From: a virus
Length of the DNA stretch: 64,000 bases
IMG/VR virus record: IMGVR_UViG_3300019751_000003
Span: 1-64,000 of that record
Strand: one strand, 5' to 3'
Notes under the pieces: generated by a model
What the model was told of the DNA's origin: nothing
Database searches by the model: none
Seen by the model: the letters and a program-made list of their open reading frames with translations, nothing else
Made by a program: the position numbers and the translations under genes
Part shown: positions 1 through 64,000 of the stretch, in pieces
How the letters are laid out: every line of letters begins with the position of its first letter
How positions within the stretch are numbered: position 1 is the stretch's first letter

Positions 1-2561
1 CCTGTATCACCTTTAGGACTTGAACCTTGAGCACCTTGAGCACCTTGGTCACCTTTAGGACCTTGAGCACCTTGAGGACTTGCCCCTTGAGCACCCGTTG
101 CTCCTTGAGCACCTTGAGGACCTTGAGCACCTTGAGCACCAGTTGGACTGGCACCTTGAGCACCTTGAGAACCTTTTGGTCCTTGAGCACCTGTATCTCC
201 TTTTGGACTTGCACCTTGAGCACCTTGTTCACCTTGAGGACCTTGAGCACCTTGAGCGCCAGTTGGACTGGCTCCTTGAGCACCTTGAGAACCTTTTGGT
301 CCTTGAGCACCTTGAGCTCCCGTAGGACTTGCACCTTGAGCACCTTGGTCACCTTGAGGACCTTGTGCCCCTGTATCACCTTTAGGACTCGAACCTTGAG
401 CACCTTGTGAACCTTTTGGTCCTTGAGCACCTTGAGCACCTTGAGGACTTGAACCTTGAGCACCTTGAGAACCTTTTGGTCCTTGAGCACCTTGTGCACC
501 AGTTGGACTTGCACCTTGAGCACCTTGGTCACCTTGAGGACCTTGAGCACCTTGAGCACCTTGGTCACCTTTAGGACTAGCACCTTGAGCACCTTGTTCA
601 CCTTGAGGACCTTGAGCACCTTGTGCACCAGTTGGACTGGCACCTTGTGCACCTTGAGAACCTTTTGGTCCTTGAGCACCTTGAGCCCCCGTAGGACTTG
701 CACCTTGAGCACCTTGAGAACCTTTAGGACCTTGAGCACCTGTATCTCCTTTTGGACTTGCACCTTGAGCACCTTGGTCACCTTGAGGACCTTGAGCACC
801 TTGTGCACCAGTTGGACTTGCACCTTGAGCACCTTGGTCACCTTTAGGACCTTGAGCACCTTGAGCCCCCGTAGGACTTGCTCCTTGAGCACCTTGAGGA
901 CCTTGAGCACCTTGAGCACCTGTATCACCTTTAGGACTTGAACCTTGAGCACCTTGAGCACCTTGGTCACCTTTAGGACCTTGTGCTCCCGTAGGACTTG
1001 CACCTTGAGCACCTTGTGAACCTTTTGGTCCTTGAGCACCTTGAGCGCCAGTTGGACTGGCACCTTGAGCACCTTGGTCACCTTTAGGACCTTGAGCACC
1101 TGTATCTCCTTTTGGACTTGCACCTTGAGCACCTTGTTCACCTTGAGGACCTTGAGCACCTTGAGCCCCCGTAGGACTTGCACCTTGAGCACCCGTACTT
1201 CCTTTAGGTCCTTGAGCACCTTGTGCACCAGTTGGACTGGCACCTTGAGCACCCGTATCTCCTTTAGGACCTTGTGCACCTGTATCTCCTTTAGGACTTG
1301 AACCTTGAGCACCTTGAGCACCTTGGTCACCTTTAGGACCTTGTGCTCCCGTAGGACTTGCACCTTGAGCACCTTGTGAACCTTTTGGTCCTTGTGCACC
1401 TTGAGCACCTTGAGGACTTGCACCTTGAGCACCTGTATTACCTTTAGGACCTTGTGCACCTTGAGCACCTTGGTCACCTTTAGGACTAGCACCTTGAGCA
1501 CCTTGTTCACCTTGAGGACCTTGAGCACCTTGTGCACCAGTTGGACTGGCACCTTGAGCACCCGTATCTCCTTTAGGACCTTGAGCACCTTGAGCACCTG
1601 TTGGACTTGCACCTTGAGCACCTTGGTCACCTTTAGGACCTTGAGCACCTTGTGAACCTTTTGGACTGGCACCTTGAGCACCTTGTGAACCTTTTGGTCC
1701 TTGTGCACCTGTATCTCCTTTAGGACTCGAACCTTGAGCACCTTGAGCACCTTGAGGTCCTTGAGCACCTTGAGCACCTGTTGGACTGGCACCTTGAGCA
1801 CCCTGTGAACCTTTTGGTCCTTGTGCACCTGTATCACCTTTAGGACTCGAACCTTGAGCACCTTGAGAACCTTTTGGTCCTTGAGCACCTGTATCACCTT
1901 TGGGACTTGCACCTTGAGCACCTTGAGAACCTTTTGGTCCTTGAGCACCTTGTGCACCAGTTGGACTTGCACCTTGAGCACCTTGAGAACCCTTTGGTCC
2001 TTGTGCACCTGTTGGACTTGCACCTTGAGCACCTTGAGAACCTTTTGGCCCTTGAGCACCTGTATCACCTTTTGGACTTGCACCTTGAGCACCCGTACTT
2101 CCTTTAGGTCCTTGAGCACCTTGAGCCCCCGTAGGACTTGCACCTTGAGCACCCGTACTTCCTTTAGGTCCTTGAGCACCTGTATCACCTTTAGGACTGG
2201 CACCTTGAGCACCTTGTGAACCTTTAGGTCCTTGAGCACCTGTATCACCTTTTGGACTTGCACCTTGAGCACCCGTACTTCCTTTAGGTCCTTGAGCACC
2301 TTGTGCACCTTGAGGACTTGCACCTTGAGAACCTTTTGGCCCTTGAGCACCTTGTGCACCTTGAGGACTTGCACCTTGAGAACCTTTTGGTCCTTGAGCA
2401 CCTTGTGTGGATGAACCTGAAGTACCTTGTGCACCTTGTGAACCTTTTGGCCCTTGAGAACTGGCACCTTGAGCACCCGTAGCACCTTTTGCACCTGTCG
2501 AACCTGCCGAACCTGTCGAACCTTTTTGTCCTTTTTGTCCTTTAGCACCTTGAGGACCTGT
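1..2561 (-). repeat. Collagen-coding tandem repeats, mainly 60-nt period
   Basis: Successive 60-base stretches line up almost column for column, for example from 61 to 540. Shifts of 9-base steps make some units shorter or longer. Each 60-base unit encodes 20 residues with six glycines and one GASP(K/T/Q)G interruption. The DNA is built from a few 9-base blocks encoding GAQ, GPK, GDT and GST. Such DNA is prone to slippage and recombination, so fibre length probably varies. Confidence 0.9.
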
Positions 2562-3005
2562 ATTGTGTATTAGTAACTCACCTACAAAGTAATTATGGTC
2601 TGGTTCTACTTCGATACTTATAAGTTCTATTGGTTTTTCAACTAATTTTACTGAAGTTATCTTTATTCCATTGAAAAATGGAGTAGTACCACATTTACAA
2701 TCACCACAACCACATGATTCGTTACCGACTGGTGAAACCCATTCACCATCTTTATATATTTTTATATCGACAGAAGTTTTTAGCTCAGTTCCGTCTGAAA
2801 GTTTAATTTGTAAGTAGGAATCGAGGGTTCTTTCCCATTTGGTTACAACCTTATTGTACCTAATGACTCCATTTTCAACATCATAACCTTTTATATAGTC
2901 ACCAAGTTCAATATTAGACAAATTGATTGGAACACCTTGTCTTTTATTTACTCTTCCTTTGATGTCTACTAAGGTATCTTTATGTAATCCATGTATATGT
3001 TCCAT
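1..3005 (-). CDS. Collagen-like tail fibre with N-terminal Hint-like domain (3' end outside window)
   Basis: An open frame starts at the ATG at 3005-3003 and stays open to the window edge, giving at least 1000 residues. An in-frame stop two codons upstream and the ribosome site AAAGGG fix this start. Residues 1-148 resemble a Hint (intein-fold) domain ending in [12 protein letters not shown] followed by Thr149. From about residue 150 the chain is Gly-X-Y-like (GPKG, GAQG, GDTG), with a GASPxG break roughly every 20 residues. Such chains form trimeric fibres in phages, so a tail fibre or fibre tip is inferred. It follows the 276-residue fibre gene by 10 bases. The C-terminus is not visible. 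Confidence 0.8.
2562..3005 (-). other. Degenerate Hint (intein-like) domain at the fibre N-terminus
   Basis: Residues 1-148 match the Hint fold: [15 protein letters not shown] near 32-46, a DGTELKTS strand near 71-78, and the C-terminal block [14 protein letters not shown] with His147-Asn148 before Thr149. Aligned with the intact copy at 32429-32839, Gly6 replaces the catalytic Cys1 and the block B His is Ile81. Only Asn-dependent C-terminal cleavage would remain possible. A Cys cluster (Cys98, 100, 103, 105) sits where larger inteins carry insertions. Whether it is active is unknown. Confidence 0.72.
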
Positions 3006-3015
3006 ATTCTACCCT

Positions 3016-3846
3016 TTAACTAACAAAATCAAGTCTTAATATTATTGTGAAACCAAATCCCCTTGACCTGGCCGATGCACCTCTATCTACTAATAAATTT
3101 AATCTTTCAGTAGCACTAAAACTATATGATGAACCAAAAGCATAGGTTGTTGGAACACCTGCGGTTGCTGATATTGTTCCATCTACTTCGGTTGAAATAT
3201 TACCACTTTGATTTTTCCATTGTAATCCAACAGTACCACTTGTTGCAGATTGATGTGGACTTACAATTACTGATTCTATATATCCATCGGCAGGTGCTAC
3301 ATATTGCCAATAACCAGTTTGAACATCACTATCTATTTGGTTTATATTTGCAAATGGTACATAGCCAGTTAATTCACCTGCTTTTAGTACCTCACCATTT
3401 GTTACAATGATTTGTTTTTCTTTTGTTGCGTCAAGAGTTCCAAAAACCTCGACACCAGTATTACTTGCTCTTAGTCTTGTTGACCCATCTGTTACAAGTA
3501 CTACTCTATCATTTCCACTAAATCCAACTTTAGTATTTGTATCACCACTATGTTCAATGTATGTTGGTATCTCTATTATACCAGATGCGGTAATGTCAAC
3601 GGCAGATAAGCTTGCTTTACTCGTTAATGTATTATCTACGGTAAAACTCGTAAATCTACCATTGTTAAATGTTAGTGCTGATGTACCAACCGACCCTATA
3701 TTGTCGGTTTGTGGGACAATATTTGCTCCTGCGTTAAATTGTCCTTCAAGTTGAAAACCACCTTCGAATAATACATCCGATGAGGCGGTTACTTTGTTTA
3801 ATACGGCATTACTGCCAGAAGTTATTAATTTTTTCCAATTTGGCAT
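3016..3846 (-). CDS. Tail fibre / receptor-binding structural protein
   Basis: 276 residues with no enzyme motif. The N-terminus MPNWKKLITSGSNAVLNKV resembles that of the 526-residue protein at 4344-5924 (WKKVIVSGSIASLAEV), so both probably share an attachment segment. The middle (residues 30-150) is beta-rich and Thr/Ser/Gly-rich. The C-terminal ~110 residues form a compact, non-repetitive region ending in FTIILRLDF and may be a tip domain. The ATG follows an AGAGG site by 8 bases, and a structured RNA element lies just upstream. Fibre role is inferred from composition and place; the receptor is unknown. Confidence 0.6.
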   Translation of the reverse strand: MPNWKKLITSGSNAVLNKVTASSDVLFEGGFQLEGQFNAGANIVPQTDNIGSVGTSALTFNNGRFTSFTVDNTLTSKASLSAVDITASGIIEIPTYIEHSGDTNTKVGFSGNDRVVLVTDGSTRLRASNTGVEVFGTLDATKEKQIIVTNGEVLKAGELTGYVPFANINQIDSDVQTGYWQYVAPADGYIESVIVSPHQSATSGTVGLQWKNQSGNISTEVDGTISATAGVPTTYAFGSSYSFSATERLNLLVDRGASARSRGFGFTIILRLDFVS

Positions 3847-3864
3847 ATTCTAATCCTCTTTGCG

Positions 3865-3910
3865 GTTGGTAACTCAACTATTGAGCCCACTTCCCCTTTT
3901 CGGGGCCAAC
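3865..3910 (-). promoter_or_regulatory. Three-way-junction RNA element in the leader of the 276-residue fibre gene
   Basis: Read on the minus strand, GUUGG (3910-3906) pairs with CCAAC (3869-3865). Inside lie hairpin CCCC-GAAAA-GGGG, a linker AAGUGGG, hairpin CUCAA-UAG-UUGAG and a linker UUA. An AGAGG ribosome site and ATG follow within 20 bases. The C/G-rich stems stand out in this AT-rich DNA. It could be a cis-regulatory RNA or a translation-control structure. I do not recognise it as a known class. Confidence 0.45.
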
Positions 3911-3965
3911 AACCAGGTTCTTTAATTTATTCCTTGTATATAAGTATCAAGAAAAAAAGAAAGAA

Positions 3966-4136
3966 TTACCCTTTTGACTTTTTTGCTTTAGGAGTTTTGA
4001 GTAATCCAATCTCCATTTGGATTTTTTGTTGAAGATTTACCATCATAGATGCGTCAGCACCTGTAATTTGTAGTTTACTTAGAGCGATTTGGATTATCTT
4101 TAAATCTGGCTCTGTTAATCCATCATATTCTTGCAT
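3966..4136 (-). CDS. Small hypothetical protein, 56 aa
   Basis: A short frame begins with MQEYDGLTEPDLKIIQIALS and ends KTPKAKKSKG. It is predicted helical with a lysine-rich tail. It starts 4 bases after the stop of the 61-residue gene upstream, which fits an operon. I do not recognise it. Its place between fibre genes suggests a small structural or fibre-assembly role, but no motif shows this. Confidence 0.55.
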   Translation of the reverse strand: MQEYDGLTEPDLKIIQIALSKLQITGADASMMVNLQQKIQMEIGLLKTPKAKKSKG

Positions 4137-4140
4137 AACT

Positions 4141-4326
4141 TTATAATTTATCGTGTTCGTTTTGTAATTTTACTGCTAATTTATAGATTCGTTCAATATC
4201 TCGTCCTTGGAAAGTTCCATTGGATATTAAAAACAAGAGAACCTCAAGCTCATTTTTACTAAGCTTGAGGTTTGTCTCTTTTTTTTGTGGTTGTGTAGTT
4301 TTACTAATGTTTTTGTGATTCGACAT
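4141..4326 (-). CDS. Small hypothetical protein, 61 aa
   Basis: Begins at ATG 4326 (MSNHKNISKTTQPQKKE) and is rich in Lys and Gln, with a helical C-terminal half (LSKNELEVLLFLISNGTF...). A longer reading from a TTG at 4359 overlaps the upstream gene and is less likely. The helical half vaguely recalls small winged-helix segments, but nothing diagnostic is present. It sits in tandem with the 56-residue gene. Confidence 0.5.
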   Translation of the reverse strand: MSNHKNISKTTQPQKKETNLKLSKNELEVLLFLISNGTFQGRDIERIYKLAVKLQNEHDKL

Positions 4327-4343
4327 AACTTTTTTTTTAATTA

Positions 4344-5924
4344 TTAAGAATAAATCCAAATAGTTTCATCATCAGTTCTTACATTAATAGTACCTACTCC
4401 TTGGAATGTTGGAGCGGTTGTTGGGTTTGCACCCGTTGAAGTCTGAATATTACCTAATTTAGAATCTATATCTGCACTTGTTGCATCATGTGCTAATTCT
4501 TCGACAAATCCGAAGTTACCAGTACCTGCGCCAGTTCTTTCCCAATAGATTGCGTTACCTGCATTTGCAGTACCACTTGAACCACCAAATATAATACCAG
4601 TATCAGCGCCAGCTGAACCAGAATTGATAAGTATGTATTGGTCTTCTACATTTAAGTTAGCTACTTGTAATTCTGTTCTTGTACCTTCAACAGTTAAATC
4701 ACCTGTTAGTATCAAATTTGCAAATTGTACATTAGAGTTATTTTTTACATTTTGGTTCATTGCACCTAAGTAACCCCATTGAGTTGCTGAGATTGTTGTT
4801 GTACCAATGTTTTCTAATTGTGCACCTTCGTCTGAAGTTAAGTTACTGATTTCAGTTATCGATGCTGCGGAGATTGAACCTGAATGTATTCCTGCACCTA
4901 ATGCTGCGATTCCCGCTGCGTCAGTTACATCTGCACCATCTTCAACATTAATGATTGTTCTAACTTGTGCTGCAGTTAGTGCTTGAGGTGCACCTGCACC
5001 ACCACCATTTGCTCTACCTTGAATTCTATCGGCTGCCATATTAGCTTGTTTTGCTAATGTAACACCACCATCTTTAACTCGTACTGCGTCTGAGTTAAGT
5101 TCGATTGTTGAATCATCAACACCTACTGCTAATGAGATAGTTCCATTACTTCCTGTATTAGTAGTAAATGAACCACCACCTGATAAACCATTACCTGCAG
5201 TTACTGTTATTGTTGAATTTTGAACACCACCTAATGCAGATACCTGTGCTGATGAGGATACAATTCCTGCACCTAATGCTCTAATTCCTGCTGCGTTGGT
5301 AAGTGCACCGATATCACTTGCTAATTCAGATGCACTTCTACCTTCTACATCTGTTCCGTTGATTCTTAAGAAGTCATTATCTACAATTTGAATACCACCT
5401 GCAATTAAAACCTGTCCTTCATTAATACCACTTGCTAATCCTTTTACAAATGAAAGATTAGTAACTTCAGAATCCATTAATGCACCTGCTGCGGTTATTT
5501 GAGTAGAACCTGATATAATTCCTGCACCCAATCCTCTAACACCTGCTGCCGTAAGTGAAAAGTTGTTTGCACCATCTGCGACATTAATCATTGTTCTAAG
5601 GTTAGCTGGAGTAATTTCTTCAATTACACCTGCACCTGCTGAATCTCTACCTAAGATTCTGTTAGTTGCCGATACATTTTGGATTTTAGCGTATGTTACA
5701 CCATCATCCTTAATACTAATAGTTCTTGCTGCTGCACCATCATATGTGGTACCTGAGTTAAGTTGGATTGTCGAATCATCTACTGTAAGACTATTTCCAA
5801 CTTGAGTTGCCGTTGTCGCCGTTGTCGCGTTTCCGGCTAAGCTACCTTTGAATCCTACTGATGCAGAAACTTCGGCTAAACTAGCTATCGAACCCGAGAC
5901 AATGACCTTTTTCCATGTTGCCAT
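4344..5924 (-). CDS. Tail fibre protein, 526 aa
   Basis: The N-terminus MATWKKVIVSGSIASLAEV is shared with the protein at 3016-3846. Residues 30-330 carry repeated phrases such as AAGVRGLGAGIISGS, AAGIRALGAGIVSSS and AAGIAALGAGIHSGS, plus two copies each of (V/E)EDGAD or VADGAN and DDSTI(Q/E)LNS, showing internal duplication. The C-terminal 120 residues (LTVEGTRTELQVANLNVEDQ...) look like a shaft-to-tip region common in marine phage fibres. There are no Cys residues or enzyme motifs. A long fibre shaft protein is inferred. Confidence 0.65.
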   Translation of the reverse strand: MATWKKVIVSGSIASLAEVSASVGFKGSLAGNATTATTATQVGNSLTVDDSTIQLNSGTTYDGAAARTISIKDDGVTYAKIQNVSATNRILGRDSAGAGVIEEITPANLRTMINVADGANNFSLTAAGVRGLGAGIISGSTQITAAGALMDSEVTNLSFVKGLASGINEGQVLIAGGIQIVDNDFLRINGTDVEGRSASELASDIGALTNAAGIRALGAGIVSSSAQVSALGGVQNSTITVTAGNGLSGGGSFTTNTGSNGTISLAVGVDDSTIELNSDAVRVKDGGVTLAKQANMAADRIQGRANGGGAGAPQALTAAQVRTIINVEDGADVTDAAGIAALGAGIHSGSISAASITEISNLTSDEGAQLENIGTTTISATQWGYLGAMNQNVKNNSNVQFANLILTGDLTVEGTRTELQVANLNVEDQYILINSGSAGADTGIIFGGSSGTANAGNAIYWERTGAGTGNFGFVEELAHDATSADIDSKLGNIQTSTGANPTTAPTFQGVGTINVRTDDETIWIYS

Positions 5925-5997
5925 TTTGTTTTTCCCTTTTAATTTATTTTTTAAACATTATGATACACAACCAATGCATCAATAGCGAAACTTCTTA

Positions 5998-6022
5998 AAT
6001 CTATATACAATAAATATAGATT
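5998..6022. repeat. 9-bp inverted repeat in the 107-bp gap before the 526-aa fibre gene
   Basis: AATCTATAT (5998-6006) and ATATAGATT (6014-6022) flank a 7-base loop. Coding-strand TATTTATT (6009-6016) overlaps it and resembles the late-promoter motif with one change. A T-rich tract follows on the plus strand only. It could be a weak promoter, an operator or a terminator for opposing transcription. Confidence 0.35.
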
Positions 6023-6031
6023 AATTTTTTA

Positions 6032-6694
6032 TTAATTACCTATCCCCATATAAAAGTTAGATGCTGAATAAAACATTCCACCTTCTTCATATGTAGGTGT
6101 AGAACTTAATTCTTTGAACTTAATTACATTACTAACCCTAACGGAACCTGTTATATCTAAATTATTAGTAGTTGATTTGAAAGAACCTGTTGTTGTAAAG
6201 ATTCCACCAAAACTTGAACCTGTAAAAGTATTCAATGCAGCAATACTTGTATTTGCTGAACCTGTAAAGTTATTTAGTGGTGTGATTACACTACTAACAC
6301 CACCTTTAAATGTAGTTGAGTTAGTATCTAATGTAACAGTTGCTGCACCACTTGTTGCACCACCACTTAAACCATTTCCTGCTACTACACTTGTAATATC
6401 ACCGGCACCACCACCGCCACCACCACTAATACCTAAATTAGTTGTATGGAATGATGCGGAATCATCCGTTCCATCATAACCCGGTGTAGAAAATGCAACA
6501 AACTTTCTTGTAACATATAATTGTTCGGTATGTTCTACCCAAATTACCTGTCCATCTCTAAGTCTGTCGTGATATATGCCTGTCATGTCTGAAGCAGAGG
6601 GTACAGTAGTCCAACCACCTTGTACATATTGTACTGATGTGAATGAGCCCGAAGCCCCACTTCTTACATAAATATCACCTGCCGTTGTTGCCAT
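6032..6694 (-). CDS. Small fibre / tail structural protein, 220 aa
   Basis: Begins MATTAGDIYVRSGASGSF. A folded ~80-residue N-terminal part (GQVIWVEHTEQLYVTRKF) is followed by a Gly-rich hinge (SGGGGGGAG, near residue 90) and a Ser/Thr-rich fibre-like tail with NNFTGSANTSIAALNTFTGS repeats. ALNTFTGS also occurs in the adjacent 1425-residue fibre, suggesting common origin or co-assembly. It starts 17 bases after that gene. Function beyond fibre structure is not evident. Confidence 0.6.
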   Translation of the reverse strand: MATTAGDIYVRSGASGSFTSVQYVQGGWTTVPSASDMTGIYHDRLRDGQVIWVEHTEQLYVTRKFVAFSTPGYDGTDDSASFHTTNLGISGGGGGGAGDITSVVAGNGLSGGATSGAATVTLDTNSTTFKGGVSSVITPLNNFTGSANTSIAALNTFTGSSFGGIFTTTGSFKSTTNNLDITGSVRVSNVIKFKELSSTPTYEEGGMFYSASNFYMGIGN

Positions 6695-6711
6695 TTATCT
6701 TCTTCCTTTTA

Positions 6712-9700
6712 TTATGGTGCTGACGCTGAGTCAGGCATTAAATAATATCTTGAGTTATTTGTATTTTCACCTTCTGCAAAAATCATTCCCCATCTTGTAT
6801 ATCCTTCTACTGCATTTTCAGTATTGAAATAATATACACCTGTTCCAATTGTACCAGGTATTGATGCGTCTTTTGCATATACATAGTATTCGTTTGCAGT
6901 ACCCGTACTATCCGGCGGTACTCCATCATACATACTTACAGGTTTACCACCTTGATTCGATGCTGATGGGAATACTACTACTAATCTTTTTGAACCACCA
7001 CTACTAAAGTTTATATATCCAAAACTTGATAGACCTGTTGCGCTACTATCTGATAGTGTTGTTTTTGAACTACTTCCAAATAATTGCATTGTACCACCAA
7101 CATATGTTGGACTGAATGTTGTACCAAGTGAACCACTTTGTAATTTTGCAATTACTGAACCTGCTTCGATTCCTACTCCATCACCACCACTATCACCCAT
7201 AGATGCGATTGCCGCTGCTTCACTTGCCGCAGAACCGCCATCCCATCCATAAACATATGTCTTAGCTACTGGGTTAAGAATTGTTATACTTCTATTATAA
7301 CTTGTTGACTTATCAAAGTTGTCAAATACTGATGCGCTATAGTTGTAAGTCACACCATTACTAATTGTTCCTACACTTTGTAGTTGATATGATGATGAGT
7401 TTGCATTTTGTGGTACAAGTTTTAAATTACCTGCGTCTGTTCCACCTAATGAAGCTGAGAATGGTGTATCCGATTCTGTATCTGATATAGTAATCGTTGT
7501 AAGATTTGTTGATGCCGCAACTGATGCGGTCATGTTTGCACCTACTTCACTAAATGTTGCAGTTGGTGCCTGATTTGCAACTACACTTACTGATATACTT
7601 CCTGAACCTATATTATCGAATTGGTCTCTGTATGTTATTGTTGATGTAATTGTATCACCACTACCTGTACTTGAACCACTTATATGTACTGCTACTGTTA
7701 GTTTACCATTAGTGTTTACTCCTATCGCTGCGTTGGATGAAGTAAATGATTGTACTGCTGCTGAGTTATATTGAGGTGAATAAGTAACTCCTAAGTCACC
7801 TTGTGTTCCTGTTCTACCATCAGCATTAATTTTTATATGTGCTCCACTCTCTGCACTTTCTATTACTCTAAATGTACCATTTGTAGTTAAAGTACCTATT
7901 GGTGCTGATGCGATTGTTACACTATGTTTAGTAGTACCTGTTCTAAATCCATGAGTATCTTTTATAGATGCCGTCATTTGATAAGCAGAACCACTTAAAT
8001 TATTTTTTGGTTGTACTAAGTAAGTATCACCAGATTTATATGCGTTTAATTGACCACTTGGGTCTGTAAAAGTAAATGAACCATGATTTAATGAATCACT
8101 TTCTGTATCTGTAAATGATATTGTTGTAATTGTACTACCACTTCTTGCACCATTTGTATTTAAGTTTGCAGATGTGTTACTGAAACTTGGTGCAGGTGCG
8201 TTATTGATAACAACTGCTATATTTTGGTTTACATATTGTTTAGTTGTTTCAAATCCATGTTCTGATGCCGTTAGTTCTACTGCAATTGTACTTCCACTTG
8301 AATATGCCGAACCACTTAGGTTACTTGCTAACCTTAAAGTAGTACTTGAACCTGTTGTTGCTGATAATCCAATTAAATTACCTGTTGATTTAACTTCCCA
8401 TCGTTGAGATGTGGCTGAGCCATCTGATTCTCCTGATGACCACAATGCACTTGTTCCTGTTCTACCATTTGAACCTATTTTTATTTCATTACCACTTGTT
8501 GCGGATTCTATGATATATAAATTGTCCCAATTATCAGATATTGAACTTGCTGCGTCATCTGCGATATTAATTCTAATTAAACCTGTATCAGATGTTGTAT
8601 TAAATGCGTCTTTTACTGTTACTTGGTAAAAATATCTATTTGCAACATCAGAATTTAGATAAACTCCATTCCTTCTTGTTACAACACCTGCAGAACTACA
8701 TTGGAATGGATTAGAATGTGGGTCATATAGTGAATTACCACCTAAAGATGAGGTAATATTTGAACCACCATCTAAATTTGCTTCTTTTAATGTAAAATTA
8801 CTAAATACAATAGTATCACTCGTTGGGTCTGTTGCGGTTATTGTACCAACACTTGTACCATTACTACTATTTTCATTAATACTACCCAATGTTTGGTCAT
8901 TTACTGTTGGACTTATGTTATCAACAACTTTTATTTGGAATGGTAAGTATGCAATTGCTTCAGTATCATCACCACTTACATAGTGTTCATCACTTGCAGT
9001 TAAAACTAACTCATATTTTGGTGTAGTTTCATAATCCAATGATGATGTTGTCTGATTTAACTGAACATATGTACTTGCTTTAGTAATTGTAAACCCACTT
9101 GGGACTGACCCACTACCAATTGTGATTGTATCACTCTCATCATCGGTGAAATAAACTCTAACTTTGTTACTTGCCGCTGCTGAGTTTTCATTTAGTGATT
9201 GTGTAAATGTAGTTACCACAGAACCACCGACTGATGTTTGTCTCCACTTCGGTGGTGTGTTAGGTGTTACCCTAATGTATATTGTTTTTGAACCAACACC
9301 TGCGAATGTATCTACTGCTTCTACTAAGAATGGATGTGAACCACTACCTGGTGTGTTATCAGTATTTAATGATGCCGTTGATTTTGTATTTAGTGTTATA
9401 GCTCCATTTGATGCTATTCTAAATTTATCTGCCGTATAAGAACTTGCAGTTCTAAATGTAATCGATTGTCCTTCTGCGTCTGTTGCACTAACAGTTCCAA
9501 CAGAAGACCCACTTGCTACAAATTCACCAATTGTAAATCCAGTTGTACTAATTGATGGTACTGTATTTGGAAAGAATACCTTTTCAACAAAGTCTGATAA
9601 AGAAGTAGTTGTTCCAAAGTTATTATTGTAAACACCTGATGGTAAGTCTGTATTTGATACGACTCGGTTTCCATCAAATGAAACAAAAGATGCGGTAGCT

Positions 9701-10989
9701 ACCGACATTGAAGAAGTCTGATTGTTAGATATAGCTGACCCTGTAAAAGTATTCAATGCACTAATGTCGGTTGAACCACCACCGCTACTACTACCCGTAT
9801 TTGCGTTATCAATATAGATAACCCCACCCATATTTGCATGAGCAGTACATTGATAATATAAAACTCTTGGTGAATCGAATTGTACATTCCAAGTTAATGT
9901 TCCATTTGAAACATTATTGTTTGTTATACCATCATTGTACTCAGAACCTGCCGAACCATTAGGAGTTGATTGAATCCTAAATGGGTGAGCTCCCATATTA
10001 TTTATAAATTTATACTTTTGACCTCTTGTTAAATAAAGAGTTGGGTCATTTTCTGCACCTATTAAACCTGGACCAGTAAATGTGTAATGACTATTCCCAT
10101 CTGCACCCAATGTCCATTGTGAAGTATAGTTACTTAGTTCGGATACCGATGAGGAGTTAACACTTGTTATTGAAGATGATATCAATCCACTTGGTAATTG
10201 TACCGAAGATGATATTAACCCACTTGGTAATTGTACCGAAGATGATATTAACCCACTTGGTAATTGTACCGAAGATGATATCAATCCACTTGGTAATGAT
10301 ACCGAACTTGTATTGATTGTAACTGTAACTGCGTTACCATCATTGGTTGCCGTTACCGCGTTACCTACAAAATCAAAACTACGAACTATTTTACTTAAAG
10401 CAGTTCCTTCATCTGATGCGGTTATGTTTAATCCGGCTCCACCACCACCACCACCTGCGAGTGACGATAAATCTACTGAATTTCCACCTGAAATACTTAA
10501 TGCGTTTGTTCCATCGTTAAAAGATAGTGTTTGTTCTGAACCTGTACTATCTGTGGTTGAGAATCCTAATGCCGTTATTTGTGCAGATGATGATATTGTT
10601 CCATCAGGAAGTGTATCACCACCACTACCAAATCCTGCGGCTGCAGCACTTGCCGATGTTAAATAACCAGCACCTTCAACATTTGTTAATCTTGTTGCTA
10701 AAGATGATGAGGTAGTACCAAACGCTCCTGATATTTCTGCTTTTGTGTAATTATTTCTTGCTTCTAATGATGTGATTCTTGTAGAAATAGAACCTGATGT
10801 AATTGGATATACTTTTTGTCTAAAGTTATTTGCTGCAGTTATCGAGTTCTTTTGAAATGCAGTTATTGTTTGAGGTCTATTCTGTATAGAATTATATGTT
10901 ACTTGCGCAGATGATGATATTACACCATTAGATGATGTTATATCCCCAAAGAATGAACCGCTAAATGAACCTGAATAGTCGAATGGCAT
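6712..10989 (-). CDS. Giant tail fibre/adhesin with cupredoxin-like and cadherin-like domains, 1425 aa
   Basis: The N-terminus (MPFDYSGSFSGSFFGDITSS) and a coiled segment around 75-110 look like a fibre attachment region. Four 11-residue repeats (LPSGLISSSVQ) follow around 230-272. Residues ~291-400 resemble a cupredoxin: GQKYKFINNMGAHPFRI with His335, then YYQCTAHANMGG with Cys381, His384 and Met387. From about 490 to 1190 come cadherin/Ig-like modules (LGSINENSSNGTSVGTITATD; two IESAxSGxxIKI copies). The last ~200 residues form a non-repetitive tip. ATG 10989 has GGAG upstream and a late-promoter-like motif 34 bases away. Host adhesion is inferred. Confidence 0.75.
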   Translation of the reverse strand: MPFDYSGSFSGSFFGDITSSNGVISSSAQVTYNSIQNRPQTITAFQKNSITAANNFRQKVYPITSGSISTRITSLEARNNYTKAEISGAFGTTSSSLATRLTNVEGAGYLTSASAAAAGFGSGGDTLPDGTISSSAQITALGFSTTDSTGSEQTLSFNDGTNALSISGGNSVDLSSLAGGGGGGAGLNITASDEGTALSKIVRSFDFVGNAVTATNDGNAVTVTINTSSVSLPSGLISSSVQLPSGLISSSVQLPSGLISSSVQLPSGLISSSITSVNSSSVSELSNYTSQWTLGADGNSHYTFTGPGLIGAENDPTLYLTRGQKYKFINNMGAHPFRIQSTPNGSAGSEYNDGITNNNVSNGTLTWNVQFDSPRVLYYQCTAHANMGGVIYIDNANTGSSSGGGSTDISALNTFTGSAISNNQTSSMSVATASFVSFDGNRVVSNTDLPSGVYNNNFGTTTSLSDFVEKVFFPNTVPSISTTGFTIGEFVASGSSVGTVSATDAEGQSITFRTASSYTADKFRIASNGAITLNTKSTASLNTDNTPGSGSHPFLVEAVDTFAGVGSKTIYIRVTPNTPPKWRQTSVGGSVVTTFTQSLNENSAAASNKVRVYFTDDESDTITIGSGSVPSGFTITKASTYVQLNQTTSSLDYETTPKYELVLTASDEHYVSGDDTEAIAYLPFQIKVVDNISPTVNDQTLGSINENSSNGTSVGTITATDPTSDTIVFSNFTLKEANLDGGSNITSSLGGNSLYDPHSNPFQCSSAGVVTRRNGVYLNSDVANRYFYQVTVKDAFNTTSDTGLIRINIADDAASSISDNWDNLYIIESATSGNEIKIGSNGRTGTSALWSSGESDGSATSQRWEVKSTGNLIGLSATTGSSTTLRLASNLSGSAYSSGSTIAVELTASEHGFETTKQYVNQNIAVVINNAPAPSFSNTSANLNTNGARSGSTITTISFTDTESDSLNHGSFTFTDPSGQLNAYKSGDTYLVQPKNNLSGSAYQMTASIKDTHGFRTGTTKHSVTIASAPIGTLTTNGTFRVIESAESGAHIKINADGRTGTQGDLGVTYSPQYNSAAVQSFTSSNAAIGVNTNGKLTVAVHISGSSTGSGDTITSTITYRDQFDNIGSGSISVSVVANQAPTATFSEVGANMTASVAASTNLTTITISDTESDTPFSASLGGTDAGNLKLVPQNANSSSYQLQSVGTISNGVTYNYSASVFDNFDKSTSYNRSITILNPVAKTYVYGWDGGSAASEAAAIASMGDSGGDGVGIEAGSVIAKLQSGSLGTTFSPTYVGGTMQLFGSSSKTTLSDSSATGLSSFGYINFSSGGSKRLVVVFPSASNQGGKPVSMYDGVPPDSTGTANEYYVYAKDASIPGTIGTGVYYFNTENAVEGYTRWGMIFAEGENTNNSRYYLMPDSASAP
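10172..10303 (-). repeat. Four tandem 33-bp repeats inside the 1425-aa fibre gene
   Basis: Units starting at 10172, 10205, 10238 and 10271 are nearly identical and encode the 11-residue repeat LPSGLISSSVQ (last copy diverging). The exact period and low divergence point to recent tandem duplication. The reading frame is kept. Confidence 0.9.
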
Positions 10990-11022
10990 CTATTTTTTCT
11001 CCAATTAAAATACTTTTACCTA

Positions 11023-11030
11023 TATAAATA
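11023..11030 (-). promoter_or_regulatory. Late-promoter-like motif upstream of the 1425-aa fibre gene
   Basis: Coding-strand CTATTTATATAGG lies 34 bases before ATG 10989, in the only gap between PhoH and the fibre gene. It contains the octamer TATTTATA seen before many genes here, but with C rather than A in front. Confidence 0.45.
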
Positions 11031-11054
11031 GTTTATTATTTTCAATAACTGAAA

Positions 11055-11717
11055 TTAATCATATGAAAATAATAATTTTAAGACTTCATCCAAAGATTCG
11101 TGTCTATGGTTGTCTTTTAAGTTTACATTAAAAACAAATAACGATTCCTTCAGTTTATGAACTTCGTGTACCGCTGAGTCGTTTGCAAATTTTAAATCTA
11201 TTTGTTGAGGGTCACCACATAACATCATTGTAGAGTGTTTACCCAAACGACCCAAGACCATAGCTAATTGTTGTTTAGTTAAGTTTTGAAACTCGTCTAC
11301 TATAACTATTGAATTATCAAAAGTTCTTCCTCTAAAGTGTGATAAAGATACTAATTCAATATTCTCATCCTTTTCCATCTTTTCTAAGATTGTAGGTTTG
11401 TTATAGACTTTTCTCATATTAGAACGAATTGGAACTAACCAGGGTTCCATTTTTTCATCTAATGAGCCAGGTAAGAATCCGTTGTCTTCATTTGATATGG
11501 TAGGTCTTGTTATAACTATTTTATTAACTTCTCGTTTAAAAAAACTATCAAGTGCAATCTGAACTGCTAATAGTGTTTTACCACTACCTGCTTTTCCTAA
11601 TATAAAATTAAATGGATGATTTCTTATTTGTGCTTTTGCTTGTTTTTGCTCTTCTGATAAACTTATTGAAAATCTAACATTTCCTTTTGGAGCTTTCTTC
11701 GCGATATTCTCTGCCAT
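11055..11717 (-). CDS. phoH: PhoH-like ATPase, 220 aa
   Basis: P-loop ATPase of the PhoH family. Walker A is GKAGSGKT (residues 41-48) and Walker B is IVIVDEFQN (137-145), with MMLCGDPQQID around 164-173 as the sensor segment. Length is typical of the PhoH core without an RNA-binding extension. The start is ATG 11717 (MAENIAKK), preceded by AGAGG at 7 bases; the in-frame TTG at 11723 is less likely. It lies just after the capsid gene and terminator with its own promoter-like motif. PhoH is common in marine phages; its precise role, perhaps in RNA or phosphate-related metabolism, is unsettled. Confidence 0.9.
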   Translation of the reverse strand: MAENIAKKAPKGNVRFSISLSEEQKQAKAQIRNHPFNFILGKAGSGKTLLAVQIALDSFFKREVNKIVITRPTISNEDNGFLPGSLDEKMEPWLVPIRSNMRKVYNKPTILEKMEKDENIELVSLSHFRGRTFDNSIVIVDEFQNLTKQQLAMVLGRLGKHSTMMLCGDPQQIDLKFANDSAVHEVHKLKESLFVFNVNLKDNHRHESLDEVLKLLFSYD

Positions 11718-11739
11718 AGACAATCCTCTTTTGGTTTAT

Positions 11740-11747
11740 TATAAATA
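11740..11747 (-). promoter_or_regulatory. Late-promoter-like motif upstream of phoH
   Basis: Coding-strand GGATATTTATAATAAA ends 23 bases before ATG 11717. It follows directly after the terminator of the major capsid gene, exactly where a new promoter is expected. Confidence 0.55.
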
Positions 11748-11756
11748 TCCGTAGGC

Positions 11757-11788
11757 ATAAAAAAAAGGGTGACCGAAGCCACCCTTTT
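11757..11788 (-). terminator. Rho-independent terminator after the major capsid gene
   Basis: On the minus strand AAAAGGGUG pairs with CACCCUUUU. The stem is extended by G-U and C-G pairs closing a UUCG loop, and a run of eight U residues follows. It begins 27 bases after the capsid stop codon. It is the clearest terminator in the window and would uncouple capsid and PhoH expression. Confidence 0.9.
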
Positions 11789-11814
11789 AATAACATTAAG
11801 TTATAATCTTATGA

Positions 11815-13476
11815 TTATCCGCTTATTGCCTCTAAACCATGACAAATTACTTTACCATAGAACTCACCTCTTACCATTTGTTTAGCGTAACGAGTCATTA
11901 CACCTTTTCTTGGTTGGAAGTTAGTTGGGTCATACACAAGAGGAGTCATAATTAATGGAATGTATGGAGCGTAAACTGCACCAGTTTCCAAGAATTGAGA
12001 ACCTTTGAATCCTAATAGAATTACATTCTCTTTCATGTATGGGTTTTTGTACACTTGGTATCTGTTAGCGAAAGAACCTACTTGGCTTACACCAAACGCA
12101 AATTGCATTTCGTTACCTGTACCATTTGACTGATAACCTGGAATAGACTCGATGATAGTAGCAACATCAGGAGATACTACCATAAAGTTTGCTCCACCTC
12201 TCATTGTCTTAGCGTGGATTTGGTTAGAAACTCTCTGTAACTGAGTACCTAAAGTCTGGAACCATTGTTGTTGAGTATATCTCTCAACTGCTGCGTTAAG
12301 ACCACTTGAAGTGAATTTAGTACCATCCCAAGAATATCCGATTCTAGCAGACCACTTAGCTTCAGTTAAAGCGTTTTCCATTAACATATCTAAGATTTCT
12401 AAGTCAATCTCTTGTGAGATGTACTCAGATAACATAGAAGTTAATTCAGCTTCAGCGTCAATTGAGTGATAAGCGTTTAAATCTTGTGCGAATTCAGGAG
12501 TCCATTGTGCTTTCAACTTTCTTGTCTTAGCTACGATTGGAACACTTCTAAGTTCAACATTCAATTCTGGAATACCTAAGTCTGAACCACCTGAAGTTGT
12601 GTCTTCAAAGTCACCTCTTGTAATGTCAGTTGGTTGCTTTTGGTATTTTACTTTAACACCAGCGATTGCGTTAGTAGCACCTACTAATTTAACCATGAAT
12701 GATACTGAGCTAGACCCAGAAACATTTGCTTTAGTGTATGCAGGATAGTAAGCTGCGATGTTAGAACCACTAATTTCGAATGCTCTTACGCCTTCTAAAT
12801 CAGCACCACTTAACGATGCGTTAGCTACTGTTACTCTTCTTAACAATGCTCTATCAGCTGCTGATAAAGATTGAGAGAAGCTTGAATCATAATCGATTGC
12901 TGGGTCTAAAGCGACACCATTTGCGAATGATTCAGATGTAAATGTAGTAGCTGCTGCAACTGCTCCAGCTGCTGCTTGAGATAATGCTGCAGATTCAGTC
13001 TCGTTGATTGAATATGCAAATCTTCCTGCTCCGTAAAGACCTTCACTTGCTTCGCTTGCAGTTTCAGTTACACCGAATACTGAGTCAGTTTGTGAATCTT
13101 TACCTGCACCAGTTTCAAATCCTGGTTGTGCAGTACCATATTTAAAGTCTAAGTAAAATACCAGACCTGATGGTAAGTTCATTGGTTGTACGCTAACGAA
13201 TTCTTTTGCAGCGATTTCGCTGAAAATTCTTCTAACCAATGGAAGTGCTACACCTGCCCACTCTTCAGAGTTTGCGGATGTACCTGTTGAAGAAGCTTCT
13301 TTTACTAATTCTCTTGCTTGGTTTTCAAGTAGAGTAGCAATAGTACTTCTTTCAAAATCAGACTCGATACCTTCTAAAAGGCCAGTCTTGTCCCACTTAG
13401 ATACTAATCCTTTTGCCTCTTCAGACATTTTCTTAGTATACCCAGCGGATTCGTTTAATAATGAATTTGTATCCAT
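11815..13476 (-). CDS. 23: Major capsid protein, T4 gp23-like, 553 aa
   Basis: Length and sequence fit the gp23 family: ALPLVRRIFSEIAAKEFVSVQPM around 78-100, LRSVPIVAKTRKLKAQWTPEFAQDLNAYHSIDAEAELT in the middle, and MTRYAKQMVRGEFYGKV near the C-terminus. It forms the hexamers of the head. The N-terminus MDTNSLLNESAG and a second site, LVKE60|A, both look like gp21 prohead-protease sites; the latter is close to where T4 gp23 is cut. It lies directly after the scaffold gene, with 21 bases between them, and before a strong terminator, as expected for an abundant product. Confidence 0.95.
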   Translation of the reverse strand: MDTNSLLNESAGYTKKMSEEAKGLVSKWDKTGLLEGIESDFERSTIATLLENQARELVKEASSTGTSANSEEWAGVALPLVRRIFSEIAAKEFVSVQPMNLPSGLVFYLDFKYGTAQPGFETGAGKDSQTDSVFGVTETASEASEGLYGAGRFAYSINETESAALSQAAAGAVAAATTFTSESFANGVALDPAIDYDSSFSQSLSAADRALLRRVTVANASLSGADLEGVRAFEISGSNIAAYYPAYTKANVSGSSSVSFMVKLVGATNAIAGVKVKYQKQPTDITRGDFEDTTSGGSDLGIPELNVELRSVPIVAKTRKLKAQWTPEFAQDLNAYHSIDAEAELTSMLSEYISQEIDLEILDMLMENALTEAKWSARIGYSWDGTKFTSSGLNAAVERYTQQQWFQTLGTQLQRVSNQIHAKTMRGGANFMVVSPDVATIIESIPGYQSNGTGNEMQFAFGVSQVGSFANRYQVYKNPYMKENVILLGFKGSQFLETGAVYAPYIPLIMTPLVYDPTNFQPRKGVMTRYAKQMVRGEFYGKVICHGLEAISG

Positions 13477-13497
13477 TTTGATTTCTCCGTTTTTAAA

Positions 13498-14652
13498 TTA
13501 TTTTATTAGTCCTGCTAACTTCTTAAATCTGTTAGCAACTTCGTTACCTTCAGAGATTATTGATTTGTTAGGTGCAGTACTTGCAGTTGGTTTAGAAGCG
13601 ATTCCTTCTTTAACAACAGTTTTCTTTTTTCTTGCAACATTTAAGTTTTCACCTAATGTAGCAAAAACAAGCTTAACTTCTCTTAAGTTTGCAGCTCTAT
13701 CAAAGTTCTCGATAACTTTAACTTTTTGTGACTCATTCAAATCAAAAGTTCTGAATAATTTGTTGGTGTAAAGTAGTTTAGCGTTTAAAAGATTAACTTC
13801 GTTGATAGTTCCTTTTAAAGATTCGATAGTAGCGTATGCTTCTTCCAACTCTTTATTTTCTTCTTCAACTTCTTCAGTCTCTTCAACTTCTTCTTCTTCG
13901 TTTACAACAGATTCTTCAACTTCTTCTTCGTTTTCATCTACTTCTTCTTCGTCCATGTCATGTGACATTTCTTTTAATGTCTCAATGATTTCGTCAATAT
14001 TTAACTCGTCATCGTTTTCCACTTCAGATGAATCACTAGCGTCATCAGATGGTTCAGCGTTTTCGCCGTCACCTAAATCAGATGAGTCAAGTTCTTCTTT
14101 TACTTCTTCTTCCTCTTCAACTTCTTCTTCGTTGATAGAAGCTTCTAATTCTTTGATTACAGATTCTAAATCAAGTTCGTCTTCATCGATATCTTCTTCG
14201 TCCATGTCATTCATTTCGTCTGCTGGCGCTTCTTCTTCTGCTTCTTCAGCAGCTTCTTCTTCGTCATGCATTTCGTCTTCATGTCCATCAACAACATCAG
14301 ATGCGATATCTTCGACCTCTTCTTTATCTTCTGAATCTAATTCCTCGTCAGCTACTTCCTCTTCAGATACTTCATCATCAGACTCGTCCATATCTTCGTT
14401 TTCGTCAGCTACTTCTTCACCTTCATAGGTTTCGTCAGCAACTTCCTCATCAGATGCCATTGCCATTTCGTCAGCAACTTCATCTTCTTCGATATCTTCT
14501 TCGTCTAATTCTTCAGCAATCTTATGAGATAACATTGATTGAAGTTTTGGAGTGAAGGCTTCTTCTAAGGCCATCTTTGCGTTTGCTAATGCAGTTTCTT
14601 TTACTGCTTTTGCGTCAGCGATAGCTTCTTTTAATAAATCAGATTTAGCCAT
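13498..14652 (-). CDS. 22: Acidic prohead scaffold / core protein, gp22-like, 384 aa
   Basis: Residues 45-270 are dominated by Glu and Asp, giving a strongly acidic rod-like region. The last ~110 residues (NEVNLLNAKLLYTNKLFRTFDLNESQKVKVIENFD) match the conserved end of T4-type gp22-like core proteins. The N-terminus MAKSDLLKE|AIADA and internal (V/I)xE sites suit digestion by gp21 during maturation. It sits between bS21 and the major capsid gene, the usual gp22-gp23 order. The low-complexity acid region is normal for phage scaffolds. A GGAGAG site lies 8 bases before ATG 14652. Confidence 0.88.
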   Translation of the reverse strand: MAKSDLLKEAIADAKAVKETALANAKMALEEAFTPKLQSMLSHKIAEELDEEDIEEDEVADEMAMASDEEVADETYEGEEVADENEDMDESDDEVSEEEVADEELDSEDKEEVEDIASDVVDGHEDEMHDEEEAAEEAEEEAPADEMNDMDEEDIDEDELDLESVIKELEASINEEEVEEEEEVKEELDSSDLGDGENAEPSDDASDSSEVENDDELNIDEIIETLKEMSHDMDEEEVDENEEEVEESVVNEEEEVEETEEVEEENKELEEAYATIESLKGTINEVNLLNAKLLYTNKLFRTFDLNESQKVKVIENFDRAANLREVKLVFATLGENLNVARKKKTVVKEGIASKPTASTAPNKSIISEGNEVANRFKKLAGLIK

Positions 14653-14702
14653 TTCTGTCTCTCCTTAATTAAATTTTGGATAATAAGATTATTTGGAATC
14701 TT

Positions 14703-14750
14703 AATAGTGATTACTATTATAAAAATAAGTGACCACTCATTGGGGAGTGG
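14703..14750 (-). promoter_or_regulatory. Structured leader with two hairpins before the scaffold-capsid genes
   Basis: On the minus strand CCACUC-CCCAAU-GAGUGG (14750-14733) and AAUAGU-AAUC-ACUAUU (14718-14703) form two hairpins between the promoter-like motif at 14765-14772 and ATG 14652. This leader of over 100 bases is the longest in the window and could affect mRNA stability or translation of the most abundant head proteins. Confidence 0.5.
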
Positions 14751-14764
14751 TATTGTGTTCGGTT

Positions 14765-14772
14765 TATAAATA
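14765..14772 (-). promoter_or_regulatory. Late-promoter-like motif for the scaffold-capsid operon
   Basis: Coding-strand CTATATTTATAAACC lies 113 bases before ATG 14652 and just after a weak terminator of the bS21 gene. It fits a promoter for the scaffold and major capsid genes. Confidence 0.5.
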
Positions 14773-14783
14773 TAGGACTAAAA

Positions 14784-14805
14784 CCAAAAACAGTAAGTGT
14801 TTACT
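14784..14805 (-). terminator. Weak terminator after the bS21 gene
   Basis: On the minus strand AGUAA-ACAC-UUACU is followed by GUUUUUGGUUUU, starting 8 bases after the bS21 stop. The stem is only 5 base pairs, so termination would be partial. Confidence 0.4.
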
Positions 14806-14812
14806 ATTTTAT

Positions 14813-15025
14813 TTAATCGTTTGACCTAATTCTTCTTATATATTCTTTTCTGATAGCATCCATCTTTTGTTTTCTTTTAACTGCGGATGGTTTTATAAAC
14901 TCTTTTCTGTCCTTAAGTTCTTGTAAGACATTTGATTCTTTAACTTGTCGTTTCCAAAACTTAAGTGCGGCTTCAATATTTCCGTTGATTACTTTTGCGG
15001 CTTTGAATTTACCAGGGATAATCAT
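14813..15025 (-). CDS. rpsU: Ribosomal protein bS21, phage-encoded, 70 aa
   Basis: The 70 residues match bacterial S21: an N-terminal MIIPGKFKAAKV strand, then GNIEAALKFWKRQVKESNVLQELKDR and KEFIKPSAVKRKQKMDAIRKEY, basic and helical as in S21. The start ATG 15025 has AGAAGGGA 5 bases upstream; longer readings from a GTG at 15079 would run into the upstream hairpin. S21 sits near the anti-Shine-Dalgarno end of 16S rRNA and aids initiation, so a phage copy could bias host ribosomes towards phage mRNAs. It lies between small head-core genes and the scaffold gene, so it may be made late. Confidence 0.88.
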   Translation of the reverse strand: MIIPGKFKAAKVINGNIEAALKFWKRQVKESNVLQELKDRKEFIKPSAVKRKQKMDAIRKEYIRRIRSND

Positions 15026-15075
15026 TTGTTCCCTTCTTACTTTTTTGTATCTTTTTTGCATATATAAAAAATTAA

Positions 15076-15099
15076 ACACCGGCCATTAGTGACCGATGT
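15076..15099 (-). terminator. 10-bp hairpin with T-run upstream of bS21
   Basis: The stem is perfect only as minus-strand RNA: 10 pairs including two G-U pairs, which would be C-A mismatches on the other strand. UUUAAUUUUUU follows. Position after the gene ending at 15134 suggests a terminator. A near-match to the late motif (coding-strand TATTTATT, 15101-15108) lies just before it, so it could instead be an attenuator in the bS21 leader. Confidence 0.65.
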
Positions 15100-15133
15100 T
15101 AATAAATATAGAAATTATTTTAGTAAATATAAA

Positions 15134-15763
15134 TTATTTGAAATCTTTATCAGATGCTAACTTAGCACTATCTTTTTTGTAGAAGTCAATTAATGTTTTT
15201 AATCGTCTAGCATCAATAGTTACTGATTCATTATTTTCTTTATCTTTTATAAGAAGCGTTGGTCGGTATTCAAATTGACTAACTGCAGATTTTATTTTAG
15301 CACTTCTAAAATATTTAATTACTTCTACAATTCTTTCCTTTGTGAATGGAACACCTTCAAGATAAAATAAACCAACTTGAGGACTGTAATGTGATGAGTA
15401 ATCTTCGTTTACTGATTCTTTAGATTCTAATAGGGTCTTTTTGAATTTCTTTGATAATGTAACTACTACTTTTAAAACATCCTTAAATGTTTTTGCATCT
15501 ACTTGAGCGTATTGCTTTGAACCATCTTCAATACTAACATTATATGGTTTGTCTTCATCTTCGTAATACCCAACAAATAATTGTGCATCACCATTTTCAA
15601 ATGCTGTAAATGTACTTGTACCTGTGTGGTATTCAACATCGTCCATGTTAACTTCAACATCACTACCAAGAACTTTACTCATTGCCTTTGCGATGATTTT
15701 TTTCTCACCATCTTTTAATGCTGGGTCAGCCTTTTCGTTTAATAAGTTTTTTAGTTTTATCAT
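15134..15763 (-). CDS. Putative head-internal protein with two gp21-type sites, 209 aa
   Basis: It starts MIKLKNLLNE|KADPAL, a short basic-hydrophobic leader ending in an LNE site, like T4 capsid-targeting leaders. A second site, ESVNE|DYSS, lies near residue 120 and divides it into two ~90-110-residue parts. The first part contains FENGDAQLFVGYYEDEDKPYNV; the second contains RIVEVIKYFRSAKIKSAVSQFEY. Neither is recognised. It is in a run of four genes with similar leaders between gp21 and bS21. Packaging in the capsid is inferred from leader and context only. Confidence 0.6.
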   Translation of the reverse strand: MIKLKNLLNEKADPALKDGEKKIIAKAMSKVLGSDVEVNMDDVEYHTGTSTFTAFENGDAQLFVGYYEDEDKPYNVSIEDGSKQYAQVDAKTFKDVLKVVVTLSKKFKKTLLESKESVNEDYSSHYSPQVGLFYLEGVPFTKERIVEVIKYFRSAKIKSAVSQFEYRPTLLIKDKENNESVTIDARRLKTLIDFYKKDSAKLASDKDFK

Positions 15764-15771
15764 AATTTTCC

Positions 15772-16203
15772 TTAACTGGCGTACTTCATTAATTCTTTAA
15801 CTTTCTTTTCCATAGCAGGTACTTTGAGTCCATATGTATTGGCCATCAACTCTTTCATGTATCCTGAGTTCATAAAGTTTTGTAATTCTTTTTTAGTTGC
15901 AACTGATGATTTAAAATCATTTTTTGCAATCTTATCTAATTCTTGTGCAGTTACTTTACCTTTCATATATGCGTTCATCGCATCTTGTTTGGTATTGTAG
16001 TTACCTTCGTTTATACCCATATGAAGTCTACGATTCATTCCAACACCTTCAGATAAGTCATCCACTTTATTTTTAAAGTCAACAAACAACTTTGCAAATT
16101 GTTGTCTTGTCTTAGGGTCTAACTTTTTAATATTCTTAAGTGCTTTCTTGTACATAAAAGAAAGGTCTACTGAAATGTCTTGTAAGATTTCTGTCTTATC
16201 CAT
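15772..16203 (-). CDS. Putative head core protein, 143 aa
   Basis: Helical, basic protein starting MDKTEILQDISVDLSFMYKKAL. A gp21-like site, HMGINE|GNYNT, lies near residue 66 and would split it in two. The downstream half (QDAMNAYMKGKVTAQELDKIA) resembles short helical phage head proteins, but I do not recognise a family. Its ATG overlaps the stop region of the 100-residue gene upstream, showing translational coupling in the core-gene run. Confidence 0.55.
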   Translation of the reverse strand: MDKTEILQDISVDLSFMYKKALKNIKKLDPKTRQQFAKLFVDFKNKVDDLSEGVGMNRRLHMGINEGNYNTKQDAMNAYMKGKVTAQELDKIAKNDFKSSVATKKELQNFMNSGYMKELMANTYGLKVPAMEKKVKELMKYAS

Positions 16204-16505
16204 TAGTCACCTCTCATTGCTTTTGCTAATGTTTTCAAGTGTTTCAATTCTTCTTTAGCACCTTTGTGTTTAGCATATCTATCTAAACCAAAAGACATCA
16301 TAATACCTATTGATAAATGTAATCTACCTTTTTTAGCATTTGGATATTTTCTACCATAAGGTGAAGAGTTAAACCAATCAATCATAGCTTGTGCCATTTC
16401 TTTTGATACTTTGATTCCTTCTACTCTATCAGTATTACCTTTTACAACTTGCTTTAATCCACCGATTGCTGATATTTCCGTTAGTATGTCTTTTAATTTA
16501 ATCAT
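16203..16505 (-). CDS. Small head-internal candidate with capsid-targeting-like leader, 100 aa
   Basis: MIKLKDILTE|ISAIGG at the start closely parallels the leaders of the 209- and 272-residue neighbours. The remaining 90 residues (MAQAMIDWFNSSPYGRKYPNAKKGRLHLSIGIMM) are basic with no known motif. The start ATG overlaps the preceding stop. Presence in the same block as gp21 and other leader-bearing genes suggests a packaged internal protein. Confidence 0.55.
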   Translation of the reverse strand: MIKLKDILTEISAIGGLKQVVKGNTDRVEGIKVSKEMAQAMIDWFNSSPYGRKYPNAKKGRLHLSIGIMMSFGLDRYAKHKGAKEELKHLKTLAKAMRGD

Positions 16506-17323
16506 TACTTTACCTTACCACTTCTTTCTAATTCTTGTGCTGCACCAATTACATAACTCAATGCAGTTGCAAGGTCTCTGTTCATATATTTAGCAATCTT
16601 TCTAACTGCCATCATTACGATTCTTTTTTCTTCAGTAGAGAATGATTCAACGATTGCTTTATTTTTTGGGTTAACTGAATCCATCATTTCTTTAGCAGAT
16701 ACTTTCATCTTCTTTAATTTAGATGATGGTAATTCGCCCAATCCAAATGACTCATTTAATAAACTTGTTAGTTTCATTGACTTAGATTCATTAGTAAATT
16801 CTTTTGCATTTTTTTTATCATCTTTGTCAACCGATTTTACAGGATATTTTTTTCCATCTACTTCGAACTCATCTTTGCCTTTAGCGATTGCTTTAGCTCT
16901 TTCAGCGCCGAATTCATTTCCTTCTTTAATTTCATAATATTTCGAAAGTACTTCACCGATTTCATCATAAGTAGACTCCATTCTTTGTTGTAGTGTGTGA
17001 ACTTCACTTAATGTTTTTTGAAAAACTTTAAATGACTCGTTCATTGATTTCATATGTCTGTTAACAGTAACTCTATCAAACCAATCACCCGTTTCTTCGA
17101 GTGTTACTTTGTTTGCATTCTCAACAATGTTCTTAATTGCGCCATATGTTTCCATAAGGTCACCATTACGATAAATTGTTTCACCAAATTTCTTATATGC
17201 AGATACGGCTTCAAGAAATGCTTTCTTTTCTTCTGAAGTCATTTTCTTTTCTTGCTCTTCTTCACCAATGTTTACTCTTTTGTAAGACTTTGATGATTCG
17301 TTAAGTAAATCTTTTAATTTCAT
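16505..17323 (-). CDS. Head-internal polyprotein candidate with two leader motifs, 272 aa
   Basis: It starts MKLKDLLNE|SSKSYK and carries a second copy of the leader inside, SMKLTSLLNE|SFGLGEL near residues 182-199. This looks like two leader-bearing genes fused. The N-terminal part (50-150) is a predicted coiled coil (KSMNESFKVFQKTLSEVHTL). The C-terminal part (EEKRIVMMAVRKIAKYMNRDLATALSYVIG) is helical. It directly follows gp21. Function is unknown; gp21 processing is inferred. Confidence 0.6.
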   Translation of the reverse strand: MKLKDLLNESSKSYKRVNIGEEEQEKKMTSEEKKAFLEAVSAYKKFGETIYRNGDLMETYGAIKNIVENANKVTLEETGDWFDRVTVNRHMKSMNESFKVFQKTLSEVHTLQQRMESTYDEIGEVLSKYYEIKEGNEFGAERAKAIAKGKDEFEVDGKKYPVKSVDKDDKKNAKEFTNESKSMKLTSLLNESFGLGELPSSKLKKMKVSAKEMMDSVNPKNKAIVESFSTEEKRIVMMAVRKIAKYMNRDLATALSYVIGAAQELERSGKVK

Positions 17324-17337
17324 AATATATCCCTAAT

Positions 17338-17970
17338 CTAAAAACATTCACAATAGCCACCAACTTCACAGATGATGTCTCTCATAATGTCTTGTGCTTT
17401 ATTATACTTATAAGTATCTTGTTTTCTACTAATACCTTCATTTATAACACCTTCATTCTTTGGCGACATAAATGCCCCATGAGTTGATGGGTTAGATACA
17501 AAGTCCCAACAAATTAATTCAAAGTCTTGTTCTACTGCAACAGTCCCATCTTCACTTATCTGTTTTACAGAACCCATACCTCTTGAAGAGATACCAACAG
17601 TACAACCTGCTTTTATAATTTCTTGTAATATTTTTCCTGATGGTGTATTTAGAATTTCTACTGTTCCGATTACATCATCACCTCTCCACTTTACATTTCT
17701 TACAATGTGTGAAGTGTTTTTTAATTCAACTACTGATGATTCTGGATGGTCTAATTCACCATACGCTCTATTCTCTGCGATTTCTTTTCCTAAGTACTTA
17801 GTAACTTCTCTTCTTAATATATCTTTTGGATATACTCGTCCATTTTGGTTTTTAGCGTTTGCTCTTTGTAAAACACCATCTACCAGAAATCTACCATGTT
17901 CAGATTTAGCCTCTGCCAACATAGTAGGAGTTACTTCAAATATCATTGTATCAATTAAAAGTGATTTCAT
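17338..17970 (-). CDS. 21: Prohead core protease, T4 gp21-like (S77 family), 210 aa
   Basis: Serine protease that cuts scaffold, capsid and internal proteins during head maturation. GELDHPESS gives catalytic His75 and VGISSRGMGSV gives the Ser (128/129), as in T4 gp21. AYGELDHP and FELICWDFVSNPSTHGA are typical of the family. LAE20|AKS near the N-terminus could be an autocleavage site. Location between portal-linked genes and scaffold is canonical. In T4 the enzyme cuts after Glu in Leu/Ile-X-Glu; the many LNE, VNE and INE motifs nearby suggest a relaxed first position here. Confidence 0.93.
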   Translation of the reverse strand: MKSLLIDTMIFEVTPTMLAEAKSEHGRFLVDGVLQRANAKNQNGRVYPKDILRREVTKYLGKEIAENRAYGELDHPESSVVELKNTSHIVRNVKWRGDDVIGTVEILNTPSGKILQEIIKAGCTVGISSRGMGSVKQISEDGTVAVEQDFELICWDFVSNPSTHGAFMSPKNEGVINEGISRKQDTYKYNKAQDIMRDIICEVGGYCECF

Positions 17971-18117
17971 CTAGCCTTCCCATTGTTTTTTCTTACGATA
18001 TAAATCAAAGAATACTCTGGCTAATTCATGACGAATTAACTTTCGTATTTGTTGGATATCTGTGATTTCCAACTCCTCTTTCAAGGTCACCTTTGTATTT
18101 TCACACCCACAAGACAT
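17971..18117 (-). CDS. Small head-region protein, 48 aa
   Basis: Fits exactly between its neighbours: ATG 18117 is 1 base after one stop, and its TAG abuts the gp21 ATG. It begins MSCGCENTKVTLKEEL and continues as a charged helix (IRKLIRHELARVFFDLYRKK). The position, between portal-side genes and gp21, is where T4 carries small prohead core genes 67 and 68. Similarity to these is positional only. Confidence 0.65.
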   Translation of the reverse strand: MSCGCENTKVTLKEELEITDIQQIRKLIRHELARVFFDLYRKKKQWEG

Positions 18118-18118
18118 A

Positions 18119-18664
18119 TTAAGCACTCAATTCTTTTAATTGTCGTGCAACTTTTAACATTCTTTCAGAAATCTTACCAAATCTTTTTTGAGTAGACTTC
18201 CAATACTGACCAGTATGTACACCCGTTTCAGTTTTTAGTTTAGAGTTCTGATTTACAATCTTTGTAATCTCCCACATCAATCTATTAATCTCTTTAATTG
18301 AAGTATTTACTTTTTGATGAGCTTTCATCGAGTCATCTCTTTTATAATCACGATAACTAGCCTCAACTATCTTTTCTAACTTTGCTTCAATTTTACTAAC
18401 AGATTCTAATTTCTTAATATTCTTGTTTGACTTCTTAGATTTCTTGTATCCAAATACTTCTATGTGGTCATTGTCCATATCATCCTCACTTTTTGCAAAC
18501 GCATAAGGAGTTTTTGGTGGACCTGCTCCACCATCTAAATTACCTGTAACATTGGCTTCATCTTTAGTTTCTTCTTCCTCTTCTTCTTGTCCAAGTAGAA
18601 CAGTTTTCTTTTCTTCCAATTCCTCGAATCTTTTATCGAGTTGTTCAAGTAAAAATTTAGACAT
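18119..18664 (-). CDS. Head/core-associated hypothetical protein, 181 aa
   Basis: Charged protein beginning MSKFLLEQLDKRFEELEEKK, with an acidic stretch (EEEEEET) around 27-33, a Pro/Gly linker (GGAGPPKTPYAF), then a basic helical C-terminal half. It overlaps no gene but abuts both neighbours. Place between portal and protease suggests a prohead core or neck role. No family recognised. Confidence 0.55.
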   Translation of the reverse strand: MSKFLLEQLDKRFEELEEKKTVLLGQEEEEEETKDEANVTGNLDGGAGPPKTPYAFAKSEDDMDNDHIEVFGYKKSKKSNKNIKKLESVSKIEAKLEKIVEASYRDYKRDDSMKAHQKVNTSIKEINRLMWEITKIVNQNSKLKTETGVHTGQYWKSTQKRFGKISERMLKVARQLKELSA

Positions 18665-19501
18665 TTATCTTCTCCTTAATTCGTCAAGTAATTGATTATA
18701 TCTTAATAGAGCTAATATTTGATTTTCGTTAACTACTTTATGCTTAGTTAACTCTTTTATAAGATTTATTGTTTCATTAAGTTTAATATTAGTAACTTTA
18801 TCTGAAATCTTAATAGATTTTAATTCTCTTTTCAATCTAGCTACCTCAGAAACAACAAATTTTCTTAAATTTTGAGAATTATCAATATTATTGATGTAAT
18901 TTTTTAGTATAAGTTTTTGAGATTCTGAAAGACTTGAATATTTCGAATTGAACGAGTCTACTAAGAACTTATATGCTAATAGTCTAACCTCTTTTGGTTG
19001 TTTCTGATATTCTTTGTTAGATACATCCTCTGTTATTACAACTTTGTCTGTTGTTATTGATTCAAAGATTGTATTCTTACACTCTACATATTCTTTTGGT
19101 GATTGTGATTCACTATTTTCAAATAATTTGTATGCAGATGCTAATTCTTTATAATTTGAAACTCTATATTTAAAAAAGTCTTCAATAAGATATGAATCTT
19201 TTATAGATTTGATTAAATTGTACTTTTCTCTTTTTAAAGTACCTTCAATTAACTTAGCTCGTTCTTTTAAAACAATGTTTAAGAACTCTTGTGCTTTATA
19301 TTGAGAGTCAAAGTTCTCTTTTGTAAGAGCTTGATATAATTTTAGCTCTGTTGCGAGTTGAGAACCTTTTGTAAAGTGTTTTTTTATAATCTGAGTTGCA
19401 TAGCAGGTATTATCTGATAAAGTATCAGAGGCAATTTGTCGAACTAATAGTTCAAACAGAATTCCTGTGTTTTTAAATTTACTATGTTTTAATTTTCCCA
19501 T
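18665..19501 (-). CDS. Hypothetical helical protein downstream of portal, 278 aa
   Basis: Starts MGKLKHSKFKNTGILFELLVRQI; ATG 19501 has AAGG 8 bases upstream. A longer reading from a TTG at 19525 would leave only 7 bases after the promoter-like motif and is rejected. The protein is almost all helix and Lys/Leu/Ile-rich. In T4-like marine phages an uncharacterised gene with this kind of start occurs near portal genes; I infer a head-assembly role with low certainty. Confidence 0.6.
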   Translation of the reverse strand: MGKLKHSKFKNTGILFELLVRQIASDTLSDNTCYATQIIKKHFTKGSQLATELKLYQALTKENFDSQYKAQEFLNIVLKERAKLIEGTLKREKYNLIKSIKDSYLIEDFFKYRVSNYKELASAYKLFENSESQSPKEYVECKNTIFESITTDKVVITEDVSNKEYQKQPKEVRLLAYKFLVDSFNSKYSSLSESQKLILKNYINNIDNSQNLRKFVVSEVARLKRELKSIKISDKVTNIKLNETINLIKELTKHKVVNENQILALLRYNQLLDELRRR

Positions 19502-19531
19502 TTTTATTACCTTAATTATTAACAACTACAC

Positions 19532-19539
19532 TATAAATA
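19532..19539 (-). promoter_or_regulatory. Late-promoter-like motif downstream of the portal gene
   Basis: Coding-strand AGATATTTATAGTGT lies 31 bases before ATG 19501 in a short gap after the portal stop. It supports ATG 19501 over the TTG at 19525. Confidence 0.5.
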
Positions 19540-19551
19540 TCTAAAAAAAAA

Positions 19552-21465
19552 CTAAATCGTGTCATCTATTAAATTGTTCTCATCTAATAACCCACCTTTA
19601 TCATTAGGTTTAGAGTCATCTTTCAAAGATTCAAGTATTACACTTCTTGTTTTTCTCTTCATCTTACTAAGACTACTTTTCATAGCTTCGGATTGTTCAT
19701 ATGCCAATGGTGATATCTTATGTTTACTATAAGATGTCTCTGGCTTGGACGCTCTTCTATTCATTTTCTGTCCAATTGGGTCTCTTCCAAATGGATTATC
19801 ATCCGTTTTGTAGTTCCCTGCCTTTGGTGGTCTTCCCGCTCCATCAAATCCACCATCTGGTGCACCAGGAGGGTTACTTGGAACGCCCGAATTACCATAT
19901 TCGTTTTGTGAACCTTCTTCACCATCACCATTTTGTTGTATCATAGCTAAATCATGTGGAGTACCAAACGACTCACCTGATTTTATTGGGTCATTACCTT
20001 CAGATTCTATCTGTTCATGTCTGAAACCTAGTTTAAGGTCGTTTATTACCTTACCTTGTTCAAGTTTCCATTCATCGTCTGACATATTAAAGATGTTTTT
20101 GTATACCCATTCTTGAGATACCATCTTAAGGTCTTTTAAATCACTTGCAAGTCTTGTTTTTTCAGTCCAAAGATTTGCTTTCTCTTGTTCGTATATGATT
20201 GATGGGTTAGTCAACTCTAATTCAAAGTTAACTAAGTCTGCATTTTCATATCCTTGTGAGTATAAGTGAATGATTGCAATCTTTGTTAATTCAGATAGTA
20301 CAATTTTTTGTAATCTCTCAACAGTTCTTGCGAATCTAATATCTTCTTGTGCTAATGTTGCTTTACCTTCAACACCTTCTTCATATCCAATAAATGCTTT
20401 TGGAACTTTAAGTGCCGCCATCATTCTATTCTTTAGATATTCGATATCATCAATACCACCAAATTCCATTCCACTTAGGGAATCAATCTCAGTACCACTT
20501 TGACCACCCCTAACAGGCAGATAGTAATCTTCTAACATATTTTGAAGGTTGAACTTAAGGTTGTAGTCACCTGTATTTTGGTCGAGGTAAGGAACTTTCT
20601 TCATTTGGTCAATAATACTTCTCATGTGATTATCAACTTCATTAGGTGGAATGTTACCTACATCAATTTTGAATACTCTTTTTTCAGGCGCTCTCATAAT
20701 TCTATGAATCATCATTGCGTCTTCCATAAGAGTTAATTGTTTCCAAGTTTTTCTTGCACCTTCAATTAGAGAACGGCCATATGGAAGGAAGTTTGTATCT
20801 GACATTAATCTAAAGTGTGCCATTTGATAAAACTCCATATAGTCTGCTTGTTTGTTAGATGCGACACCATGAGCTGCGCCAGCTGAACCTAACTTAAATC
20901 TAACTTCATAAGGATTCTCTGGATTAAAACCTTCTTCTCTTTCTATTTCATATGCTGACATTGGTGATGCGTTTACAATACCCACACCTTCTTCAATATC
21001 AAGATGTAAAAAGTAATCACCATATTTATTCATACCTCTAATCCAAGACCAAAGGTTAAACTCTATATTCAGTACATCATAGAAAAGGTTTTGTAATATC
21101 TTTTTTACATTCTCGTCATTCGTCTTAATTCTAAGAACATCGCCCATATCATTTTTTAGGGTACATTCATCCGAGTATATATCTAATACAGATGCGATGA
21201 TTGAATCTTTATCCATCGCTTCATAATCTGTATATAATTCTAATTTATTTGAATGGTAGTTGAATTGGTTATTATAAGTTTCCCAATGCTTTCTTGTAGT
21301 GTGTAATCTACCGAACCTATCATAATAGGACGAGCTCCTCAAGTTACCTTGTGATTGTAGTCTTTGAGTATCGATAGCTTGTGTGTTACCTTTACCAATT
21401 CTACGAACAACAACTTGGGTGTTGAATAATTTCTTTAGTCTACCAAATAATGATTTATCTGCCAT
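19552..21465 (-). CDS. 20: Portal protein, T4 gp20-like, 637 aa
   Basis: Forms the dodecameric ring for DNA entry and head-tail joining. The region YTDYEAMDKDSIIASVLDIYSDECTLKNDMGDVLRI and the later GARKTWKQLTLMEDAMMIHRIMRAPEKRVFKIDVGN, GGQSGTEIDSLSG and VPKAFIGYEEGVEGKATLAQEDIRFA are classic gp20 signatures. Length is somewhat longer than T4 gp20, with a Gly/Asn/Pro-rich tail from ~505 to 560. It follows the terminase after a 74-base gap with its own promoter-like motif. Confidence 0.94.
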   Translation of the reverse strand: MADKSLFGRLKKLFNTQVVVRRIGKGNTQAIDTQRLQSQGNLRSSSYYDRFGRLHTTRKHWETYNNQFNYHSNKLELYTDYEAMDKDSIIASVLDIYSDECTLKNDMGDVLRIKTNDENVKKILQNLFYDVLNIEFNLWSWIRGMNKYGDYFLHLDIEEGVGIVNASPMSAYEIEREEGFNPENPYEVRFKLGSAGAAHGVASNKQADYMEFYQMAHFRLMSDTNFLPYGRSLIEGARKTWKQLTLMEDAMMIHRIMRAPEKRVFKIDVGNIPPNEVDNHMRSIIDQMKKVPYLDQNTGDYNLKFNLQNMLEDYYLPVRGGQSGTEIDSLSGMEFGGIDDIEYLKNRMMAALKVPKAFIGYEEGVEGKATLAQEDIRFARTVERLQKIVLSELTKIAIIHLYSQGYENADLVNFELELTNPSIIYEQEKANLWTEKTRLASDLKDLKMVSQEWVYKNIFNMSDDEWKLEQGKVINDLKLGFRHEQIESEGNDPIKSGESFGTPHDLAMIQQNGDGEEGSQNEYGNSGVPSNPPGAPDGGFDGAGRPPKAGNYKTDDNPFGRDPIGQKMNRRASKPETSYSKHKISPLAYEQSEAMKSSLSKMKRKTRSVILESLKDDSKPNDKGGLLDENNLIDDTI

Positions 21466-21503
21466 ATTTTCTACTTCTAATTATATTGTATACTTATACA
21501 TTC

Positions 21504-21511
21504 TATAAATA
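21504..21511 (-). promoter_or_regulatory. Late-promoter-like motif for the portal gene
   Basis: Coding-strand GTATATTTATAGAATG lies 39 bases before ATG 21465 in the terminase-portal gap. Confidence 0.5.
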
Positions 21512-21539
21512 TACAAAAAAAATAGTTTATTTCCAAATT

Positions 21540-23114
21540 TTATAACAACCAAGTTAAATCTTGGTCATTACCATGCTGGTCTTTCTGTTTCCAAGGGTCT
21601 ATTCCAAGGTTTCTATTGTTATAAGCACCTGGTTGATTCCTTTTTATGTGGGTTAATGTAGTTCTTGTTAAGTCCATACCTTGTTGTCTTAACTTCAATG
21701 CCGTATCTCTAACCCAAAGACCTGTTGAGAAAGATATTACTAAGTCATCATTATAACCTCGTTGAGCTTCTGCTCTACTACCATTCCATATGAAAACAAA
21801 CAACTCATCGATTAATCTTTTTGACCTAATCAATGGTGTTCTTTCTCTCATATAAGTATCTAATTTAGATATAACCAATGGACGAGTTCTACTTGTCATT
21901 GAGAACCCAGGAACCATATCGTCTTTTCTTTTTAAATCAAAACCTTTTCTAAGATGGATATCTTCATCGACATAACCTAAATCTCTGTATGAATAATATA
22001 GGTTTTGGTAGTTTCTGTCTATAACTTCTTGAATTACTGCCCAACCAATGTTTGCGTTTTCAATTACAAGTAATGCGTTGTTCCAATCAGTTGCAACCGA
22101 TGTTAAAAATGCACCATATTGTTTTGTTTCAATCTTACCTTTGTATTCAGCAACTTGTTCCACAGTTTCGACATCAAAGACATGAAACGCAGAATAGTCA
22201 GTAGAATCCCCACGAGCAACATCAGCCACAACAACATAATCACGAGAATAGTTAGGGTAATCCCATAACCAATAATTACCATCAAAACCTCTTTTTTCAA
22301 TAGGGTCTTTAACATGCGTCTCTTCATACCATTTTAATGTTGAACCTTCTACTACTGTATAACCAGAACTGATGAAATCACAATCACATTCTTGTGCTGC
22401 TCCTTTTTCACCAAGTAACTTTGTTTGTTGTTCTCTCCATGCTTCATCTCTTTCTGGATGAACACTCCAATGTAATTCTATCGGATTCCATTGTTCACCT
22501 GCTTGTCCTTGTAACCATATTTTGTGAAAAAAGTTACCGACACCATTTGGTGTAGATAATACGATTGCCCCACCACCAGTTGATAGTGTTGATTGTGCAG
22601 ATGTCCAAATTTCTTCTACATTATCGATAAACGCAGCTTCATCAATTACCAATAAAGATAATGCTTCAGAACGACCTGCGTCACCTGCAGCAGATGTTGC
22701 TTTTATCTGAGAACCATTTCTAAGTCTTAATGATAACTTGTTATCTTCCTCAGTATTACCTCTTAACCAAGATGGTAAGTTCTGATGCATGAATCTAACT
22801 TTAGTAACTAAGTTTTTTGCAACCTCTTGTTTAGTTGCAATTACTAATACATTTTTATCTTCATGAAATAACATAAGCCAGAGAGAATATCCGGCTGATA
22901 GTGTTGATATACCTAATTGTCGTGATTTAAGAATTACATTAAATCGATTGTCGGAAACTGCCGACATTAAGTCTTCTTGGAAGTCGTATAAATTAAAAAG
23001 AATTTTACCACGAGATGGGTGTTGAATATAACAATACTTTCTAAAAAAATATACGGGGTCTTTAGCACATTTTAAGTACTCTTCCTTTATGATTTGTTTG
23101 ATTGGCTTTTGCAT
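21540..23114 (-). CDS. 17: Terminase large subunit, T4 gp17-like, 524 aa
   Basis: Packaging motor ATPase and nuclease. SRQLGIST (64-71) is the variant Walker A of large terminases. LLVIDEA (154-160) is Walker B, followed by the LSTPNG coupling motif (186-191). The nuclease part starts at VVVADVARGDSTDYS with Asp298 and continues through IENANIGWAV to the C-terminal RGYNDDLVIS. Length is slightly shorter than T4 gp17. No gp16-like small subunit was recognised nearby. Confidence 0.95.
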   Translation of the reverse strand: MQKPIKQIIKEEYLKCAKDPVYFFRKYCYIQHPSRGKILFNLYDFQEDLMSAVSDNRFNVILKSRQLGISTLSAGYSLWLMLFHEDKNVLVIATKQEVAKNLVTKVRFMHQNLPSWLRGNTEEDNKLSLRLRNGSQIKATSAAGDAGRSEALSLLVIDEAAFIDNVEEIWTSAQSTLSTGGGAIVLSTPNGVGNFFHKIWLQGQAGEQWNPIELHWSVHPERDEAWREQQTKLLGEKGAAQECDCDFISSGYTVVEGSTLKWYEETHVKDPIEKRGFDGNYWLWDYPNYSRDYVVVADVARGDSTDYSAFHVFDVETVEQVAEYKGKIETKQYGAFLTSVATDWNNALLVIENANIGWAVIQEVIDRNYQNLYYSYRDLGYVDEDIHLRKGFDLKRKDDMVPGFSMTSRTRPLVISKLDTYMRERTPLIRSKRLIDELFVFIWNGSRAEAQRGYNDDLVISFSTGLWVRDTALKLRQQGMDLTRTTLTHIKRNQPGAYNNRNLGIDPWKQKDQHGNDQDLTWLL

Positions 23115-23118
23115 ACAT

Positions 23119-23730
23119 TTACTTTTTCCCCTTGAACGAGATTTTCCAATAGACTCTACCGATTACTATTGGTTGGAAGTTCTGATTAACACCAAGTCCT
23201 ACTCCATATACATTATCTTTTTTAGATTTGTAAAGTAAGTCTCCAGATAAAAAGTTTATTTGCTTAGAATTACCACCGACACTTACCCCACCAAACAATT
23301 TTGGTTTATTGAGGTAAATGTCATTAGTAATGGTTGTAGTTGGTATTAATACTTGGGAGTCAAAGTTTCTACTAAATATCTTGTTTTGAGATATTGTATC
23401 TATAATAGTAATGTAACCCAACGAATCTAACTTAAGAGTATCTTGATAGACATACTTGCTATAATAATCTTTTAAGATTTCGAGGGTATCGATTTTAGTT
23501 TTTAATACTACTGTATCTGTAACAGTCTTTGTCTCTATTCTTGTTTTGTATTTTGGTACATAAACTTTTTTTTCTACTGTTAGAGTGTCGTATCGTGTTT
23601 CGATTTTAGTAACAATCTTTTCAGTAGTAACATCGTCACCACCACCACAAGTTTTGAGTAAGACAAGTATACAGAGGACAATAATTATTAAGTTTTGGAG
23701 TTTTGTTCCAGCCTTTTTAAATAGTCCCAT
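23119..23730 (-). CDS. Membrane-anchored protein of unknown function, 203 aa
   Basis: Residues 12-27 (LQNLIIIVLCILVLLK) form one membrane segment followed by TCGGGDD, so the rest probably faces the periplasm or outside. Residues 35-100 contain repeated T-x-T/K-I-E/D-T heptad-like beta or coil phrases (KIETRYDTLTVEKK, TRIETKTVTDTVV). The C-terminal 70 residues look like a beta hairpin domain. It resembles single-pass proteins sometimes thought to act in lysis or spanning, but no spanin or holin feature is decisive. It starts 20 bases after the 124-residue gene. Confidence 0.5.
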   Translation of the reverse strand: MGLFKKAGTKLQNLIIIVLCILVLLKTCGGGDDVTTEKIVTKIETRYDTLTVEKKVYVPKYKTRIETKTVTDTVVLKTKIDTLEILKDYYSKYVYQDTLKLDSLGYITIIDTISQNKIFSRNFDSQVLIPTTTITNDIYLNKPKLFGGVSVGGNSKQINFLSGDLLYKSKKDNVYGVGLGVNQNFQPIVIGRVYWKISFKGKK

Positions 23731-23750
23731 TACTATGTACTCCTATGAGT

Positions 23751-24125
23751 TTATTTTTTTCCGCGTCCTCTACCTGAACCTGAACCTGAAGATTTTCTTC
23801 CTCTTCCTCTACCTGAACCTGAACCTGAACTTGCTTTACGAGGTTTTCTACCTTTTCGGTTTTTACCCTTTGCAGCTGAGACAACATCTTTAGTTTGTTT
23901 ACCGACTTCTTTTACTGCGTCAGCAACATCACCGAGCTCTTCTTTAACTCTTTTTGCTCTTCTCTTTACTTCTTTAGCAACTTTTTTAGCGTCTTCGATA
24001 GTATCTTCTACTTCATCTGGAATGTAGTCACCATCTCTGTCGTTAATTTTACCTTGCTTGTAAAAGTAATAGTATACACCTGCTCCAACAAGTAGTACAC
24101 CTAAAATAATAAAAATTGTAGTCAT
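23751..24125 (-). CDS. Single-pass membrane protein with acidic Ca-type loop and RG-rich tail, 124 aa
   Basis: Residues 1-22 (MTTIFIILGVLLVGAGVYYYFY) form a membrane anchor. DRDGDYIPDEVED (30-42) matches the D-x-D-G-D calcium-binding loop seen in thrombospondin type 3 repeats. A charged helix follows (EDAKKVAKEVKRRAKRVKEEL). The tail after residue 85 is strongly basic with two SGSGSGRGRGRK-like repeats. A membrane-linked, nucleic-acid-binding role can be imagined but is not shown. It has its own promoter-like motif. Confidence 0.55.
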   Translation of the reverse strand: MTTIFIILGVLLVGAGVYYYFYKQGKINDRDGDYIPDEVEDTIEDAKKVAKEVKRRAKRVKEELGDVADAVKEVGKQTKDVVSAAKGKNRKGRKPRKASSGSGSGRGRGRKSSGSGSGRGRGKK

Positions 24126-24170
24126 AATTTTTCCGTTTTATTTGATTATTAATTAAACTTTGATTACTAA

Positions 24171-24178
24171 TATAAATA
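24171..24178 (-). promoter_or_regulatory. Late-promoter-like motif before the 124-aa membrane protein
   Basis: Coding-strand ACATATTTATATTAG lies 46 bases before ATG 24125, at the start of the membrane-protein/terminase run. Confidence 0.5.
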
Positions 24179-24189
24179 TGTAAATTAAT

Positions 24190-25203
24190 TTAATTAGTTG
24201 ATTTTGGGATTTCTCTACAATTATCTTCTAACTTTTCTAAGATATCGTAGTACTCATCTCTTTTAAGAAGTTGGATGAAATCGTTATTTGCTCCAACCAA
24301 ATCTTCTTTTATTTTATTCCAAACTTCATATAGTTCGGGCTTGTTTTCTTTTTCAGCTTGGTCATAAAATGTTTTTGCACCCCATAGATGAAATATCTGT
24401 GTACCCAACTCTTTCATAACTTGTGCTGGTGGTACATTCCAAACTTGGTGTTGAAATCCCAATGGTGTTGATAATGCATTAGTTAATGACTGAGACTGAA
24501 ATGGGGTTTCTCTCGATATTAGTTTACCCGTATTATCATATTCTTCTTGGAACATCATAGCACTTAGTAACCATTGTTCCATTGTAATTTGTGGCGCAGT
24601 ACTATCTGTAAAGTCTGATTTTTCGAAAAACTTTTCAGAATAACCACCTTTATTATTTAGAACAAATCTAAAGTACTTGTCTGTATACCTTTTTAAAAAT
24701 TCCATGTCTGTAAAACAAATAGCTGCACAATTTGCAGGCATTGTGTTTATAAATGCCATCACATCCCAATCACTCCATTTAAAAGCTTTTGGTTTATTTA
24801 AAACTGATGGGAATGCGTATGTTGCTGGTGATTCTGTATGTAAGAATGATACTTGTGCTCTTTCTAATACATCAGGTGTTATGTTGTGTAGTACTAAATC
24901 GGTATCCAACATAAGGAAAGGTTCTTCTTGGTGTTTCATTACCCATAACTTTGGTGAAGACCAATAATCTTTAGAAATCTTATCACTTGGATATTCGTCA
25001 AGTACTTCAGTATTGACTTCATCATATAAAGTATCCATACCAAATTTTTTATACTCGTTTAAAGTATAAGTGTCTACATACAACATGATTTTTTCAGAGG
25101 GACTTGATACCCTCAGTTTTACAACACTAAGTAATTGTGTTAGGAGTTCTAAGTCGTTAAAGGATTTACCCTCTTCGAGCTTATAAGTGTGAATGTACTT
25201 CAT
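24190..25203 (-). CDS. Glycosyltransferase-like protein, GT-A type, 337 aa
   Basis: Begins MKYIHTYKLEEGKSF. Residues 85-105 (KLWVMKHQEEPFLMLDTDLVL) carry the D100-T-D102 motif placed after a hydrophobic strand, as in GT-A transferases that bind sugar nucleotides through a metal. NTMPANCAAICFTDMEFL and MEQWLLSAMM further along agree with an uncharacterised transferase-like family found in Bacteroidota and phages. The substrate is unknown: host surface sugar, capsid decoration or phage DNA are all possible. It has its own promoter-like motif at 20 bases. Confidence 0.65.
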   Translation of the reverse strand: MKYIHTYKLEEGKSFNDLELLTQLLSVVKLRVSSPSEKIMLYVDTYTLNEYKKFGMDTLYDEVNTEVLDEYPSDKISKDYWSSPKLWVMKHQEEPFLMLDTDLVLHNITPDVLERAQVSFLHTESPATYAFPSVLNKPKAFKWSDWDVMAFINTMPANCAAICFTDMEFLKRYTDKYFRFVLNNKGGYSEKFFEKSDFTDSTAPQITMEQWLLSAMMFQEEYDNTGKLISRETPFQSQSLTNALSTPLGFQHQVWNVPPAQVMKELGTQIFHLWGAKTFYDQAEKENKPELYEVWNKIKEDLVGANNDFIQLLKRDEYYDILEKLEDNCREIPKSTN

Positions 25204-25222
25204 AACTTGTTTTTTAGTTTTA

Positions 25223-25230
25223 TATAAATA
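25223..25230 (-). promoter_or_regulatory. Late-promoter-like motif for the glycosyltransferase gene
   Basis: Coding-strand ACATATTTATATAAAA lies 20 bases before ATG 25203. Together with 29070, 41284 and 49600 it shows the same 20-22-base spacing. Confidence 0.55.
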
Positions 25231-25254
25231 TGTAAATTAATTTAATGAAATTGA

Positions 25255-27279
25255 TTACCATTTTTTACAAGACCAATATCTTGCTTTATGTCTTGGTCCA
25301 GGATTATCACAATTGTGTCTTGCTCTAAATGCTTTTCTTCTTTCAGGATTATTTTTTTTGATAGACATTGTCTTTTCATTACCCTTACCTTTGTGACCAA
25401 AGTTTACTTTTACTACATTTCCTTTTGGATTCTTAACATAAACTTTAAACTTCTTTACATCACCTTGCATTATTTTACCAAGTTTGACATCCCTACCTTG
25501 ATACTCTGCTTCATTTATATCAGCTTTGTATTCTTTCATAAAGTTAATAAATTCCTTTATGTCTTGTTCATTTTCTACATCATATTCTTCTACTACTGAA
25601 AATCCTTCGTAGATAGATTTAAGATACTTTAAAAACTCTTTGTCTTTTCTCATGTCTTTAAAGTCTGCGTCTGAAAATACATTCTTGATAAAATCTTTTG
25701 CGTCTTTAGAATCTTGTCTGATTTGGTCGATTACTTTAAACATACCCTCGTTTACTGATTCCATCAATCCAATTGCAGTAGTACCAACAACTCTTTCAGC
25801 ACCATCTGCATATTTGTTGTTTAGAATTGCTATCTTTACCGGCTTGTCAATTATATACATTGGAAGTGGTGATGTACCAAATGAATATTTGATTCCATTC
25901 TTTTTTAATTCTTTACCAACATCCATAAATGATTTAGAATTTTTTACCATATCAGCAAGTTTATCTAAAATCACATCATGCTTACCTTCGTTTACTGATT
26001 CTTTTACAAATCCTTCTTTGAATAAAATTTTACCTGTTCTATCTTCAATTGCGATAGTTGCTCGTGGGTATCCACCTTGCATCATTCTAAATGCAGCTGG
26101 AACTGCCATTGGAGTTTTTACTAATTCTTGTTTTACAACCTTACCTAACATAGTTGCCACAATACTAACAGGATAACTTCCTTTTTTAGCTGCTTTATGT
26201 ATGATTGCAAGGCCTGTTGATTCATTTATTGATTCAAATAGTTCATCTCTTGTAAGTTTTCTACCAAAGGCCTTTTCAAATGCTTTAATCATTTTTACTT
26301 CGGTACTTGCATTTCTCCCAAGTAATTTTAAAACTCTTTTTAATTCTTCTTCAGAAAAATTATAGTTTACTTTTACTTCGTTTACTGATTCATCTATTGA
26401 TTCAGGTATCATATCTACAATTACGGCTGCCATATCACCTTTTGCTAAACTTACATTTCCGTCTCTATTGTAAAGATAGTATTTTACACCATTTGGATTT
26501 TTTGGATTTTTTAGAATAATTCTTTCTACTTGAGCTTTACCAACTTTAGTTTTTCCTTTGGTTACTACAAGTACTGTTTCATTATCTTTTCTAATTGCGT
26601 TACCAAACTTAATTCTAATCTTATCACCTTTTTTGAGTTTATCGTAAACTTTGAATTTTTTATTCTTATCCATAAATTTGGCTTCGTTTAGTGATTCATC
26701 TGCTTTCATTACATCATACATCTTACTATTTCTACCAACTGATACAAGAGTTAAACCTTTATGTTTCTTACTTAACTTAGCAAGTTCTTTTTTTGCTTTC
26801 TTTAAATCACCATCACCAGGACTATCACCACCATCTTTGTAATACATTTTATCGTAATCTTGTTTTTTTGCATCAAACTTATCTACGATTGTTAATATTT
26901 CATTTACTGATTCTTTTTTTACCTTTGCTACTTTAAATGCAACATTAACCATTTTAGGTAAAGAAAGTTTTCCGAAGTTTTTCTTGTTTGAATCATTGAT
27001 TGCATCATATACTGCAATTACTGCTGATGCTGAGAATGAATCAACTCTCATCTTTTTACCACTTACTGGGTCTTTGATTTTTGCGTTTTGTTTATTCTTA
27101 AGAATATCTCTTAATTGAGAAATTACCTCAGGTTCTTTAACTTCGTTTACAAATGATTTTGCATAGGGATTAGAAATCACTTTACCTAACTCAGGTGTGA
27201 ATCCATATTTGTATTCCATGAATGACTTAACATTTTGATATTCTTCTTTTATAATACTCTTAAGTTGTTTTTTATCCAT
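25255..27279 (-). CDS. Putative capsid-cargo polyprotein with eight (V/L/I)NE sites, 674 aa
   Basis: The chain is divided by repeated Ser/Phe/Asp-(V/L/I)-N-E motifs after residues 46, 127, 199, 301, 353, 431, 511 and 590, giving nine segments of 46-102 residues. Several of the motifs read ESVNEG or DESLNEA. They match the Leu/Ile-X-Glu rule of T4 gp21 with Val also allowed. Segments differ from each other; the last (591-674) ends in NPERRKAFRARHNCDNPGP and is a small basic Cys-containing domain I have seen in marine phage proteins. Basic segments suit DNA-associated internal head proteins. The neighbouring genes look like cargo too. A linker protein not cut at all remains possible. Confidence 0.6.
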   Translation of the reverse strand: MDKKQLKSIIKEEYQNVKSFMEYKYGFTPELGKVISNPYAKSFVNEVKEPEVISQLRDILKNKQNAKIKDPVSGKKMRVDSFSASAVIAVYDAINDSNKKNFGKLSLPKMVNVAFKVAKVKKESVNEILTIVDKFDAKKQDYDKMYYKDGGDSPGDGDLKKAKKELAKLSKKHKGLTLVSVGRNSKMYDVMKADESLNEAKFMDKNKKFKVYDKLKKGDKIRIKFGNAIRKDNETVLVVTKGKTKVGKAQVERIILKNPKNPNGVKYYLYNRDGNVSLAKGDMAAVIVDMIPESIDESVNEVKVNYNFSEEELKRVLKLLGRNASTEVKMIKAFEKAFGRKLTRDELFESINESTGLAIIHKAAKKGSYPVSIVATMLGKVVKQELVKTPMAVPAAFRMMQGGYPRATIAIEDRTGKILFKEGFVKESVNEGKHDVILDKLADMVKNSKSFMDVGKELKKNGIKYSFGTSPLPMYIIDKPVKIAILNNKYADGAERVVGTTAIGLMESVNEGMFKVIDQIRQDSKDAKDFIKNVFSDADFKDMRKDKEFLKYLKSIYEGFSVVEEYDVENEQDIKEFINFMKEYKADINEAEYQGRDVKLGKIMQGDVKKFKVYVKNPKGNVVKVNFGHKGKGNEKTMSIKKNNPERRKAFRARHNCDNPGPRHKARYWSCKKW
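25748..26913 (-). repeat. Dispersed ~15-bp repeat encoding the ESVNE motif
   Basis: TTCGTTTACTGATTC or near copies occur at about 25748, 25987, 26377, 26683 and 26903 within this gene and again at 15404-15418 in a head-core gene. Identical codon choice at separated sites suggests segments were duplicated or shuffled through these boundaries. Confidence 0.7.
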
Positions 27280-27287
27280 GATGTCCC

Positions 27288-28055
27288 TTAGTCTATTGTT
27301 TTTGGAAACTTAGTTTTCTTAGCCAAATCTAAAAGTTTTTTTAAGTCTTCAGGATTATTTCTGTTGAATTTATCTGCATTCTTTTTATTTTTGAAAATTG
27401 CTGATACTTTCTTTCCGTTATCATCAATCATAATGATAATACCATTTTTACCAACATGCCTTTCATCAAATACAGATACCTTTTCTTCAATAGTCTCTTC
27501 TACATTTTCTTTTGTAGTTCTCCAACCACCACCTGCGGCTTTATATTGTTTTGCCGCCCATGCGTTTGCGTATGCTGATGGATATACATCGAACTTCTTT
27601 TTAGCTTGTGATTTATAGTAAGACCATTTAGATGGATTTGTAGGAACATTCTTTTCAACAAGAACAGATAAGTTTTCTAATAATTTGTGTTCTTTATTTA
27701 GAGATTCATTTTTAAGGTCTTCAATTTTTGAACCAAGAGGTCTACCTATATACATTGATACAAAGAATCCAATTGCATCAAGAATGTCGTGTCCATCCCA
27801 CTTTGCGGCTGCGGCGATGTCCATTCCTTTAGACTCAAGATTATCTTCCCACTCTCTCTTACCAAAGTATTTTGCACCTTTAGCTTTTGGAAAAAGTTTA
27901 TCTACTTTTTTAGATGTACTATGAAAGTTTGCATCTGTTAATGCACCTTTTAAAATAAACATAATAGCGTGATGTGCTTCTGGTGAGGACGCACTTGTTC
28001 CTTTAAAATATGCGTCTAAATCTTTTTTTACTTTTTTATTTAATCTTGGATTCAT
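27288..28055 (-). CDS. Hypothetical protein with WSxxKSxAKKKF-YPSAYANAWA domain, 255 aa
   Basis: The middle (residues 138-180) holds PTNPSKWSYYKSQAKKKF and YPSAYANAWAAKQYKAAGG, a small conserved domain found in many aquatic phage and virus proteins whose function is unknown. LVE134|KNV just before it could be a gp21-type site. The N-terminal half (AHHAIMFILKGALTDANFHS) is separate, and the last 65 residues (KVSVFDERHVGKNGIIIMIDDNGKK) look like a third unit. It lies between other presumed cargo genes. Confidence 0.55.
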   Translation of the reverse strand: MNPRLNKKVKKDLDAYFKGTSASSPEAHHAIMFILKGALTDANFHSTSKKVDKLFPKAKGAKYFGKREWEDNLESKGMDIAAAAKWDGHDILDAIGFFVSMYIGRPLGSKIEDLKNESLNKEHKLLENLSVLVEKNVPTNPSKWSYYKSQAKKKFDVYPSAYANAWAAKQYKAAGGGWRTTKENVEETIEEKVSVFDERHVGKNGIIIMIDDNGKKVSAIFKNKKNADKFNRNNPEDLKKLLDLAKKTKFPKTID

Positions 28056-28057
28056 TG

Positions 28058-28468
28058 TTATGCCCCTGTTTTACTATTTGTAGGTTTTTTACCTTTAGTT
28101 CTGTTTCCACCTTTTTTTGCGTCACCACCTTTTTTCTGTGCCGCTCTTTTTCTTCTTACAAATGCGGCTCTACCTTTTGGTCCTAACTTATTGGCTTTCT
28201 CTTGTGATAGACATGCGGCGTAAGCACCACCTTCTTCACCATCACCACACTTACCTAACTTCTGTCCATCTGAACCATATCTGTCCCAACCACCACCTGA
28301 TGAGGTGCCAGTCTTTCCTTTACCAAACCACTTACGAAGGTCTTCATTCATTAGATTCTCTGATACTAATTTTTGATAGACATCAGAAATGGTATACTCC
28401 AATGCTAACACATGAGGTACACCATCTGTCTTGTATGACTCGTAAGTTTCTTTTATAAAGGACTTCAT
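28058..28468 (-). CDS. Small Gly/Lys-rich hypothetical protein, 136 aa
   Basis: After MKSFIKETYESYK and a possible site NLMNE42|DLRK comes LRKWFGKGKTGTSSGGGWDRYGS, then KLGKCGDGEEGGAYAACLSQ with two Cys, then KANKLGPKGRAAFVRRKR and a Lys/Gly-rich tail. This pattern recurs in aquatic phages and giant viruses as an uncharacterised domain. The basic tail would suit DNA or RNA contact. ATG 28468 overlaps the preceding stop by 4 bases. Confidence 0.6.
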   Translation of the reverse strand: MKSFIKETYESYKTDGVPHVLALEYTISDVYQKLVSENLMNEDLRKWFGKGKTGTSSGGGWDRYGSDGQKLGKCGDGEEGGAYAACLSQEKANKLGPKGRAAFVRRKRAAQKKGGDAKKGGNRTKGKKPTNSKTGA

Positions 28469-29049
28469 TTTTTAACTTCCCATTTTTTTAGATAGTTTTC
28501 TTTAAAAAGACGAAACTCGTTATCAATCTTCTCTTCAACATCTTCCCACGACATATCGTTCCATTCTTCTATTGAACCATCTTCATTAACGAATTTCGCC
28601 TTTAATGCCGTTTTAACTGCCTGCTTTTCAATCTCGGCCTGTTTTAACCAAGACTTCATATTAGCATAAATCTTTTTTCGTTCATACTCATCGTACTTAC
28701 CTTCTATTCGTAATTGATGTTCCATATCAATAACACAATCGAAACACATACCATGAATTTTTTTCATGTATAGGTCGTTTCTTTTCGGGCTTGTACAAGT
28801 ACAAATATCTTTTTTACATTTTGGAAACTTTGTTAATTCTTCTCTTAACTTTGAAAGTTTACCAAGTTTAACCTTGTATCCTTTCTTTTGTTCCCAAAGT
28901 GTACCTTCGTCATCAGTCCATTGGTCACCAACTTTTCTTTTGATAAAGGATTTAGTCTCACCAAAACTAACATTAGTTTTTGTTTGACTTTTATGTGTTC
29001 CGGCAATCATTTCGGTGACTGCTTTTACATTTTTTAACTTTTTTGACAT
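28465..29049 (-). CDS. Hypothetical Cys-rich protein, probable metal binding, 194 aa
   Basis: Residues 75-105 contain CKKDICTCTSPKR and KIHGMCFDC, five cysteines spaced like a zinc-binding knuckle. The N-terminus (AVTEMIAGTHKSQTKTNVSF) and the segment VGDQWTDDEGTLWEQKKGY are conserved-looking. The C-terminal 90 residues are helical and charged. I do not recognise the family. It is the first gene after the 881-residue fusion and has a promoter-like motif 21 bases upstream. Confidence 0.55.
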   Translation of the reverse strand: MSKKLKNVKAVTEMIAGTHKSQTKTNVSFGETKSFIKRKVGDQWTDDEGTLWEQKKGYKVKLGKLSKLREELTKFPKCKKDICTCTSPKRNDLYMKKIHGMCFDCVIDMEHQLRIEGKYDEYERKKIYANMKSWLKQAEIEKQAVKTALKAKFVNEDGSIEEWNDMSWEDVEEKIDNEFRLFKENYLKKWEVKK

Positions 29050-29069
29050 AACACTTGTTTAATACTTTA

Positions 29070-29077
29070 TATAAATA
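29070..29077 (-). promoter_or_regulatory. Late-promoter-like motif for the 28.1-29.0 kb cargo genes
   Basis: Coding-strand GTATATTTATATAAAG lies 21 bases before ATG 29049, just past the stop of the 881-residue gene. Confidence 0.55.
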
Positions 29078-29085
29078 TACAAAAA

Positions 29086-31731
29086 TTAATAGAAAAGGCC
29101 AAGGATTTGATTAAGAGGTGCGAATGTACCTGTTAACTTGTATGTACCACCTTTATATAGGAATACAATACCCTCGTTTGGTACTATCTTATCTCTTCCA
29201 CCAATACTCTTTAATCTTTCTAATTCCATTTTTAATTTTGTAATCTTTTTTGGGTCACCTGATTTCTGAACATCTTTGATTACTTTATCTAATTGTTTCT
29301 GAATATCACGAAGTGATTTATCAGGATTAACAGTAAGTGCTGATGACATAAATGAAAGTACTTCTGCACCAAGACCTAAAAATATATCTTCGAATGGTTT
29401 CATATTATTCTTAGCCATTTTCGAGTGGTCTATTTTATCTGTCTTGTTTGCCCAATCTCTTGTTTTAGAATCAGAAATGTTTTTCTTATCTAATCTAAAT
29501 GATTTATCATAAAACGCCCATCGTTTTACTAACCCCATTTTAGTTTTATTATCTAATGTGGTTGGTGAGTTTTTATCTACAAAATCACTCCACCATGCTT
29601 GATGGTAGTCTGCAACTCCATTAGAATCTTTTAGTTTAAATTCTTTTTGAAGTTTACTTACCTTCGATGAATAAATTGATTTCTTGTTTGATAAATCTTG
29701 ACTCCTCGGTATCTTAACAACTGGTGGTCCTTGGATAGTATAATTATCTTGAACATCGGCATTTACCTGCTTTATCATACCCGCTAATACTTTAGCGTCT
29801 GATGTATCAGCACCGATTGCTTTTCCATCTTCATTATATTCCATCGTTCCATGAAAGACTAATAGAGGTTGACCATATGGTATTACATTTACTGACTCCG
29901 GCCATATAACTTCAAGGTTCATAAATTTTGAGCCATCCTTGAATATTTTACTTCTTTGCGCATCGGAGAGTTTTGAAATGGCTGATTCTAAATCTCTCAT
30001 TGCGAAATTATACGCATCGGTCAACCCACCCCTATTAGCAAACTTATCGGCGACACCTTTGATGTCTAATGCGTTAAGTCCTCTGTCCTTGAGGTGTCCT
30101 TTATTTCTGGCAGCGATAATACCTCTATCTTTACGATATGATATAGCCAGAGCTTGTCCATCTGTTTTTTCTCTTGCAAATTCTAATGTACCTTCAAGAG
30201 CTTTTGATATGATTATTTTTAAATCACCAAATGTCAAATTTATTTCTGTATCGAATGGATGATTCATATGTCCATATGCTCCACCTTCCATAATCATACT
30301 TTCATTAAATATATTTTGTGTTCCTGCATTTCCAACATAGGACACAAAGTATAATCGTTGTTTACCAACTTTTTTAGAAAGTACTTGTCCTTCTTTACCT
30401 GAGTTGTCAAGTTCTTTTTTTGCATTATCAGGTTTTAAGTAAAAGTTTCTCTTTTGTTTCATTAAAGATGCTTTTTTACTTTTTGATTTCTTTTTTGGTT
30501 TTTTCTTTTCGTCAATGGTTGGTTCGTTATCATTTCCACACTCGTGACAGATATATAAGTCATCACCACCATCTTCTATTTTCCAACTATGGTCACATTC
30601 ATCACATTCAATCTTATCACCTACGATAGCTTCAAATCGTTTTAAATCTTCTTTTAGTGAAGCGGATTTACCTTGTTGTTTTTTTGTGAGGGTTTTAGGA
30701 GTAAGGTTATCTAAATCTTTTGGTTCAGCGAATTTAACAAATTCCATACCCAATCTCAATGCAACTTTCTTAATATGTTTTGCCCATTTCCTATAAGCAG
30801 GTCTACCAGTTATATCTTTACCATATCTCTTTTTCTGTCCATCCATAGTATCACCACTTGGAAAGAATGATACTTGATATCTACCAGGTCCATTTGGATA
30901 ATGGGTGTTAAACGATTCCATTGAGTCTTCGTCCATTAAGTAGTTTACAATATCCCAACCCAAGTCCCCAACAACTTCTTCCATCTCTGCTTTATAAGAT
31001 TTCATATTACCATAGAATGCACCTGGCCCATCATCTACAATACCTTTACCACTTGTTGGAATTTGTGAAGCTTCATTGATTAAACTATTAATGTTAATTG
31101 ATTGTAAAAAAGATTCCATTACGGATTCTACTGAGATTAATCTACCTGATACTAAGTTAAATATTTTTGGATTGAATTTACCATATACTTTTTTAAAGAA
31201 TGATTTTCTTTGAGAATCACTCCCTCTCGACATTCCCTTACGAACATCAGTTCCACTTATATTACCAAATGATGGTGATACATAAACATACCCTTTATCA
31301 TCGTACCCAGTATCAACACTTCCCTTTTTGTAAGGTAAGAAGTATTTTGAATAACCTGGACTTGTAAGTCTGCTTGCATCTTTTTTACCAACAACAGTAA
31401 TATATGCCGTTGTTTTAGATGGAAATTTTTCTATTACTTCTTTTGGTGAATATGGGTTTTTTACTTGAACAATTTTATTAGAAGGGATTTTAAACATCGT
31501 AGTCATAACTTCTCTTTTTTCTCTGAAGTTAAATGGATGTCTTGGTCCACCTTGTTTGTTTGATGTACCTATGAATACATTATTCTTACCAAACTTACTG
31601 ACAAGATGTTCGTAAACTTTTGCGTGTCCAGAATGGAAGGGTTGAAATCTACCTGAGTAAACTACTACCTCTTTTTTTATATCTTCACTCAGTATAGAGT
31701 CTACTACCCAATTTGTTAAAGTCTTTCCCAT
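29086..31731 (-). CDS. Cytidylyltransferase-like / zinc ribbon / KTDG-ligase fusion protein, 881 aa
   Basis: Residues 20-190 form an HxGH-type nucleotidyltransferase (VVVYSGRFQPFHSGHAKVY, His33-His36; ISGTDVR 158-164), like NMN adenylyl- or cytidylyl-transferases. Residues 376-398 are a Cys4 zinc ribbon (CDEC...CHEC). Residues 480-881 have covalent nucleotidyltransferase motifs of RNA/DNA ligases: KTDG (Lys522), FMNLEVI (603-609), EGIVFLY (853-859), TYKLTG (Lys865). Sites SLINE220|A and IFNE477|S separate the parts, and the leader ends SILSE|D. This looks like a gp21-processed cargo protein carrying two enzymes. Substrates are unknown; nucleic-acid repair or NAD-linked chemistry are options. 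Confidence 0.7.
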   Translation of the reverse strand: MGKTLTNWVVDSILSEDIKKEVVVYSGRFQPFHSGHAKVYEHLVSKFGKNNVFIGTSNKQGGPRHPFNFREKREVMTTMFKIPSNKIVQVKNPYSPKEVIEKFPSKTTAYITVVGKKDASRLTSPGYSKYFLPYKKGSVDTGYDDKGYVYVSPSFGNISGTDVRKGMSRGSDSQRKSFFKKVYGKFNPKIFNLVSGRLISVESVMESFLQSININSLINEASQIPTSGKGIVDDGPGAFYGNMKSYKAEMEEVVGDLGWDIVNYLMDEDSMESFNTHYPNGPGRYQVSFFPSGDTMDGQKKRYGKDITGRPAYRKWAKHIKKVALRLGMEFVKFAEPKDLDNLTPKTLTKKQQGKSASLKEDLKRFEAIVGDKIECDECDHSWKIEDGGDDLYICHECGNDNEPTIDEKKKPKKKSKSKKASLMKQKRNFYLKPDNAKKELDNSGKEGQVLSKKVGKQRLYFVSYVGNAGTQNIFNESMIMEGGAYGHMNHPFDTEINLTFGDLKIIISKALEGTLEFAREKTDGQALAISYRKDRGIIAARNKGHLKDRGLNALDIKGVADKFANRGGLTDAYNFAMRDLESAISKLSDAQRSKIFKDGSKFMNLEVIWPESVNVIPYGQPLLVFHGTMEYNEDGKAIGADTSDAKVLAGMIKQVNADVQDNYTIQGPPVVKIPRSQDLSNKKSIYSSKVSKLQKEFKLKDSNGVADYHQAWWSDFVDKNSPTTLDNKTKMGLVKRWAFYDKSFRLDKKNISDSKTRDWANKTDKIDHSKMAKNNMKPFEDIFLGLGAEVLSFMSSALTVNPDKSLRDIQKQLDKVIKDVQKSGDPKKITKLKMELERLKSIGGRDKIVPNEGIVFLYKGGTYKLTGTFAPLNQILGLFY

Positions 31732-31768
31732 ATCTATAAGTATCTTAGATTTATTAATTAGTTATTTC

Positions 31769-34700
31769 TTATCCACAATACAAGTATCCATATACATTTT
31801 CCATTCTACCATTAGAATCCCATGAAGAGGATATCATACACTTTGCAACTGTATATGAGCTATGTGATTGTCTTTCTTCGTAAACTGGACTTGAACCACT
31901 AAATGAAGTTACCACCCACTCTGATGGTTGTTTCATTAGATAACCAGGCGTATCTGATGAACATAGTAAATCCCCTTTACTTACATCACCACCTTGGTTA
32001 CACAATTTAAAACCAGGCAAAACAAATGAACCTGATTCATCCTGCGTTACACTATCCCCAATAGAAGCCACTTTCCAAATTTCTTTAGAACCAGTTTGAC
32101 TTACAGGAATATAATCACCAAATGAATCTTTTCGTGATGCGGAGTAATATTCCTCAGGTGGGATAAGTTCGTCTGAATCACTTTCGTTATTTTTTCCTAA
32201 TGCAAATCCGTCAAATCTCGGAACTAAATTTAACTCAAGTTTTTCCCACAGAATTCCTACAACATTACTATCTTTTGCAGTTGTGACTTTTTGAAGTTCA
32301 TTATTTAGACCCAATTTAACTAAATCACCAGAATTAATATCTGATGTTATATCTTTTTTGTATTGGTGTCCAAGTGTTGTTTCAAATCCAGAAGGTGCAC
32401 CTGGCGAGGGTGATAATTTTGAAAGTGTGTTGTGTGAAAGTATTCCATTTGAAACATAGTTGTGAACTATATCTAATTCATAATTCCAAACTTCAACTTC
32501 TTCGTCAAAAGTTTCTACACTTTTTATTTTATCAATGAATATTTTTTCACCATCGACAACATATAACTCACCACCAATTCCAAGTTCATCTATTGCAATT
32601 TCAGAATTTGGATAATCGGGATGATATAGTAAATGTGAGTTAGAACATTTTAATTCTTTGTCTGATTCTGTTTTTATCAAACTCCACCCTTTAACTTTAT
32701 TAGTAGTAATTTCATCAATAGGTGACCATCCCCATTCTTTAGTTTCAAAGTTAAATACTTTTATTATATCATCGTCTTTGGTATCTTCTATATTTATCTC
32801 ACCTCTTTTAGTAATTACTTTAGTACCAGGTAATACACAACTATAACTTCCACCCGATGAAATCGCAGATGAAATAGAAGTCAATTCAGTATCAATATCA
32901 TCTTCAAGGTCTGTAAATCTTGTAGCAGCATTTTTAATAAGTCCATCAGCATCTACAAATCTTGGTACTTTTAGAATTAAACCAGTTGAGTCTACACCAA
33001 ACATGGTATTAAATGCTTTTGTTGTACTACCAGACTTGAAGGTTGCGGTATCTTCAAGAATTCCTTTAAATGTTGCAGTACCATCTTGTGCAATTTTAAA
33101 TTCAGGTGCTGAAATATATCCTGAAGAACCTAATGTAAAATCACCATAAGTATCATTTGCGGTTGCCGTTCCTTTTACTCCAATATGTGATGAACCAATT
33201 GTCCACCCACCAATAGAACCAGCTCCTGCGGTTACTGTACCATCAATGGATAATGTAGTTCCATCAAATTCAAGTTTTGGTGAACTTGTACCACCCATTT
33301 TAAATGTTCCTTTATCAAGACTTATTATAGAACCATTGGTAGTACTTAAATTGTTAGACCTAATTGTTCCTGTCTTAATTGAATCACCGCTAATTGTAGT
33401 AGAACCACCACCACCCGCGAACTCGGTAACTTTAATATAATCTATAAGTGTCTTACCTGCTTTATTAGAATAGTTTACAAGAATCATTGGTGCAAATGCG
33501 TTTGTTGTAGTCCAAACTTGACCTGGGTCATCAATGTTTGGGTGAAGGCCAGAAGTTTGGTAATATCCTGCAGTACCCTTAAAGTAACCTTTGTATATTA
33601 CCCATTCACCAACCGTTGGTTTTGCATTACTTGCAACAAAGTAGTGTTGAGAACCAAAATTACCTCCCGTACCAGTAGTATTACCTGCAGCATTAATTGC
33701 GGTAAGTTTCGTACTACCATCTGTATGTAATGAAGATGAGAATGCGGTTATACCTGCGTAAATTCCACCATCTCCTGAAGCTTCAGCTCTCTGTACTCTG
33801 ACTTCCATTTCATATAATGAGTTTGGATTAAATGGCATAACAGTATTTGAACTAAGCCAGGCCTGGTCGTCACTACCAGCATTATTACCAACTATAACTA
33901 CTGGCCCAAAGAATTGTCCGTAGTCTGTATCTGTAATTGAGTTGGCCGAAGTATTCGTTCCTGAATATAAATAAAATCCTACACCTGAACCATCTAATTT
34001 TGGATTATTTGATTGTTCTATATATGTGGGTCTTATTTCTCGTGTTGCTGGGTTAAAGTCTTCAAAGTATAATGCTTGTGGTTGATTTCTACCTACAAGT
34101 TCAACATCACCAGTAATTTTAATATTACCATTAGAACCACTAATCGATGTATTACCTCTACCAAAGAAAAATTCTTGTACTGCGAAGTCAACACCTGAAC
34201 CTGATATCAATAATGTTTTAGCCGTATTGTCCCATGCGAAATACCCTGCACCCAATGGACCTGAACCACTTCCTAAGTAGAAGTTACCATCATTATCCAT
34301 AAACGCGCTCATGTCATCGATTGTAGCTGCGGAAGTTAATGTATTATGATATCCAAGAACTTCACTATTCATTACCAACCCAGCTGGCGCAGGGAATGGA
34401 ACTGCGGATAATGTATCACCTAAGAAACTAAAGTCTTGATTGTCTGCACCTTGAGCACCTGTACTTCCTTTTGCACCTGTCGAACCTGCCGAACCTGCCG
34501 CACCCTTAGCACCTTGACCACCTTGAGCACCAGCACCACCTTGAGCACCCTTACCACCTTGAGCACCTGCCGAACCTTGTTTAGATTTAGCAAACGACAT
34601 AGTTTTTGCAATTATTACTTTTTGTGAACCACTACCACTAATTGCGTTAATTTCTAATGAACCAGAATCTTGTGTCAGACCCGTTATGGTAAAGTGATTA

Positions 34701-37700
34701 TGTCCGTTTGTTGTTGCGTTACCTGATGACCCACCTGCGGATTGTAGTTGACTAAATGAAACTCCATTTGAACCTGTACCTGCATACTTGTATGAATTAG
34801 TTTTATTGGTAATACCTTCAAATATAATCATATCAGTAATTGCACCATTCAATCCACCTGTTGCAATCGAACCTGCTGCGTTTGCAGGAATTGTATGTGA
34901 TTCATTTGTAAGGAACCCTGTTACCGCGTCAGAACCATCTGCACCTGGCGTTCCATCCGAACCACCTTCTACTTTAAATATTGTAATTGAATCAGATAAA
35001 TCACTTGCATTGTTTGCTACCTCAATTGTAATTGGAAATTGATTTTTATTGGTAACTTTCCCTGCTGCATTGGATGCACCATTGTCAAATGTTAATGTAA
35101 ATGTTTGAGTACCTGAACCATTTGTTATTGTACCACTCAATGCTGGGGTTGTAATAGGCCCACCACCACCTTTAGTAATTGTAATATCACCTGTATCAAT
35201 TGTATGTGCTAAGTTCTGTTGAACTACACTCATGGTAATTGTAGTAGGAGTTGCAGATGTATCACTTGAATCGTCAAATGCAAAAGTTTGAGAATCCGAA
35301 AGTAAAGTTAGTGACCTTGCCGTTGAACCATCCAAACCATCATCACCCTGTCTTGCTACTGCAACCGACATAGTTTTTGCAATTTGAGTACTTGAACTTA
35401 CTGCCGTTAATACAATAGAACCACTAAATGGTGAAGTTGTATTTGTAATGGTTACTGGATTAGTACCACTCGTTGTTATATGTGCTGATTTAGTAACAGA
35501 TATACTATAATCACTTGTACTATCAGTCACACCCTCAAATACTATCATCTCAGTACTTGCGCCTGCGAATGAAATAACTTCATCAGATGAACTTAATGGA
35601 AGTGTATGAGAATCGTTTGTTAAAAGCGCTGAAACTGCGGATGTACCATCTGAACCTGGCGAACCATCTGAACCACCTTCGACTTTAAATATTTTTACTG
35701 AATCAGTTAACCCATCTTTGGTACAAGAAATTTCAACAGGTAAAAATCCTTTAGTTTGTTGCATCCCACCTGCGGATTGTCCACCGACCCACTTTAAACT
35801 ACCACTTACAATACCAGTTCCATTTGAAACATCACTATTATCAAAAGCAAATCCCGTTACTACCGAACCACCATTTCTTGTAATTGTAATATCACTTGTT
35901 CCAATAGTACCTGTAAGATTTTGTTGTTGGAAACTAAATATAATATTAGATGGGGTTGCTGAAGTATCGGATGAATCATCGAAAGCAAATACAGGCGAAT
36001 CTAAACTACCAATTAGTAATTTAGCGGATGTACCAGGATTACCATCTGCACCTTGTTTAGTTCGTGTAAGTGACATTGTTTTAATCAATCGTGTACTTGA
36101 ACTAACTGCGTTAATTGTTAGTGACCCCGAATCAGCATTTAGGCCTGTTATACTAAAATGATTATGACCTGCCGTTGTTGCATTACCTGACGAACCACCT
36201 GCTGATTGTAAATGTGAAAATGTTGTTCCTGTCGATGCCGTAGCAGAGAATAAGTAATTAGATGATTTGTCTGTAACACCTTCGAATACTTTTACATCAG
36301 TTACACCACCTGCGAATGATGCAATACTACCACCAGAATCTGCAGGGAAGTTATGATTCTCGTTTGTTAAGAAAGCGGTAACTGCATCCGTTCCGTCTGT
36401 ACCAGATGTTCCACCTTCTACTTTAAATACTTTTATACTATCTGTAAATGTGTCTTTACTTACTTCAATTGTAATTGGTAAATGATTTTTAGATACGACT
36501 TTACCTGCCGCCGGACTTCCCCCATTTGCAAATAAAATACTACCACTTAATAAACCAGAACCATCACTTACATTACCACCTAATGATGGTGTTGTGATTG
36601 TTCCACCACCATTCTTAGTAATGGTAACATTACCTGTTGAAAGTGCCCCACTTAAATTTTGTTGATTGATAATAAACGATATTGAACTTGGTGTTGCAGT
36701 AGTATCTGCAGATGTATCAAAAGCGTAAACTTGAGAATCAACAGTAACTTGTAATGTTTTAGCATTAGAACCTGCGAGACCTGCAGTACCTTGTTTTGAT
36801 TTAACCAAGGACATTGTTTTTGCAAGTTGTGTACTTGAACTTACTGCAGTAATTACTACTGACCCACTATCGTGTCCTGCTGCTGATATTGTTAATACAT
36901 TTCCATTTGTACCACCCAATGTTGATGTTACTCCTAAACTACCTGTTCTACTATAAGAATAGTTTTCAGTTACATCTACAACACCTTCAAAAACAACCAT
37001 TTCTGAAGTTGCGTCATCAAAACTAACAACTGTTCCATCTGATTGTGCAGCGAAGGTATGTGCTTCATTGGTTAAGAATGCCGTTACTGCATCTTGACCA
37101 TCAGAACCTGGTGAACCATCTGAACCACCCTCTACCTTAAATAATTTTATTGTATCGGTTAATCCGTTTTTAGTTGCTGATATTGTAATTGGGAAATGTG
37201 ACTTAGTTCCTTCTATACCACCTGCATTTAGATTATTTCCAAACACAATACTACCACTTGCTATACCACTATACTTTCCATCAGTAGCACTTACATTGGT
37301 ATTATTGAAAGCAAAGTTTGTAATAGCATCATCACCTTGAGTTGTGATTGTAACATCACTACTTCCAATTGCGGCGTTTAAGTTTTGTTGGTTAAATGAG
37401 AATATAACATTTGCAGGTGTAGCTGAAGAATCACTTGAGTCGTCAAATGCCATCACTTGAGAATCTAAACTTGCTACTAATGTTTTAGCATTAGAACCTG
37501 CGAGTCCATCTGCACCTTTTGCACCTGCAGCACCTGCGGTTGATTTTGCAAGTGACATAGTTTTAACTAATTGAGTACTTGCACTAACTGCGGTTATTGT
37601 TAAAGAACCACTATCATGTCCCATTGAGGTTATACTAAATAAATTATCCCCAAAACCATGTCCATTTTGGGTATGGCCAAGTCCCACCGAACCTGTACCA

Positions 37701-40700
37701 CTAAATTTATAGTTTGATGTACTGTCGGTGATACCTTCAAAGACAACCATGTTAGTAACACCTTGAGTGAAGTCTGATATTGTTCCTGATGAGTTTGCAG
37801 GGAATGTATGTGATTCGTTAGTTAAGAATGCCGTTACTGCATCTTGACCATCTGTACCTGGCGTTCCGTCTGCACCACCTTGTACTTTAAATATTGTTGT
37901 ACTATCAGTTATATCATCTTTAGTAACCGATAGTGTTAATGGTAAATCAGTTTTATTTAATGACAATCCACTAAAAGATAAACTACCACTTTGTTGTCCT
38001 GACCCTGATACTATTCCCGAAGCCCCACCTAATGATGGTGTTGATATTGATGAACCACCTGCTTTAGTGATTGTGATATCACTTCCTGCGATTGTAGCTG
38101 ATAGGTTTTGTTGACTGATTGTAAAGTTAATTACATTCGGAGTTGCTGAAGTATCAGTAGAATCATCAAATGCGTACACCGATGAGTCGGTTGTTATTTG
38201 TAATGACTTTGCAGTTGCAGATTCCGTTACGGCGTTAATTGCTTCTTCTACTGATTGAAATCCACCGTCTGGTGCAGTTATTTGAATAGTACCTTTTACT
38301 ACTAAGTTAGTACCATCCCATGTAAATTTATCACCTAATGAGAATTTTGAATCTGAACCTAAAAAGAATCCTGTGTTTGTATTACCATGTGTTCCGACAC
38401 CTGTAAACAATTTGGAATCTTGCATTTTGATTCCACCAATAGAACCTGTGTTTGCTATTATACCACCTTGAAGGAATACATTATCAGTTGCCAATCCAAA
38501 TCCTGGATTTGAATTACCGAATACATAAGATGAGTTAGCCAACCCACTTAAGTCACCCAATCGAACTTTTAATCCAACATCATATAATCCACTACCCGTC
38601 CTTTCAACAATATCCATAAACGGAGTATTGGTGTCTCGTGGATTTGCATTCATTTTAATGTAACCACTACCACTCAGTCCAGTTGATACTATCACCTGAC
38701 CTTCATCGTATGGTTGAGCTGCTGATGCTAAATCACCAACAAAATCACCTTGTGACCCACTTCCATATCCTCTTGTTACATATAGTCTACCATGTACTTC
38801 GTCTGCGCCAGAATTATCACCATCAAGTGATGCCGAGTTTACTAAAATATATTCTGTTTGGAATCCTGTACTATCTACTTTTTTAGCTAATAGAATTTCA
38901 CCAACAGTAAACCCACTTGCATTCTTAACTGACATTGTTGTGTCATTTGCAGTAATGTTTGACCCTGTTAATGTTGTTGCGTTAGTAACCCATAGTTGAC
39001 CACCAACTGCGTTTACAGATTCTTTCTCAAATGTAGTTGTTCTTAGAGTACCTCTAATTCTTACATTTTCAAACTCTGCAGTTCCATTACCTTCTGAAGA
39101 TATTTTCCATCCTTTAAAATTACTTGCGAAATCTTTTGTCTGTAAAATACCTTCTGGTTTCATTATAAGATTACCACCCTCAATGGATGATGTTGTAATG
39201 TCCCATCCACCAATAGATGCCGATTGGAATATAGCAAATCCATCAGCGTCAATAGATGACGATGCGTTTTGTCTTGTAGAAGGGTTTCCACTAATTTGTG
39301 CAGGAGTACGAATGTTGTTTGCAGTAACTGCCCCTAAGATAGTTACACCATCTGTAATCGTACCACCTTCTATTAATACTTTTGATGCGGTTATATCACC
39401 TTGAGCTTTTAATCTTAATGAATTGTCTGATGACCTAATCTCATCTGAAACAACCTCAAATCCTGCAATAGATGCAGATGCGAATCTTGCAAAACCATCT
39501 TGGTCAATTGACGATGATGCGTTTGCTTTAGTTGATGGTGCACCATTAACTACGGCAGGAGTCCTAATTTGATTTACTGTAAGTGATGATTTTATTGTTG
39601 CGTTTGTACCAATTATCAATTGACCTGTGTTTGGGTCTAAGTGAAAGTCAGATGAACTAATTTCAATCTTACCATCCGAGCCACTCATAAATTGACTACC
39701 CGGCGTACCTATAAAAAACTTCTCTGCTTTTACATCTAATAAACCACTACCTGATGTTGTGAATATAAGGTGACTCTTATCATTCTCAGATACGAACTCA
39801 AATCCGACACCTTCCATTAAGTCACTACCAACTACCAAGTTACCACTACCAGAATATATTAAAAATCCACCTGGCCCTTTTCCTTCGGATGCGGATGTAA
39901 ATCCTTTATATCCAACAGACCTTAAGAATCCACTACTTGCTCCACCGATTTCAATACCACTACCTAATGCGTTTGATATAAAAATAGAACCTGTTATTAA
40001 AGAACCCTTACCACCAATAAAAGTAGTAGAACCTGGAAATACCACATCTTCTATTATAATGAAGGTTTCCGATGGTTCGTTTTTACTATTTAAGAATTCT
40101 ATTCTAATAGTCTTGGGGTCACCAATATGTTGAGATGGTATTGGTATTGTAAATATGAAGTCTGAACCATCAGTTGGTTCTATATATCGTGTTGTTGCAA
40201 TTGTTTCAAAATCAGTACCAAGTCCTTGTGATTTAACAGAGGTTCTTAGCAATTCAATTTTACCTGCAACTGGGTCGGCACTTGTGATTGTAAATGTAGA
40301 TACTGTTTGTAGGTTTTGTGATGTTCCTACCGATGCCGATGAAAAATATTCTATAAAAGTAGGAATGGTATCTGCGTCACTAAATCTGTACTGGTGTTCT
40401 TGACTACCTGTTATAGGGTCTTTTATTTGTAATATGTTACTACTTGATACACTTAAGATAGATGATGTAAAACTTGTTGGTTGTTCAACACCCGTTTGTC
40501 TTGGGAAAATAGTGGTCGATGATAAGTCTAATCTTACCTCACCACCAATCATCATACTATTAAATCCACTACCAGCCGTTTTGGTTAGAATTACATCATC
40601 ACCAAAAGTTGACCTTTGATACTTGACACTATGTGTATCTGTTGTTAATGTTAGGGTTGCGTTTCTACCCTGACCCAATTCATCTTCAGTTTCTTGATTT

Positions 40701-41263
40701 AATTCAAATGTACTAAATGGTTGTAAACTTGCAGATATTGATGCGAGTGGTAAAAGCTTTTCATTGAAAATAATATCGGAAGAAGACCCCTGATTTACTC
40801 TTACAGGAATATCTCTATTCCACCTTACTGCGTTTCCATTTCTAGCCGTACCTATAATTGTTACTTTTGCAATTCCAGATGCGGTATTTTCTGAAGGGTC
40901 TGTTCTATCTGTATAAACCCAAATACTAACTATCTTACTTCCATCTCGGTCCTTTCCATTCATTATTTCAAAATAGATTGGATTTCCGTTTGAATCAAGA
41001 ACCTCTATTTGTATTTCAGAGTTTCTTTTAAGTGAGTTAGAACCCGTTAACCTTATTGTGTTTTTACCTGACCCAAAGAATTCGGGCACTTCCGTTACAT
41101 TAAAAAATGTTGAGTTTGGATTGGTGTCTTCTACAACAGGTGGTTTCGCAGGTGAAAATCGTGGGGTCGGTCCAGACCTTGAATCTCTTAAACTCGCACT
41201 TGTTCTTGGTGCGAATTGTTTGTTTAGATTTTTCTTACCTCTTCTTCTGAATGGTATTGCCAT
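31769..41263 (-). CDS. Giant tail fibre/tail tip protein with mini-intein, 3164 aa
   Basis: N-terminal 120 residues are basic (RRRGKKNLNKQF) then beta-rich. Residues ~560-720 carry two ASSSID(Q/A)DGFA repeats. Residues ~1016-2220 are five tandem ~240-residue repeats marked by FKVEGG and AVTAFLTNESHTF. A collagen-like GAQGGKGAQGG stretch spans ~2221-2274. A full mini-intein occupies 2809-2945. The last 220 residues (PGFKLCNQGGDVSKGDLLCSS, ENVYGYLYCG) match C-terminal domains of marine phage fibres. It follows gp46/47 with a 19-base gap and a motif 21 bases upstream. Host recognition or tail-tip assembly is inferred. Confidence 0.8.
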   Translation of the reverse strand: MAIPFRRRGKKNLNKQFAPRTSASLRDSRSGPTPRFSPAKPPVVEDTNPNSTFFNVTEVPEFFGSGKNTIRLTGSNSLKRNSEIQIEVLDSNGNPIYFEIMNGKDRDGSKIVSIWVYTDRTDPSENTASGIAKVTIIGTARNGNAVRWNRDIPVRVNQGSSSDIIFNEKLLPLASISASLQPFSTFELNQETEDELGQGRNATLTLTTDTHSVKYQRSTFGDDVILTKTAGSGFNSMMIGGEVRLDLSSTTIFPRQTGVEQPTSFTSSILSVSSSNILQIKDPITGSQEHQYRFSDADTIPTFIEYFSSASVGTSQNLQTVSTFTITSADPVAGKIELLRTSVKSQGLGTDFETIATTRYIEPTDGSDFIFTIPIPSQHIGDPKTIRIEFLNSKNEPSETFIIIEDVVFPGSTTFIGGKGSLITGSIFISNALGSGIEIGGASSGFLRSVGYKGFTSASEGKGPGGFLIYSGSGNLVVGSDLMEGVGFEFVSENDKSHLIFTTSGSGLLDVKAEKFFIGTPGSQFMSGSDGKIEISSSDFHLDPNTGQLIIGTNATIKSSLTVNQIRTPAVVNGAPSTKANASSSIDQDGFARFASASIAGFEVVSDEIRSSDNSLRLKAQGDITASKVLIEGGTITDGVTILGAVTANNIRTPAQISGNPSTRQNASSSIDADGFAIFQSASIGGWDITTSSIEGGNLIMKPEGILQTKDFASNFKGWKISSEGNGTAEFENVRIRGTLRTTTFEKESVNAVGGQLWVTNATTLTGSNITANDTTMSVKNASGFTVGEILLAKKVDSTGFQTEYILVNSASLDGDNSGADEVHGRLYVTRGYGSGSQGDFVGDLASAAQPYDEGQVIVSTGLSGSGYIKMNANPRDTNTPFMDIVERTGSGLYDVGLKVRLGDLSGLANSSYVFGNSNPGFGLATDNVFLQGGIIANTGSIGGIKMQDSKLFTGVGTHGNTNTGFFLGSDSKFSLGDKFTWDGTNLVVKGTIQITAPDGGFQSVEEAINAVTESATAKSLQITTDSSVYAFDDSTDTSATPNVINFTISQQNLSATIAGSDITITKAGGSSISTPSLGGASGIVSGSGQQSGSLSFSGLSLNKTDLPLTLSVTKDDITDSTTIFKVQGGADGTPGTDGQDAVTAFLTNESHTFPANSSGTISDFTQGVTNMVVFEGITDSTSNYKFSGTGSVGLGHTQNGHGFGDNLFSITSMGHDSGSLTITAVSASTQLVKTMSLAKSTAGAAGAKGADGLAGSNAKTLVASLDSQVMAFDDSSDSSATPANVIFSFNQQNLNAAIGSSDVTITTQGDDAITNFAFNNTNVSATDGKYSGIASGSIVFGNNLNAGGIEGTKSHFPITISATKNGLTDTIKLFKVEGGSDGSPGSDGQDAVTAFLTNEAHTFAAQSDGTVVSFDDATSEMVVFEGVVDVTENYSYSRTGSLGVTSTLGGTNGNVLTISAAGHDSGSVVITAVSSSTQLAKTMSLVKSKQGTAGLAGSNAKTLQVTVDSQVYAFDTSADTTATPSSISFIINQQNLSGALSTGNVTITKNGGGTITTPSLGGNVSDGSGLLSGSILFANGGSPAAGKVVSKNHLPITIEVSKDTFTDSIKVFKVEGGTSGTDGTDAVTAFLTNENHNFPADSGGSIASFAGGVTDVKVFEGVTDKSSNYLFSATASTGTTFSHLQSAGGSSGNATTAGHNHFSITGLNADSGSLTINAVSSSTRLIKTMSLTRTKQGADGNPGTSAKLLIGSLDSPVFAFDDSSDTSATPSNIIFSFQQQNLTGTIGTSDITITRNGGSVVTGFAFDNSDVSNGTGIVSGSLKWVGGQSAGGMQQTKGFLPVEISCTKDGLTDSVKIFKVEGGSDGSPGSDGTSAVSALLTNDSHTLPLSSSDEVISFAGASTEMIVFEGVTDSTSDYSISVTKSAHITTSGTNPVTITNTTSPFSGSIVLTAVSSSTQIAKTMSVAVARQGDDGLDGSTARSLTLLSDSQTFAFDDSSDTSATPTTITMSVVQQNLAHTIDTGDITITKGGGGPITTPALSGTITNGSGTQTFTLTFDNGASNAAGKVTNKNQFPITIEVANNASDLSDSITIFKVEGGSDGTPGADGSDAVTGFLTNESHTIPANAAGSIATGGLNGAITDMIIFEGITNKTNSYKYAGTGSNGVSFSQLQSAGGSSGNATTNGHNHFTITGLTQDSGSLEINAISGSGSQKVIIAKTMSFAKSKQGSAGAQGGKGAQGGAGAQGGQGAKGAAGSAGSTGAKGSTGAQGADNQDFSFLGDTLSAVPFPAPAGLVMNSEVLGYHNTLTSAATIDDMSAFMDNDGNFYLGSGSGPLGAGYFAWDNTAKTLLISGSGVDFAVQEFFFGRGNTSISGSNGNIKITGDVELVGRNQPQALYFEDFNPATREIRPTYIEQSNNPKLDGSGVGFYLYSGTNTSANSITDTDYGQFFGPVVIVGNNAGSDDQAWLSSNTVMPFNPNSLYEMEVRVQRAEASGDGGIYAGITAFSSSLHTDGSTKLTAINAAGNTTGTGGNFGSQHYFVASNAKPTVGEWVIYKGYFKGTAGYYQTSGLHPNIDDPGQVWTTTNAFAPMILVNYSNKAGKTLIDYIKVTEFAGGGGSTTISGDSIKTGTIRSNNLSTTNGSIISLDKGTFKMGGTSSPKLEFDGTTLSIDGTVTAGAGSIGGWTIGSSHIGVKGTATANDTYGDFTLGSSGYISAPEFKIAQDGTATFKGILEDTATFKSGSTTKAFNTMFGVDSTGLILKVPRFVDADGLIKNAATRFTDLEDDIDTELTSISSAISSGGSYSCVLPGTKVITKRGEINIEDTKDDDIIKVFNFETKEWGWSPIDEITTNKVKGWSLIKTESDKELKCSNSHLLYHPDYPNSEIAIDELGIGGELYVVDGEKIFIDKIKSVETFDEEVEVWNYELDIVHNYVSNGILSHNTLSKLSPSPGAPSGFETTLGHQYKKDITSDINSGDLVKLGLNNELQKVTTAKDSNVVGILWEKLELNLVPRFDGFALGKNNESDSDELIPPEEYYSASRKDSFGDYIPVSQTGSKEIWKVASIGDSVTQDESGSFVLPGFKLCNQGGDVSKGDLLCSSDTPGYLMKQPSEWVVTSFSGSSPVYEERQSHSSYTVAKCMISSSWDSNGRMENVYGYLYCG
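32429..32839 (-). other. Complete mini-intein (Hint domain) inside the 3164-aa tail protein
   Basis: 137 residues run from Cys2809 (CVLPGTKVITKRGEINIEDT) to Asn2945 (LDIVHNYVSNGILSHN), followed by Thr2946. Cys1, a block B S-x-x-H (SNSH, 66-69 of the domain), the block F strand, the penultimate His and the terminal Asn are all present. There is no homing endonuclease. Splicing would join GGSYS to TLSKL. It could be a true splicing intein or a bacterial-intein-like domain that mostly cleaves. Confidence 0.85.
34430..38220 (-). repeat. Five ~700-745-bp coding repeats plus collagen tract
   Basis: Units begin near 38215, 37495, 36770, 36027 and 35330. Each encodes (A/S)K-L....DS.-.AFDDSSDTSATP, a QQNL strand, FKVEGG(S/T)DG, (D/S)AV(T/S)(A/G)(F/L)LTN(E/D).H and TMS. 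They end in a collagen-like tract at about 34435-34580. Copies have diverged, so the duplications are old. Confidence 0.85.
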
Positions 41264-41282
41264 TTATACTCTCCATATATAA

Positions 41283-44200
41283 CTATAAATATGAAACTTT
41301 TGAGAACCCACGAACTTTACTGATATCTATTATTTGGTCTACCATGTCTCTCGTTTTGTCAATATGACTTATTGTTACAATAAAATCAAATTGTGTCTTA
41401 AGGTAATCAAATAATAAATATAGAGAATTAAAGTTATCAGTATCTAAAGAACCAAATCCCTCGTCAATGGCGATAAAGTTTGGTCTTGGTAAATTAGATA
41501 CATTTATTAACGCAGTTCTTATTGCGATAGAAGATATAAACTTTTCCATACCACTTGTTAATTCAAGAGGCCAGTATTCATCAGTACCATATGCGATATA
41601 TGAATTGATGTTTTTACCATCTGTATTTAGTAATACTTGGAAGTCTACTATCGGTTGTAGTATGTTGTTTATTTCTATTTCTAATTTTGGTAATACTTCT
41701 GATATTAGTTGATACGGAATCCCATCTCGTCTAACACACTTAAGATAAAACTCATATCCATCGTACTTGATTTCCATATCACGAAGTTTTTCTATTGATT
41801 CATTAACTTGTTGTATAGACTTTTCTGCTAATTTTATATCAGAGTTAATCGACATTACTTCTTCGTTAACCTCGGATATTTTGTCTTTTAAACTTTCTCG
41901 TGTGTTTTTAAAAGAATCAATTCTTTCATTTACTAGCTTGTTGTGCTCAACTGCTTGTTGTTGCTTATTTGCTTTGTCAATTGTTTTAGATAAAGTCTGT
42001 ATTTCGGATTTGTATTTATCTACTAACTTAATACAATCATCATAAACCTTTGTTGCATCTAACCACTCTTTAGCCAAATTCAATTGTTCATCTATCAAGG
42101 TTTCATAGTCTTGTAATTGATTTTTAACATCAAAGTCATTTCGGTCCTCTAATACTTTTATCTTAGTTTTAATTAACTTTTCATATTTTGTATTTTGACT
42201 CTTAATGTCTTTTTGTAATTGTTCTGCTTGTTTAGCGAATGGTGTATTTTTATTCTGTACACAATGTTCACAATTATCATCAAAGGTTAATTGACCGATA
42301 CCATCTAAGTGAGACCTCATATGTTTTAAGTCTAACTCAATAGTCTCAGATTGTTTTTCTAAATTATTAAATTTTGCATTTAAAGTTTCATACTTAATAT
42401 TTTTACCTTTAAGTTCTTTAATATTTAATTTCTTTAATTTAGATTCTATATCTTTTTGTTTGGCTTCGATATCATCAATCTGTAATTTATTGAAATCACA
42501 TTCTGAGTTTTGATTGTCTAAAAGAACTTTGACCTCGTCTAACTTAGATTCTAAGGTTTCGATGTCACCGATATCTTCGACTGGTTTTAAAGTTCTCATT
42601 TCAAACTCCATTTTCATATTGGTGTTATCTAACTTTAATTCGAGTTCATCTTTTCTTTCTTGTAACTCATCTAAAGAACCTGTGATTGATGTTAGAGATT
42701 GTTCTGCTTCAATTAACTGACTTGGAAAGTCTTCTTTCTTATATTCTCTAAGTAATGTGTTTAACTCTCTAATCTCTTCACTTGCTATCGCCCATAAATC
42801 TTCGAATACATCCATATCCAAAAATTGTGCTAATAGTTCTTTTCTTTCCTTTTGAGATTTTTCTATGAACCCACTACTATTAGATTGTGTTGACATCGCA
42901 GTTAAAACAAAGTCTTCATATGTTCCAATGTACTCACGAATGATTGCGTTGGTCTCTCTTCTTTGTTCACCATTAAGTGATTGTCTTTCACCATCTACAA
43001 TACGATAAAACTCTACATCAACTTTTACAGTTCCTCTTTTTGGACTTTTCTTTGCCTTTCGTTCTATAAAGTATTGTACATTATTTAATTCAAATTGGAA
43101 CTTACAATCAAATCCCATTTTAGAATAGTTTAGAACATCCTCTGCTCTGATTGTCCTTGAACATTTATCAAACATACAAAAAGACAATGCGTCCCATAGA
43201 GTTGACTTACCACTTGCGTTTGGTGCGAATATCCCATATGCACCTTTCATGTTAGTAAAATCAATTACATTGTTAGTACCATACGAAAACATATTAGAAA
43301 ACTCAAATCTTCTTGGAATCCAAGTTGAATTACTAATAACATTATGTTTACCGAGCTTATCGTTTATGTCATTATTAATCTGAGTAACTACTTCAAGTTG
43401 TTCTTTTGTAAGATGGTCGGTCTCTTCTAAATATTCAGAAATTAATTTGTTTTGAAATCCTGTATCTCTTACATTTTGTAAAACTATTGATTGGTGTTCT
43501 ACATCTCTTTTTCGAGTAAGAACTTTCTGTACTGTTAGTTCTTGAACATCCCTTCCCTTTTTTATTTCTGCTATAAGTTTATTTAGTTGCGATGCCTTAG
43601 TATCTTTTACCCTTACTCTTATTCTTGGTTTATTTGGAATGTAGTTATCAGATACTATCTTACCATTCTCAATATCAATAGTAACATAACCATAATCATT
43701 GTGAACTTCGATAAACTTACTTTGTAAAGTTTCCATGTCCCAAACTAAAATACCATGCTTTGGATATTTAGCCTCACCATGATTTTGAACTATAAGAGAA
43801 CCTGGATATTTTATATGTGAATTACCCATTACTGAATTATTAGGTTTATGAATATCACCTAATAAAACCAAATCAAAATCAGTAAAGTGAGATACCTTAA
43901 CATTTTTGTTTTGAATCACAAATCCATGTTCCGTTTCTATATTATCTACGGGGCCATGGAATACACCAATTCTACCATTATTCTTTTTATAGTCTTTTGC
44001 TTGTGGGAATCCTTCAGAAGTATCCCATATTGACTTATGTATAAATGTATAACCACCAATACCATAACCACCCGTATCTCTTAGGTAGTAAAGGTTTTTG
44101 TGGTCTAATGCTTTCATGATTGGACTGAGTGCATCAAGTCTTGATGTGTTGTTTAGATTTGCATCGTGATTACCAGGAATTACAATAGTTGGTAATAAGT

Positions 44201-44453
44201 CTGCTAACTTACAAAAGAATTCTTGAGTTAAGTCTACAACCTCAGGTGACATATCTGTTTTTGCGTGAACAATATCACCTGCAATATAGATGATATCATT
44301 TTCACCCATAGTAGATAATATGTGTCCATACAATTGTGAGAATACCTCACGATACTCTTTATGTCTTTTTAGATTTCTAATATGAACATCGGCAATATGA
44401 TATATCTTATCAATTTTCTCAACACCGATGTCGATGTATTTTATTTTTCTCAT
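41283..44453 (-). CDS. 47-46: Fused recombination nuclease-ATPase, gp47-gp46 (SbcD-SbcC), 1056 aa
   Basis: Residues 15-250 are an Mre11-type metallophosphoesterase: ADVHIR (Asp22, His24), AGDIVH (58-63), GNHD (94-97), FHGP, LGDIHKPN. Residues 380-1056 are Rad50-like: Walker A in GIFAPNASGKST (407-418), coiled coils from ~555 to 900 broken by the hook CEHC (728-731), signature ELTSGMEKF (964-972), Walker B FIAIDE (993-998). In T4 these are two proteins, gp47 and gp46, which make recombination and replication DNA ends; here one frame encodes both. It overlaps the primase gene by 4 bases. Confidence 0.93.
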   Translation of the reverse strand: MRKIKYIDIGVEKIDKIYHIADVHIRNLKRHKEYREVFSQLYGHILSTMGENDIIYIAGDIVHAKTDMSPEVVDLTQEFFCKLADLLPTIVIPGNHDANLNNTSRLDALSPIMKALDHKNLYYLRDTGGYGIGGYTFIHKSIWDTSEGFPQAKDYKKNNGRIGVFHGPVDNIETEHGFVIQNKNVKVSHFTDFDLVLLGDIHKPNNSVMGNSHIKYPGSLIVQNHGEAKYPKHGILVWDMETLQSKFIEVHNDYGYVTIDIENGKIVSDNYIPNKPRIRVRVKDTKASQLNKLIAEIKKGRDVQELTVQKVLTRKRDVEHQSIVLQNVRDTGFQNKLISEYLEETDHLTKEQLEVVTQINNDINDKLGKHNVISNSTWIPRRFEFSNMFSYGTNNVIDFTNMKGAYGIFAPNASGKSTLWDALSFCMFDKCSRTIRAEDVLNYSKMGFDCKFQFELNNVQYFIERKAKKSPKRGTVKVDVEFYRIVDGERQSLNGEQRRETNAIIREYIGTYEDFVLTAMSTQSNSSGFIEKSQKERKELLAQFLDMDVFEDLWAIASEEIRELNTLLREYKKEDFPSQLIEAEQSLTSITGSLDELQERKDELELKLDNTNMKMEFEMRTLKPVEDIGDIETLESKLDEVKVLLDNQNSECDFNKLQIDDIEAKQKDIESKLKKLNIKELKGKNIKYETLNAKFNNLEKQSETIELDLKHMRSHLDGIGQLTFDDNCEHCVQNKNTPFAKQAEQLQKDIKSQNTKYEKLIKTKIKVLEDRNDFDVKNQLQDYETLIDEQLNLAKEWLDATKVYDDCIKLVDKYKSEIQTLSKTIDKANKQQQAVEHNKLVNERIDSFKNTRESLKDKISEVNEEVMSINSDIKLAEKSIQQVNESIEKLRDMEIKYDGYEFYLKCVRRDGIPYQLISEVLPKLEIEINNILQPIVDFQVLLNTDGKNINSYIAYGTDEYWPLELTSGMEKFISSIAIRTALINVSNLPRPNFIAIDEGFGSLDTDNFNSLYLLFDYLKTQFDFIVTISHIDKTRDMVDQIIDISKVRGFSKVSYL
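41284..41291 (-). promoter_or_regulatory. Late-promoter-like motif for the 3164-aa tail protein
   Basis: Coding-strand CATATTTATAGTTATAT lies 21 bases before ATG 41263 and overlaps the stop of gp47-46. It would give the late tail gene its own start inside an otherwise early-type gene run. Confidence 0.55.
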
Positions 44454-45385
44454 ACATTAAAAAGCTGATACTCCATTAACTTTCTTAAGTCTAATGATGG
44501 TGTATCATAAATTTTTTGGTTTATATTTTCATAACCCATATCGGATGCGTCTTCCTCACCCATATCAACCAAATGCGTATCTATCCCATACGACATAAAC
44601 TTCTTTGAAAGACCTATGGCATTAGATAGAGCATCGGAATCTAAACAAATATACAACTTTTTTACTTTATTTGCAACTATTTTCTTTTCTAATTCCGATT
44701 GGATTGATTTTCCGAATAATGGTATTGCGTTTCTTCGTATTGCGATTGCGTCAAACGCCCCCTCACATAATACCAATGGTGTATCCCAATTTATTAAAAG
44801 GTCAAACCCTATAATGTTTTTAGATACCTTTGGATTCTTATGTTTAAATTTACTTTGATAGAATGACCTACCTACAAAAAAGTTTAGCCGACCTCTGTCG
44901 TCATACGATGGTATAATAATCTTATCTTCATATTCTCCTGTTTCACAATATCCAATATTGTATTTAATTATATCTTCGGGTCTCAATCCCCTTTTTAACA
45001 AATAATTTAATGCGTGTTTATACTTGAAAGAATCTGACTTCTTATAAAGTGGTTTAAATTCCTTTGGTAATTCTACTTGCTCTATAATAGTGTCAGTTTG
45101 ATAATCTGAATTGTATCGGTTTATCCTACTGAATATACTATTGTACTCATCCCATGTTGATTTGGATACACGAAGTTTCTTGAATAAGGTTTTAATTGTA
45201 CGACCCTTTTCATCCGATATCCAACAATGCCATGGATTCTTACCATCAGAAGTAATTTTAATATTTACTTCTAACTTAGGTTTATAGTGGTCAACAAATG
45301 GTGAGTAAAACGCATAGTTATCACCTGATGTTCTCTTGGATTTACCAAGAACGGACTCCAATAATTGCAGTAGTCTATCTTCCAT
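44450..45385 (-). CDS. 61: DNA primase, T4 gp61-like, 311 aa
   Basis: TOPRIM primase. LVLCEGAFDAIAI gives Glu208 and KKLYICLDSDAL gives Asp249 and Asp251, the metal-binding set. LLKRGLRPEDIIKYNIGYC and KIIIPSYDDRGRLNFFVGR are standard for DnaG/gp61 N-terminal halves. The N-terminal region (PFVDHYKPKLEVNI, PWHCWIS) replaces a clear Cys4 zinc finger. It is shorter than bacterial DnaG and close to T4 gp61 in size. It overlaps gp47-46 and follows endonuclease I, a small DNA-metabolism cluster. Confidence 0.88.
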   Translation of the reverse strand: MEDRLLQLLESVLGKSKRTSGDNYAFYSPFVDHYKPKLEVNIKITSDGKNPWHCWISDEKGRTIKTLFKKLRVSKSTWDEYNSIFSRINRYNSDYQTDTIIEQVELPKEFKPLYKKSDSFKYKHALNYLLKRGLRPEDIIKYNIGYCETGEYEDKIIIPSYDDRGRLNFFVGRSFYQSKFKHKNPKVSKNIIGFDLLINWDTPLVLCEGAFDAIAIRRNAIPLFGKSIQSELEKKIVANKVKKLYICLDSDALSNAIGLSKKFMSYGIDTHLVDMGEEDASDMGYENINQKIYDTPSLDLRKLMEYQLFNV

Positions 45386-45414
45386 TTAATATAAAGTTAC
45401 CTTAATATACGAAA

Positions 45415-45849
45415 TTATTTCGAGAATGCAAAGAAATTTTGTGAAGGTTTTTCATCTATCCATTCTTGTGGGATTTCCTTCTTTGCCCATTTGAACCCAT
45501 TCTTCTCACACCATTCAGCGTAAGTAGTTTTAGAACCTTTGTATATTTTACCATTCGGCGATTGTAATACAAACCTTAAATCCATCTCTGGATTTTGTTC
45601 TTTTATTAATAAATGTTTTTTTCTATCTTCAGGTAAAAACCACCCCTTGGATTCTATATAGATTCCATTTGGTAATTTAAAATCTGGTTTGTAAGTATGA
45701 TGTGTTGCTGGTATTGTATATGATACTTCGTGTTGTTCATACTCACCATCAATACCTTGAGCTTGAAGTTGTTCATCAATTCGTGTCTCAAGGCCGGACT
45801 TATGTCCTTTTTGTTTTTGGATGTGACTCCAATTGCCTTTTTTATTCAT
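45415..45849 (-). CDS. T7-type endonuclease I (Holliday junction resolvase), 144 aa
   Basis: Close to T7 gp3 in order and spacing: KSGLETRIDEQL (Glu21), PATHHTYKPDFKLPNGIYIESKG (Asp56, Glu66, Lys68), DRKKHLLIKEQNPEMDLR, KTTYAEWCEKNGFKWA. These four residues match the catalytic set of T7 endonuclease I. It resolves branched DNA and can cut four-way junctions before packaging. T4 uses the unrelated gp49 for this, so its presence in a T4-like genome is notable. Confidence 0.92.
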   Translation of the reverse strand: MNKKGNWSHIQKQKGHKSGLETRIDEQLQAQGIDGEYEQHEVSYTIPATHHTYKPDFKLPNGIYIESKGWFLPEDRKKHLLIKEQNPEMDLRFVLQSPNGKIYKGSKTTYAEWCEKNGFKWAKKEIPQEWIDEKPSQNFFAFSK

Positions 45850-45851
45850 AA

Positions 45852-47573
45852 CTATTCAAAATCTAATCGAATATCAATCGTTACATCAACATCTTGTCGT
45901 TTCTTTAATGGCGAACCTAATTTACCTATTGCGAGTAAATCACCCGTATCATTGTATAAACCTACTGATGTTATGTATGGTCTAAAATCTGACCCTGTTA
46001 CAAACGCTTTTAATTCGTGATTATCTTCCGTACCACCTTTTCTTAAAGTGTTGTTTTGTGATACATTATATTCATTTTTTCCAATCTCACATAATATGGA
46101 TTGCATTTCTATTTTCTTTGTTGACTTATATGTAAACTCATATCCCTTGTCTGTATAGTCAAAGTCACCATTTCCTAAGAAACAATTTTGATACTTAGGT
46201 CTTGGGTCTGTTACTACTATTAATCCTTTTTGATAATATACATAACCAACATCTCGTGTTTGATATGCTGACCCACTTATCACATGATTGTTTGATAAAG
46301 AACCTACATGCGCAGGTGTTAAATGTCTGTTATAAATTCTGACCTCATCAACTGACCCACTTGTTCCTGTAAATTTTGTATCTGCTCCATTGTCACACAT
46401 TATAGTAATGTCAGCTTCATTTGCAAATGTTCGTCTGACATCTGTTGCAACAGTACCTTGACTTACACCATCGATATAAAAGTCAAATTTTTGAGCAGAT
46501 TTATTTTTTGAATTATTATGAGTTACTATAATATTATGCCAATTATTATCATTATACTTTGTAGATGAACTTAAAGTCATTATAGGTTTTTTATCTTCCC
46601 TACCATCACTATACTGAAAAACTATCTGTCCGTTTTTTGCACCTGCCGTTTGATTATGTACACTAATGTCAAATGGGAATTGCCCATCTGTTGTAGTATC
46701 CATTCGTCTGAAATATGATGGTTTGTTTGAATACGGGTCTACTTTTTGATTTGATTTCTTTATAAGAGTATTGGTAGTGTTATCTGTAAAAGATTGACTT
46801 GGTGGTAACTTTACCCATAAAGAAATACCAAAGTCATTATTTTGTGTAAAGAAAGTGTAATAAGAACTTCCCATTGATGTAAATAAATGAGATTGTTCTG
46901 TCATGTGTACACCATATCCACTTGAACTAACTTCTCCTGTTGTAGTAATACCAGAAACAACTTTTGCTTTACTTATGTAAACATCTCTTCCATCAGGCCC
47001 ATCGTCTTTAGACTTTTTGTAAAATGTATTAAATGTACCATCTTGGAATCCTAAGTAAAACTTTAAACTTTCTTTAGGTACAAAGTTAGTATTGTCTATT
47101 ATTGTATCGTATAAGATACCACACTCGTTTGTATGTTTTGATTCACTTAAGAATAAAGAAGAAGATGCGGCTAATTTAGAATGGTCTGTTATTGTTACTG
47201 AACCTGGCTTTATACCTAATCCAAATTTATTTTGAGGTATTGATATAATAGATGCCGTTGGATGTAATAAGTGACCACCATGTCCATATTTAAAACATGA
47301 GGTATTAATAGTGTCCCACATAATTTTCTGTGGAATCTTATTCATAACAGGAACTACTGCCCTTGATTGAGTAAGTAAGTCACTATCAAATTGTATACCT
47401 TGATGTTTAGATTCAGAAACTTCTGTTCGAATACCATTTGGTGATATTGCTCTAAATGTAGATATTTCAAAAGATGATGAATGATTAGTATCAGTCACCA
47501 CATAATTTTTATATGCCGTATAGGGATACTTGGTTATCCCTTGGTTGAATATCCTTTTGAAAACTTGACTCAT
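45852..47573 (-). CDS. LamG/concanavalin-type tail protein, 573 aa
   Basis: Residues ~250-430 form a laminin-G-like beta sandwich (NDNNWHNIIVTHNNSK, KFDFYIDGVSQG, GSVDEVRIYNRHLTP), a fold that binds sugars or packs in fibres. The C-terminal ~50 residues (YITSVGLYNDTGDLLAIGKLGSPL) are shared with the next gene product at 47588-48922. N-terminal TKYPYTAYKNYVVTDTN has no known match. It lies between the tail genes and the DNA-metabolism cluster. A structural tail decoration or host-binding role is inferred. Confidence 0.65.
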   Translation of the reverse strand: MSQVFKRIFNQGITKYPYTAYKNYVVTDTNHSSSFEISTFRAISPNGIRTEVSESKHQGIQFDSDLLTQSRAVVPVMNKIPQKIMWDTINTSCFKYGHGGHLLHPTASIISIPQNKFGLGIKPGSVTITDHSKLAASSSLFLSESKHTNECGILYDTIIDNTNFVPKESLKFYLGFQDGTFNTFYKKSKDDGPDGRDVYISKAKVVSGITTTGEVSSSGYGVHMTEQSHLFTSMGSSYYTFFTQNNDFGISLWVKLPPSQSFTDNTTNTLIKKSNQKVDPYSNKPSYFRRMDTTTDGQFPFDISVHNQTAGAKNGQIVFQYSDGREDKKPIMTLSSSTKYNDNNWHNIIVTHNNSKNKSAQKFDFYIDGVSQGTVATDVRRTFANEADITIMCDNGADTKFTGTSGSVDEVRIYNRHLTPAHVGSLSNNHVISGSAYQTRDVGYVYYQKGLIVVTDPRPKYQNCFLGNGDFDYTDKGYEFTYKSTKKIEMQSILCEIGKNEYNVSQNNTLRKGGTEDNHELKAFVTGSDFRPYITSVGLYNDTGDLLAIGKLGSPLKKRQDVDVTIDIRLDFE

Positions 47574-47587
47574 ACTTCATCGCTTTA

Positions 47588-48922
47588 TTAGAAATCTAAT
47601 TTAACTTTTATTAAAATTTCATTAGAGAAAGATTTCAATAGAGGTTTAGAAAGTTTAGCAATCGCCAACAACGCGTTGTCGTTATTATATAAACCAACAC
47701 TTGTGATATAAGTTTTAGGGTCACCGATATAAGTAGTTTGTGCTAACTTACCTTCTGAACCTGAAATGTATGTTGGGTTATTACTAAAGTTATACTCTGC
47801 ATTTTTAGCTCTAACAAAATAAAATGTAGACTTTATCTCTTCTTCATTTCTTGCTTGGAATCCGTTTGTAGCATCTGCAGCTGCAGCTCCACTAATTGCC
47901 GTAAACAATCTATTGTGGTTTTGATTATCTGCTTGTGTTCTAACTGTTCCTAAAGATGCTGATGTGTCGAGTAATGCTGCACTTAATACAATGATACCAT
48001 GTTGTGGATAAACTTCACCGAATACTCTTGATGAGTTTTGGATTCCGTTTAATAATGAACCACTTACAATATTGTATTTAGTTTGTCTTGCGTTACCTGA
48101 TTGGTCTCTATCACCACTATCGTCAATTAACCTTAACATATCGTTTCCGCCAGAACCTGAGATACATAGTTCCCAATTTCCAGGGTCAAGTCTATCTTTT
48201 AATCTTGCTCTGTTTATTGCGATTGCGTAGACATCGTTTTGGTTCGTGTCATTAAATCTAAAGAACTTTTGAGAAGATGGTAATAAGACTTGTTGTAGTT
48301 GTGAGTAAATCGCTGATGAAGGTGAATCTTCATTCGTTCCTGCTGACCCACTACCAGCGTAGTGACCATATGAGATTGAGAACTGAGGTTCGTTTGTTGA
48401 TACAGTCGGGTCGCCATTATAGATTTCATAATAATATGCTTTTTGAGTAGCTGATTGAAATGATGATGTATGGAATACTGTTAGTTCACCACTATTACCA
48501 CTCCACAATCCTCGTGTTACTCTTTTAGTTCCACCTTCTACAATATCTTCATTTGTAAATGCAGTATATACTTTACCACTACCGAAGTCGTATGCACCTG
48601 CTCCGATTACTGGTGTTGTGTTATTAGTGTTATCGTCTCTTACTATATCTACAACTGGGTCTGTAACTACTACTGAACCACCACCTGTGTTTCCACTTGT
48701 TACACCGACAGATACGGATGAACCACCGCCACCGCCGCCTCCATTTTGCATGAAGACTTGACCGCCGAGTCCGAGGTTACCATAATAAGGGTTGTCTGTA
48801 CCCATACCGTAGTTACCAAATCCACCACCACCATATCCTAACATTCCGTCAAATGCTGATGTGTTTCCGCCTATCCCATTATTTGAGTAAACCATTCCTT
48901 GTCCTGGATAAAACATTGCCAT
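47588..48922 (-). CDS. Tail structural protein with glycine-rich head, 444 aa
   Basis: The first 85 residues are Gly/Tyr/Asn-rich (GGGGFGNYGMGTDNPYYGN, GGGGGGGSSVSVG). The middle is a folded beta-rich domain (YYYEIYNGDPT, FRFNDTNQNDVYAIAINRARLK). The last ~45 residues (YITSVGLYNNDNALLAIAKLSKPL) are the module shared with the 573-residue neighbour and typical of marine T4-like structural proteins. No enzyme motif. Probably a baseplate or tail-associated structural protein. Confidence 0.6.
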   Translation of the reverse strand: MAMFYPGQGMVYSNNGIGGNTSAFDGMLGYGGGGFGNYGMGTDNPYYGNLGLGGQVFMQNGGGGGGGSSVSVGVTSGNTGGGSVVVTDPVVDIVRDDNTNNTTPVIGAGAYDFGSGKVYTAFTNEDIVEGGTKRVTRGLWSGNSGELTVFHTSSFQSATQKAYYYEIYNGDPTVSTNEPQFSISYGHYAGSGSAGTNEDSPSSAIYSQLQQVLLPSSQKFFRFNDTNQNDVYAIAINRARLKDRLDPGNWELCISGSGGNDMLRLIDDSGDRDQSGNARQTKYNIVSGSLLNGIQNSSRVFGEVYPQHGIIVLSAALLDTSASLGTVRTQADNQNHNRLFTAISGAAAADATNGFQARNEEEIKSTFYFVRAKNAEYNFSNNPTYISGSEGKLAQTTYIGDPKTYITSVGLYNNDNALLAIAKLSKPLLKSFSNEILIKVKLDF

Positions 48923-48933
48923 AATCTATTCCT

Positions 48934-49578
48934 CTATGCGTTTGATGTTACTTTAGGCGTTACCGTTACATCAATCTCAGCTCTACCACCTGTTTCATTA
49001 CCAATGATAACAATTCTTGTAGAAGTTGTTTGATTAATTGGTAAGTTTGTAGTTGGTTGAAATTGAAATGCAGTTCCTGTTACAGAAATTGCTTTTGCGG
49101 TTGCGTAAGTGTTAATATTAATAATTGCAGATTGTTTACCAGGTACTGCCCCTAATCCTGCGATAGTACCGACATCACTATTTAATAGTATTGCAGTATA
49201 TCCTAAGTTTTCATTACCACCATTTTTGGTTACCACATTGATTGGTACAAGAATACTTTCCTCAGCAACATTAATCGATGAGATTGATGTTTCTAAGAAT
49301 GGTAACTTAATAGTACTCTTTGGTAATGATAATAATTTATATTTCATTAGATATGATTCATCAGTAATTGCCTCTAACACAGGCATATTCTCTATAACGA
49401 TACCATAAAAATCACTACCTAATGAGTGTGCTGGATTCCAAAGGTCGTAATCAACCTCATCGTCAGCCAATGCAAATTGTGTTATTGCAAATTTGTCTCT
49501 GCCTTCAGCTAATAGCTCTCTACCCTTCTTGGTAAGTATTGCGTCTACTGTTACAGATGAATTATCTAAAAATCCCAT
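48934..49578 (-). CDS. Tail/baseplate structural protein, 214 aa
   Basis: N-terminus MGFLDNSSVTVDAILTKKGRELLAEG with QFALADDEVDYDLWNPAHSLG is a recurring start in marine T4-like structural proteins of unknown assembly role. The rest is beta-rich, rich in Thr/Ile/Val (TTSTRIVIIGNETGGRAEIDV). No repeat or enzyme motif. Downstream of the 1458-residue tail protein with an 83-base gap and a promoter-like motif 22 bases before ATG. Confidence 0.6.
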   Translation of the reverse strand: MGFLDNSSVTVDAILTKKGRELLAEGRDKFAITQFALADDEVDYDLWNPAHSLGSDFYGIVIENMPVLEAITDESYLMKYKLLSLPKSTIKLPFLETSISSINVAEESILVPINVVTKNGGNENLGYTAILLNSDVGTIAGLGAVPGKQSAIININTYATAKAISVTGTAFQFQPTTNLPINQTTSTRIVIIGNETGGRAEIDVTVTPKVTSNA

Positions 49579-49599
49579 AGTTGTTTCCTCTTTTACTTA

Positions 49600-49607
49600 T
49601 ATAAATA
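49600..49607 (-). promoter_or_regulatory. Late-promoter-like motif before the 214-aa structural gene
   Basis: Coding-strand CTATATTTATATAAGT is followed after 22 bases by ATG 49578, with AGAGG between them. It is one of the clearest motif copies. Confidence 0.6.
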
Positions 49608-49661
49608 TAGTTTTTTTTTAAATTAAATCATTTTTCTATTATGATTCTTATTTTCTCTATT

Positions 49662-52600
49662 TTAACCACCTCGGCGATTGTTTCTTATAAACCCACCTAA
49701 AGTTGTATTTGGACTTGCAGCCCCTGTTGAATTAGGATTGGTTTCATTAAAAAATCCACCTTGTTGGTTTGGTCGTTGTTGTCTGCCACGAGTTCTGTTT
49801 ATCATATCATTAGCAGCATTTGTGTTAATACGAACTGGACTTCCATTTGGTGTAGTTGTTGTAGTCGTTTGCGTACCTCTTGGTCTTGCTCTTACAACAG
49901 GGTTTGTTGTACCTAAACCTAAACCAGGCAAACTTCTAAATATATTGTTTTCCAATACAACTGTTTTCCCTTTAGACTTTACCTCATTATTATTGTTGCT
50001 GAGAATGTGTTGTTTTACACTTACTAAAGTATCTGGGTCTGCAATTTTAACTGTATCAGGCAAGTCACCTTTAACTTCATCACCTTTTACTACATTATCA
50101 GTATTGTATACTAATACATCTGATTCTACTTGAGTTACTATAATAACAGGCGAATTATCAGGAGTATCAGGAGATTTGGTTGTCAATGAATCACTTGATA
50201 TTTTACATCCTTCAAAAAATAAGTTCTTTAAGTTACCTGTTAATCTATCATCTTGAATTTGTGAAAAGTGGAATGATGCCGAACTTGCAAATTTAATTCC
50301 TAATGAAGCACTAACATCATTTGAATAAAAATACTTTGGTTCTAATGCGTACCTTGAAGGTCTTGAATCTAAGATTGTTGACCCTGTTGGTGAATATTCC
50401 CAATAACCATTTGAACCTGTAAAGTATGCACCAGATGCCGTATTAAACAATGCGAGGTCGGTGAACTTATATATGGATGGTTTAAATGGGTCTCGTTCAA
50501 TACTTGAAGTATAAGTTAAGTAAGAACCTGATACAACATTCAGTACACTAATTCCAGGTGCCTCATATTGATGTTGTGTGTAATCAATATTATCAGGCCT
50601 TTTGTAATTGTTTCTTTCAAAGACATGAGGTTCAATCATTATACCTTTATGCCAATCTGCTCTCGCAGGTACAAGTTGTCTCATACTATCAAAGACAGAC
50701 ATATCATATCTTGATAACATTCCTATTATAATATTAAGAGCCGTTCCTCTATTATATTTTTGGAAATAGTTTCTTGCTCTAAAATCTAATAAATCATACC
50801 CGTCAATATTTCTAACATCAGTATCACCAATTAAATCATCAACCTCAAAATATCCTTCAGATGCATAAATATCAAAGTTTACAGTATCAGTTGTTGAGAA
50901 GTAAGTTCCTAATAAGTTTGAATCATTTGGAGCTCTATCGTATTGACTTACTTCATTTGATGTGTCTCTTTGTAGTGGTCCTTGTAATGATGATGACTCT
51001 ACCCTTACTTTATTATTACTAAGGTTTAAAGCGCCTGCTGATGGGATTGATACAAAGTATGTATCCACTTCACCAGAAAGATTATCTGGCTGACCATGTT
51101 CATATGACGCTGATAATATAAATCCTCTATCTGAAGATGTGAAATGTTGGTTAGGGTGTCTTGATTGAATTGACCCACTAACACTATTAAATACACTATC
51201 AGGGAATATTCTATAAAGAACATTTTCGTATGATGTATCTAAATCTAAATCAGTCGTGTTGGCGTCAGAATAATATGCTTCTCTATTTGCCGCATGTCCT
51301 TCGAGAACCTCAGATGCTAATTTTGTTTTGTAGTATCTAATCTCTTGAATACTTGCAGTTGAGGTTGTTCCAAGATAAGGCGCCATTAACTTGTTGTTGT
51401 CTGATGAACCACTTGAGTTCCAAATAAAGTTCCAATTATTATTAGTTGTTGATGCGGTTGCGTGAACTAATACATCACCAAAGTCGTCTACATATGTAGC
51501 TCCTAAATGATATCCACCCGATGCAGATGAAAATCCTATAACAACATCTCTCTCTTGTATATAAGGGAAGTAATCTGAAGTTACTGATATTACTGGTGAA
51601 CCACCTCTTAGTCTTACTCTGGCTTTTTTTGTTGATTGTTGGTAATCCCAATGTAAGTCAATCTGCCCACCATCTTTTTGATTTAATCTAAATACCGTAT
51701 GATTGTCTGTTGGAAGTTTACCAACATACTCAATAGTCTTTGGTCTAATATTATTTATAGTATCCCAAATATGTTCACTTCTATTTTTACCATCTAATTG
51801 TAATTTGTAAACATATCTGTCGTGTTCATAAATGTTCTTTTGAGATTCTACTCTTGGACCACCATATTCTCTAATCTTCAAGAATGAACTTGGTATTCCG
51901 TATGATGATATTAATGTTTTAAATGAACGAGCCGTACCTTTTGTCTTGTAAATGCCTGGCACATTATTTAACAATCGTCTCCAAGTCTCTTGTACAATTT
52001 CTTTAGTCGGTTTGGAATACAAAGACCCTGATTGTTGTGGAGTACCATTTTGGTCAACACCAAATTCATATTGCCATAGACCTGTATCTGCGTATCCATT
52101 ATATAGTTTCCAACCAAATGATTCTGCTATTATGGATATTAGGTCATTTGCTAAACCATCTGCTGGGTGTTCTTCTCTTTCATTGATTGTTGTCAATGAT
52201 TTTATGTAGTTCCAAGAAATGTCAAAATGTTGTCCTAACATATCTACAAATGTTTGATACTCTTCATTAAGTTTATCATCAGTTATATTTACAGGAATAA
52301 CACTTCTTAATTTTGTTGGGTTTTGGTGGTCATATAAAGAGGCACTTGATAGTGTCTCAGTTAACCACGAACTACCTTGACTTGATGTACTATGATACAA
52401 TACATCAGGATTTCTTGTTTGTTTTGGATATGGATTAATAGTAAATGCTGAAGATGAGTGGTGACTATAAATCTGTGCGTCATGATTGTAATATAACCAA
52501 TACTCAAAGTCATCAAATGTACCTATAAGTTCTAATTTTCTTCTATTAGATGAAGATATGTTTGTTAATGCCTCAGAACCACTTACATTGTTTAATACAC

Positions 52601-54038
52601 CAATTCTTCTATCATATGCTTCAACTTGTTGTAACTTATAATAAAAGTTTCTAACTCGTTCTTCTGCTGATGAGAAGTTTACAAAGTTTGCAAAGTCAGA
52701 ATAATCTATATTTAATTTTACATTTCCAAGAGAACCACTAAAATATCTATCTATTATTTTTTGTTGTGTAGGTGCGCCAGAGTCTAATAAACTACTCCAT
52801 GTTTCGTAGTCACTACTTGCCCCAGAACCATCATCTAAATCTATATTAAAGTTTGGGTCTGAGAAAAACTCAGTATTATCTTCACCCAATTCGTTAAATA
52901 CTATAACTCGTTCTATATAAGATTTTTGTAGTTGTGCAGATGTTCCAACTGTATCATTTACATTTACTTCATCTGGTAGTGGACTATAAAGTTTTAATAT
53001 AGCGGTGTCAACTGAAGTTACACTCATATTGAGTCGTTTGTACGCCATACTCCAATAACTTGGAGCAGATAATGGTACACCAACTCCACCACCCGGACTT
53101 CCATTGTTCCAAACACCTGCTAACTCTACTGATTCTCTAATACCATTTTCAGTAACATCTAATGGTAACGACCCCGATGTTGATACACTTCCTAAAGAAA
53201 ACTTTCGTACCCAACTTAGAGTAGTATCAGGGTTTTGTTTAATTTTAAATTCATCAAATCTACCAGTAACCTCAAAGTGCCAGTTGCCTGTCACAGGAGA
53301 GGTTTGTTCTGTTTTCTTCGTTACAATTACCTCGGTAAATGTATTGTAGTCAGACTCACCATCTAAATTCAATGAAGCTTCGATACCGCCTGATTCAACT
53401 GGAAACCAAATACTATTTGGTGTATCACCTGGTGGATATGGTAAGTAGTCTTGTACTTCACCGACAATTGTACCATCAAATGCGGCGTTGATAATTGGTA
53501 TTAAATTATTACCACCAAGATTTATCATCAATGGTGTGTAAGTTGTACTTGGGTCTGTAAATGAGTTTGCTTGTATTTGTTGATTTTTATTATACAATGC
53601 TGCAAACGAAGAAAGAGCGTCTTGAATAAATCCTTGAGAACCAATTACTTTAATTTCTTTTCTGTCCCCTGATATTTCTGTAATCTTTAGACTTGGTAGG
53701 TTGTGAAGAAAATTATAAACTATGTTGTATGTTCCTTGATTGAACCCTGCAGCTCTAATATCTGCCTCTGGTTTTACAAATACAGTATAACCATTTTGTT
53801 CATCACCAATTTTTTGAATATTTCCATTTGTACTTGCAACAAGAGTTGCACCTGCGTAAAAGTGTTTTTCAACTTGGGGAGTTGATACTCCTGCAACACC
53901 AACGATATCGGCATCTCTAAGAGGCACTCTGATTTGGCCACCATCAAGTATTGATTGGTCACCATTATCAAAAATTTGACCATAAACTGGTTGTTTTGAT
54001 AAAACCTCTGCTTGATTATAAAATCTATCTAATGCCAT
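49662..54038 (-). CDS. Large baseplate wedge/tail protein, 1458 aa
   Basis: The middle (residues ~600-720) has ADGLANDLISIIAESFGWKLY and ETWRRLLNNVPGIYKTKGTARSFKTLISSYG, phrases of tail protein I / gp7-like wedge proteins. Around 820-900 a beta domain resembles LamG/fibre modules (GGYHLGATYVDDFGDVLVHAT). The C-terminal 120 residues are low complexity (RGTQTTTTTTPNGSP, NRTRGRQQRPNQQGG). It overlaps the nucleotidyltransferase gene by 14 bases. Placement after gp6 and gp25 suggests a wedge protein linking baseplate and fibres. Exact T4 counterpart is uncertain. Confidence 0.65.
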   Translation of the reverse strand: MALDRFYNQAEVLSKQPVYGQIFDNGDQSILDGGQIRVPLRDADIVGVAGVSTPQVEKHFYAGATLVASTNGNIQKIGDEQNGYTVFVKPEADIRAAGFNQGTYNIVYNFLHNLPSLKITEISGDRKEIKVIGSQGFIQDALSSFAALYNKNQQIQANSFTDPSTTYTPLMINLGGNNLIPIINAAFDGTIVGEVQDYLPYPPGDTPNSIWFPVESGGIEASLNLDGESDYNTFTEVIVTKKTEQTSPVTGNWHFEVTGRFDEFKIKQNPDTTLSWVRKFSLGSVSTSGSLPLDVTENGIRESVELAGVWNNGSPGGGVGVPLSAPSYWSMAYKRLNMSVTSVDTAILKLYSPLPDEVNVNDTVGTSAQLQKSYIERVIVFNELGEDNTEFFSDPNFNIDLDDGSGASSDYETWSSLLDSGAPTQQKIIDRYFSGSLGNVKLNIDYSDFANFVNFSSAEERVRNFYYKLQQVEAYDRRIGVLNNVSGSEALTNISSSNRRKLELIGTFDDFEYWLYYNHDAQIYSHHSSSAFTINPYPKQTRNPDVLYHSTSSQGSSWLTETLSSASLYDHQNPTKLRSVIPVNITDDKLNEEYQTFVDMLGQHFDISWNYIKSLTTINEREEHPADGLANDLISIIAESFGWKLYNGYADTGLWQYEFGVDQNGTPQQSGSLYSKPTKEIVQETWRRLLNNVPGIYKTKGTARSFKTLISSYGIPSSFLKIREYGGPRVESQKNIYEHDRYVYKLQLDGKNRSEHIWDTINNIRPKTIEYVGKLPTDNHTVFRLNQKDGGQIDLHWDYQQSTKKARVRLRGGSPVISVTSDYFPYIQERDVVIGFSSASGGYHLGATYVDDFGDVLVHATASTTNNNWNFIWNSSGSSDNNKLMAPYLGTTSTASIQEIRYYKTKLASEVLEGHAANREAYYSDANTTDLDLDTSYENVLYRIFPDSVFNSVSGSIQSRHPNQHFTSSDRGFILSASYEHGQPDNLSGEVDTYFVSIPSAGALNLSNNKVRVESSSLQGPLQRDTSNEVSQYDRAPNDSNLLGTYFSTTDTVNFDIYASEGYFEVDDLIGDTDVRNIDGYDLLDFRARNYFQKYNRGTALNIIIGMLSRYDMSVFDSMRQLVPARADWHKGIMIEPHVFERNNYKRPDNIDYTQHQYEAPGISVLNVVSGSYLTYTSSIERDPFKPSIYKFTDLALFNTASGAYFTGSNGYWEYSPTGSTILDSRPSRYALEPKYFYSNDVSASLGIKFASSASFHFSQIQDDRLTGNLKNLFFEGCKISSDSLTTKSPDTPDNSPVIIVTQVESDVLVYNTDNVVKGDEVKGDLPDTVKIADPDTLVSVKQHILSNNNNEVKSKGKTVVLENNIFRSLPGLGLGTTNPVVRARPRGTQTTTTTTPNGSPVRINTNAANDMINRTRGRQQRPNQQGGFFNETNPNSTGAASPNTTLGGFIRNNRRGG

Positions 54039-54609
54039 TCTTTAAATCCAAAAACTTACCATTATAAATATTTTCTCTCATTCGCTTCTTTACTTTAGAA
54101 GTTGTATAGTAATCATACCCTTCTATTTCATATAGACCCGTTGTCAATTCAGTTACATTTAAACTATCAGGCAACATTCTTTCTTGTAGAGTAACCCCAT
54201 TAAATGTTTTTAAACTTCGTTTATGATTCTTAACTCTTTTAAATTTATTTTTTGATTTAGATGGTCTTTCACATTTGTTTCTAAGACCTAAGTGGTCTTG
54301 CCATAACGCCTCATTTGACCATTTAATATCAATAAACATATTTCTTTGGAATCCTAAAATCATAGCAGTATCTAAAATATGTTTTAGGTATTGATGATTT
54401 TTTATTTCATTTCGTAAGACAATATCTACATCCATAGTTGGAATATCTGCACCATAAATATTTTCTGCAAATGCACCAACCAAATAAACTTTATAGTCTG
54501 ATAAATCAACTTCTTTGTTGAAGTTGTTCCACCACCCTTTAAACTTATCATACCTTGGTCTTTCCCATGGTGTTGTAGTTTCGATATTTCCTATTTTAAA
54601 ATAAAACAT
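54025..54609 (-). CDS. Nucleotidyltransferase-fold protein, 194 aa
   Basis: KVYLVGAFAENIYGADIPT (residues 40-58) followed by MDVDIVL (Asp60, Asp62) and MFIDIKW (Asp94) matches the G-x...D-x-D...D pattern of Pol-beta-type nucleotidyltransferases, the MNT/antitoxin and minimal-transferase group. The basic middle (KSKNKFKRVKNHKRS) could contact nucleic acid. It sits inside the baseplate block, overlapping the next tail gene. Substrate unknown. Could modify a host RNA or protein during infection. Confidence 0.65.
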   Translation of the reverse strand: MFYFKIGNIETTTPWERPRYDKFKGWWNNFNKEVDLSDYKVYLVGAFAENIYGADIPTMDVDIVLRNEIKNHQYLKHILDTAMILGFQRNMFIDIKWSNEALWQDHLGLRNKCERPSKSKNKFKRVKNHKRSLKTFNGVTLQERMLPDSLNVTELTTGLYEIEGYDYYTTSKVKKRMRENIYNGKFLDLKNGIR

Positions 54610-54617
54610 ATTTTTTC

Positions 54618-55220
54618 CTATGAGTCTAAGTATCCACCACCACCAAACATACTATTATAATATGGGTTGTTTTGTTGGAATGTTGTTTGATTTCCACTTC
54701 CAGCTCCTGGAGTTGCATATGGGTCATCAGTTACAACTCCACCACCACTCGTAGTATTGCCACCACTCGTAGTATTACCACCACTGGTTTGTCCTGATGA
54801 ATTACCTACAAAATCATTTATTTGTTGAGGGAACGCGTTAGGTGGGAAACCATATCCATTTGGAATTCGTGAACCATCATCTAATTGAGTAATCGGTGGC
54901 CAAGGAATTGAATTCGTGCCTTGGATTGTTGTAAAAGGTCCTGATAAATATATAGAACCTAATCTTGCTCCCATCCTAGCTCTTTGTTGAACCGATTGGT
55001 TTGGAACAATACCTCTCTCTGGAAAACTTAATTCTTTTATTTCAATGTCAAGATTATTAACAACATCACTTTGTTGATATCTGGCTACTTTTGTTTTTGA
55101 ACCATCATCTTTATCAACAAAATAGATATTACCATATTGTTCCCCTTGTTGTTGAACGGGGTATGATACTATCTGTCCTCTGACATTTCTGTTTATATCT
55201 CTTATTCCTTGTACACTCAT
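54618..55220 (-). CDS. Tail-associated protein with Gly/Ser/Thr linker, 200 aa
   Basis: Residues 1-135 have a folded look (ARMGARLGSIYLSGPFTTIQG, TQLDDGSRIPNGYGFPPNAFP). Residues 140-200 are a disordered linker with GGNTTSGGNTTSGGG repeats and end in NPYYNSMFGGGGYLDS. It shares 1 base with the DNRLRE-type gene and lies before the nucleotidyltransferase. Unknown family; structural or linker role inferred from place. Confidence 0.5.
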   Translation of the reverse strand: MSVQGIRDINRNVRGQIVSYPVQQQGEQYGNIYFVDKDDGSKTKVARYQQSDVVNNLDIEIKELSFPERGIVPNQSVQQRARMGARLGSIYLSGPFTTIQGTNSIPWPPITQLDDGSRIPNGYGFPPNAFPQQINDFVGNSSGQTSGGNTTSGGNTTSGGGVVTDDPYATPGAGSGNQTTFQQNNPYYNSMFGGGGYLDS

Positions 55221-57295
55221 TATCGTACTACCTTAAAGTAAAAGTTGTCATCGTAATATTTTATGTCACTTCCCTGGTCAACCCTAAAACAGAATTTATA
55301 AAATCGTTCAGGTTGTAATCCGTTAAACCAAAAATTGAAATAGTTACCACTTGCGTCACAACTTAACTTTGTGTAGTTTGTATCGAATGGAATGATAACT
55401 TGTTCGGTTTGGGAATCCACTACTGAGTAATATGATGTAGTTGGTAAATACTTTATCGTCTTTAAAGGTGACGATTCAAATGTCCTTGTTGGATATCTGT
55501 CTCTACCAAATACTCTAATCTTAGCTTTAGAACTTTCTTTATATTCTGTTGAAAGATTCTTAACATATAATATAAGGTCATCGCCTGTTAGTGCGCTTAA
55601 AGACCCTGTTACAAATGTAGAATCATCCCACCTTGCTTCTAATACAGGTGGATAGATTGTATGGGTATCAGTCGAAAAGAATTTTATTGAACCGAATTTT
55701 TTATCCGATGCCTCATCATTGTTAGACTTTTTAATAATCAGTCCGTTATTAACCCTTGTACCATTAATCATTTCGTTTACATACTCTGTAACTGGCACAT
55801 TCAAATTGTCAGTTGATTTTGTAAACACTTGTTTGTAATGTGTGCCTGCACTATAAGATGATGTGAACCATGTTCCACCACCACTTGTTTTAACAAACGA
55901 TGCTTCCCATAATGTATCATGGAATGCTGACCCTGTTAGGTCATGGTCTGTTGATAATATTTTAAAGTTATCAATAGATGCACTTGATTGTATTGAACTT
56001 CCACTTGCAAAATATGACCATCTAAATAAATGTTGTCCTGTTTCTCTTGCTTGGAATTTTACTGTTGGTGTAAAACTTGATGTAATATATCGTATTGCAT
56101 TATCGAAATCATTAACATCAACTAATCTACCTGTTGGTGTTTGTATTGTAAACTCAACACCCAACGATGCACCTTCTGCATTTACTCTTGGGAAACTTCC
56201 TGTATCTATTGAAAAACTTGCAGTATAGTTTCTACCTTCTTGTAATGAGAACTTTCTATTTAAAGTTGCACCACCATTATTGGATGCGCTTATATTTAAA
56301 ATATCGTTACCTATAAAAGCTGACCCTGTGATTCCTTGTGAGTTATCTATTCCCTCATTTATAAAATATGTAGATGGTAATCCACTTACATTTACAGAGA
56401 ACTGGTCATTTACTAATGTTGATGATGGTTCATCTTTAAAGAATAAGAAGTTGTCGATTGAACCTGCTGACCCATCTGAACCATTTTGGTCAAAGAAAGA
56501 AAATTGTAATTTATGAAGTCCAGAGGCACTTGCTGTAAATGCCATTTTATATGTTGCGGTTGATATTAGTGATTCTTGGAATCCTGCAATATCATTATTC
56601 ATTAAATCTCCTGCAGGGTTTACTACATTAAAGTCAACGCCTGATAAGGTCTCTCTATTGAAATCAAATTCTATTTTGTATATTTGTCCTGCATCTAATG
56701 ATGCTGATAAGTTTGCCGTACCACCACTAAACTCGGATGCGGACATTGCCATCTTACCACCAGAAACAAATAACAATGGTTCATCACCATTTGGTCCATC
56801 AATTTTGTCTACTAACTCAAATCCACCAAGACCTGATACAAAGTCTATTGAAGATATTAATGAGTTTATTAAACTTGAATCTTTTATCTCACCAACCAAT
56901 GCACCTGTTACATCCCAAGTTTCACTTGTGTTAGGTTGAGTCCATGAACACCCTTCTTCGTGATGTGGTGTATCTGCTTCTTGTCCTAATCCCTCTACCC
57001 ATGATTGTTTGATTGGATAAACAAACAAATCGAAATCTTCTTGTAGGTCTGAACTTTCAACATTCTCTAATCGTAATCTATATTCAGGTGATGTTATTGT
57101 TCCGTCTGAAACTGAATTTGAGATTTCAGTTAAGTCGAATTGAACCAATGCCCTACTATTTCCTAACAAGTTAGTATTAGATGGGTCATACAATTTATTC
57201 ACCTCAAGAATTTGGTCTTTACCCGTATTCTGGCCCTTACGACTTGAATCTTCGTAAATTGTAGTATCTTTATTTGCGTATATTCTATAAATCAT
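55220..57295 (-). CDS. DNRLRE-type tail structural protein, 691 aa
   Basis: The first ~150 residues fit the DNRLRE beta domain: DTTIYEDSSRKGQNTGKDQIL, SRALVQFDLTEIS, SPEYRLRLENV, FVYPIKQSWVEGLG and an EGCSW motif. Two ~150-residue repeats follow (residues ~190-300 and ~320-440), each with LVNDQF or RKFSLQEGRNYTASFSID and a SASIDNFKIL or SAGSIDNFLFF end, like carbohydrate-binding or jelly-roll modules. C-terminal 150 residues are a separate beta unit. It follows gp6 by 11 bases, so a baseplate or tail-fibre network part is inferred. Confidence 0.65.
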   Translation of the reverse strand: MIYRIYANKDTTIYEDSSRKGQNTGKDQILEVNKLYDPSNTNLLGNSRALVQFDLTEISNSVSDGTITSPEYRLRLENVESSDLQEDFDLFVYPIKQSWVEGLGQEADTPHHEEGCSWTQPNTSETWDVTGALVGEIKDSSLINSLISSIDFVSGLGGFELVDKIDGPNGDEPLLFVSGGKMAMSASEFSGGTANLSASLDAGQIYKIEFDFNRETLSGVDFNVVNPAGDLMNNDIAGFQESLISTATYKMAFTASASGLHKLQFSFFDQNGSDGSAGSIDNFLFFKDEPSSTLVNDQFSVNVSGLPSTYFINEGIDNSQGITGSAFIGNDILNISASNNGGATLNRKFSLQEGRNYTASFSIDTGSFPRVNAEGASLGVEFTIQTPTGRLVDVNDFDNAIRYITSSFTPTVKFQARETGQHLFRWSYFASGSSIQSSASIDNFKILSTDHDLTGSAFHDTLWEASFVKTSGGGTWFTSSYSAGTHYKQVFTKSTDNLNVPVTEYVNEMINGTRVNNGLIIKKSNNDEASDKKFGSIKFFSTDTHTIYPPVLEARWDDSTFVTGSLSALTGDDLILYVKNLSTEYKESSKAKIRVFGRDRYPTRTFESSPLKTIKYLPTTSYYSVVDSQTEQVIIPFDTNYTKLSCDASGNYFNFWFNGLQPERFYKFCFRVDQGSDIKYYDDNFYFKVVR

Positions 57296-57306
57296 ATTTT
57301 AACCCT

Positions 57307-59229
57307 TTAAAATAGTGGTACTACTTTTCCTCTGATATCTTGTTCTGGGAATTTTATCTCAAATATAGATGGGTCTTTGGGTGGATATACAACTCCCTTT
57401 CTTGTTGCAGTTACAATATCATATCGTTTGTTGGAATAACTTCCACCATATTTGTTAATGACTTGTAAACCACCAAGACCATCTTTATCAGGTCGTACCA
57501 CACTTTGTACCCCATCCACTTCATCTAACATTACATATATATCAGATAATAATATCGGTTGATTAATACTTCTTTTATTAATTGCAAAATAGTCCTTTAT
57601 CTTTTTAATACATTTTAAAAGTACATCATTAGAATTAAAGTTAGGTTTAACTACGATTTCAAAATCAATACCTACATTTACAATGTAACCATCTTTGATA
57701 TTGATTGCGTCAGTTAATATTCTATAATACGATAAATAATTTCTTAAATTTTGTTTAGTTGCCGGATTTAAAACTGTTAACTTTTTGTTTGCGTCATATC
57801 CTAAACAATAAAAGTTTATAGCTAATGGATTTAAAACACTTTCGTTTGTTAACGGACCATCATCAAGTGGTGTCTTGATTTGAAAATCAGGAGCAACAAA
57901 CGCTTTTGCTATTGAACCGAATTGTGGTGGTAATGCGTATGCTCTTACTAAGTAATCTTCTCGTGTCACATTTCTATTCTGTGCACTAAAATAAGCTTTT
58001 GCGTTTTCTCTTACCTCTTCAATCTCTTCTTCAAACTTAGCACCAACCGCAGGTCTCTCATTTATTACTGCGATAGATTGTTTGATTTCGTTAAACAACG
58101 CCGAATCTAATCCTATGCCCGTTGTTTCTATTTCAACCTCGGCTACTTGATTTAGGTCACCTGCGATTACATTATCAACTACACCAAGACCAACTCTGTA
58201 AGTTACTGTTAGTTCTTGATTTGCAGGAGCGATTCCATATGTTTTACTATATAAAAAGTTTGATGGGTCTAATCCTTGATTTAGATTTCCGTTTGAGTTA
58301 TATAATGCAGAACCCACATTGTCTGGATTGGGAAGTAACTCTTCGTCTGCGTTTGCAGATACACCTGCACCAAATTGAATTATGATTTCACCCTCATCGC
58401 TTATACGAGTTATATATCTTTTAGGAACTCTTTTTAGTTTTAACAAAGCGGGTGTATCATTACTAAATGCAGAATATGTTAATGAGTAGTCTGCCGTATT
58501 TGGACTTTCTGTAAATACAGTATCTTGTCCAAGGTAATCTACCTTAGTCCAAGCTTCACCATCATCGTCTGTTATTTTGATTACATCAATTAACCCATCC
58601 TCATCTTGAAGTTTTATCTTGTCATAAATCTTTGGTGAACCAAATGTAAAAGTCTGAGTCTTTTCTTTACCACTTGTTGCCTGCACATATTTCTTTAAAA
58701 GATATTTTACAGGTAAGTTTGTACTATCATCTACTTGGTATACTGATATTTCAGTTGGGTCAAAAGATGATGAGTAATTAAATCTAACTTTTTGATTTGT
58801 GCTAAACTCGATATCACCATTTGATTCTGCGATTATTTTTGCACCTTCTTTTATATTTAATGCGTATCTAAAATCTGGTCTTACATTTGCACCACTACCA
58901 ATTGCTGGTACTAATTGGAATACTGCCATATTTGTTGTTGCGGGTACATTTAATTTTGGTTTGTATCCATACGCCTGTGATATTGCAAATATATTCTTTT
59001 TCTCTTGTGCTTGTTCTAATATAGATTCTCTAAGTTGAACATCAGTATAATATGAAAGTACATCCCCAACATATGAAGATAGTTCCAACATCATCATACC
59101 TGGAGAGGACTCGTTAAAGTCGTTAAAAGTTTGAGGGAAATAAGTTTTTGTAAAGTCTACAAGATTCTGTCTTATAGAACCAAACTCTCTTCCTATTAAC
59201 TTAACATCTTTTTTAATTTTATCTGCCAT
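57307..59229 (-). CDS. 6: Baseplate wedge protein, T4 gp6-like, 640 aa
   Basis: DFTKTYFPQTFNDFNESSPGMMMLELSSYVGDVLSYYTD (residues ~26-64) is the standard start region of gp6/J-like wedge proteins, and AVINERPAVGAKFEEEIEEVRENAKAYF with REDYLVRAYALPPQFG (residues ~390-440) is the family core. Length matches T4 gp6. It forms the baseplate wedge ring. Its ATG is 11 bases from gp25's stop, the normal 25-6 order. Confidence 0.93.
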   Translation of the reverse strand: MADKIKKDVKLIGREFGSIRQNLVDFTKTYFPQTFNDFNESSPGMMMLELSSYVGDVLSYYTDVQLRESILEQAQEKKNIFAISQAYGYKPKLNVPATTNMAVFQLVPAIGSGANVRPDFRYALNIKEGAKIIAESNGDIEFSTNQKVRFNYSSSFDPTEISVYQVDDSTNLPVKYLLKKYVQATSGKEKTQTFTFGSPKIYDKIKLQDEDGLIDVIKITDDDGEAWTKVDYLGQDTVFTESPNTADYSLTYSAFSNDTPALLKLKRVPKRYITRISDEGEIIIQFGAGVSANADEELLPNPDNVGSALYNSNGNLNQGLDPSNFLYSKTYGIAPANQELTVTYRVGLGVVDNVIAGDLNQVAEVEIETTGIGLDSALFNEIKQSIAVINERPAVGAKFEEEIEEVRENAKAYFSAQNRNVTREDYLVRAYALPPQFGSIAKAFVAPDFQIKTPLDDGPLTNESVLNPLAINFYCLGYDANKKLTVLNPATKQNLRNYLSYYRILTDAINIKDGYIVNVGIDFEIVVKPNFNSNDVLLKCIKKIKDYFAINKRSINQPILLSDIYVMLDEVDGVQSVVRPDKDGLGGLQVINKYGGSYSNKRYDIVTATRKGVVYPPKDPSIFEIKFPEQDIRGKVVPLF

Positions 59230-59240
59230 GTTGTATTACC

Positions 59241-59675
59241 CTATGCTATTGATAGACCACCTTGTTCATCTATCCCTACTATAATTATCTTGTTTGCTCC
59301 AGTTTCTCCTACTGAAAATGAAAATGAAAAGTTTACTCTGTTATTATCTTCAAGAGTATCAACTTTAATTTCTTTCATTTTAATATAAGGTAACCAAAAC
59401 TTAATATCTTTTTCAAGTCCACCTTTTAATCTTTCGATTAATTCGTCTGTTATATTTTCAAAAAGAAATGAAGGTAAGTCTGTTCCAAACAAAGGTTGAA
59501 AGGGTCTCTCACCCTTTCTTGTAAGTAATAAGTTTTTAAGATTTGATAATGCCTGTTCTTCGGTTGTCATCGTACTACGAAATATTGGAGCACCACCCAA
59601 TGGGAATGGAATCCCAATTGCAGTATTCTTTTTTAAATCTAATGGATTTATTTTTTTCGTAGGTCTTGTAGCCAT
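59241..59675 (-). CDS. 25: Baseplate wedge protein, gp25-like, 144 aa
   Basis: The body matches the GPW/gp25 family: MTTEEQALSNLKNLLLTRKGERPFQP, FGTDLPSFLFENI, FWLPYIKMKEIKV. Length is close to T4 gp25 (132). It shares one base with the gene upstream and is followed by gp6. gp25 binds gp6/gp53 in the wedge and resembles tail-type lysozyme-like spike proteins in contractile systems. No unusual feature. Confidence 0.94.
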   Translation of the reverse strand: MATRPTKKINPLDLKKNTAIGIPFPLGGAPIFRSTMTTEEQALSNLKNLLLTRKGERPFQPLFGTDLPSFLFENITDELIERLKGGLEKDIKFWLPYIKMKEIKVDTLEDNNRVNFSFSFSVGETGANKIIIVGIDEQGGLSIA

Positions 59676-60121
59676 TATACTCTACCCTTCTTCTTGTTTA
59701 TTGCTTTCATTAAACCTGAATAATCTTTTGTTAATGCGTTTCCTACACCAGAACTCATCACTGCGTTTACATCAACCACTCTACCATCAGAATCTTTTGT
59801 TGGTATCATTGATTGTGGTGTTGGTGAACTACTAAGCCCCATCATAGACGCCATAGTCGACCTATCCATTCCTTGTGCATTATTTGCAGTCATAGTTCCA
59901 CCACCCATTGTTGGCCAATGGTCAACTGTTTCATTTAATAGGTCTGAAAATTTCCCGCCCTTAAATTTAACACTTGGCTTCTTAACCTTTTTTGTTGGTT
60001 GTGGTGTACTCATTTCTTGAATAATAGATTCACGAATGGCAAGTTTCTCTTTTGCCACCTGCTTCTTTACTTCTTCTTTTATTAACAATCGTATTGCTTT
60101 TACAAATTTATTGGTGTCCAT
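59675..60121 (-). CDS. Hypothetical protein with LLNE motif, 148 aa
   Basis: N-terminal basic helix (IRLLIKEEVKKQVAKEKLAIRE) then a Lys-rich linker and GGKFSDLLNE|TVDHWPTMGGG near residue 65, resembling the gp21-type sites in head proteins. The rest is Met/Ser/Gly-rich and probably flexible. It lies between the gp5-like spike gene and gp25, so a tail or head-related minor structural role is plausible. Not recognised. Confidence 0.5.
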   Translation of the reverse strand: MDTNKFVKAIRLLIKEEVKKQVAKEKLAIRESIIQEMSTPQPTKKVKKPSVKFKGGKFSDLLNETVDHWPTMGGGTMTANNAQGMDRSTMASMMGLSSSPTPQSMIPTKDSDGRVVDVNAVMSSGVGNALTKDYSGLMKAINKKKGRV

Positions 60122-60144
60122 AATAATAAATAGTTTTATTTTAA

Positions 60145-61194
60145 TTAATTTTTCATTAAATTTAACTCTGTCGTTATTTTAGCGATTCTTGCTTGAATTC
60201 CTGTACATTGTCCCTTCAATGCACCACCTGCTCCAAGTAATGGACCATTCGGTATACCTGGTGGTGAACTTATATTTCCAAGAGCTCCTGAAGTTGCGAA
60301 TGTACTAACTGCACTATTCAATGCATTGAGTTCGTTTTTAATTTCGTCTATTTGTGTAAACATATTATCCATCGCAGCTTTCCATGCTGGTGTTGATATA
60401 TTCACATCTTCTGTTCCTGCCAATATAACTCTATCCTTTTTAGCATTTAATAATACTCGGTCAGAGTTAACCATAAATTGTGGGTCACCCCATAGGTTAG
60501 CAGGTTTTACTCCTAAAGAAAATGGATGTGCTTGACTTAAGGATATAGTTTGTTTGGATGTCATATATAATGAAGTATCATCCTCATCAACTTCCTCTAT
60601 AACAAACTTATTCCAACCACTTGAATTTTGAGTATTTCTTAGTATTGTAATTGGTGATGTAGAGTCACCTTTCCAACTTGGTTTTTGAGTTGTCTGAGCT
60701 CCAGCTGGAGTATATCCAAGTCTGATTGATTGCCCAAACCTTCCTTCAACTATCACATCACCACTAAATGGTTGTAGTGCGGATACACCACCCACCTCTT
60801 CAAATCCAAAATCAAATTTAAAAGGTTTAGTAGAACTTGCTTGTGGATTACCTGCAGATGCTTCTGCGTATCCACCTGCGTCAGCTGAATCACCTTCGAG
60901 TGTTGTGTATCCTGCTGGTAATGCGTTATGATTTGTATTCCTTTGTAATGACAAAGGAGTTACATAATACATTCGTGTTCTGCTTGATAGTGCGTTGGAA
61001 TCAGGACCTCTTTCATTAACGAGGTATACCATTTCCCCTGCAACGGGTACTCTTTTTATGTTGGTATCCAACGGCCATGCAATTTTTTCAACCTTACTTC
61101 TACCTGATGCCATGTTTACCTCAACCTTAATTGAGTAAAGTAAGTCGGAATCAGAGTCTTGTAGTTTTACTTCTGTAACGAGACCTGTGGCCAT
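60145..61194 (-). CDS. 5: Baseplate central spike/hub protein, gp5-like without lysozyme, 349 aa
   Basis: The N-terminal ~100 residues (MATGLVTEVKLQDSDSDLLYSIKVEV) resemble the OB-fold of T4 gp5, with VPVAGEMVYLVNERG as the expected strand. The middle GDVIVEGRFGQSIRLGYT is typical of gp5-type spikes. No lysozyme E-D-T triad region is visible, as in cyanophage gp5 forms. C-terminal residues 270-349 are helical and Gly-rich. It overlaps the 119-residue gene by 1 base. Call is moderate because the beta-helix is not obvious. Confidence 0.72.
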   Translation of the reverse strand: MATGLVTEVKLQDSDSDLLYSIKVEVNMASGRSKVEKIAWPLDTNIKRVPVAGEMVYLVNERGPDSNALSSRTRMYYVTPLSLQRNTNHNALPAGYTTLEGDSADAGGYAEASAGNPQASSTKPFKFDFGFEEVGGVSALQPFSGDVIVEGRFGQSIRLGYTPAGAQTTQKPSWKGDSTSPITILRNTQNSSGWNKFVIEEVDEDDTSLYMTSKQTISLSQAHPFSLGVKPANLWGDPQFMVNSDRVLLNAKKDRVILAGTEDVNISTPAWKAAMDNMFTQIDEIKNELNALNSAVSTFATSGALGNISSPPGIPNGPLLGAGGALKGQCTGIQARIAKITTELNLMKN

Positions 61195-61553
61195 TATACT
61201 TCTCCTGTTTCTTCTTTAGGTAGGTCTTTTTCAACCTCGTCTATGGCGTCCATCAATTGTCTTTTTTCTTCATCAGACAACATATAGTTTCCACCATCGG
61301 TGTTATTATCTTTCATCATTCGTTGAACAATTGCTGCAAGTTTTATTAATGCATCATCGTTCCTAACGGATATGTCGAGATACTCCTTTATTAAAGGAAC
61401 AACTACTGAGGCATCATTTAGATTCTTGACCATTGGTTCAAGTTGTGCAATCAGTAGTTTTATTTGTCGGTCTTTCTTTTTCTGATTAGAGTAAATGTCA
61501 GCCATTACATCTGAAAAAGATTTACCTTTAAAAATTTCATCGTCTTTGGTCAT
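61194..61553 (-). CDS. Hypothetical helical protein, 119 aa
   Basis: Begins MTKDDEIFKGKSFSDVMADIYSNQKKKD, then LLIAQLEPMVKNLNDASVVVPLIKEYLDISVRNDDALIKLAAIVQRMM, all helical, ending in an acidic tail (DEVEKDLPKEETGEV). It overlaps the end of gp55 by 17 bases and the next gene by 1. Such a gene often sits by gp55 in T4-like marine phages. A sigma or clamp partner (gp33-like coactivator) is conceivable from place and size but unsupported by motif. Confidence 0.6.
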   Translation of the reverse strand: MTKDDEIFKGKSFSDVMADIYSNQKKKDRQIKLLIAQLEPMVKNLNDASVVVPLIKEYLDISVRNDDALIKLAAIVQRMMKDNNTDGGNYMLSDEEKRQLMDAIDEVEKDLPKEETGEV

Positions 61554-62268
61554 TGAATTCCTCGATTCTATGATTTATTTCTAAGTGTCCTTTTGAGACA
61601 AAATCGATGTACAACTCTTTATATACATTTTTTAATTTACCAATTACTTTTGTAATATATTGGGTTTGAACACCAGTTCTCTCTCTAATAAGTATGTAAA
61701 GAGCCTTTTTGTTGTAAGAATATAAATCATGTCTTGTTCTAAATAACTCTGTAACTGAGTCTGCTATTTTCTGTTCTCTATCTTTAGAAAACAACTTGTA
61801 TAGATTTGCGTCAACATATCTAACATAGAAATCAAAAAAGTCTGCTATTGATTCTTTTAACTCCTTATCGTAAACTTCGTTACCTATATTTCTTGAACTA
61901 TCAATATACTTTACTTCGGTCTTTTGTTTCATTCTTTGATAGTTCTGATTATTCTCATTGAATAAATAGTTTCTTGCTACCACAGTAAAATAAGAAAACG
62001 CCCTACCATTAGCTCCATTAAATTTATGAATCTTTTGGTTTAGGAACGCAACAACATTAGCTTTGACATCATCATATGGGACATCGAAATAGTATGTCTT
62101 ATATGTGTGAATAACATTTTCAGCTAACTTGTCAAATGGATAGTGAATAAATCTATTGTAGATTTTATTCTTCATCTTATAGTCGTCTGAATTGTTGTAT
62201 GCGTTAATAGCCATTTCAGTAATCTTCGTGAAATACCTTTTACTCCTTTTCCTTCGTTTCCTCGGCAT
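61537..62268 (-). CDS. 55: Late-gene sigma factor, T4 gp55-like, 243 aa
   Basis: Sigma-70-related late factor. GANGRAFSYFTVVARNYLFNENNQNYQRMKQKTEV is the conserved core, and KALYILIRERTGVQTQYITKVIGKLKNVYKELY near the end looks like a DNA-binding helix. The basic start MPRKRRKRSKRYF is typical. I prefer ATG 62268; an extra four residues from a TTG at 62280 are possible. It would load RNA polymerase on late promoters, the likely target being the ATATTTATA motif found before many genes here. Confidence 0.9.
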   Translation of the reverse strand: MPRKRRKRSKRYFTKITEMAINAYNNSDDYKMKNKIYNRFIHYPFDKLAENVIHTYKTYYFDVPYDDVKANVVAFLNQKIHKFNGANGRAFSYFTVVARNYLFNENNQNYQRMKQKTEVKYIDSSRNIGNEVYDKELKESIADFFDFYVRYVDANLYKLFSKDREQKIADSVTELFRTRHDLYSYNKKALYILIRERTGVQTQYITKVIGKLKNVYKELYIDFVSKGHLEINHRIEEFNDQRR

Positions 62269-62527
62269 AATAATTTTCAAGTTTTTCTATGATTGTATAT
62301 AACTGCTTAAATACAAATCCAGTTTCATCATCATTTTCAAATGCTCCTTTAGTATCTAAGTCCTTCATCTTTTGCATTGAGTCATCTACTTCCTTTGCAA
62401 AGTCAGATATAAATTTTTCTTGTTCTTCAACAATTTCTTCAGCAGCTTCATTCTTTCTCAGTAAATTCCAAGTAGTGAATGCAAATACTATTGTTGTTAA
62501 AGACAATATAATAATTGTTTGTACCAT
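62240..62527 (-). CDS. Small single-pass membrane protein, 95 aa
   Basis: Residues 1-22 (MVQTIIILSLTTIVFAFTTWNL) form a membrane anchor, followed by a charged, mostly helical, acidic cytoplasmic part (EEIVEEQEKFISDFAKEVDDSM). It overlaps the start of gp55 by up to 41 bases. A gene of this kind is commonly next to gp55 in T4-like marine phages. Function unknown. Confidence 0.65.
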   Translation of the reverse strand: MVQTIIILSLTTIVFAFTTWNLLRKNEAAEEIVEEQEKFISDFAKEVDDSMQKMKDLDTKGAFENDDETGFVFKQLYTIIEKLENYYAEETKEKE

Positions 62528-62531
62528 AATT

Positions 62532-63323
62532 TTAATCTTCTACGATATCTTTAAATGCATCAAATACTTTTTTAGTATCCTCAGTCGATGTCTTTGAGGT
62601 ATTAAATGTATCTGATAATTTTCCTTTTGTAGATGGTCTTCCGTTTGGATTACGAGTTGACTTTACTGGTGCCATCTCTTTTTGCCATCTTTCATACTCA
62701 TATCTAGCTGCATTGATATCTGCTTGATGCATGATATGAGGTAGAGGTGTTTTAAGGGTTTGGTCTTTATTGAAAGTAATATAATACTTTTTATTAGACT
62801 CATCATACAACCCATCTGTAAGTTGTATTCCTATCCACTCCTCTTCACTACACTTAACTCCAAAATAGTTTAGAAGATAAAAACTTCTAAGACTATGGTC
62901 CATATAATTTAGGTTTGGATTTGTTTTGTAAATCTTACCTTGGTTTTTAACATGCCACTCGGAGTCGTTTTTAATATAGTGGTCTTCTTCAACCGAACCA
63001 AGTTTACCTAAGTCGTGGTGTAACGCCGTAAATATAAGAGACTCTTTACTGAGTCCTTCTAAATCAAGACCCCACTTTTCTTGTAGGTCATATATACTAA
63101 GTGCGTTTCTTGTAACTCTAAGTACATGGTCAATGTATCCACCAGGAAATGCATTATGATAATGTTCAACTGATGATGCAGGTGTATAAATTATTCTCTC
63201 TTCAAAATGGTCATACATTTTGTTTAGTGATTCTAATCTCTCACCTGTAAATGTTTGGTTGATTAATTTTCTAAATTTTTCGTAATTACTTACTAATTCT
63301 TCTGCAGTAAAAAAGTTTGTCAT
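62532..63323 (-). CDS. HD-domain phosphohydrolase, 263 aa
   Basis: His66 (GGYIDHVLRVTRNAL) and His102-His103-Asp104 (TALHHDLGKLGS) form the metal-binding HD signature, with a further His near LPHIMHQADINAARYEYERW. Such enzymes hydrolyse phosphate esters of nucleotides or nucleic acids. The substrate here is unknown: nucleotide pools or (p)ppGpp-type signals are options. The last 50 residues are a basic, low-complexity tail. It lies 4 bases before the 95-residue gene. Confidence 0.82.
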   Translation of the reverse strand: MTNFFTAEELVSNYEKFRKLINQTFTGERLESLNKMYDHFEERIIYTPASSVEHYHNAFPGGYIDHVLRVTRNALSIYDLQEKWGLDLEGLSKESLIFTALHHDLGKLGSVEEDHYIKNDSEWHVKNQGKIYKTNPNLNYMDHSLRSFYLLNYFGVKCSEEEWIGIQLTDGLYDESNKKYYITFNKDQTLKTPLPHIMHQADINAARYEYERWQKEMAPVKSTRNPNGRPSTKGKLSDTFNTSKTSTEDTKKVFDAFKDIVED

Positions 63324-63324
63324 T

Positions 63325-63993
63325 TTATATTATTTTATCTATTATTCCAAGTTCTAATGCTTGTTCTGAAGATATAAAGTAATCATTGGATGATATACTT
63401 TCCCAATGTTCTTTATCTTTCTTTGTACACTCAGCCATAAGTTGATTACAATCACTTTCCAATTCTTCACTAAATTTAGCATTTGATTTTACATCACTTA
63501 GTTTACCTACTACAACAGTAGACAATTGGTGTACCATAATCTTTGAGTGTTTGGATGCCATACGAGTACCCGTACCACACGCCAGTAATAATGCTCCTGC
63601 GGACATCGCAGCTCCTCTAACAATGATATTGTATTTGATACCTTGTTTTTCTTGAGACTTCATAAAGTCAATTAACCCAAGAGTTTCAATCACATCACCG
63701 CCTGGTGTATTCAATAAGATATTGAATGTCTTAACATCACCACCATTGAGTTTATTTAGTAATCTTGATTTTGATATAACATCAAATGTCATACCAGATT
63801 GGATTTCACCTTCTATAATAATAACATTATCTTGAGTGTCTATTCCATAATCAAAATGTCTGAAGTGTTTTCTGTCAGGGTCTTTATCTGACGCTGATGC
63901 TTGTTTTCTTTCAGCCTCACTTAACTCTTTATCATATCTAACTTCAAGTTCGTCTTGACTTGTAGTTGTCTCATTTCCGTATAATTCGTCCAT
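63325..63993 (-). CDS. clpP: ClpP-like serine protease, 222 aa
   Basis: A ClpP fold: FNILLNTPGGDVIETLGLIDFM, then GAAMSAGALLLACG (Ser131), SKIMVHQLST (His155) and SSNDYFISSEQALELGIID with Asp204 completing the triad. Residues 1-50 are a charged leader not found in bacterial ClpP. The genome also has gp21, so this protease probably serves another target, such as host regulators. ATG 63993 lies only 7 bases from the window edge, so its upstream control is not visible. Confidence 0.88.
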   Translation of the reverse strand: MDELYGNETTTSQDELEVRYDKELSEAERKQASASDKDPDRKHFRHFDYGIDTQDNVIIIEGEIQSGMTFDVISKSRLLNKLNGGDVKTFNILLNTPGGDVIETLGLIDFMKSQEKQGIKYNIIVRGAAMSAGALLLACGTGTRMASKHSKIMVHQLSTVVVGKLSDVKSNAKFSEELESDCNQLMAECTKKDKEHWESISSNDYFISSEQALELGIIDKII

Positions 63994-64000
63994 AGGTTTA

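What the first reader, a model, noticed from the sequence alone, without database searches (positions are those of the whole stretch)
2562..3005. Degenerate Hint domain at the start of a collagen-like fibre
The domain keeps the C-terminal [14 protein letters not shown] block but has Gly6 at the Cys1 position and no block B His. It can only plausibly do Asn-driven C-terminal cleavage, releasing the collagen chain with a new Thr149 N-terminus. The same phage carries an intact copy, so the two may be a duplicated pair specialised differently.
Basis: partly seen in the sequence, partly recalled or inferred. Interest (0 to 1): 0.74.

Follow-up and report, generated by a model that had tools for sequence, protein, structure and literature searches.

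The report
Self-cleaving Hint cap on phage collagen
A family of uncultured phages starts a long collagen-like protein with an intein-like (Hint) domain that has lost the parts needed to splice but keeps, without exception, the parts needed to cut itself off from the collagen, so it looks like a natural self-removing cap on a viral collagen.

Summary
Residues 1-148 of a minus-strand ORF (2562-3005) form a Hint domain joined directly to an 852-residue collagen tract that runs off the end of the virus record. Sequence profile and predicted fold both match gp41-1 intein and BIL domains.

It is not a decayed singleton: 31 IMG/VR loci carry the same Hint-collagen gene. In 20 distinct sequences the Cys1 place is Gly, Ala or Ser, block-B His is never present, and the block-F Asp that restrains C-cleavage is an invariant Ser. 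The C-cleavage kit (His137, His147, Asn148, then Thr149-Gly-Pro) is invariant, while its codons vary synonymously. Best reading: an N-terminal propeptide that removes itself by Asn cyclisation, releasing collagen with Thr149 first. Cleavage is inferred; no product was seen.

The 'duplicated pair' idea is not supported: the intact Hint in the 3164-aa ORF is 22% identical, BIL-like, and not found in 14 related records. A likelier partner is a second collagen gene directly downstream in all 13 relatives where it can be read; it too begins with a Hint-fold domain ending in His-Asn, but with Asp for the block-F His. The main rival is a structural Hint module that does not cleave.

The parts
2562..3005 (-). 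Hint domain, residues 1-148, at the N-terminus of the collagen-like ORF
   Evidence: translation; profile match to BIL2, gp41-1 and 2lwy; predicted fold
2988..2993 (-). His5 (invariant, position -1) and Gly6 (Cys1 place; Gly, Ala or Ser in the family)
   Evidence: register from the gp41-1 alignment
2763..2774 (-). block B Ser78-Val-Asp-Ile81; Ile81 is at the place of the block-B His
2616..2618 (-). Ser130, invariant, at the block-F Asp place (Asp107 of gp41-1)
2595..2597 (-). His137, block-F His (F:13), invariant
2559..2567 (-). His147-Asn148|Thr149, predicted cleavage site after Asn148
   Evidence: invariant in 20 of 20, synonymous codon changes
1..2558 (-). collagen-like tract from Gly150 to the end of the record (gene incomplete)
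   Evidence: Gly spacings only 3 (213 times) or 5 (42 times); no stop

Best explanation
The domain is a self-removing N-terminal propeptide. It is a Hint domain that no longer activates its N-terminal side and so cannot splice. It folds, Asn148 cyclises with help from His137 and His147, and the Asn148-Thr149 bond is cut. This frees a collagen-like chain starting TGPQG, so that the Gly-X-Y repeat begins at its second residue. The cap probably keeps the long chain soluble or delays its trimerisation until it is cut off, after which the chain builds a virion fibre. Shown: Hint fold (predicted), family-wide conservation pattern, fixed architecture. Inferred: cleavage, its timing, and the fibre role.
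For: His137, His147, Asn148 and Thr149 are invariant in 20 distinct sequences that are as little as 37% identical to the window's, with synonymous codon changes at these sites in the 15 sequences examined. Cys1 and block-B His are gone in all, and the block-F Asp is Ser in all. Published: gp41-1 C1A cleaves at its C-terminus, its block-F Asp limits that cleavage and D107G speeds it (PMC12245125); Ssp DnaB C1A releases C-terminal fusions in vivo (PMC4339811); His F:13 and His G:6 assist Asn cyclisation (PMC4031507). The collagen repeat begins immediately after the predicted cut in every member.
Against: No cleavage product was observed. C1A-type changes slow C-cleavage in a laboratory intein. 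Plain C-cleavage does not require Thr at +1 or an invariant Ile4-His5. The sister family keeps His-Asn while lacking block-F His, so His-Asn can persist for other reasons. The model is poor for residues 1-7, and one alignment put Cys1 opposite His5 rather than Gly6.
Confidence: 0.62

Rival explanations
1. Non-catalytic structural module: the Hint fold stays on the protein and serves as an attachment or trimer-registration domain; the His-Asn end is kept for packing.
For: The tandem sister gene keeps a Hint-fold N-terminus with His-Asn but has lost block-F His and varies at +1, including Pro. A more distant relative sits at the N-terminus of a non-collagen protein of over 2000 residues in other phages, so a recurrent N-terminal module is possible.
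Against: In the finding's family the whole C-cleavage set, not only His-Asn, is invariant, and the block-F Asp that slows cleavage is replaced throughout.
Confidence: 0.27
2. Non-canonical splicing (class 2- or class 3-like): Thr149 or Ser130 attacks the His5-Gly6 bond directly, joining MELIH to TGPxG.
For: Thr149, Ser130 and Ile4-His5 are all invariant, which plain C-cleavage does not explain; four sequences have Ser at position 6.
Against: Class 2 needs His B:10 and Asp F:4, both absent. Class 3 needs the Trp-Cys-Thr set; Cys F:4 and the Thr before His-Asn are absent, and no Trp stands at the corresponding block-B place.
Confidence: 0.06
3. Decaying intein remnant without function.
For: Loss of Cys1 and block-B His.
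Against: Purifying selection, fixed architecture in 31 loci, invariant C-cleavage residues.
Confidence: 0.03

Closest known systems
gp41-1 intein (phage-type class 1 intein), and its C1A and D107G variants used for C-cleavage
   Same: Hint fold, SxxX block B, His-Asn C-terminus; profile match 1.4e-7, Z 16.4; the phage domain has small residues at Cys1 and no Asp at F:4, as the laboratory C-cleaving variants do
   Different: not inserted inside a protein: only 5 residues precede it; no Cys1, no block-B His; Thr123 before His-Asn, which gp41-1 needs for fast cleavage, is Val, Ile, Leu, Phe or Met here
Bacterial intein-like (BIL) domains, type A (2lwy; Tetrahymena BIL2 6tmm)
   Same: closest fold and profile; His-Asn end; cleavage is their main reaction
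   Different: BIL-A domains start by thioester formation at their N-terminus and lack a nucleophile at +1; here Cys1 is absent and Thr +1 is invariant
PT-HINT (pretoxin Hint) of polymorphic toxins
   Same: a Hint placed just before the part to be released; proposed autoproteolytic release of what follows (PMC3482391); 16 of 20 members match the Pfam model at E 0.1 or better, best 1.2e-7
   Different: no toxin, no secretion stalk; the released part is collagen; the window's own sequence is below the Pfam cut-off
Intramolecular chaperone autocleavage domains of phage tailspikes
   Same: works-like analogy: a self-removing folding domain on a trimeric phage fibre (seen in literature results; details from own knowledge)
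   Different: C-terminal rather than N-terminal, and a different fold and chemistry (own knowledge; sequence homology not tested)

Membership tests
Hint superfamily | Hint fold | tested here: met
   AlphaFold2 model; all 50 listed Foldseek rows are Hint structures; Z 18.6 to BIL2
Hint superfamily | sequence relation to known Hint domains | tested here: met
   profile E 1.8e-9 to BIL2, 1.4e-7 to gp41-1
Class 1 intein | Cys1 or Ser1 together with block-B His | tested here: not met
   position 6 is G 13, A 3, S 4; position 81 never His
Class 2 intein | His B:10, Asp F:4, Cys +1 | tested here: not met
   I/V/S/A/L at 81, Ser130, Thr149 (requirements)
Class 3 intein | Trp-Cys-Thr motif | tested here: not met
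   Ser130 at F:4 and V/I/L/F/M at 146 (motif)
BIL type A | N-terminal Cys for thioester formation | tested here: not met
BIL type A | C-terminal His-Asn | tested here: met
   invariant His147-Asn148
PT-HINT | Pfam PF07591 above the curated cut-off | tested here: not met
   window sequence 21.3 bits against 27.7; some relatives score better
C-cleaving Hint (works like) | His F:13, His G:6 and Asn G:7 present | tested here: met
   H137, H147, N148 in 20 of 20
C-cleaving Hint (works like) | actual cleavage of the Asn-Thr bond | not testable with these tools
   needs protein expression or virion proteomics
Collagen-like protein | Gly every third residue | tested here: met
   Gly spacing 3 in 213 of 255 intervals, 5 in the other 42

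The most novel reading that the evidence does not exclude
A non-splicing branch of Hint domains dedicated to C-cleavage, acting as N-propeptides of viral collagens in a two-gene module: the first Hint removes itself to free a bare collagen, the second (block-F His replaced by Asp) stays on, so that two collagen chains with different N-termini build one fibre.
Probability: 0.3. Interest if true: 0.75.

Novelty: new variant of a known kind. Interest (0 to 1): 0.6.

Why it matters
Laboratory C-cleaving inteins are made by mutating Cys1, and mutating the block-F Asp speeds them; this family appears to carry both kinds of change naturally, held by selection. If it cleaves, it would be a natural C-cleavage-only Hint used as a propeptide, would show how a phage handles a collagen chain of about 1000 residues before assembly, and could supply new cleavage tags.

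Tried and rejected
Duplicated pair with the intact copy: rejected on 22% identity and no match in 14 related records, some of which may be incomplete. GTDB genomes: no relative. INPHARED phages by tblastn: no relative. Class 2 and class 3 splicing: defining residues absent. N-extein supplied by an upstream fusion: relatives have only 0-33 in-frame residues before the start and a separate upstream gene. Profile comparison of the sister domain with the intact Hint gave nothing, and its profile found no Hint in PDB sequences, although its predicted fold listed only Hint structures. Searches of the held papers found no report of a Hint-collagen phage protein; papers outside that library were not searched.

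Full report
WHAT IS THERE. The window is bases 1-64,000 of an 83,394-base IMG/VR virus record. On the minus strand an ATG at 3003-3005 opens a frame that stays open to base 1, the end of the record: 1001 codons. Residues 1-148 end ...[15 protein letters not shown]; residue 149 is Thr, and residue 150 begins a collagen tract in which glycines are spaced only by 3 (213 times) or 5 (42 times), with a G[A/S]S(P) break about every 19 residues. Relatives whose gene is complete are 942-1502 residues long and end in a short non-collagen tail. The gene lies beside fibre-like genes and a gene with a baseplate wedge / tail-fibre connector match, so a virion fibre is likely but not shown. The terminase is nearest to those of Flavobacterium and Microcystis phages, at about 58% identity, so the host is uncertain.

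IT IS A HINT DOMAIN. Pfam alone is weak (PT-HINT 21.3 bits, cut-off 27.7). A profile of 20 family members matches Tetrahymena BIL2 at 1.8e-9, gp41-1 intein at 1.4e-7 and BIL 2lwy at 1.8e-7. An AlphaFold2 model (mean pLDDT 76.4, pTM 0.72) gave only Hint structures among the 50 rows listed; Z is 18.6 to BIL2, 17.4 to 2lwy and 16.4 to gp41-1.

THE FAMILY. Peptide-pattern scans of IMG/VR gave 21 and then 23 loci. A DNA scan for HNTGPxGxxG gave 42 stretches: 31 have this Hint domain directly upstream, and the other 11 have no Hint there. A scan built only from the N-terminal part of the domain gave 27 loci: 26 lie on contigs whose junction reads His-Asn-Thr-Gly-Pro, and one is cut off before the junction. 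The junction printout caught an earlier LHN in ten of these loci and should not be read alone. No relative was found in GTDB genomes or INPHARED.

ACTIVE-SITE LEDGER (20 distinct sequences; register from the gp41-1 and BIL2 alignments). Cys1 place, residue 6: G 13, A 3, S 4. B:7, residue 78: S 19, T 1. B:10, residue 81: I, V, S, A or L, never His. F:4, residue 130 (Asp107 of gp41-1): Ser in all. F:13, His137: all. G:6, His147: all. G:7, Asn148: all. +1, Thr149: all, followed by Gly-Pro in all. Ile4-His5, just before the Cys1 place: all. In the 15 sequences examined at codon level these amino acids are fixed while codons move: H147 CAC/CAT, N148 AAC/AAT, T149 all four; pairwise dN/dS is about 0.05-0.38.

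MECHANISM. His F:13 and His G:6 are proposed to assist Asn cyclisation (PMC4031507). A gp41-1 C1A intein cleaves at its C-terminus, Asp107 limits that cleavage and D107G speeds it (PMC12245125); a DnaB C1A intein does so in vivo, more slowly at low temperature (PMC4339811). The phage domain combines loss of Cys1, loss of block-B His and replacement of the F:4 Asp with a complete C-cleavage site. The best reading is therefore C-terminal self-removal, with a product that starts at Thr149. This is inference from sequence; no cleavage product was observed. The invariance of Thr at +1 is not explained by plain C-cleavage.

THE SECOND HINT-COLLAGEN GENE. In all 13 relatives with sequence beyond the stop codon of the first gene, a second collagen-like ORF starts about 13-24 bases later. 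Its N-terminal domain ends in [VI]HN in all 13 and has F, A, P, V, N or S at +1; the 11 aligned have Asp where the block-F His would be. Profile comparison with the finding's family gives 79% probability and E 1.6e-5; its predicted fold (pLDDT 70.8) lists only Hint structures in PDB, with weaker scores. The window's record stops before this gene. A more distant relative sits at the N-terminus of a protein of over 2000 residues in other phages.

THE 'INTACT COPY'. A Hint with Cys1, SxxH and His-Asn lies near the C-terminus of the 3164-residue ORF, at 32429-32839. It is 22% identical to the finding's domain. Its relatives have T, V, M, A or G at +1, as expected for BIL domains. Among 15 records carrying the Hint-collagen gene, only this one gave a clear match (the two weak hits elsewhere are the Hint-collagen domains themselves). 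It is not the duplicated partner.

CAUTIONS. The five sequences added from the HNTGPxGxxG scan have that motif by construction; the other 15 were found with patterns that do not include His147-Asn148, though some include His137. The model is poor for residues 1-7, so the Cys1 register rests on sequence. Retention of His-Asn in the sister family that lost block-F His shows that His-Asn alone is no proof of cleavage.

Noticed in passing
window 2691-2714 (-): Cys98-x-Cys-x2-Cys-x-Cys105 motif in the loop between blocks B and F, where full inteins carry an endonuclease; Cys-rich in the clade of the window and absent from the other clades. Possibly a metal or redox switch; not tested.
   Followed up: partly
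window 1-2558 (-): Collagen tract with strikingly regular breaks: Gly spacing of 5 at G[A/S]S(P) about every 19 residues, 42 times.
   Followed up: partly
L026, L027, L029, L031, L035, L036, L038-L040, L042, L043, L072, L081, downstream of the Hint-collagen gene: A second collagen-like gene with its own N-terminal Hint-fold domain, invariant His-Asn end and Asp in place of block-F His.
   Followed up: yes
L149-L151 and L155, around 6001: Distant relatives of that second domain, without Cys1, at the N-terminus of a protein of over 2000 residues in other phages.
   Followed up: partly
window 31769-41263 (-): A 3164-residue fibre-like ORF with a short collagen stretch and a BIL-like Hint near its C-terminus; relatives L047-L056 vary at +1.
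   Followed up: partly
window 29086-31731 (-): 881-residue ORF with a cytidylyltransferase-like domain among the structural genes.
   Followed up: no

Follow-up and report, generated by a model that had tools for sequence, protein, structure and literature searches.

A phage gene built as a serial array of exchangeable small modules, probably a precursor polyprotein of head-internal proteins cut by a gp21-type protease

In phage T4, the prohead protease gp21 removes targeting (CTS) leaders of 10-19 residues from the internal proteins and also processes C-termini (PMC9026906; PMC9958956). Processing is decided by leader residues 8 and 10, at P3 and P1 (PMC9958956; PMC9026906), and the sites of gp21 end in Glu (PMC9026906); an aspartyl residue in place 10 of the leader prevents processing (PMC9026906). 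In the giant phage SPN3US, proteolysis trims eight proteins of their N-terminal propeptides and the protease of a C-terminal one (PMC10052503). The nearest concept to a modular phage polyprotein is the polyvalent protein (Iyer et al. 2017, PMC5512222). Polyvalent proteins are believed to reach the host early in infection and to be split up by proteolysis, and an embedded peptidase is frequent among them (PMC5512222). No earlier description of a phage polyprotein cut serially by the prohead protease was found in the open-licence literature.

The window, the stretch of 64,000 nucleotides analysed here, is part of the record of an uncultivated virus, 83,394 bases in length. It includes a T4-type head module, whose portal, capsid, PhoH-like and terminase proteins were recognised by inspection and by synteny with annotated phages. 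On its minus strand, the ORF at 25255-27279 (stop included) translates into a lysine-rich protein of 674 residues with a net charge of +45. This gene probably encodes a precursor polyprotein of head-internal proteins that would be cut by a gp21-type protease, its modules being swapped at the junctions. Its segments are as follows, with ↓ marking a predicted cut.

27142-27279, minus strand: S1, residues 1-46, the N-terminal segment ending KSFVNE↓; probable leader (propeptide)
26899-27141, minus strand: S2, residues 47-127, module ending ESVNE↓
26683-26898, minus strand: S3, residues 128-199, module ending ESLNE↓
26377-26682, minus strand: S4, residues 200-301, module ending ESVNE↓
26221-26376, minus strand: S5, residues 302-353, 52-residue module ending ESINE↓
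25987-26220, minus strand: S6, residues 354-431, module ending ESVNE↓
25747-25986, minus strand: S7, residues 432-511, module ending ESVNE↓
25510-25746, minus strand: S8, residues 512-590, module ending ADINE↓
25258-25509, minus strand: S9, residues 591-674, constant basic C-terminal domain with a net charge of +18; matches phrog_7595 (E=4.5e-8)

The initial annotation had read the protein as capsid cargo with eight (V/L/I)NE cleavage sites, and all eight are present at the residues it gave: FVNE46, SVNE127, SLNE199, SVNE301, SINE353, SVNE431, SVNE511, and DINE590. Only 0.60 such motifs are expected from composition. The proposed spacing into domain-sized pieces also holds, the shortest interval between sites being 46 residues; random placement reaches at least this value with P ~0.0006. 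Six of the eight sites have the form ES(V/L/I)NE. The looser T4 rule, [VLI]xE, gives 18 sites in the protein, several of which are second sites four residues ahead of an NE site (IDE↓SVNE, LFE↓SINE, VKE↓SVNE, LME↓SVNE). The motif is short, which would favour a chance occurrence or an annotation artefact, but none of 20,000 shuffles reached eight sites and the pattern recurs in dozens of relatives. This explanation is refuted by the comparative data and retains a vanishingly small probability.

Do the NE sites mark the borders of exchangeable units? A comparison set of about 130 related viral loci was assembled by searching with the whole protein, the protease, and two single segments. Many relatives encode proteins of 300-1,017 residues with between four and eight xNE sites, from ORFs located both at the homologous position and just downstream of the protease. 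Among the 36 protease loci that reach 12 kb, 29 have such an ORF; the part of the 83,394-base record that lies beyond the window showed no further polyprotein. When 46 polyproteins were split at xNE, the resulting 253 modules formed 42 families and 57 singletons, and a family could have up to eight distinct neighbour pairs.

The ends of homology between relatives were located in ORFs with at least two ES-x-NE joints, a restriction adopted because non-modular ORFs and the gradual decay of alignments blunted the first broad tests. At identities of 80% or more, 72% of homology ends lie no more than 8 residues from an NE site, compared with 17% for the null and 25% for a control motif. Module-sized indels with conserved flanks (21 distinct cases) had both edges within 3 residues of a site in 12 instances (null 2.5%), and three of the remaining nine lay within 4-8 residues. 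Alignments were built from collinear full-length relatives; a MAFFT alignment that combined full protein and module fragments put the latter in the wrong places and was not used.

All nine segments recur elsewhere; the relatives are mostly bounded by xNE or a related xxE, often beside different neighbours. S2 relatives follow S1 and end at ESVNE, and the modules that come next differ, while S3 has whole-module relatives in two loci (L026 and L031), both with the ESLNE end. Relatives of S4 with differing neighbours are found in loci L099-L108, and in L109 this module is a stand-alone gene behind the leader MKNYNDFLNE↓. Five polyproteins have copies of S5 that are 92-98% identical; every copy has NE at either end, and the partners differ. 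In another locus, L002, S6 is 100% identical and has other neighbours, and S7 is precisely missing. S7 itself has about 30 relatives in many contexts, with xNE or xTE before and after it in most, and S8 relatives lie directly ahead of the S9 domain in most loci. The reading of the 674-residue protein as a serial array of unrelated small modules bounded by NE sites is thus strongly supported by comparison between loci.

The two ends of the chain behave differently. S1 comes first in all eight polyproteins of its family (F7) and forms the N-terminus of short and long relatives, and S1-like sequence is also found inside the chain in more distant relatives; S9 has stand-alone relatives in other phages. 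Among polyproteins that contain them whole (families F7 and F1), S1 is always first and S9 always last, which suggests that S1 is probably a targeting leader rather than cargo and that S9 is a constant basic domain. The serial polyprotein of the initial annotation has therefore survived in part: the array of unrelated small modules, the NE boundaries, and the match with the phage's own probable protease sites stand, and residues 1-46 are more probably a leader than cargo, while residues 591-674 form a constant C-terminal domain.

Exchange of modules is also seen between close relatives. The window and contig IMGVR_UViG_3300048027_000247 (loci L018 and L005) are 95.6-98.5% identical over 7.3-33.3 kb, except at 25761-27001. 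This divergent stretch falls inside the polyprotein gene and breaks at junctions: in the contig S7 is absent, S6 is 98% and S4 78% alike, and S3 and S5 are replaced or missing. Similarly, loci L071 and L072 are ~98% identical over roughly 11 kb and 85% beyond, and their second polyprotein differs by one exact 180-bp (60-residue) module. In L071 this module is flanked by two copies of GAATCAGTAAACGAA; L072 has one such copy, with a single change, instead. Four contigs (L002-L005) have a common architecture, and misassembly is thus an unlikely cause. That modules turn over between strains this similar suggests that selection on them is strong, which is what one would expect of counter-defence proteins.

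The same data bear on a different role, in which the protein is a core (scaffold) component digested to fragments that leave the head, like T4 gp22, gp67, and gp68, and the modules are not cargo. T4 core proteins are indeed cut to small peptides (PMC9958956), and the scaffold of this phage also has four NE sites. However, the modules are 52-102 residues long, mutually unrelated, and swapped whole between strains; some of them are separate genes behind leaders, and a change of content between strains that are 98% identical is not expected of scaffolds. A scaffold role is, on balance, quite improbable.

Structure models bear only weakly on the division at NE sites. The AlphaFold model of the 674-residue protein is weak (mean pLDDT 46.5), with each of the eight NE sites inside or next to a region of low confidence and the better parts (51-110 and 371-390) between sites; residues 51-110, in the S2 region, form blocks with pLDDT of ~73-84 within this weak full-length model. 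The second polyprotein of L071 has a mean pLDDT of 48.4; its inserted module (373-432) stands out as a compact, confident fold, with 10-residue blocks of up to 82, and the values drop to 29 and 25 at its two sites. A structure search of PDB with the full-length model gave nothing significant (best E 0.57). Weak matches of this model to phage Dmd antitoxins (TM 0.53-0.61 on target, probability ~0.5, E>1) are no more than a lead, and their assignment to S6 (residues 364-423) is a guess.

What do the modules encode? Pfam and NCBIfam give no significant domain in the ORF, LPD14 being sub-threshold (E=0.18), and neither an embedded peptidase (MPTase) nor a known effector domain was found with these two collections. 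No family of IPI, IPII, IPIII, or Alt was matched in Pfam, PHROGs, NCBIfam, or a PDB sequence search, and almost no module is named by Pfam, PHROGs, NCBIfam, or PADLOC.

Which protease would cut such a chain? The candidate and its other probable substrates are encoded in the same window, together with further modular genes:

11815-13476, minus strand: major capsid protein, with sites LLNE9↓S and LVKE60↓A
13498-14652, minus strand: probable core/scaffold protein with four (V/I/L)NE sites
15134-15763, minus strand: third modular ORF, with the leader MIKLKNLLNE10↓ and an internal ESVNE120↓
16505-17323, minus strand: second modular ORF, adjoining the protease, with the leader MKLKDLLNE↓S and an internal fused leader MKLTSLLNE191↓S
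17338-17970, minus strand: gp21-type prohead protease (S77), with its own tail site VINE178↓G
27288-28055, minus strand: neighbouring gene whose C-terminal module (NPSKWSYYKSQAKKKFDVYPSAYANAW) lies within the polyprotein in L057, L072, and L102

The gp21 homologue named in the initial annotation is borne out by matches to Pfam Peptidase_S77 (PF03420, E=8.4e-32) and PHROG 207 (E=2e-50), and the capsid site LVKE60↓A, likewise proposed there, is present and conserved as LV(K/S)E↓A. Over 182 distinct contexts the junction consensus is E-S-V-N-E↓(A, G, or S), and Glu follows ESVN in 131 of 131 cases. A second hydrophobic-x-E occurs four residues upstream in 83 of 219 contexts, where ~7 are expected, and is possibly a redundant site. 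The hydrophobic-x-E rule also holds for the capsid site LV(K/S)E↓A, for VI(N/K)E↓G in the tail of the protease, and for leaders of the MKLKDLLNE↓S kind. This shared pattern, together with the T4 precedent, suggests that the polyprotein family fits a gp21 substrate, and the NE sites of the protein would agree with the specificity of the phage's gp21-type protease. The protein is tied to the capsid by gene order and shared motifs only.

Elsewhere in the window, the clearest (V/L/I)NE excess is found in the probable scaffold (four sites) and in ORF 15134-15763 (two sites). Single copies are notable for their position in head genes, one in the leader of the capsid protein (LLNE9↓S) and one in the protease tail (VINE178↓G). 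Short leaders ending in hydrophobic-x-Glu are clear in the neighbouring genes and in single-module relatives (MKLKDLLNE, MIKLKNLLNE, MKNYNDFLNE); the leader of the polyprotein is longer than these T4-like ones, ending at IIKE12 or FVNE46. In locus L034, the halves of ORF 16505-17323 are two adjacent genes, the second of which starts with MIKLKKLINE↓SFGLG at the place of the internal MKLTSLLNE↓SFGLG of the window, which points to a gene fusion that turned a leader into an internal site.

Other genes of the window were noted in passing. The terminase (21540-23114, minus strand) begins with MQKPIKQIIKEEYLK, similar to the polyprotein start, MDKKQLKSIIKEEYQNVK. A cytidylyltransferase/NMN-adenylyltransferase-like protein (29086-31731, minus strand) begins like a leader, with DSILSE↓D, and contains LINE220↓A as an internal site; for this reason it may be a packaged enzyme too. 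A probable tail fibre (3-3005, minus strand) is collagen-like (Gly-X-Y), and its N-terminus, of Hint/intein-type appearance, ends in LLIHNT just before the repeats; weak collagen and intein-splicing matches are also seen in ORF 31769-41263.

The junctions are conserved in DNA as well as in protein. Within the polyprotein gene, the 15-bp junction coding for ESVNE is found at four places, and a fifth copy lies in ORF 15134-15763:

25747-25761, minus strand: 15-bp ESVNE junction
25987-26001, minus strand: 15-bp ESVNE junction
26377-26391, minus strand: 15-bp ESVNE junction
26899-26913, minus strand: 15-bp ESVNE junction
15404-15418, minus strand: fifth copy, in ORF 15134-15763

Codon use at junctions is strongly biased compared with the same genes: Val is GTA in 97% versus 51%, Ser is never AGT versus 17%, and an identical 15-mer is present in 67 of 98 ESVNE joints. 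The resemblance between junction codons exceeds that between body codons (0.77 versus 0.57) when the paired modules share less than 60% identity. The codons are thus conserved beyond the protein level, and part of the motif conservation may be at the level of DNA. The simplest reading is that one sequence is used both as a protease site and as homology for recombination, but the joints could also owe their similar codons to recent common descent.

This codon signal would also suit an uncut multidomain protein, in which the ESVNE joints are DNA-level recombination seams or linkers and the likeness to protease sites, derived from gene fusions, is unused. Yet the exact 15-mer stands in the same reading frame in all 145 of its copies, and the variants SINE, SLNE, DINE, and VTE retain hydrophobic-x-E. 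The rule is also the one followed by the leaders, the capsid, and the protease tail of other genes, and the S4 boundary in distant phages retains hydrophobic-x-E with other P2 residues. An uncut protein is therefore considered unlikely.

On the preferred reading, that of a precursor polyprotein, the N-terminal segment would target the chain into the prohead core, where the gp21-type protease would cut after Glu at each (V/L/I)-N-E↓(A/G/S) junction. Cleavage would release about seven small, mostly basic, unrelated proteins inside the head, along with the constant basic C-terminal domain, and the released proteins would presumably be ejected with the DNA, as are the internal proteins of T4. Cleavage, packaging, ejection, and a cargo function of the modules are what we infer from these patterns. 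Modules would be gained, lost, and swapped by in-frame recombination at the junctions, where nearly the same 15-bp sequence recurs, so that the cargo list would differ from strain to strain. A bolder proposal, which we put forward tentatively, is that of a cassette array, in which one short sequence is the maturation-protease site in protein and the recombination seam in DNA. Modules between seams would be packaged, released, and injected, and strains would in this way change what they inject, probably to counter host defences, while keeping to one reading frame.

Related modules are found in the Kyanoviridae phages Melnitz, HTVC008M, and C48C1 (L095 9694-11082; L096 7151-8941; L098 10811-11932), with joints of the (I/L/M)DE-, LEE-, or KE-type and a modest motif excess. 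For example, Melnitz has a remote relative of S4 between EIDE↓ and DIKE↓, which indicates that hydrophobic-x-E is kept and P2 differs. It is possible that the Kyanoviridae joints represent a parallel system with another P2 residue; a search with a second Melnitz module returned Melnitz strains only. A cultured relative, Flavobacterium phage immuto, encodes gp192 (QQO91871.1), which contains seven xNE sites where 0.77 are expected; a search for virion proteomics of this phage found none.

If cleavage takes place, the locus points to a polyprotein strategy for head cargo in T4-like phages that is common among marine relatives. No tailed phage would so far be known to assemble a variable protein cargo by such a route. 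Cutting at hydrophobic-N-E would then be a simple rule for hundreds of uncharacterised, probably injected phage proteins in metagenomes, and the junctions suggest a route to packaging several foreign proteins in T4-like heads from one gene.

How does this arrangement compare with known systems? The mobile promoter-stem-loop cassettes (PeSL) of T4-type phages also use a repeated short sequence as a gene-shuffling seam, but the seam described here is part of a reading frame, in which it codes for a probable protease site. RNA-virus polyproteins likewise are series of proteins that a viral protease releases, and in this phage the serial units are delimited by sites that fit the presumed specificity of its own protease; there is no homology, and the present case is a dsDNA tailed phage whose modules are exchanged between strains. 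In head and inner-body proteins of the giant phages phiKZ, 201phi2-1, and SPN3US, a gp21-like protease cuts after Glu at a short motif, several times per protein; in SPN3US this serves propeptide removal, in contrast to the release of a module series proposed here. Polyvalent proteins resemble the nine segments in joining several disparate domains in one chain. They differ in that their enzyme domains can be recognised and a metallopeptidase is often embedded among them; neither feature was found in this protein, whose junctions fit a separate prohead protease. The internal head proteins of T4 (IPI, IPII, IPIII, and Alt) share with this locus a gp21-type S77 protease, encoded nearby here, leaders of ~10 residues ending in hydrophobic-x-E on neighbouring genes and single-module relatives (MKLKDLLNE, MKNYNDFLNE), and the character of small K-rich proteins. 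In T4 each protein has a separate gene and one leader, whereas here many are in one chain, with internal sites at which they are shuffled. Most likely, the locus is a T4-type internal-head-protein system rebuilt as a modular polyprotein, with a leader, a variable cargo middle, and a constant basic domain.

What the first reader, a model, noticed from the sequence alone, without database searches (positions are those of the whole stretch)
32429..32839. Full mini-intein inside a giant tail protein
The 137-residue Hint domain has Cys1, S-x-x-H, penultimate His, terminal Asn and +1 Thr, so all splicing residues are present, and there is no endonuclease. Inteins mostly sit in conserved enzyme active sites; one in a fibre near its C-terminal domain could ligate, cleave or diversify the fibre tip. 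Bacterial-intein-like domains do occur in surface and phage proteins.
Basis: partly seen in the sequence, partly recalled or inferred. Interest (0 to 1): 0.76.

Follow-up and report, generated by a model that had tools for sequence, protein, structure and literature searches.

The report
Self-processing Hint cassette in fibre tip
A T4-like virus carries a small, probably self-cutting protein domain between the shaft and the end cap of its giant tail fibre; close relatives lack it at the same place, and it resembles cleaving "bacterial intein-like" domains more than a true splicing intein.

Summary
Window 32429-32839, minus strand, encodes a complete 137-residue Hint domain (aa 2809-2945 of a 3164-aa fibre-like protein). 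Both NCBIfam intein models pass their cut-offs; solved inteins and a BIL domain match. "Full mini-intein" is only partly right. In 13 related virus contigs Cys1, the block-B His and the His-Asn end never vary, but the +1 residue does: Thr here and in three close contigs, otherwise Val, Met, Ala, Gly or Ile. Block F carries Asn, as in the solved BIL domain 2LWY. These are marks of an A-type bacterial intein-like (BIL) domain, expected mainly to cleave.

The Hint is an optional cassette: phages with nearly the same fibre and neighbouring gene have it or lack it at the same linker. It always precedes a ~200-aa C-terminal domain, which AlphaFold2 (pLDDT 85) places in the gpD/phi29-gp12 C-terminal-chaperone fold (Z 10). 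In gp12 that domain is cut off after assembly; the Hint ends 10-19 residues before the equivalent junction.

Best reading: a self-cleaving module that separates fibre from cap, with splicing as the main rival. Processing itself is untested. New variant of a known kind.

The parts
31769..41263 (-). fibre-like protein gene, 3164 aa, that carries the Hint
   Evidence: single open frame; collagen-like stretch and C-terminal fold shared with phage tail/fibre proteins
32840..41263 (-). fibre body, aa 1-2808 (N-terminal side of the Hint), variable between relatives
34445..34582 (-). collagen-like stretch, aa 2228-2273
   Evidence: Pfam PF01391, E 0.0016, below Pfam's cut-off
32429..32839 (-). Hint domain, aa 2809-2945, 137 aa
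32837..32839 (-). Cys1 codon (aa 2809), N-terminal nucleophile, invariant in the family
32633..32635 (-). block-B His69 codon (aa 2877), invariant
32483..32485 (-). block-F Asn119 codon (aa 2927), invariant; Asn also in BIL 2LWY, Asp in the Spl DnaX intein
32429..32434 (-). His136-Asn137 codons (aa 2944-2945), invariant
32426..32428 (-). +1 Thr codon (aa 2946), not conserved in relatives
32375..32428 (-). linker between Hint and C-terminal domain, aa 2946-2963, variable
31772..32374 (-). C-terminal domain (cap), aa 2964-3164, gpD / phi29 gp12 C-terminal-chaperone fold

Best explanation
An A-type BIL-like Hint autoprocessing domain that occurs as an optional cassette in phage fibre tips. It lies in the linker between the fibre shaft and a C-terminal cap with the fold of the phi29 gp12 assembly chaperone. 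Inferred working: the cap helps the chains of the fibre to assemble; the Hint then cleaves at its own ends (thioester at Cys1, cyclisation of Asn137), so that cap and Hint are separated from the shaft, much as gp12 sheds its chaperone domain by its own chemistry. A minor spliced product, with shaft and cap rejoined, is expected from what is reported for A-type BIL domains. Shown here: the domain, the invariant catalytic residues, the variable +1 residue, the presence/absence alleles, and the predicted fold of the cap. Inferred: that it is active, that cleavage outweighs splicing, and that the cap is a chaperone.
For: Hint identity. Cys1, block-B His, His136 and Asn137 are invariant in 11 aligned sequences that are 56-89% identical to the window; dN/dS is 0.03-0.30 in most measurable pairs, so the domain is kept by selection. 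+1 is T/V/M/A/G/I. Block-F Asn as in BIL 2LWY. Reviews state that BILs lack the +1 nucleophile and that type A end in His-Asn and give mostly cleavage (PMC4031507, PMC7664689). The cap model (pLDDT 85) aligns with phi29 gp12 692-854 (3gqh, Z 10.2, rmsd 3.1 over 111 aa), and mature gp12* is modelled to 691 (PMC6542822). gp12 692 falls on about model residue 6, just before the conserved GHxY motif, and the Hint ends 10-19 residues before that motif.
Against: No protein data. Hint-less alleles keep the same cap with no visible replacement for the cut, so shedding the cap is either not essential or done by the cap itself. The gpD fold is also that of capsid decoration proteins, so the fold alone does not show a chaperone. 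The window's own copy has Thr+1 and could splice.
Confidence: 0.5

Rival explanations
1. It splices: either as a class 1 mini-intein through Thr+1 (this phage) or, in the family, by the A-type BIL route in which the freed amino group of the C-terminal piece attacks the Cys1 thioester. The mature fibre then equals the Hint-less allele and the Hint is a tolerated passenger.
For: All class 1 residues are present in the window. Both ends of the Hint are invariant, as splicing needs. Hint-less alleles with the shaft joined directly to the cap exist in close relatives (L055, L052). Type A BILs can splice (PMC4031507).
Against: +1 is Val, Met, Ala, Gly or Ile in most relatives, so standard transesterification is impossible there; cleavage products are reported to dominate for BILs.
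Confidence: 0.3
2. The Hint performs one useful cut only (for example release of the cap at its C-terminal end, or an N-terminal thioester that hands the fibre to another molecule), not both.
For: Hint relatives such as Hedgehog use only the first step (PMC7664689).
Against: Cys1 and His-Asn are equally invariant, which suggests that both ends matter.
Confidence: 0.1
3. The Hint is inert as an enzyme and serves as a structural domain of the fibre tip or as a stretch of shared DNA that promotes tip swapping.
For: Hint codons are more alike than those of the C-terminal part in some pairs (win/L005 0.85 v 0.66, p 0.0009; L005/L006 0.88 v 0.69, p 0.0002); tips are exchanged between near-identical phages. 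A similar role was suggested for the phiCbK TerL intein (PMC3556154).
Against: An inert domain would not be expected to keep all catalytic residues. The codon pattern is not general: L010/L011 lean the other way and L006/L050 show no difference; the L006/L050 exchange begins well before the Hint.
Confidence: 0.1

Closest known systems
A-type bacterial intein-like (BIL) domains, e.g. the BIL domain of PDB 2LWY
   Same: Hint domain of the same size (137 v 138 aa), block-B His, block-F Asn, His-Asn end, non-nucleophilic +1 in most members, lies in a variable surface-type protein, no endonuclease
   Different: in phage fibres at a fixed place before a gp12-like cap, present or absent as alleles; a subset (the window's) has Thr+1; low sequence identity to 2LWY
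Class 1 mini-inteins, e.g. Spl DnaX (PDB 7CFV), gp41-1 (6QAZ)
   Same: Hint domain with Cys1, block-B His, His-Asn; Thr+1 in the window
   Different: +1 not conserved in the family, block-F Asn instead of the Asp of 7CFV, host site is a variable linker and not a conserved enzyme site
phi29 gp12 C-terminal autocleaved domain (Peptidase_G2, PDB 3GQH/3SUC)
   Same: predicted fold of the cap and its place at the end of a phage adhesin; the known cut lies at the same junction
   Different: no sequence match to Peptidase_G2; a Hint is placed before the cap; autocleavage of the cap itself is not shown
phiCbK-like TerL intein (PMC3556154)
   Same: phage intein at a boundary where the N-terminal part of the host protein has been exchanged
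   Different: 341-aa intein in an enzyme, Pro at position 1, conserved Ser+1

Membership tests
Hint superfamily | Hint sequence blocks recognised by curated models | tested here: met
   TIGR01445 and TIGR01443 above cut-off for the window; all 11 members match; PDB Hint domains found
Class 1 intein (splicing) | Cys/Ser1, block-B His, terminal Asn | tested here: met
   invariant in 11 sequences
Class 1 intein (splicing) | conserved Cys/Ser/Thr at +1 | tested here: not met
   Thr in the window and L002-L004 only; V, M, A, G, I in the rest
Class 1 intein (splicing) | insertion in a conserved site of a conserved host protein | tested here: not met
   sits in a variable linker of a variable fibre
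Class 1 intein (splicing) | demonstrated excision with ligation | not testable with these tools
   needs expression
A-type BIL domain | C-terminal His-Asn | tested here: met
   definition PMC4031507
A-type BIL domain | no nucleophilic +1 residue | tested here: inconclusive
   met in L005-L011, L031, L050, L051; not in the window and L002-L004, which have Thr
A-type BIL domain | located in variable regions of non-conserved proteins | tested here: met
   definition PMC7765530
A-type BIL domain | groups with A-type BIL domains in a family tree | not tested
   no set of BIL sequences at hand; only 2LWY compared
A-type BIL domain | mainly autocleavage, some splicing | not testable with these tools
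   needs expression
B-type BIL domain | no intein-like block G / His-Asn | tested here: not met
   His-Asn invariant
Peptidase_G2 / phi29 gp12 C-terminal domain (for the cap) | sequence match to the family | tested here: not met
   Pfam scan of 19 caps lists no Peptidase_G2; no gp12 match among PDB sequences
Peptidase_G2 / phi29 gp12 C-terminal domain (for the cap) | fold | tested here: met
   3gqh and 3suc Z 10.2, Foldseek probability 0.69-0.87; shared with gpD-type decoration proteins, so not specific
Peptidase_G2 / phi29 gp12 C-terminal domain (for the cap) | autoproteolysis after trimerisation | not testable with these tools
   needs expression

The most novel reading that the evidence does not exclude
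Phages have adopted a BIL-type Hint as a portable maturation device for adhesins: it replaces or doubles the autocleavage by which gp12-type caps are shed, or ligates shaft and tip after translation, and it occurs together with the cap in otherwise unrelated phage proteins.
Probability: 0.4. Interest if true: 0.75.

Novelty: new variant of a known kind. Interest (0 to 1): 0.55.

Why it matters
BIL domains have been suspected of creating variability in surface proteins (PMC7765530), but their native roles are poorly known. Here is a small, tractable case: related fibres with and without the Hint in close relatives, at a junction where another phage adhesin is known to be cut. If active, it would be a self-release (or self-ligation) device for fibre tips, and a source of small Hint domains whose +1 residue is naturally free.

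Tried and rejected
AlphaFold2 of Hint plus cap together gave pLDDT 40 and was not used. tblastn of the tip against 50,697 phage records: no match at E 0.01; with the L010 tip at E 10, mostly terminase, RNR and portal proteins at the Hint part, and weak cap matches in Vibrio and Colwellia phage proteins. No relative of the Hint in the 84,980 prokaryote genomes by the pattern search used. B-type BIL rejected (His-Asn present). Class 3 intein not pursued, since Cys1 is present. The Keap1/Kelch list in the single-sequence PDB search covers only the last 35 residues and is nearly absent from the profile search, so I read it as chance. Homing endonuclease: none inside the 137 aa; among the neighbours scanned with PHROGs the only endonuclease is phrog_945 at 45415-45849, which is T4-like DNA metabolism rather than homing as far as the name tells. 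The idea that Hint DNA drives tip swapping has mixed codon evidence. Papers: no report of a BIL/Hint domain in a phage tail fibre was found in the open library, which is not proof of absence. The upstream rows for L010 run past the start of that gene and were not used.

Full report
Observation. The reverse complement of 32429-32839 translates without a stop into a 137-residue Hint domain, aa 2809-2945 of a 3164-aa protein (31769-41263, minus strand). NCBIfam's N- and C-terminal intein models both pass their cut-offs, Pfam's intein model matches all 11 family members, and a profile of the family finds solved Hint domains, among them a mini-intein (7cfv) and a BIL domain (2lwy). The window is part of an 83,394-base virus record with T4-like terminase, portal, major head and baseplate-wedge genes. 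The Hint occurs once in it.

Family. Thirteen other virus contigs encode the same Hint; none was found in 84,980 prokaryote genomes. In 11 aligned sequences Cys1, block-B His69, block-F Asn119, His126, His136 and Asn137 do not vary. dN/dS is well below 1 in most pairs (0.03-0.30; L050/L051 is the exception at about 0.8 with small counts). The residue after the Hint does vary: Thr (window, L002-L004), Val (L005), Met (L006-L008), Ala (L009, L011, L031), Gly (L010), Ile (L050, L051). Standard protein splicing usually needs Cys, Ser or Thr there. BIL domains lack this nucleophile; type A keep the His-Asn end, form the Cys1 thioester and cyclise Asn, mostly giving cleavage and some splicing (PMC4031507, PMC7664689). 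Block-F Asn is also found in 2LWY, where the Spl DnaX intein has Asp. The family therefore reads as A-type BIL-like, although the window copy taken alone has every class 1 residue.

Optional cassette. Contigs L005, L051 and L055 share 94-98% identity in the neighbouring SbcC-like protein, and their fibres are 82-86% identical over two thousand residues or more; L005 and L051 have the Hint, L055 does not. L005 and L055 align through the shaft almost to the Hint, then L055 passes straight into the cap. L050 (Hint) and L052 (no Hint) are a second such pair: 88% in a shaft stretch, 85% in the cap. On a tree of caps the label changes four times (3-4 in bootstrap trees; well-supported branches force only one). 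L006 and L050 show that tips are exchanged: 99% in the SbcC-like protein, 94% in the shaft to residue about 1895, then different tips. In several pairs Hint codons are more alike than those of the C-terminal part (L005/L006 0.88 v 0.69, p 0.0002), as if the Hint had been shared more recently than its surroundings, but other pairs do not show it and the pairs are not independent.

The cap. Every Hint whose downstream part is held is followed by the same C-terminal domain, which also ends many fibre-like proteins without a Hint. A model from 30 sequences has pLDDT 85. Its best matches are phage gpD-type decoration proteins and the C-terminal domain of phi29 gp12 (3gqh and 3suc, Z 10.2); among predicted viral structures, the Colwellia phage 9A tail protein (E 9e-9) and a Vibrio phage tail fibre protein (E 5e-6). 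Mature gp12* is modelled to residue 691 (PMC6542822; [quoted passage not shown]). Residue 692 of gp12 falls on about model residue 6, directly before the conserved GHxY motif; the Hint ends 10-19 residues before that motif. No Peptidase_G2 sequence match exists.

Interpretation. The Hint sits where another phage adhesin is known to be cut. With invariant catalytic ends and a free +1 residue, the most likely action is self-cleavage at both junctions, separating shaft and cap, with some rejoining. Full splicing back to the Hint-less form is the main rival, and fits the presence/absence alleles. Both are inferred; sequence cannot decide between them.

A second context. L010 is a short contig with an endolysin gene and a 484-aa protein that is mostly Hint plus cap. 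It and its relatives L009, L011 and L031 have Gly or Ala at +1. The Hint-cap pair thus occurs in proteins with quite different front parts.

Noticed in passing
L010:4538-5992: 484-aa protein that is largely Hint plus cap, near an endolysin gene (phrog_465), in a contig whose neighbouring genes do not match PHROGs; a different setting for the same Hint-cap pair.
   Followed up: partly
L019, from 5001: 386-aa phage protein ending in a Hint-like stretch that begins CFVAGTKIATPDGEINIEDV but ends ...MYFANGLAVEGRNNK without His-Asn; perhaps a B-type-like domain at a protein's C-terminus.
   Followed up: no
L020 from 5001 and L021 from 482: Intein-like insert beginning CFAKGTKIQSDKGEINIEDV in a clamp-loader-like ATPase of a virus contig.
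   Followed up: no
L074 and L076 (contigs of L006 and L050): Two phages with a 99% identical SbcC-like protein and a fibre 94% identical to residue about 1895 carry different fibre tips: recent tip exchange.
   Followed up: partly
window 31772-32374 and relatives: A near-invariant GHxY motif at the start of the cap lies at the structural equivalent of the phi29 gp12 cut site; it could be a cut site of its own.
   Followed up: no
window 29086-31731(-): 881-aa protein beside the fibre gene with an N-terminal cytidylyltransferase-like domain (phrog_395).
   Followed up: no
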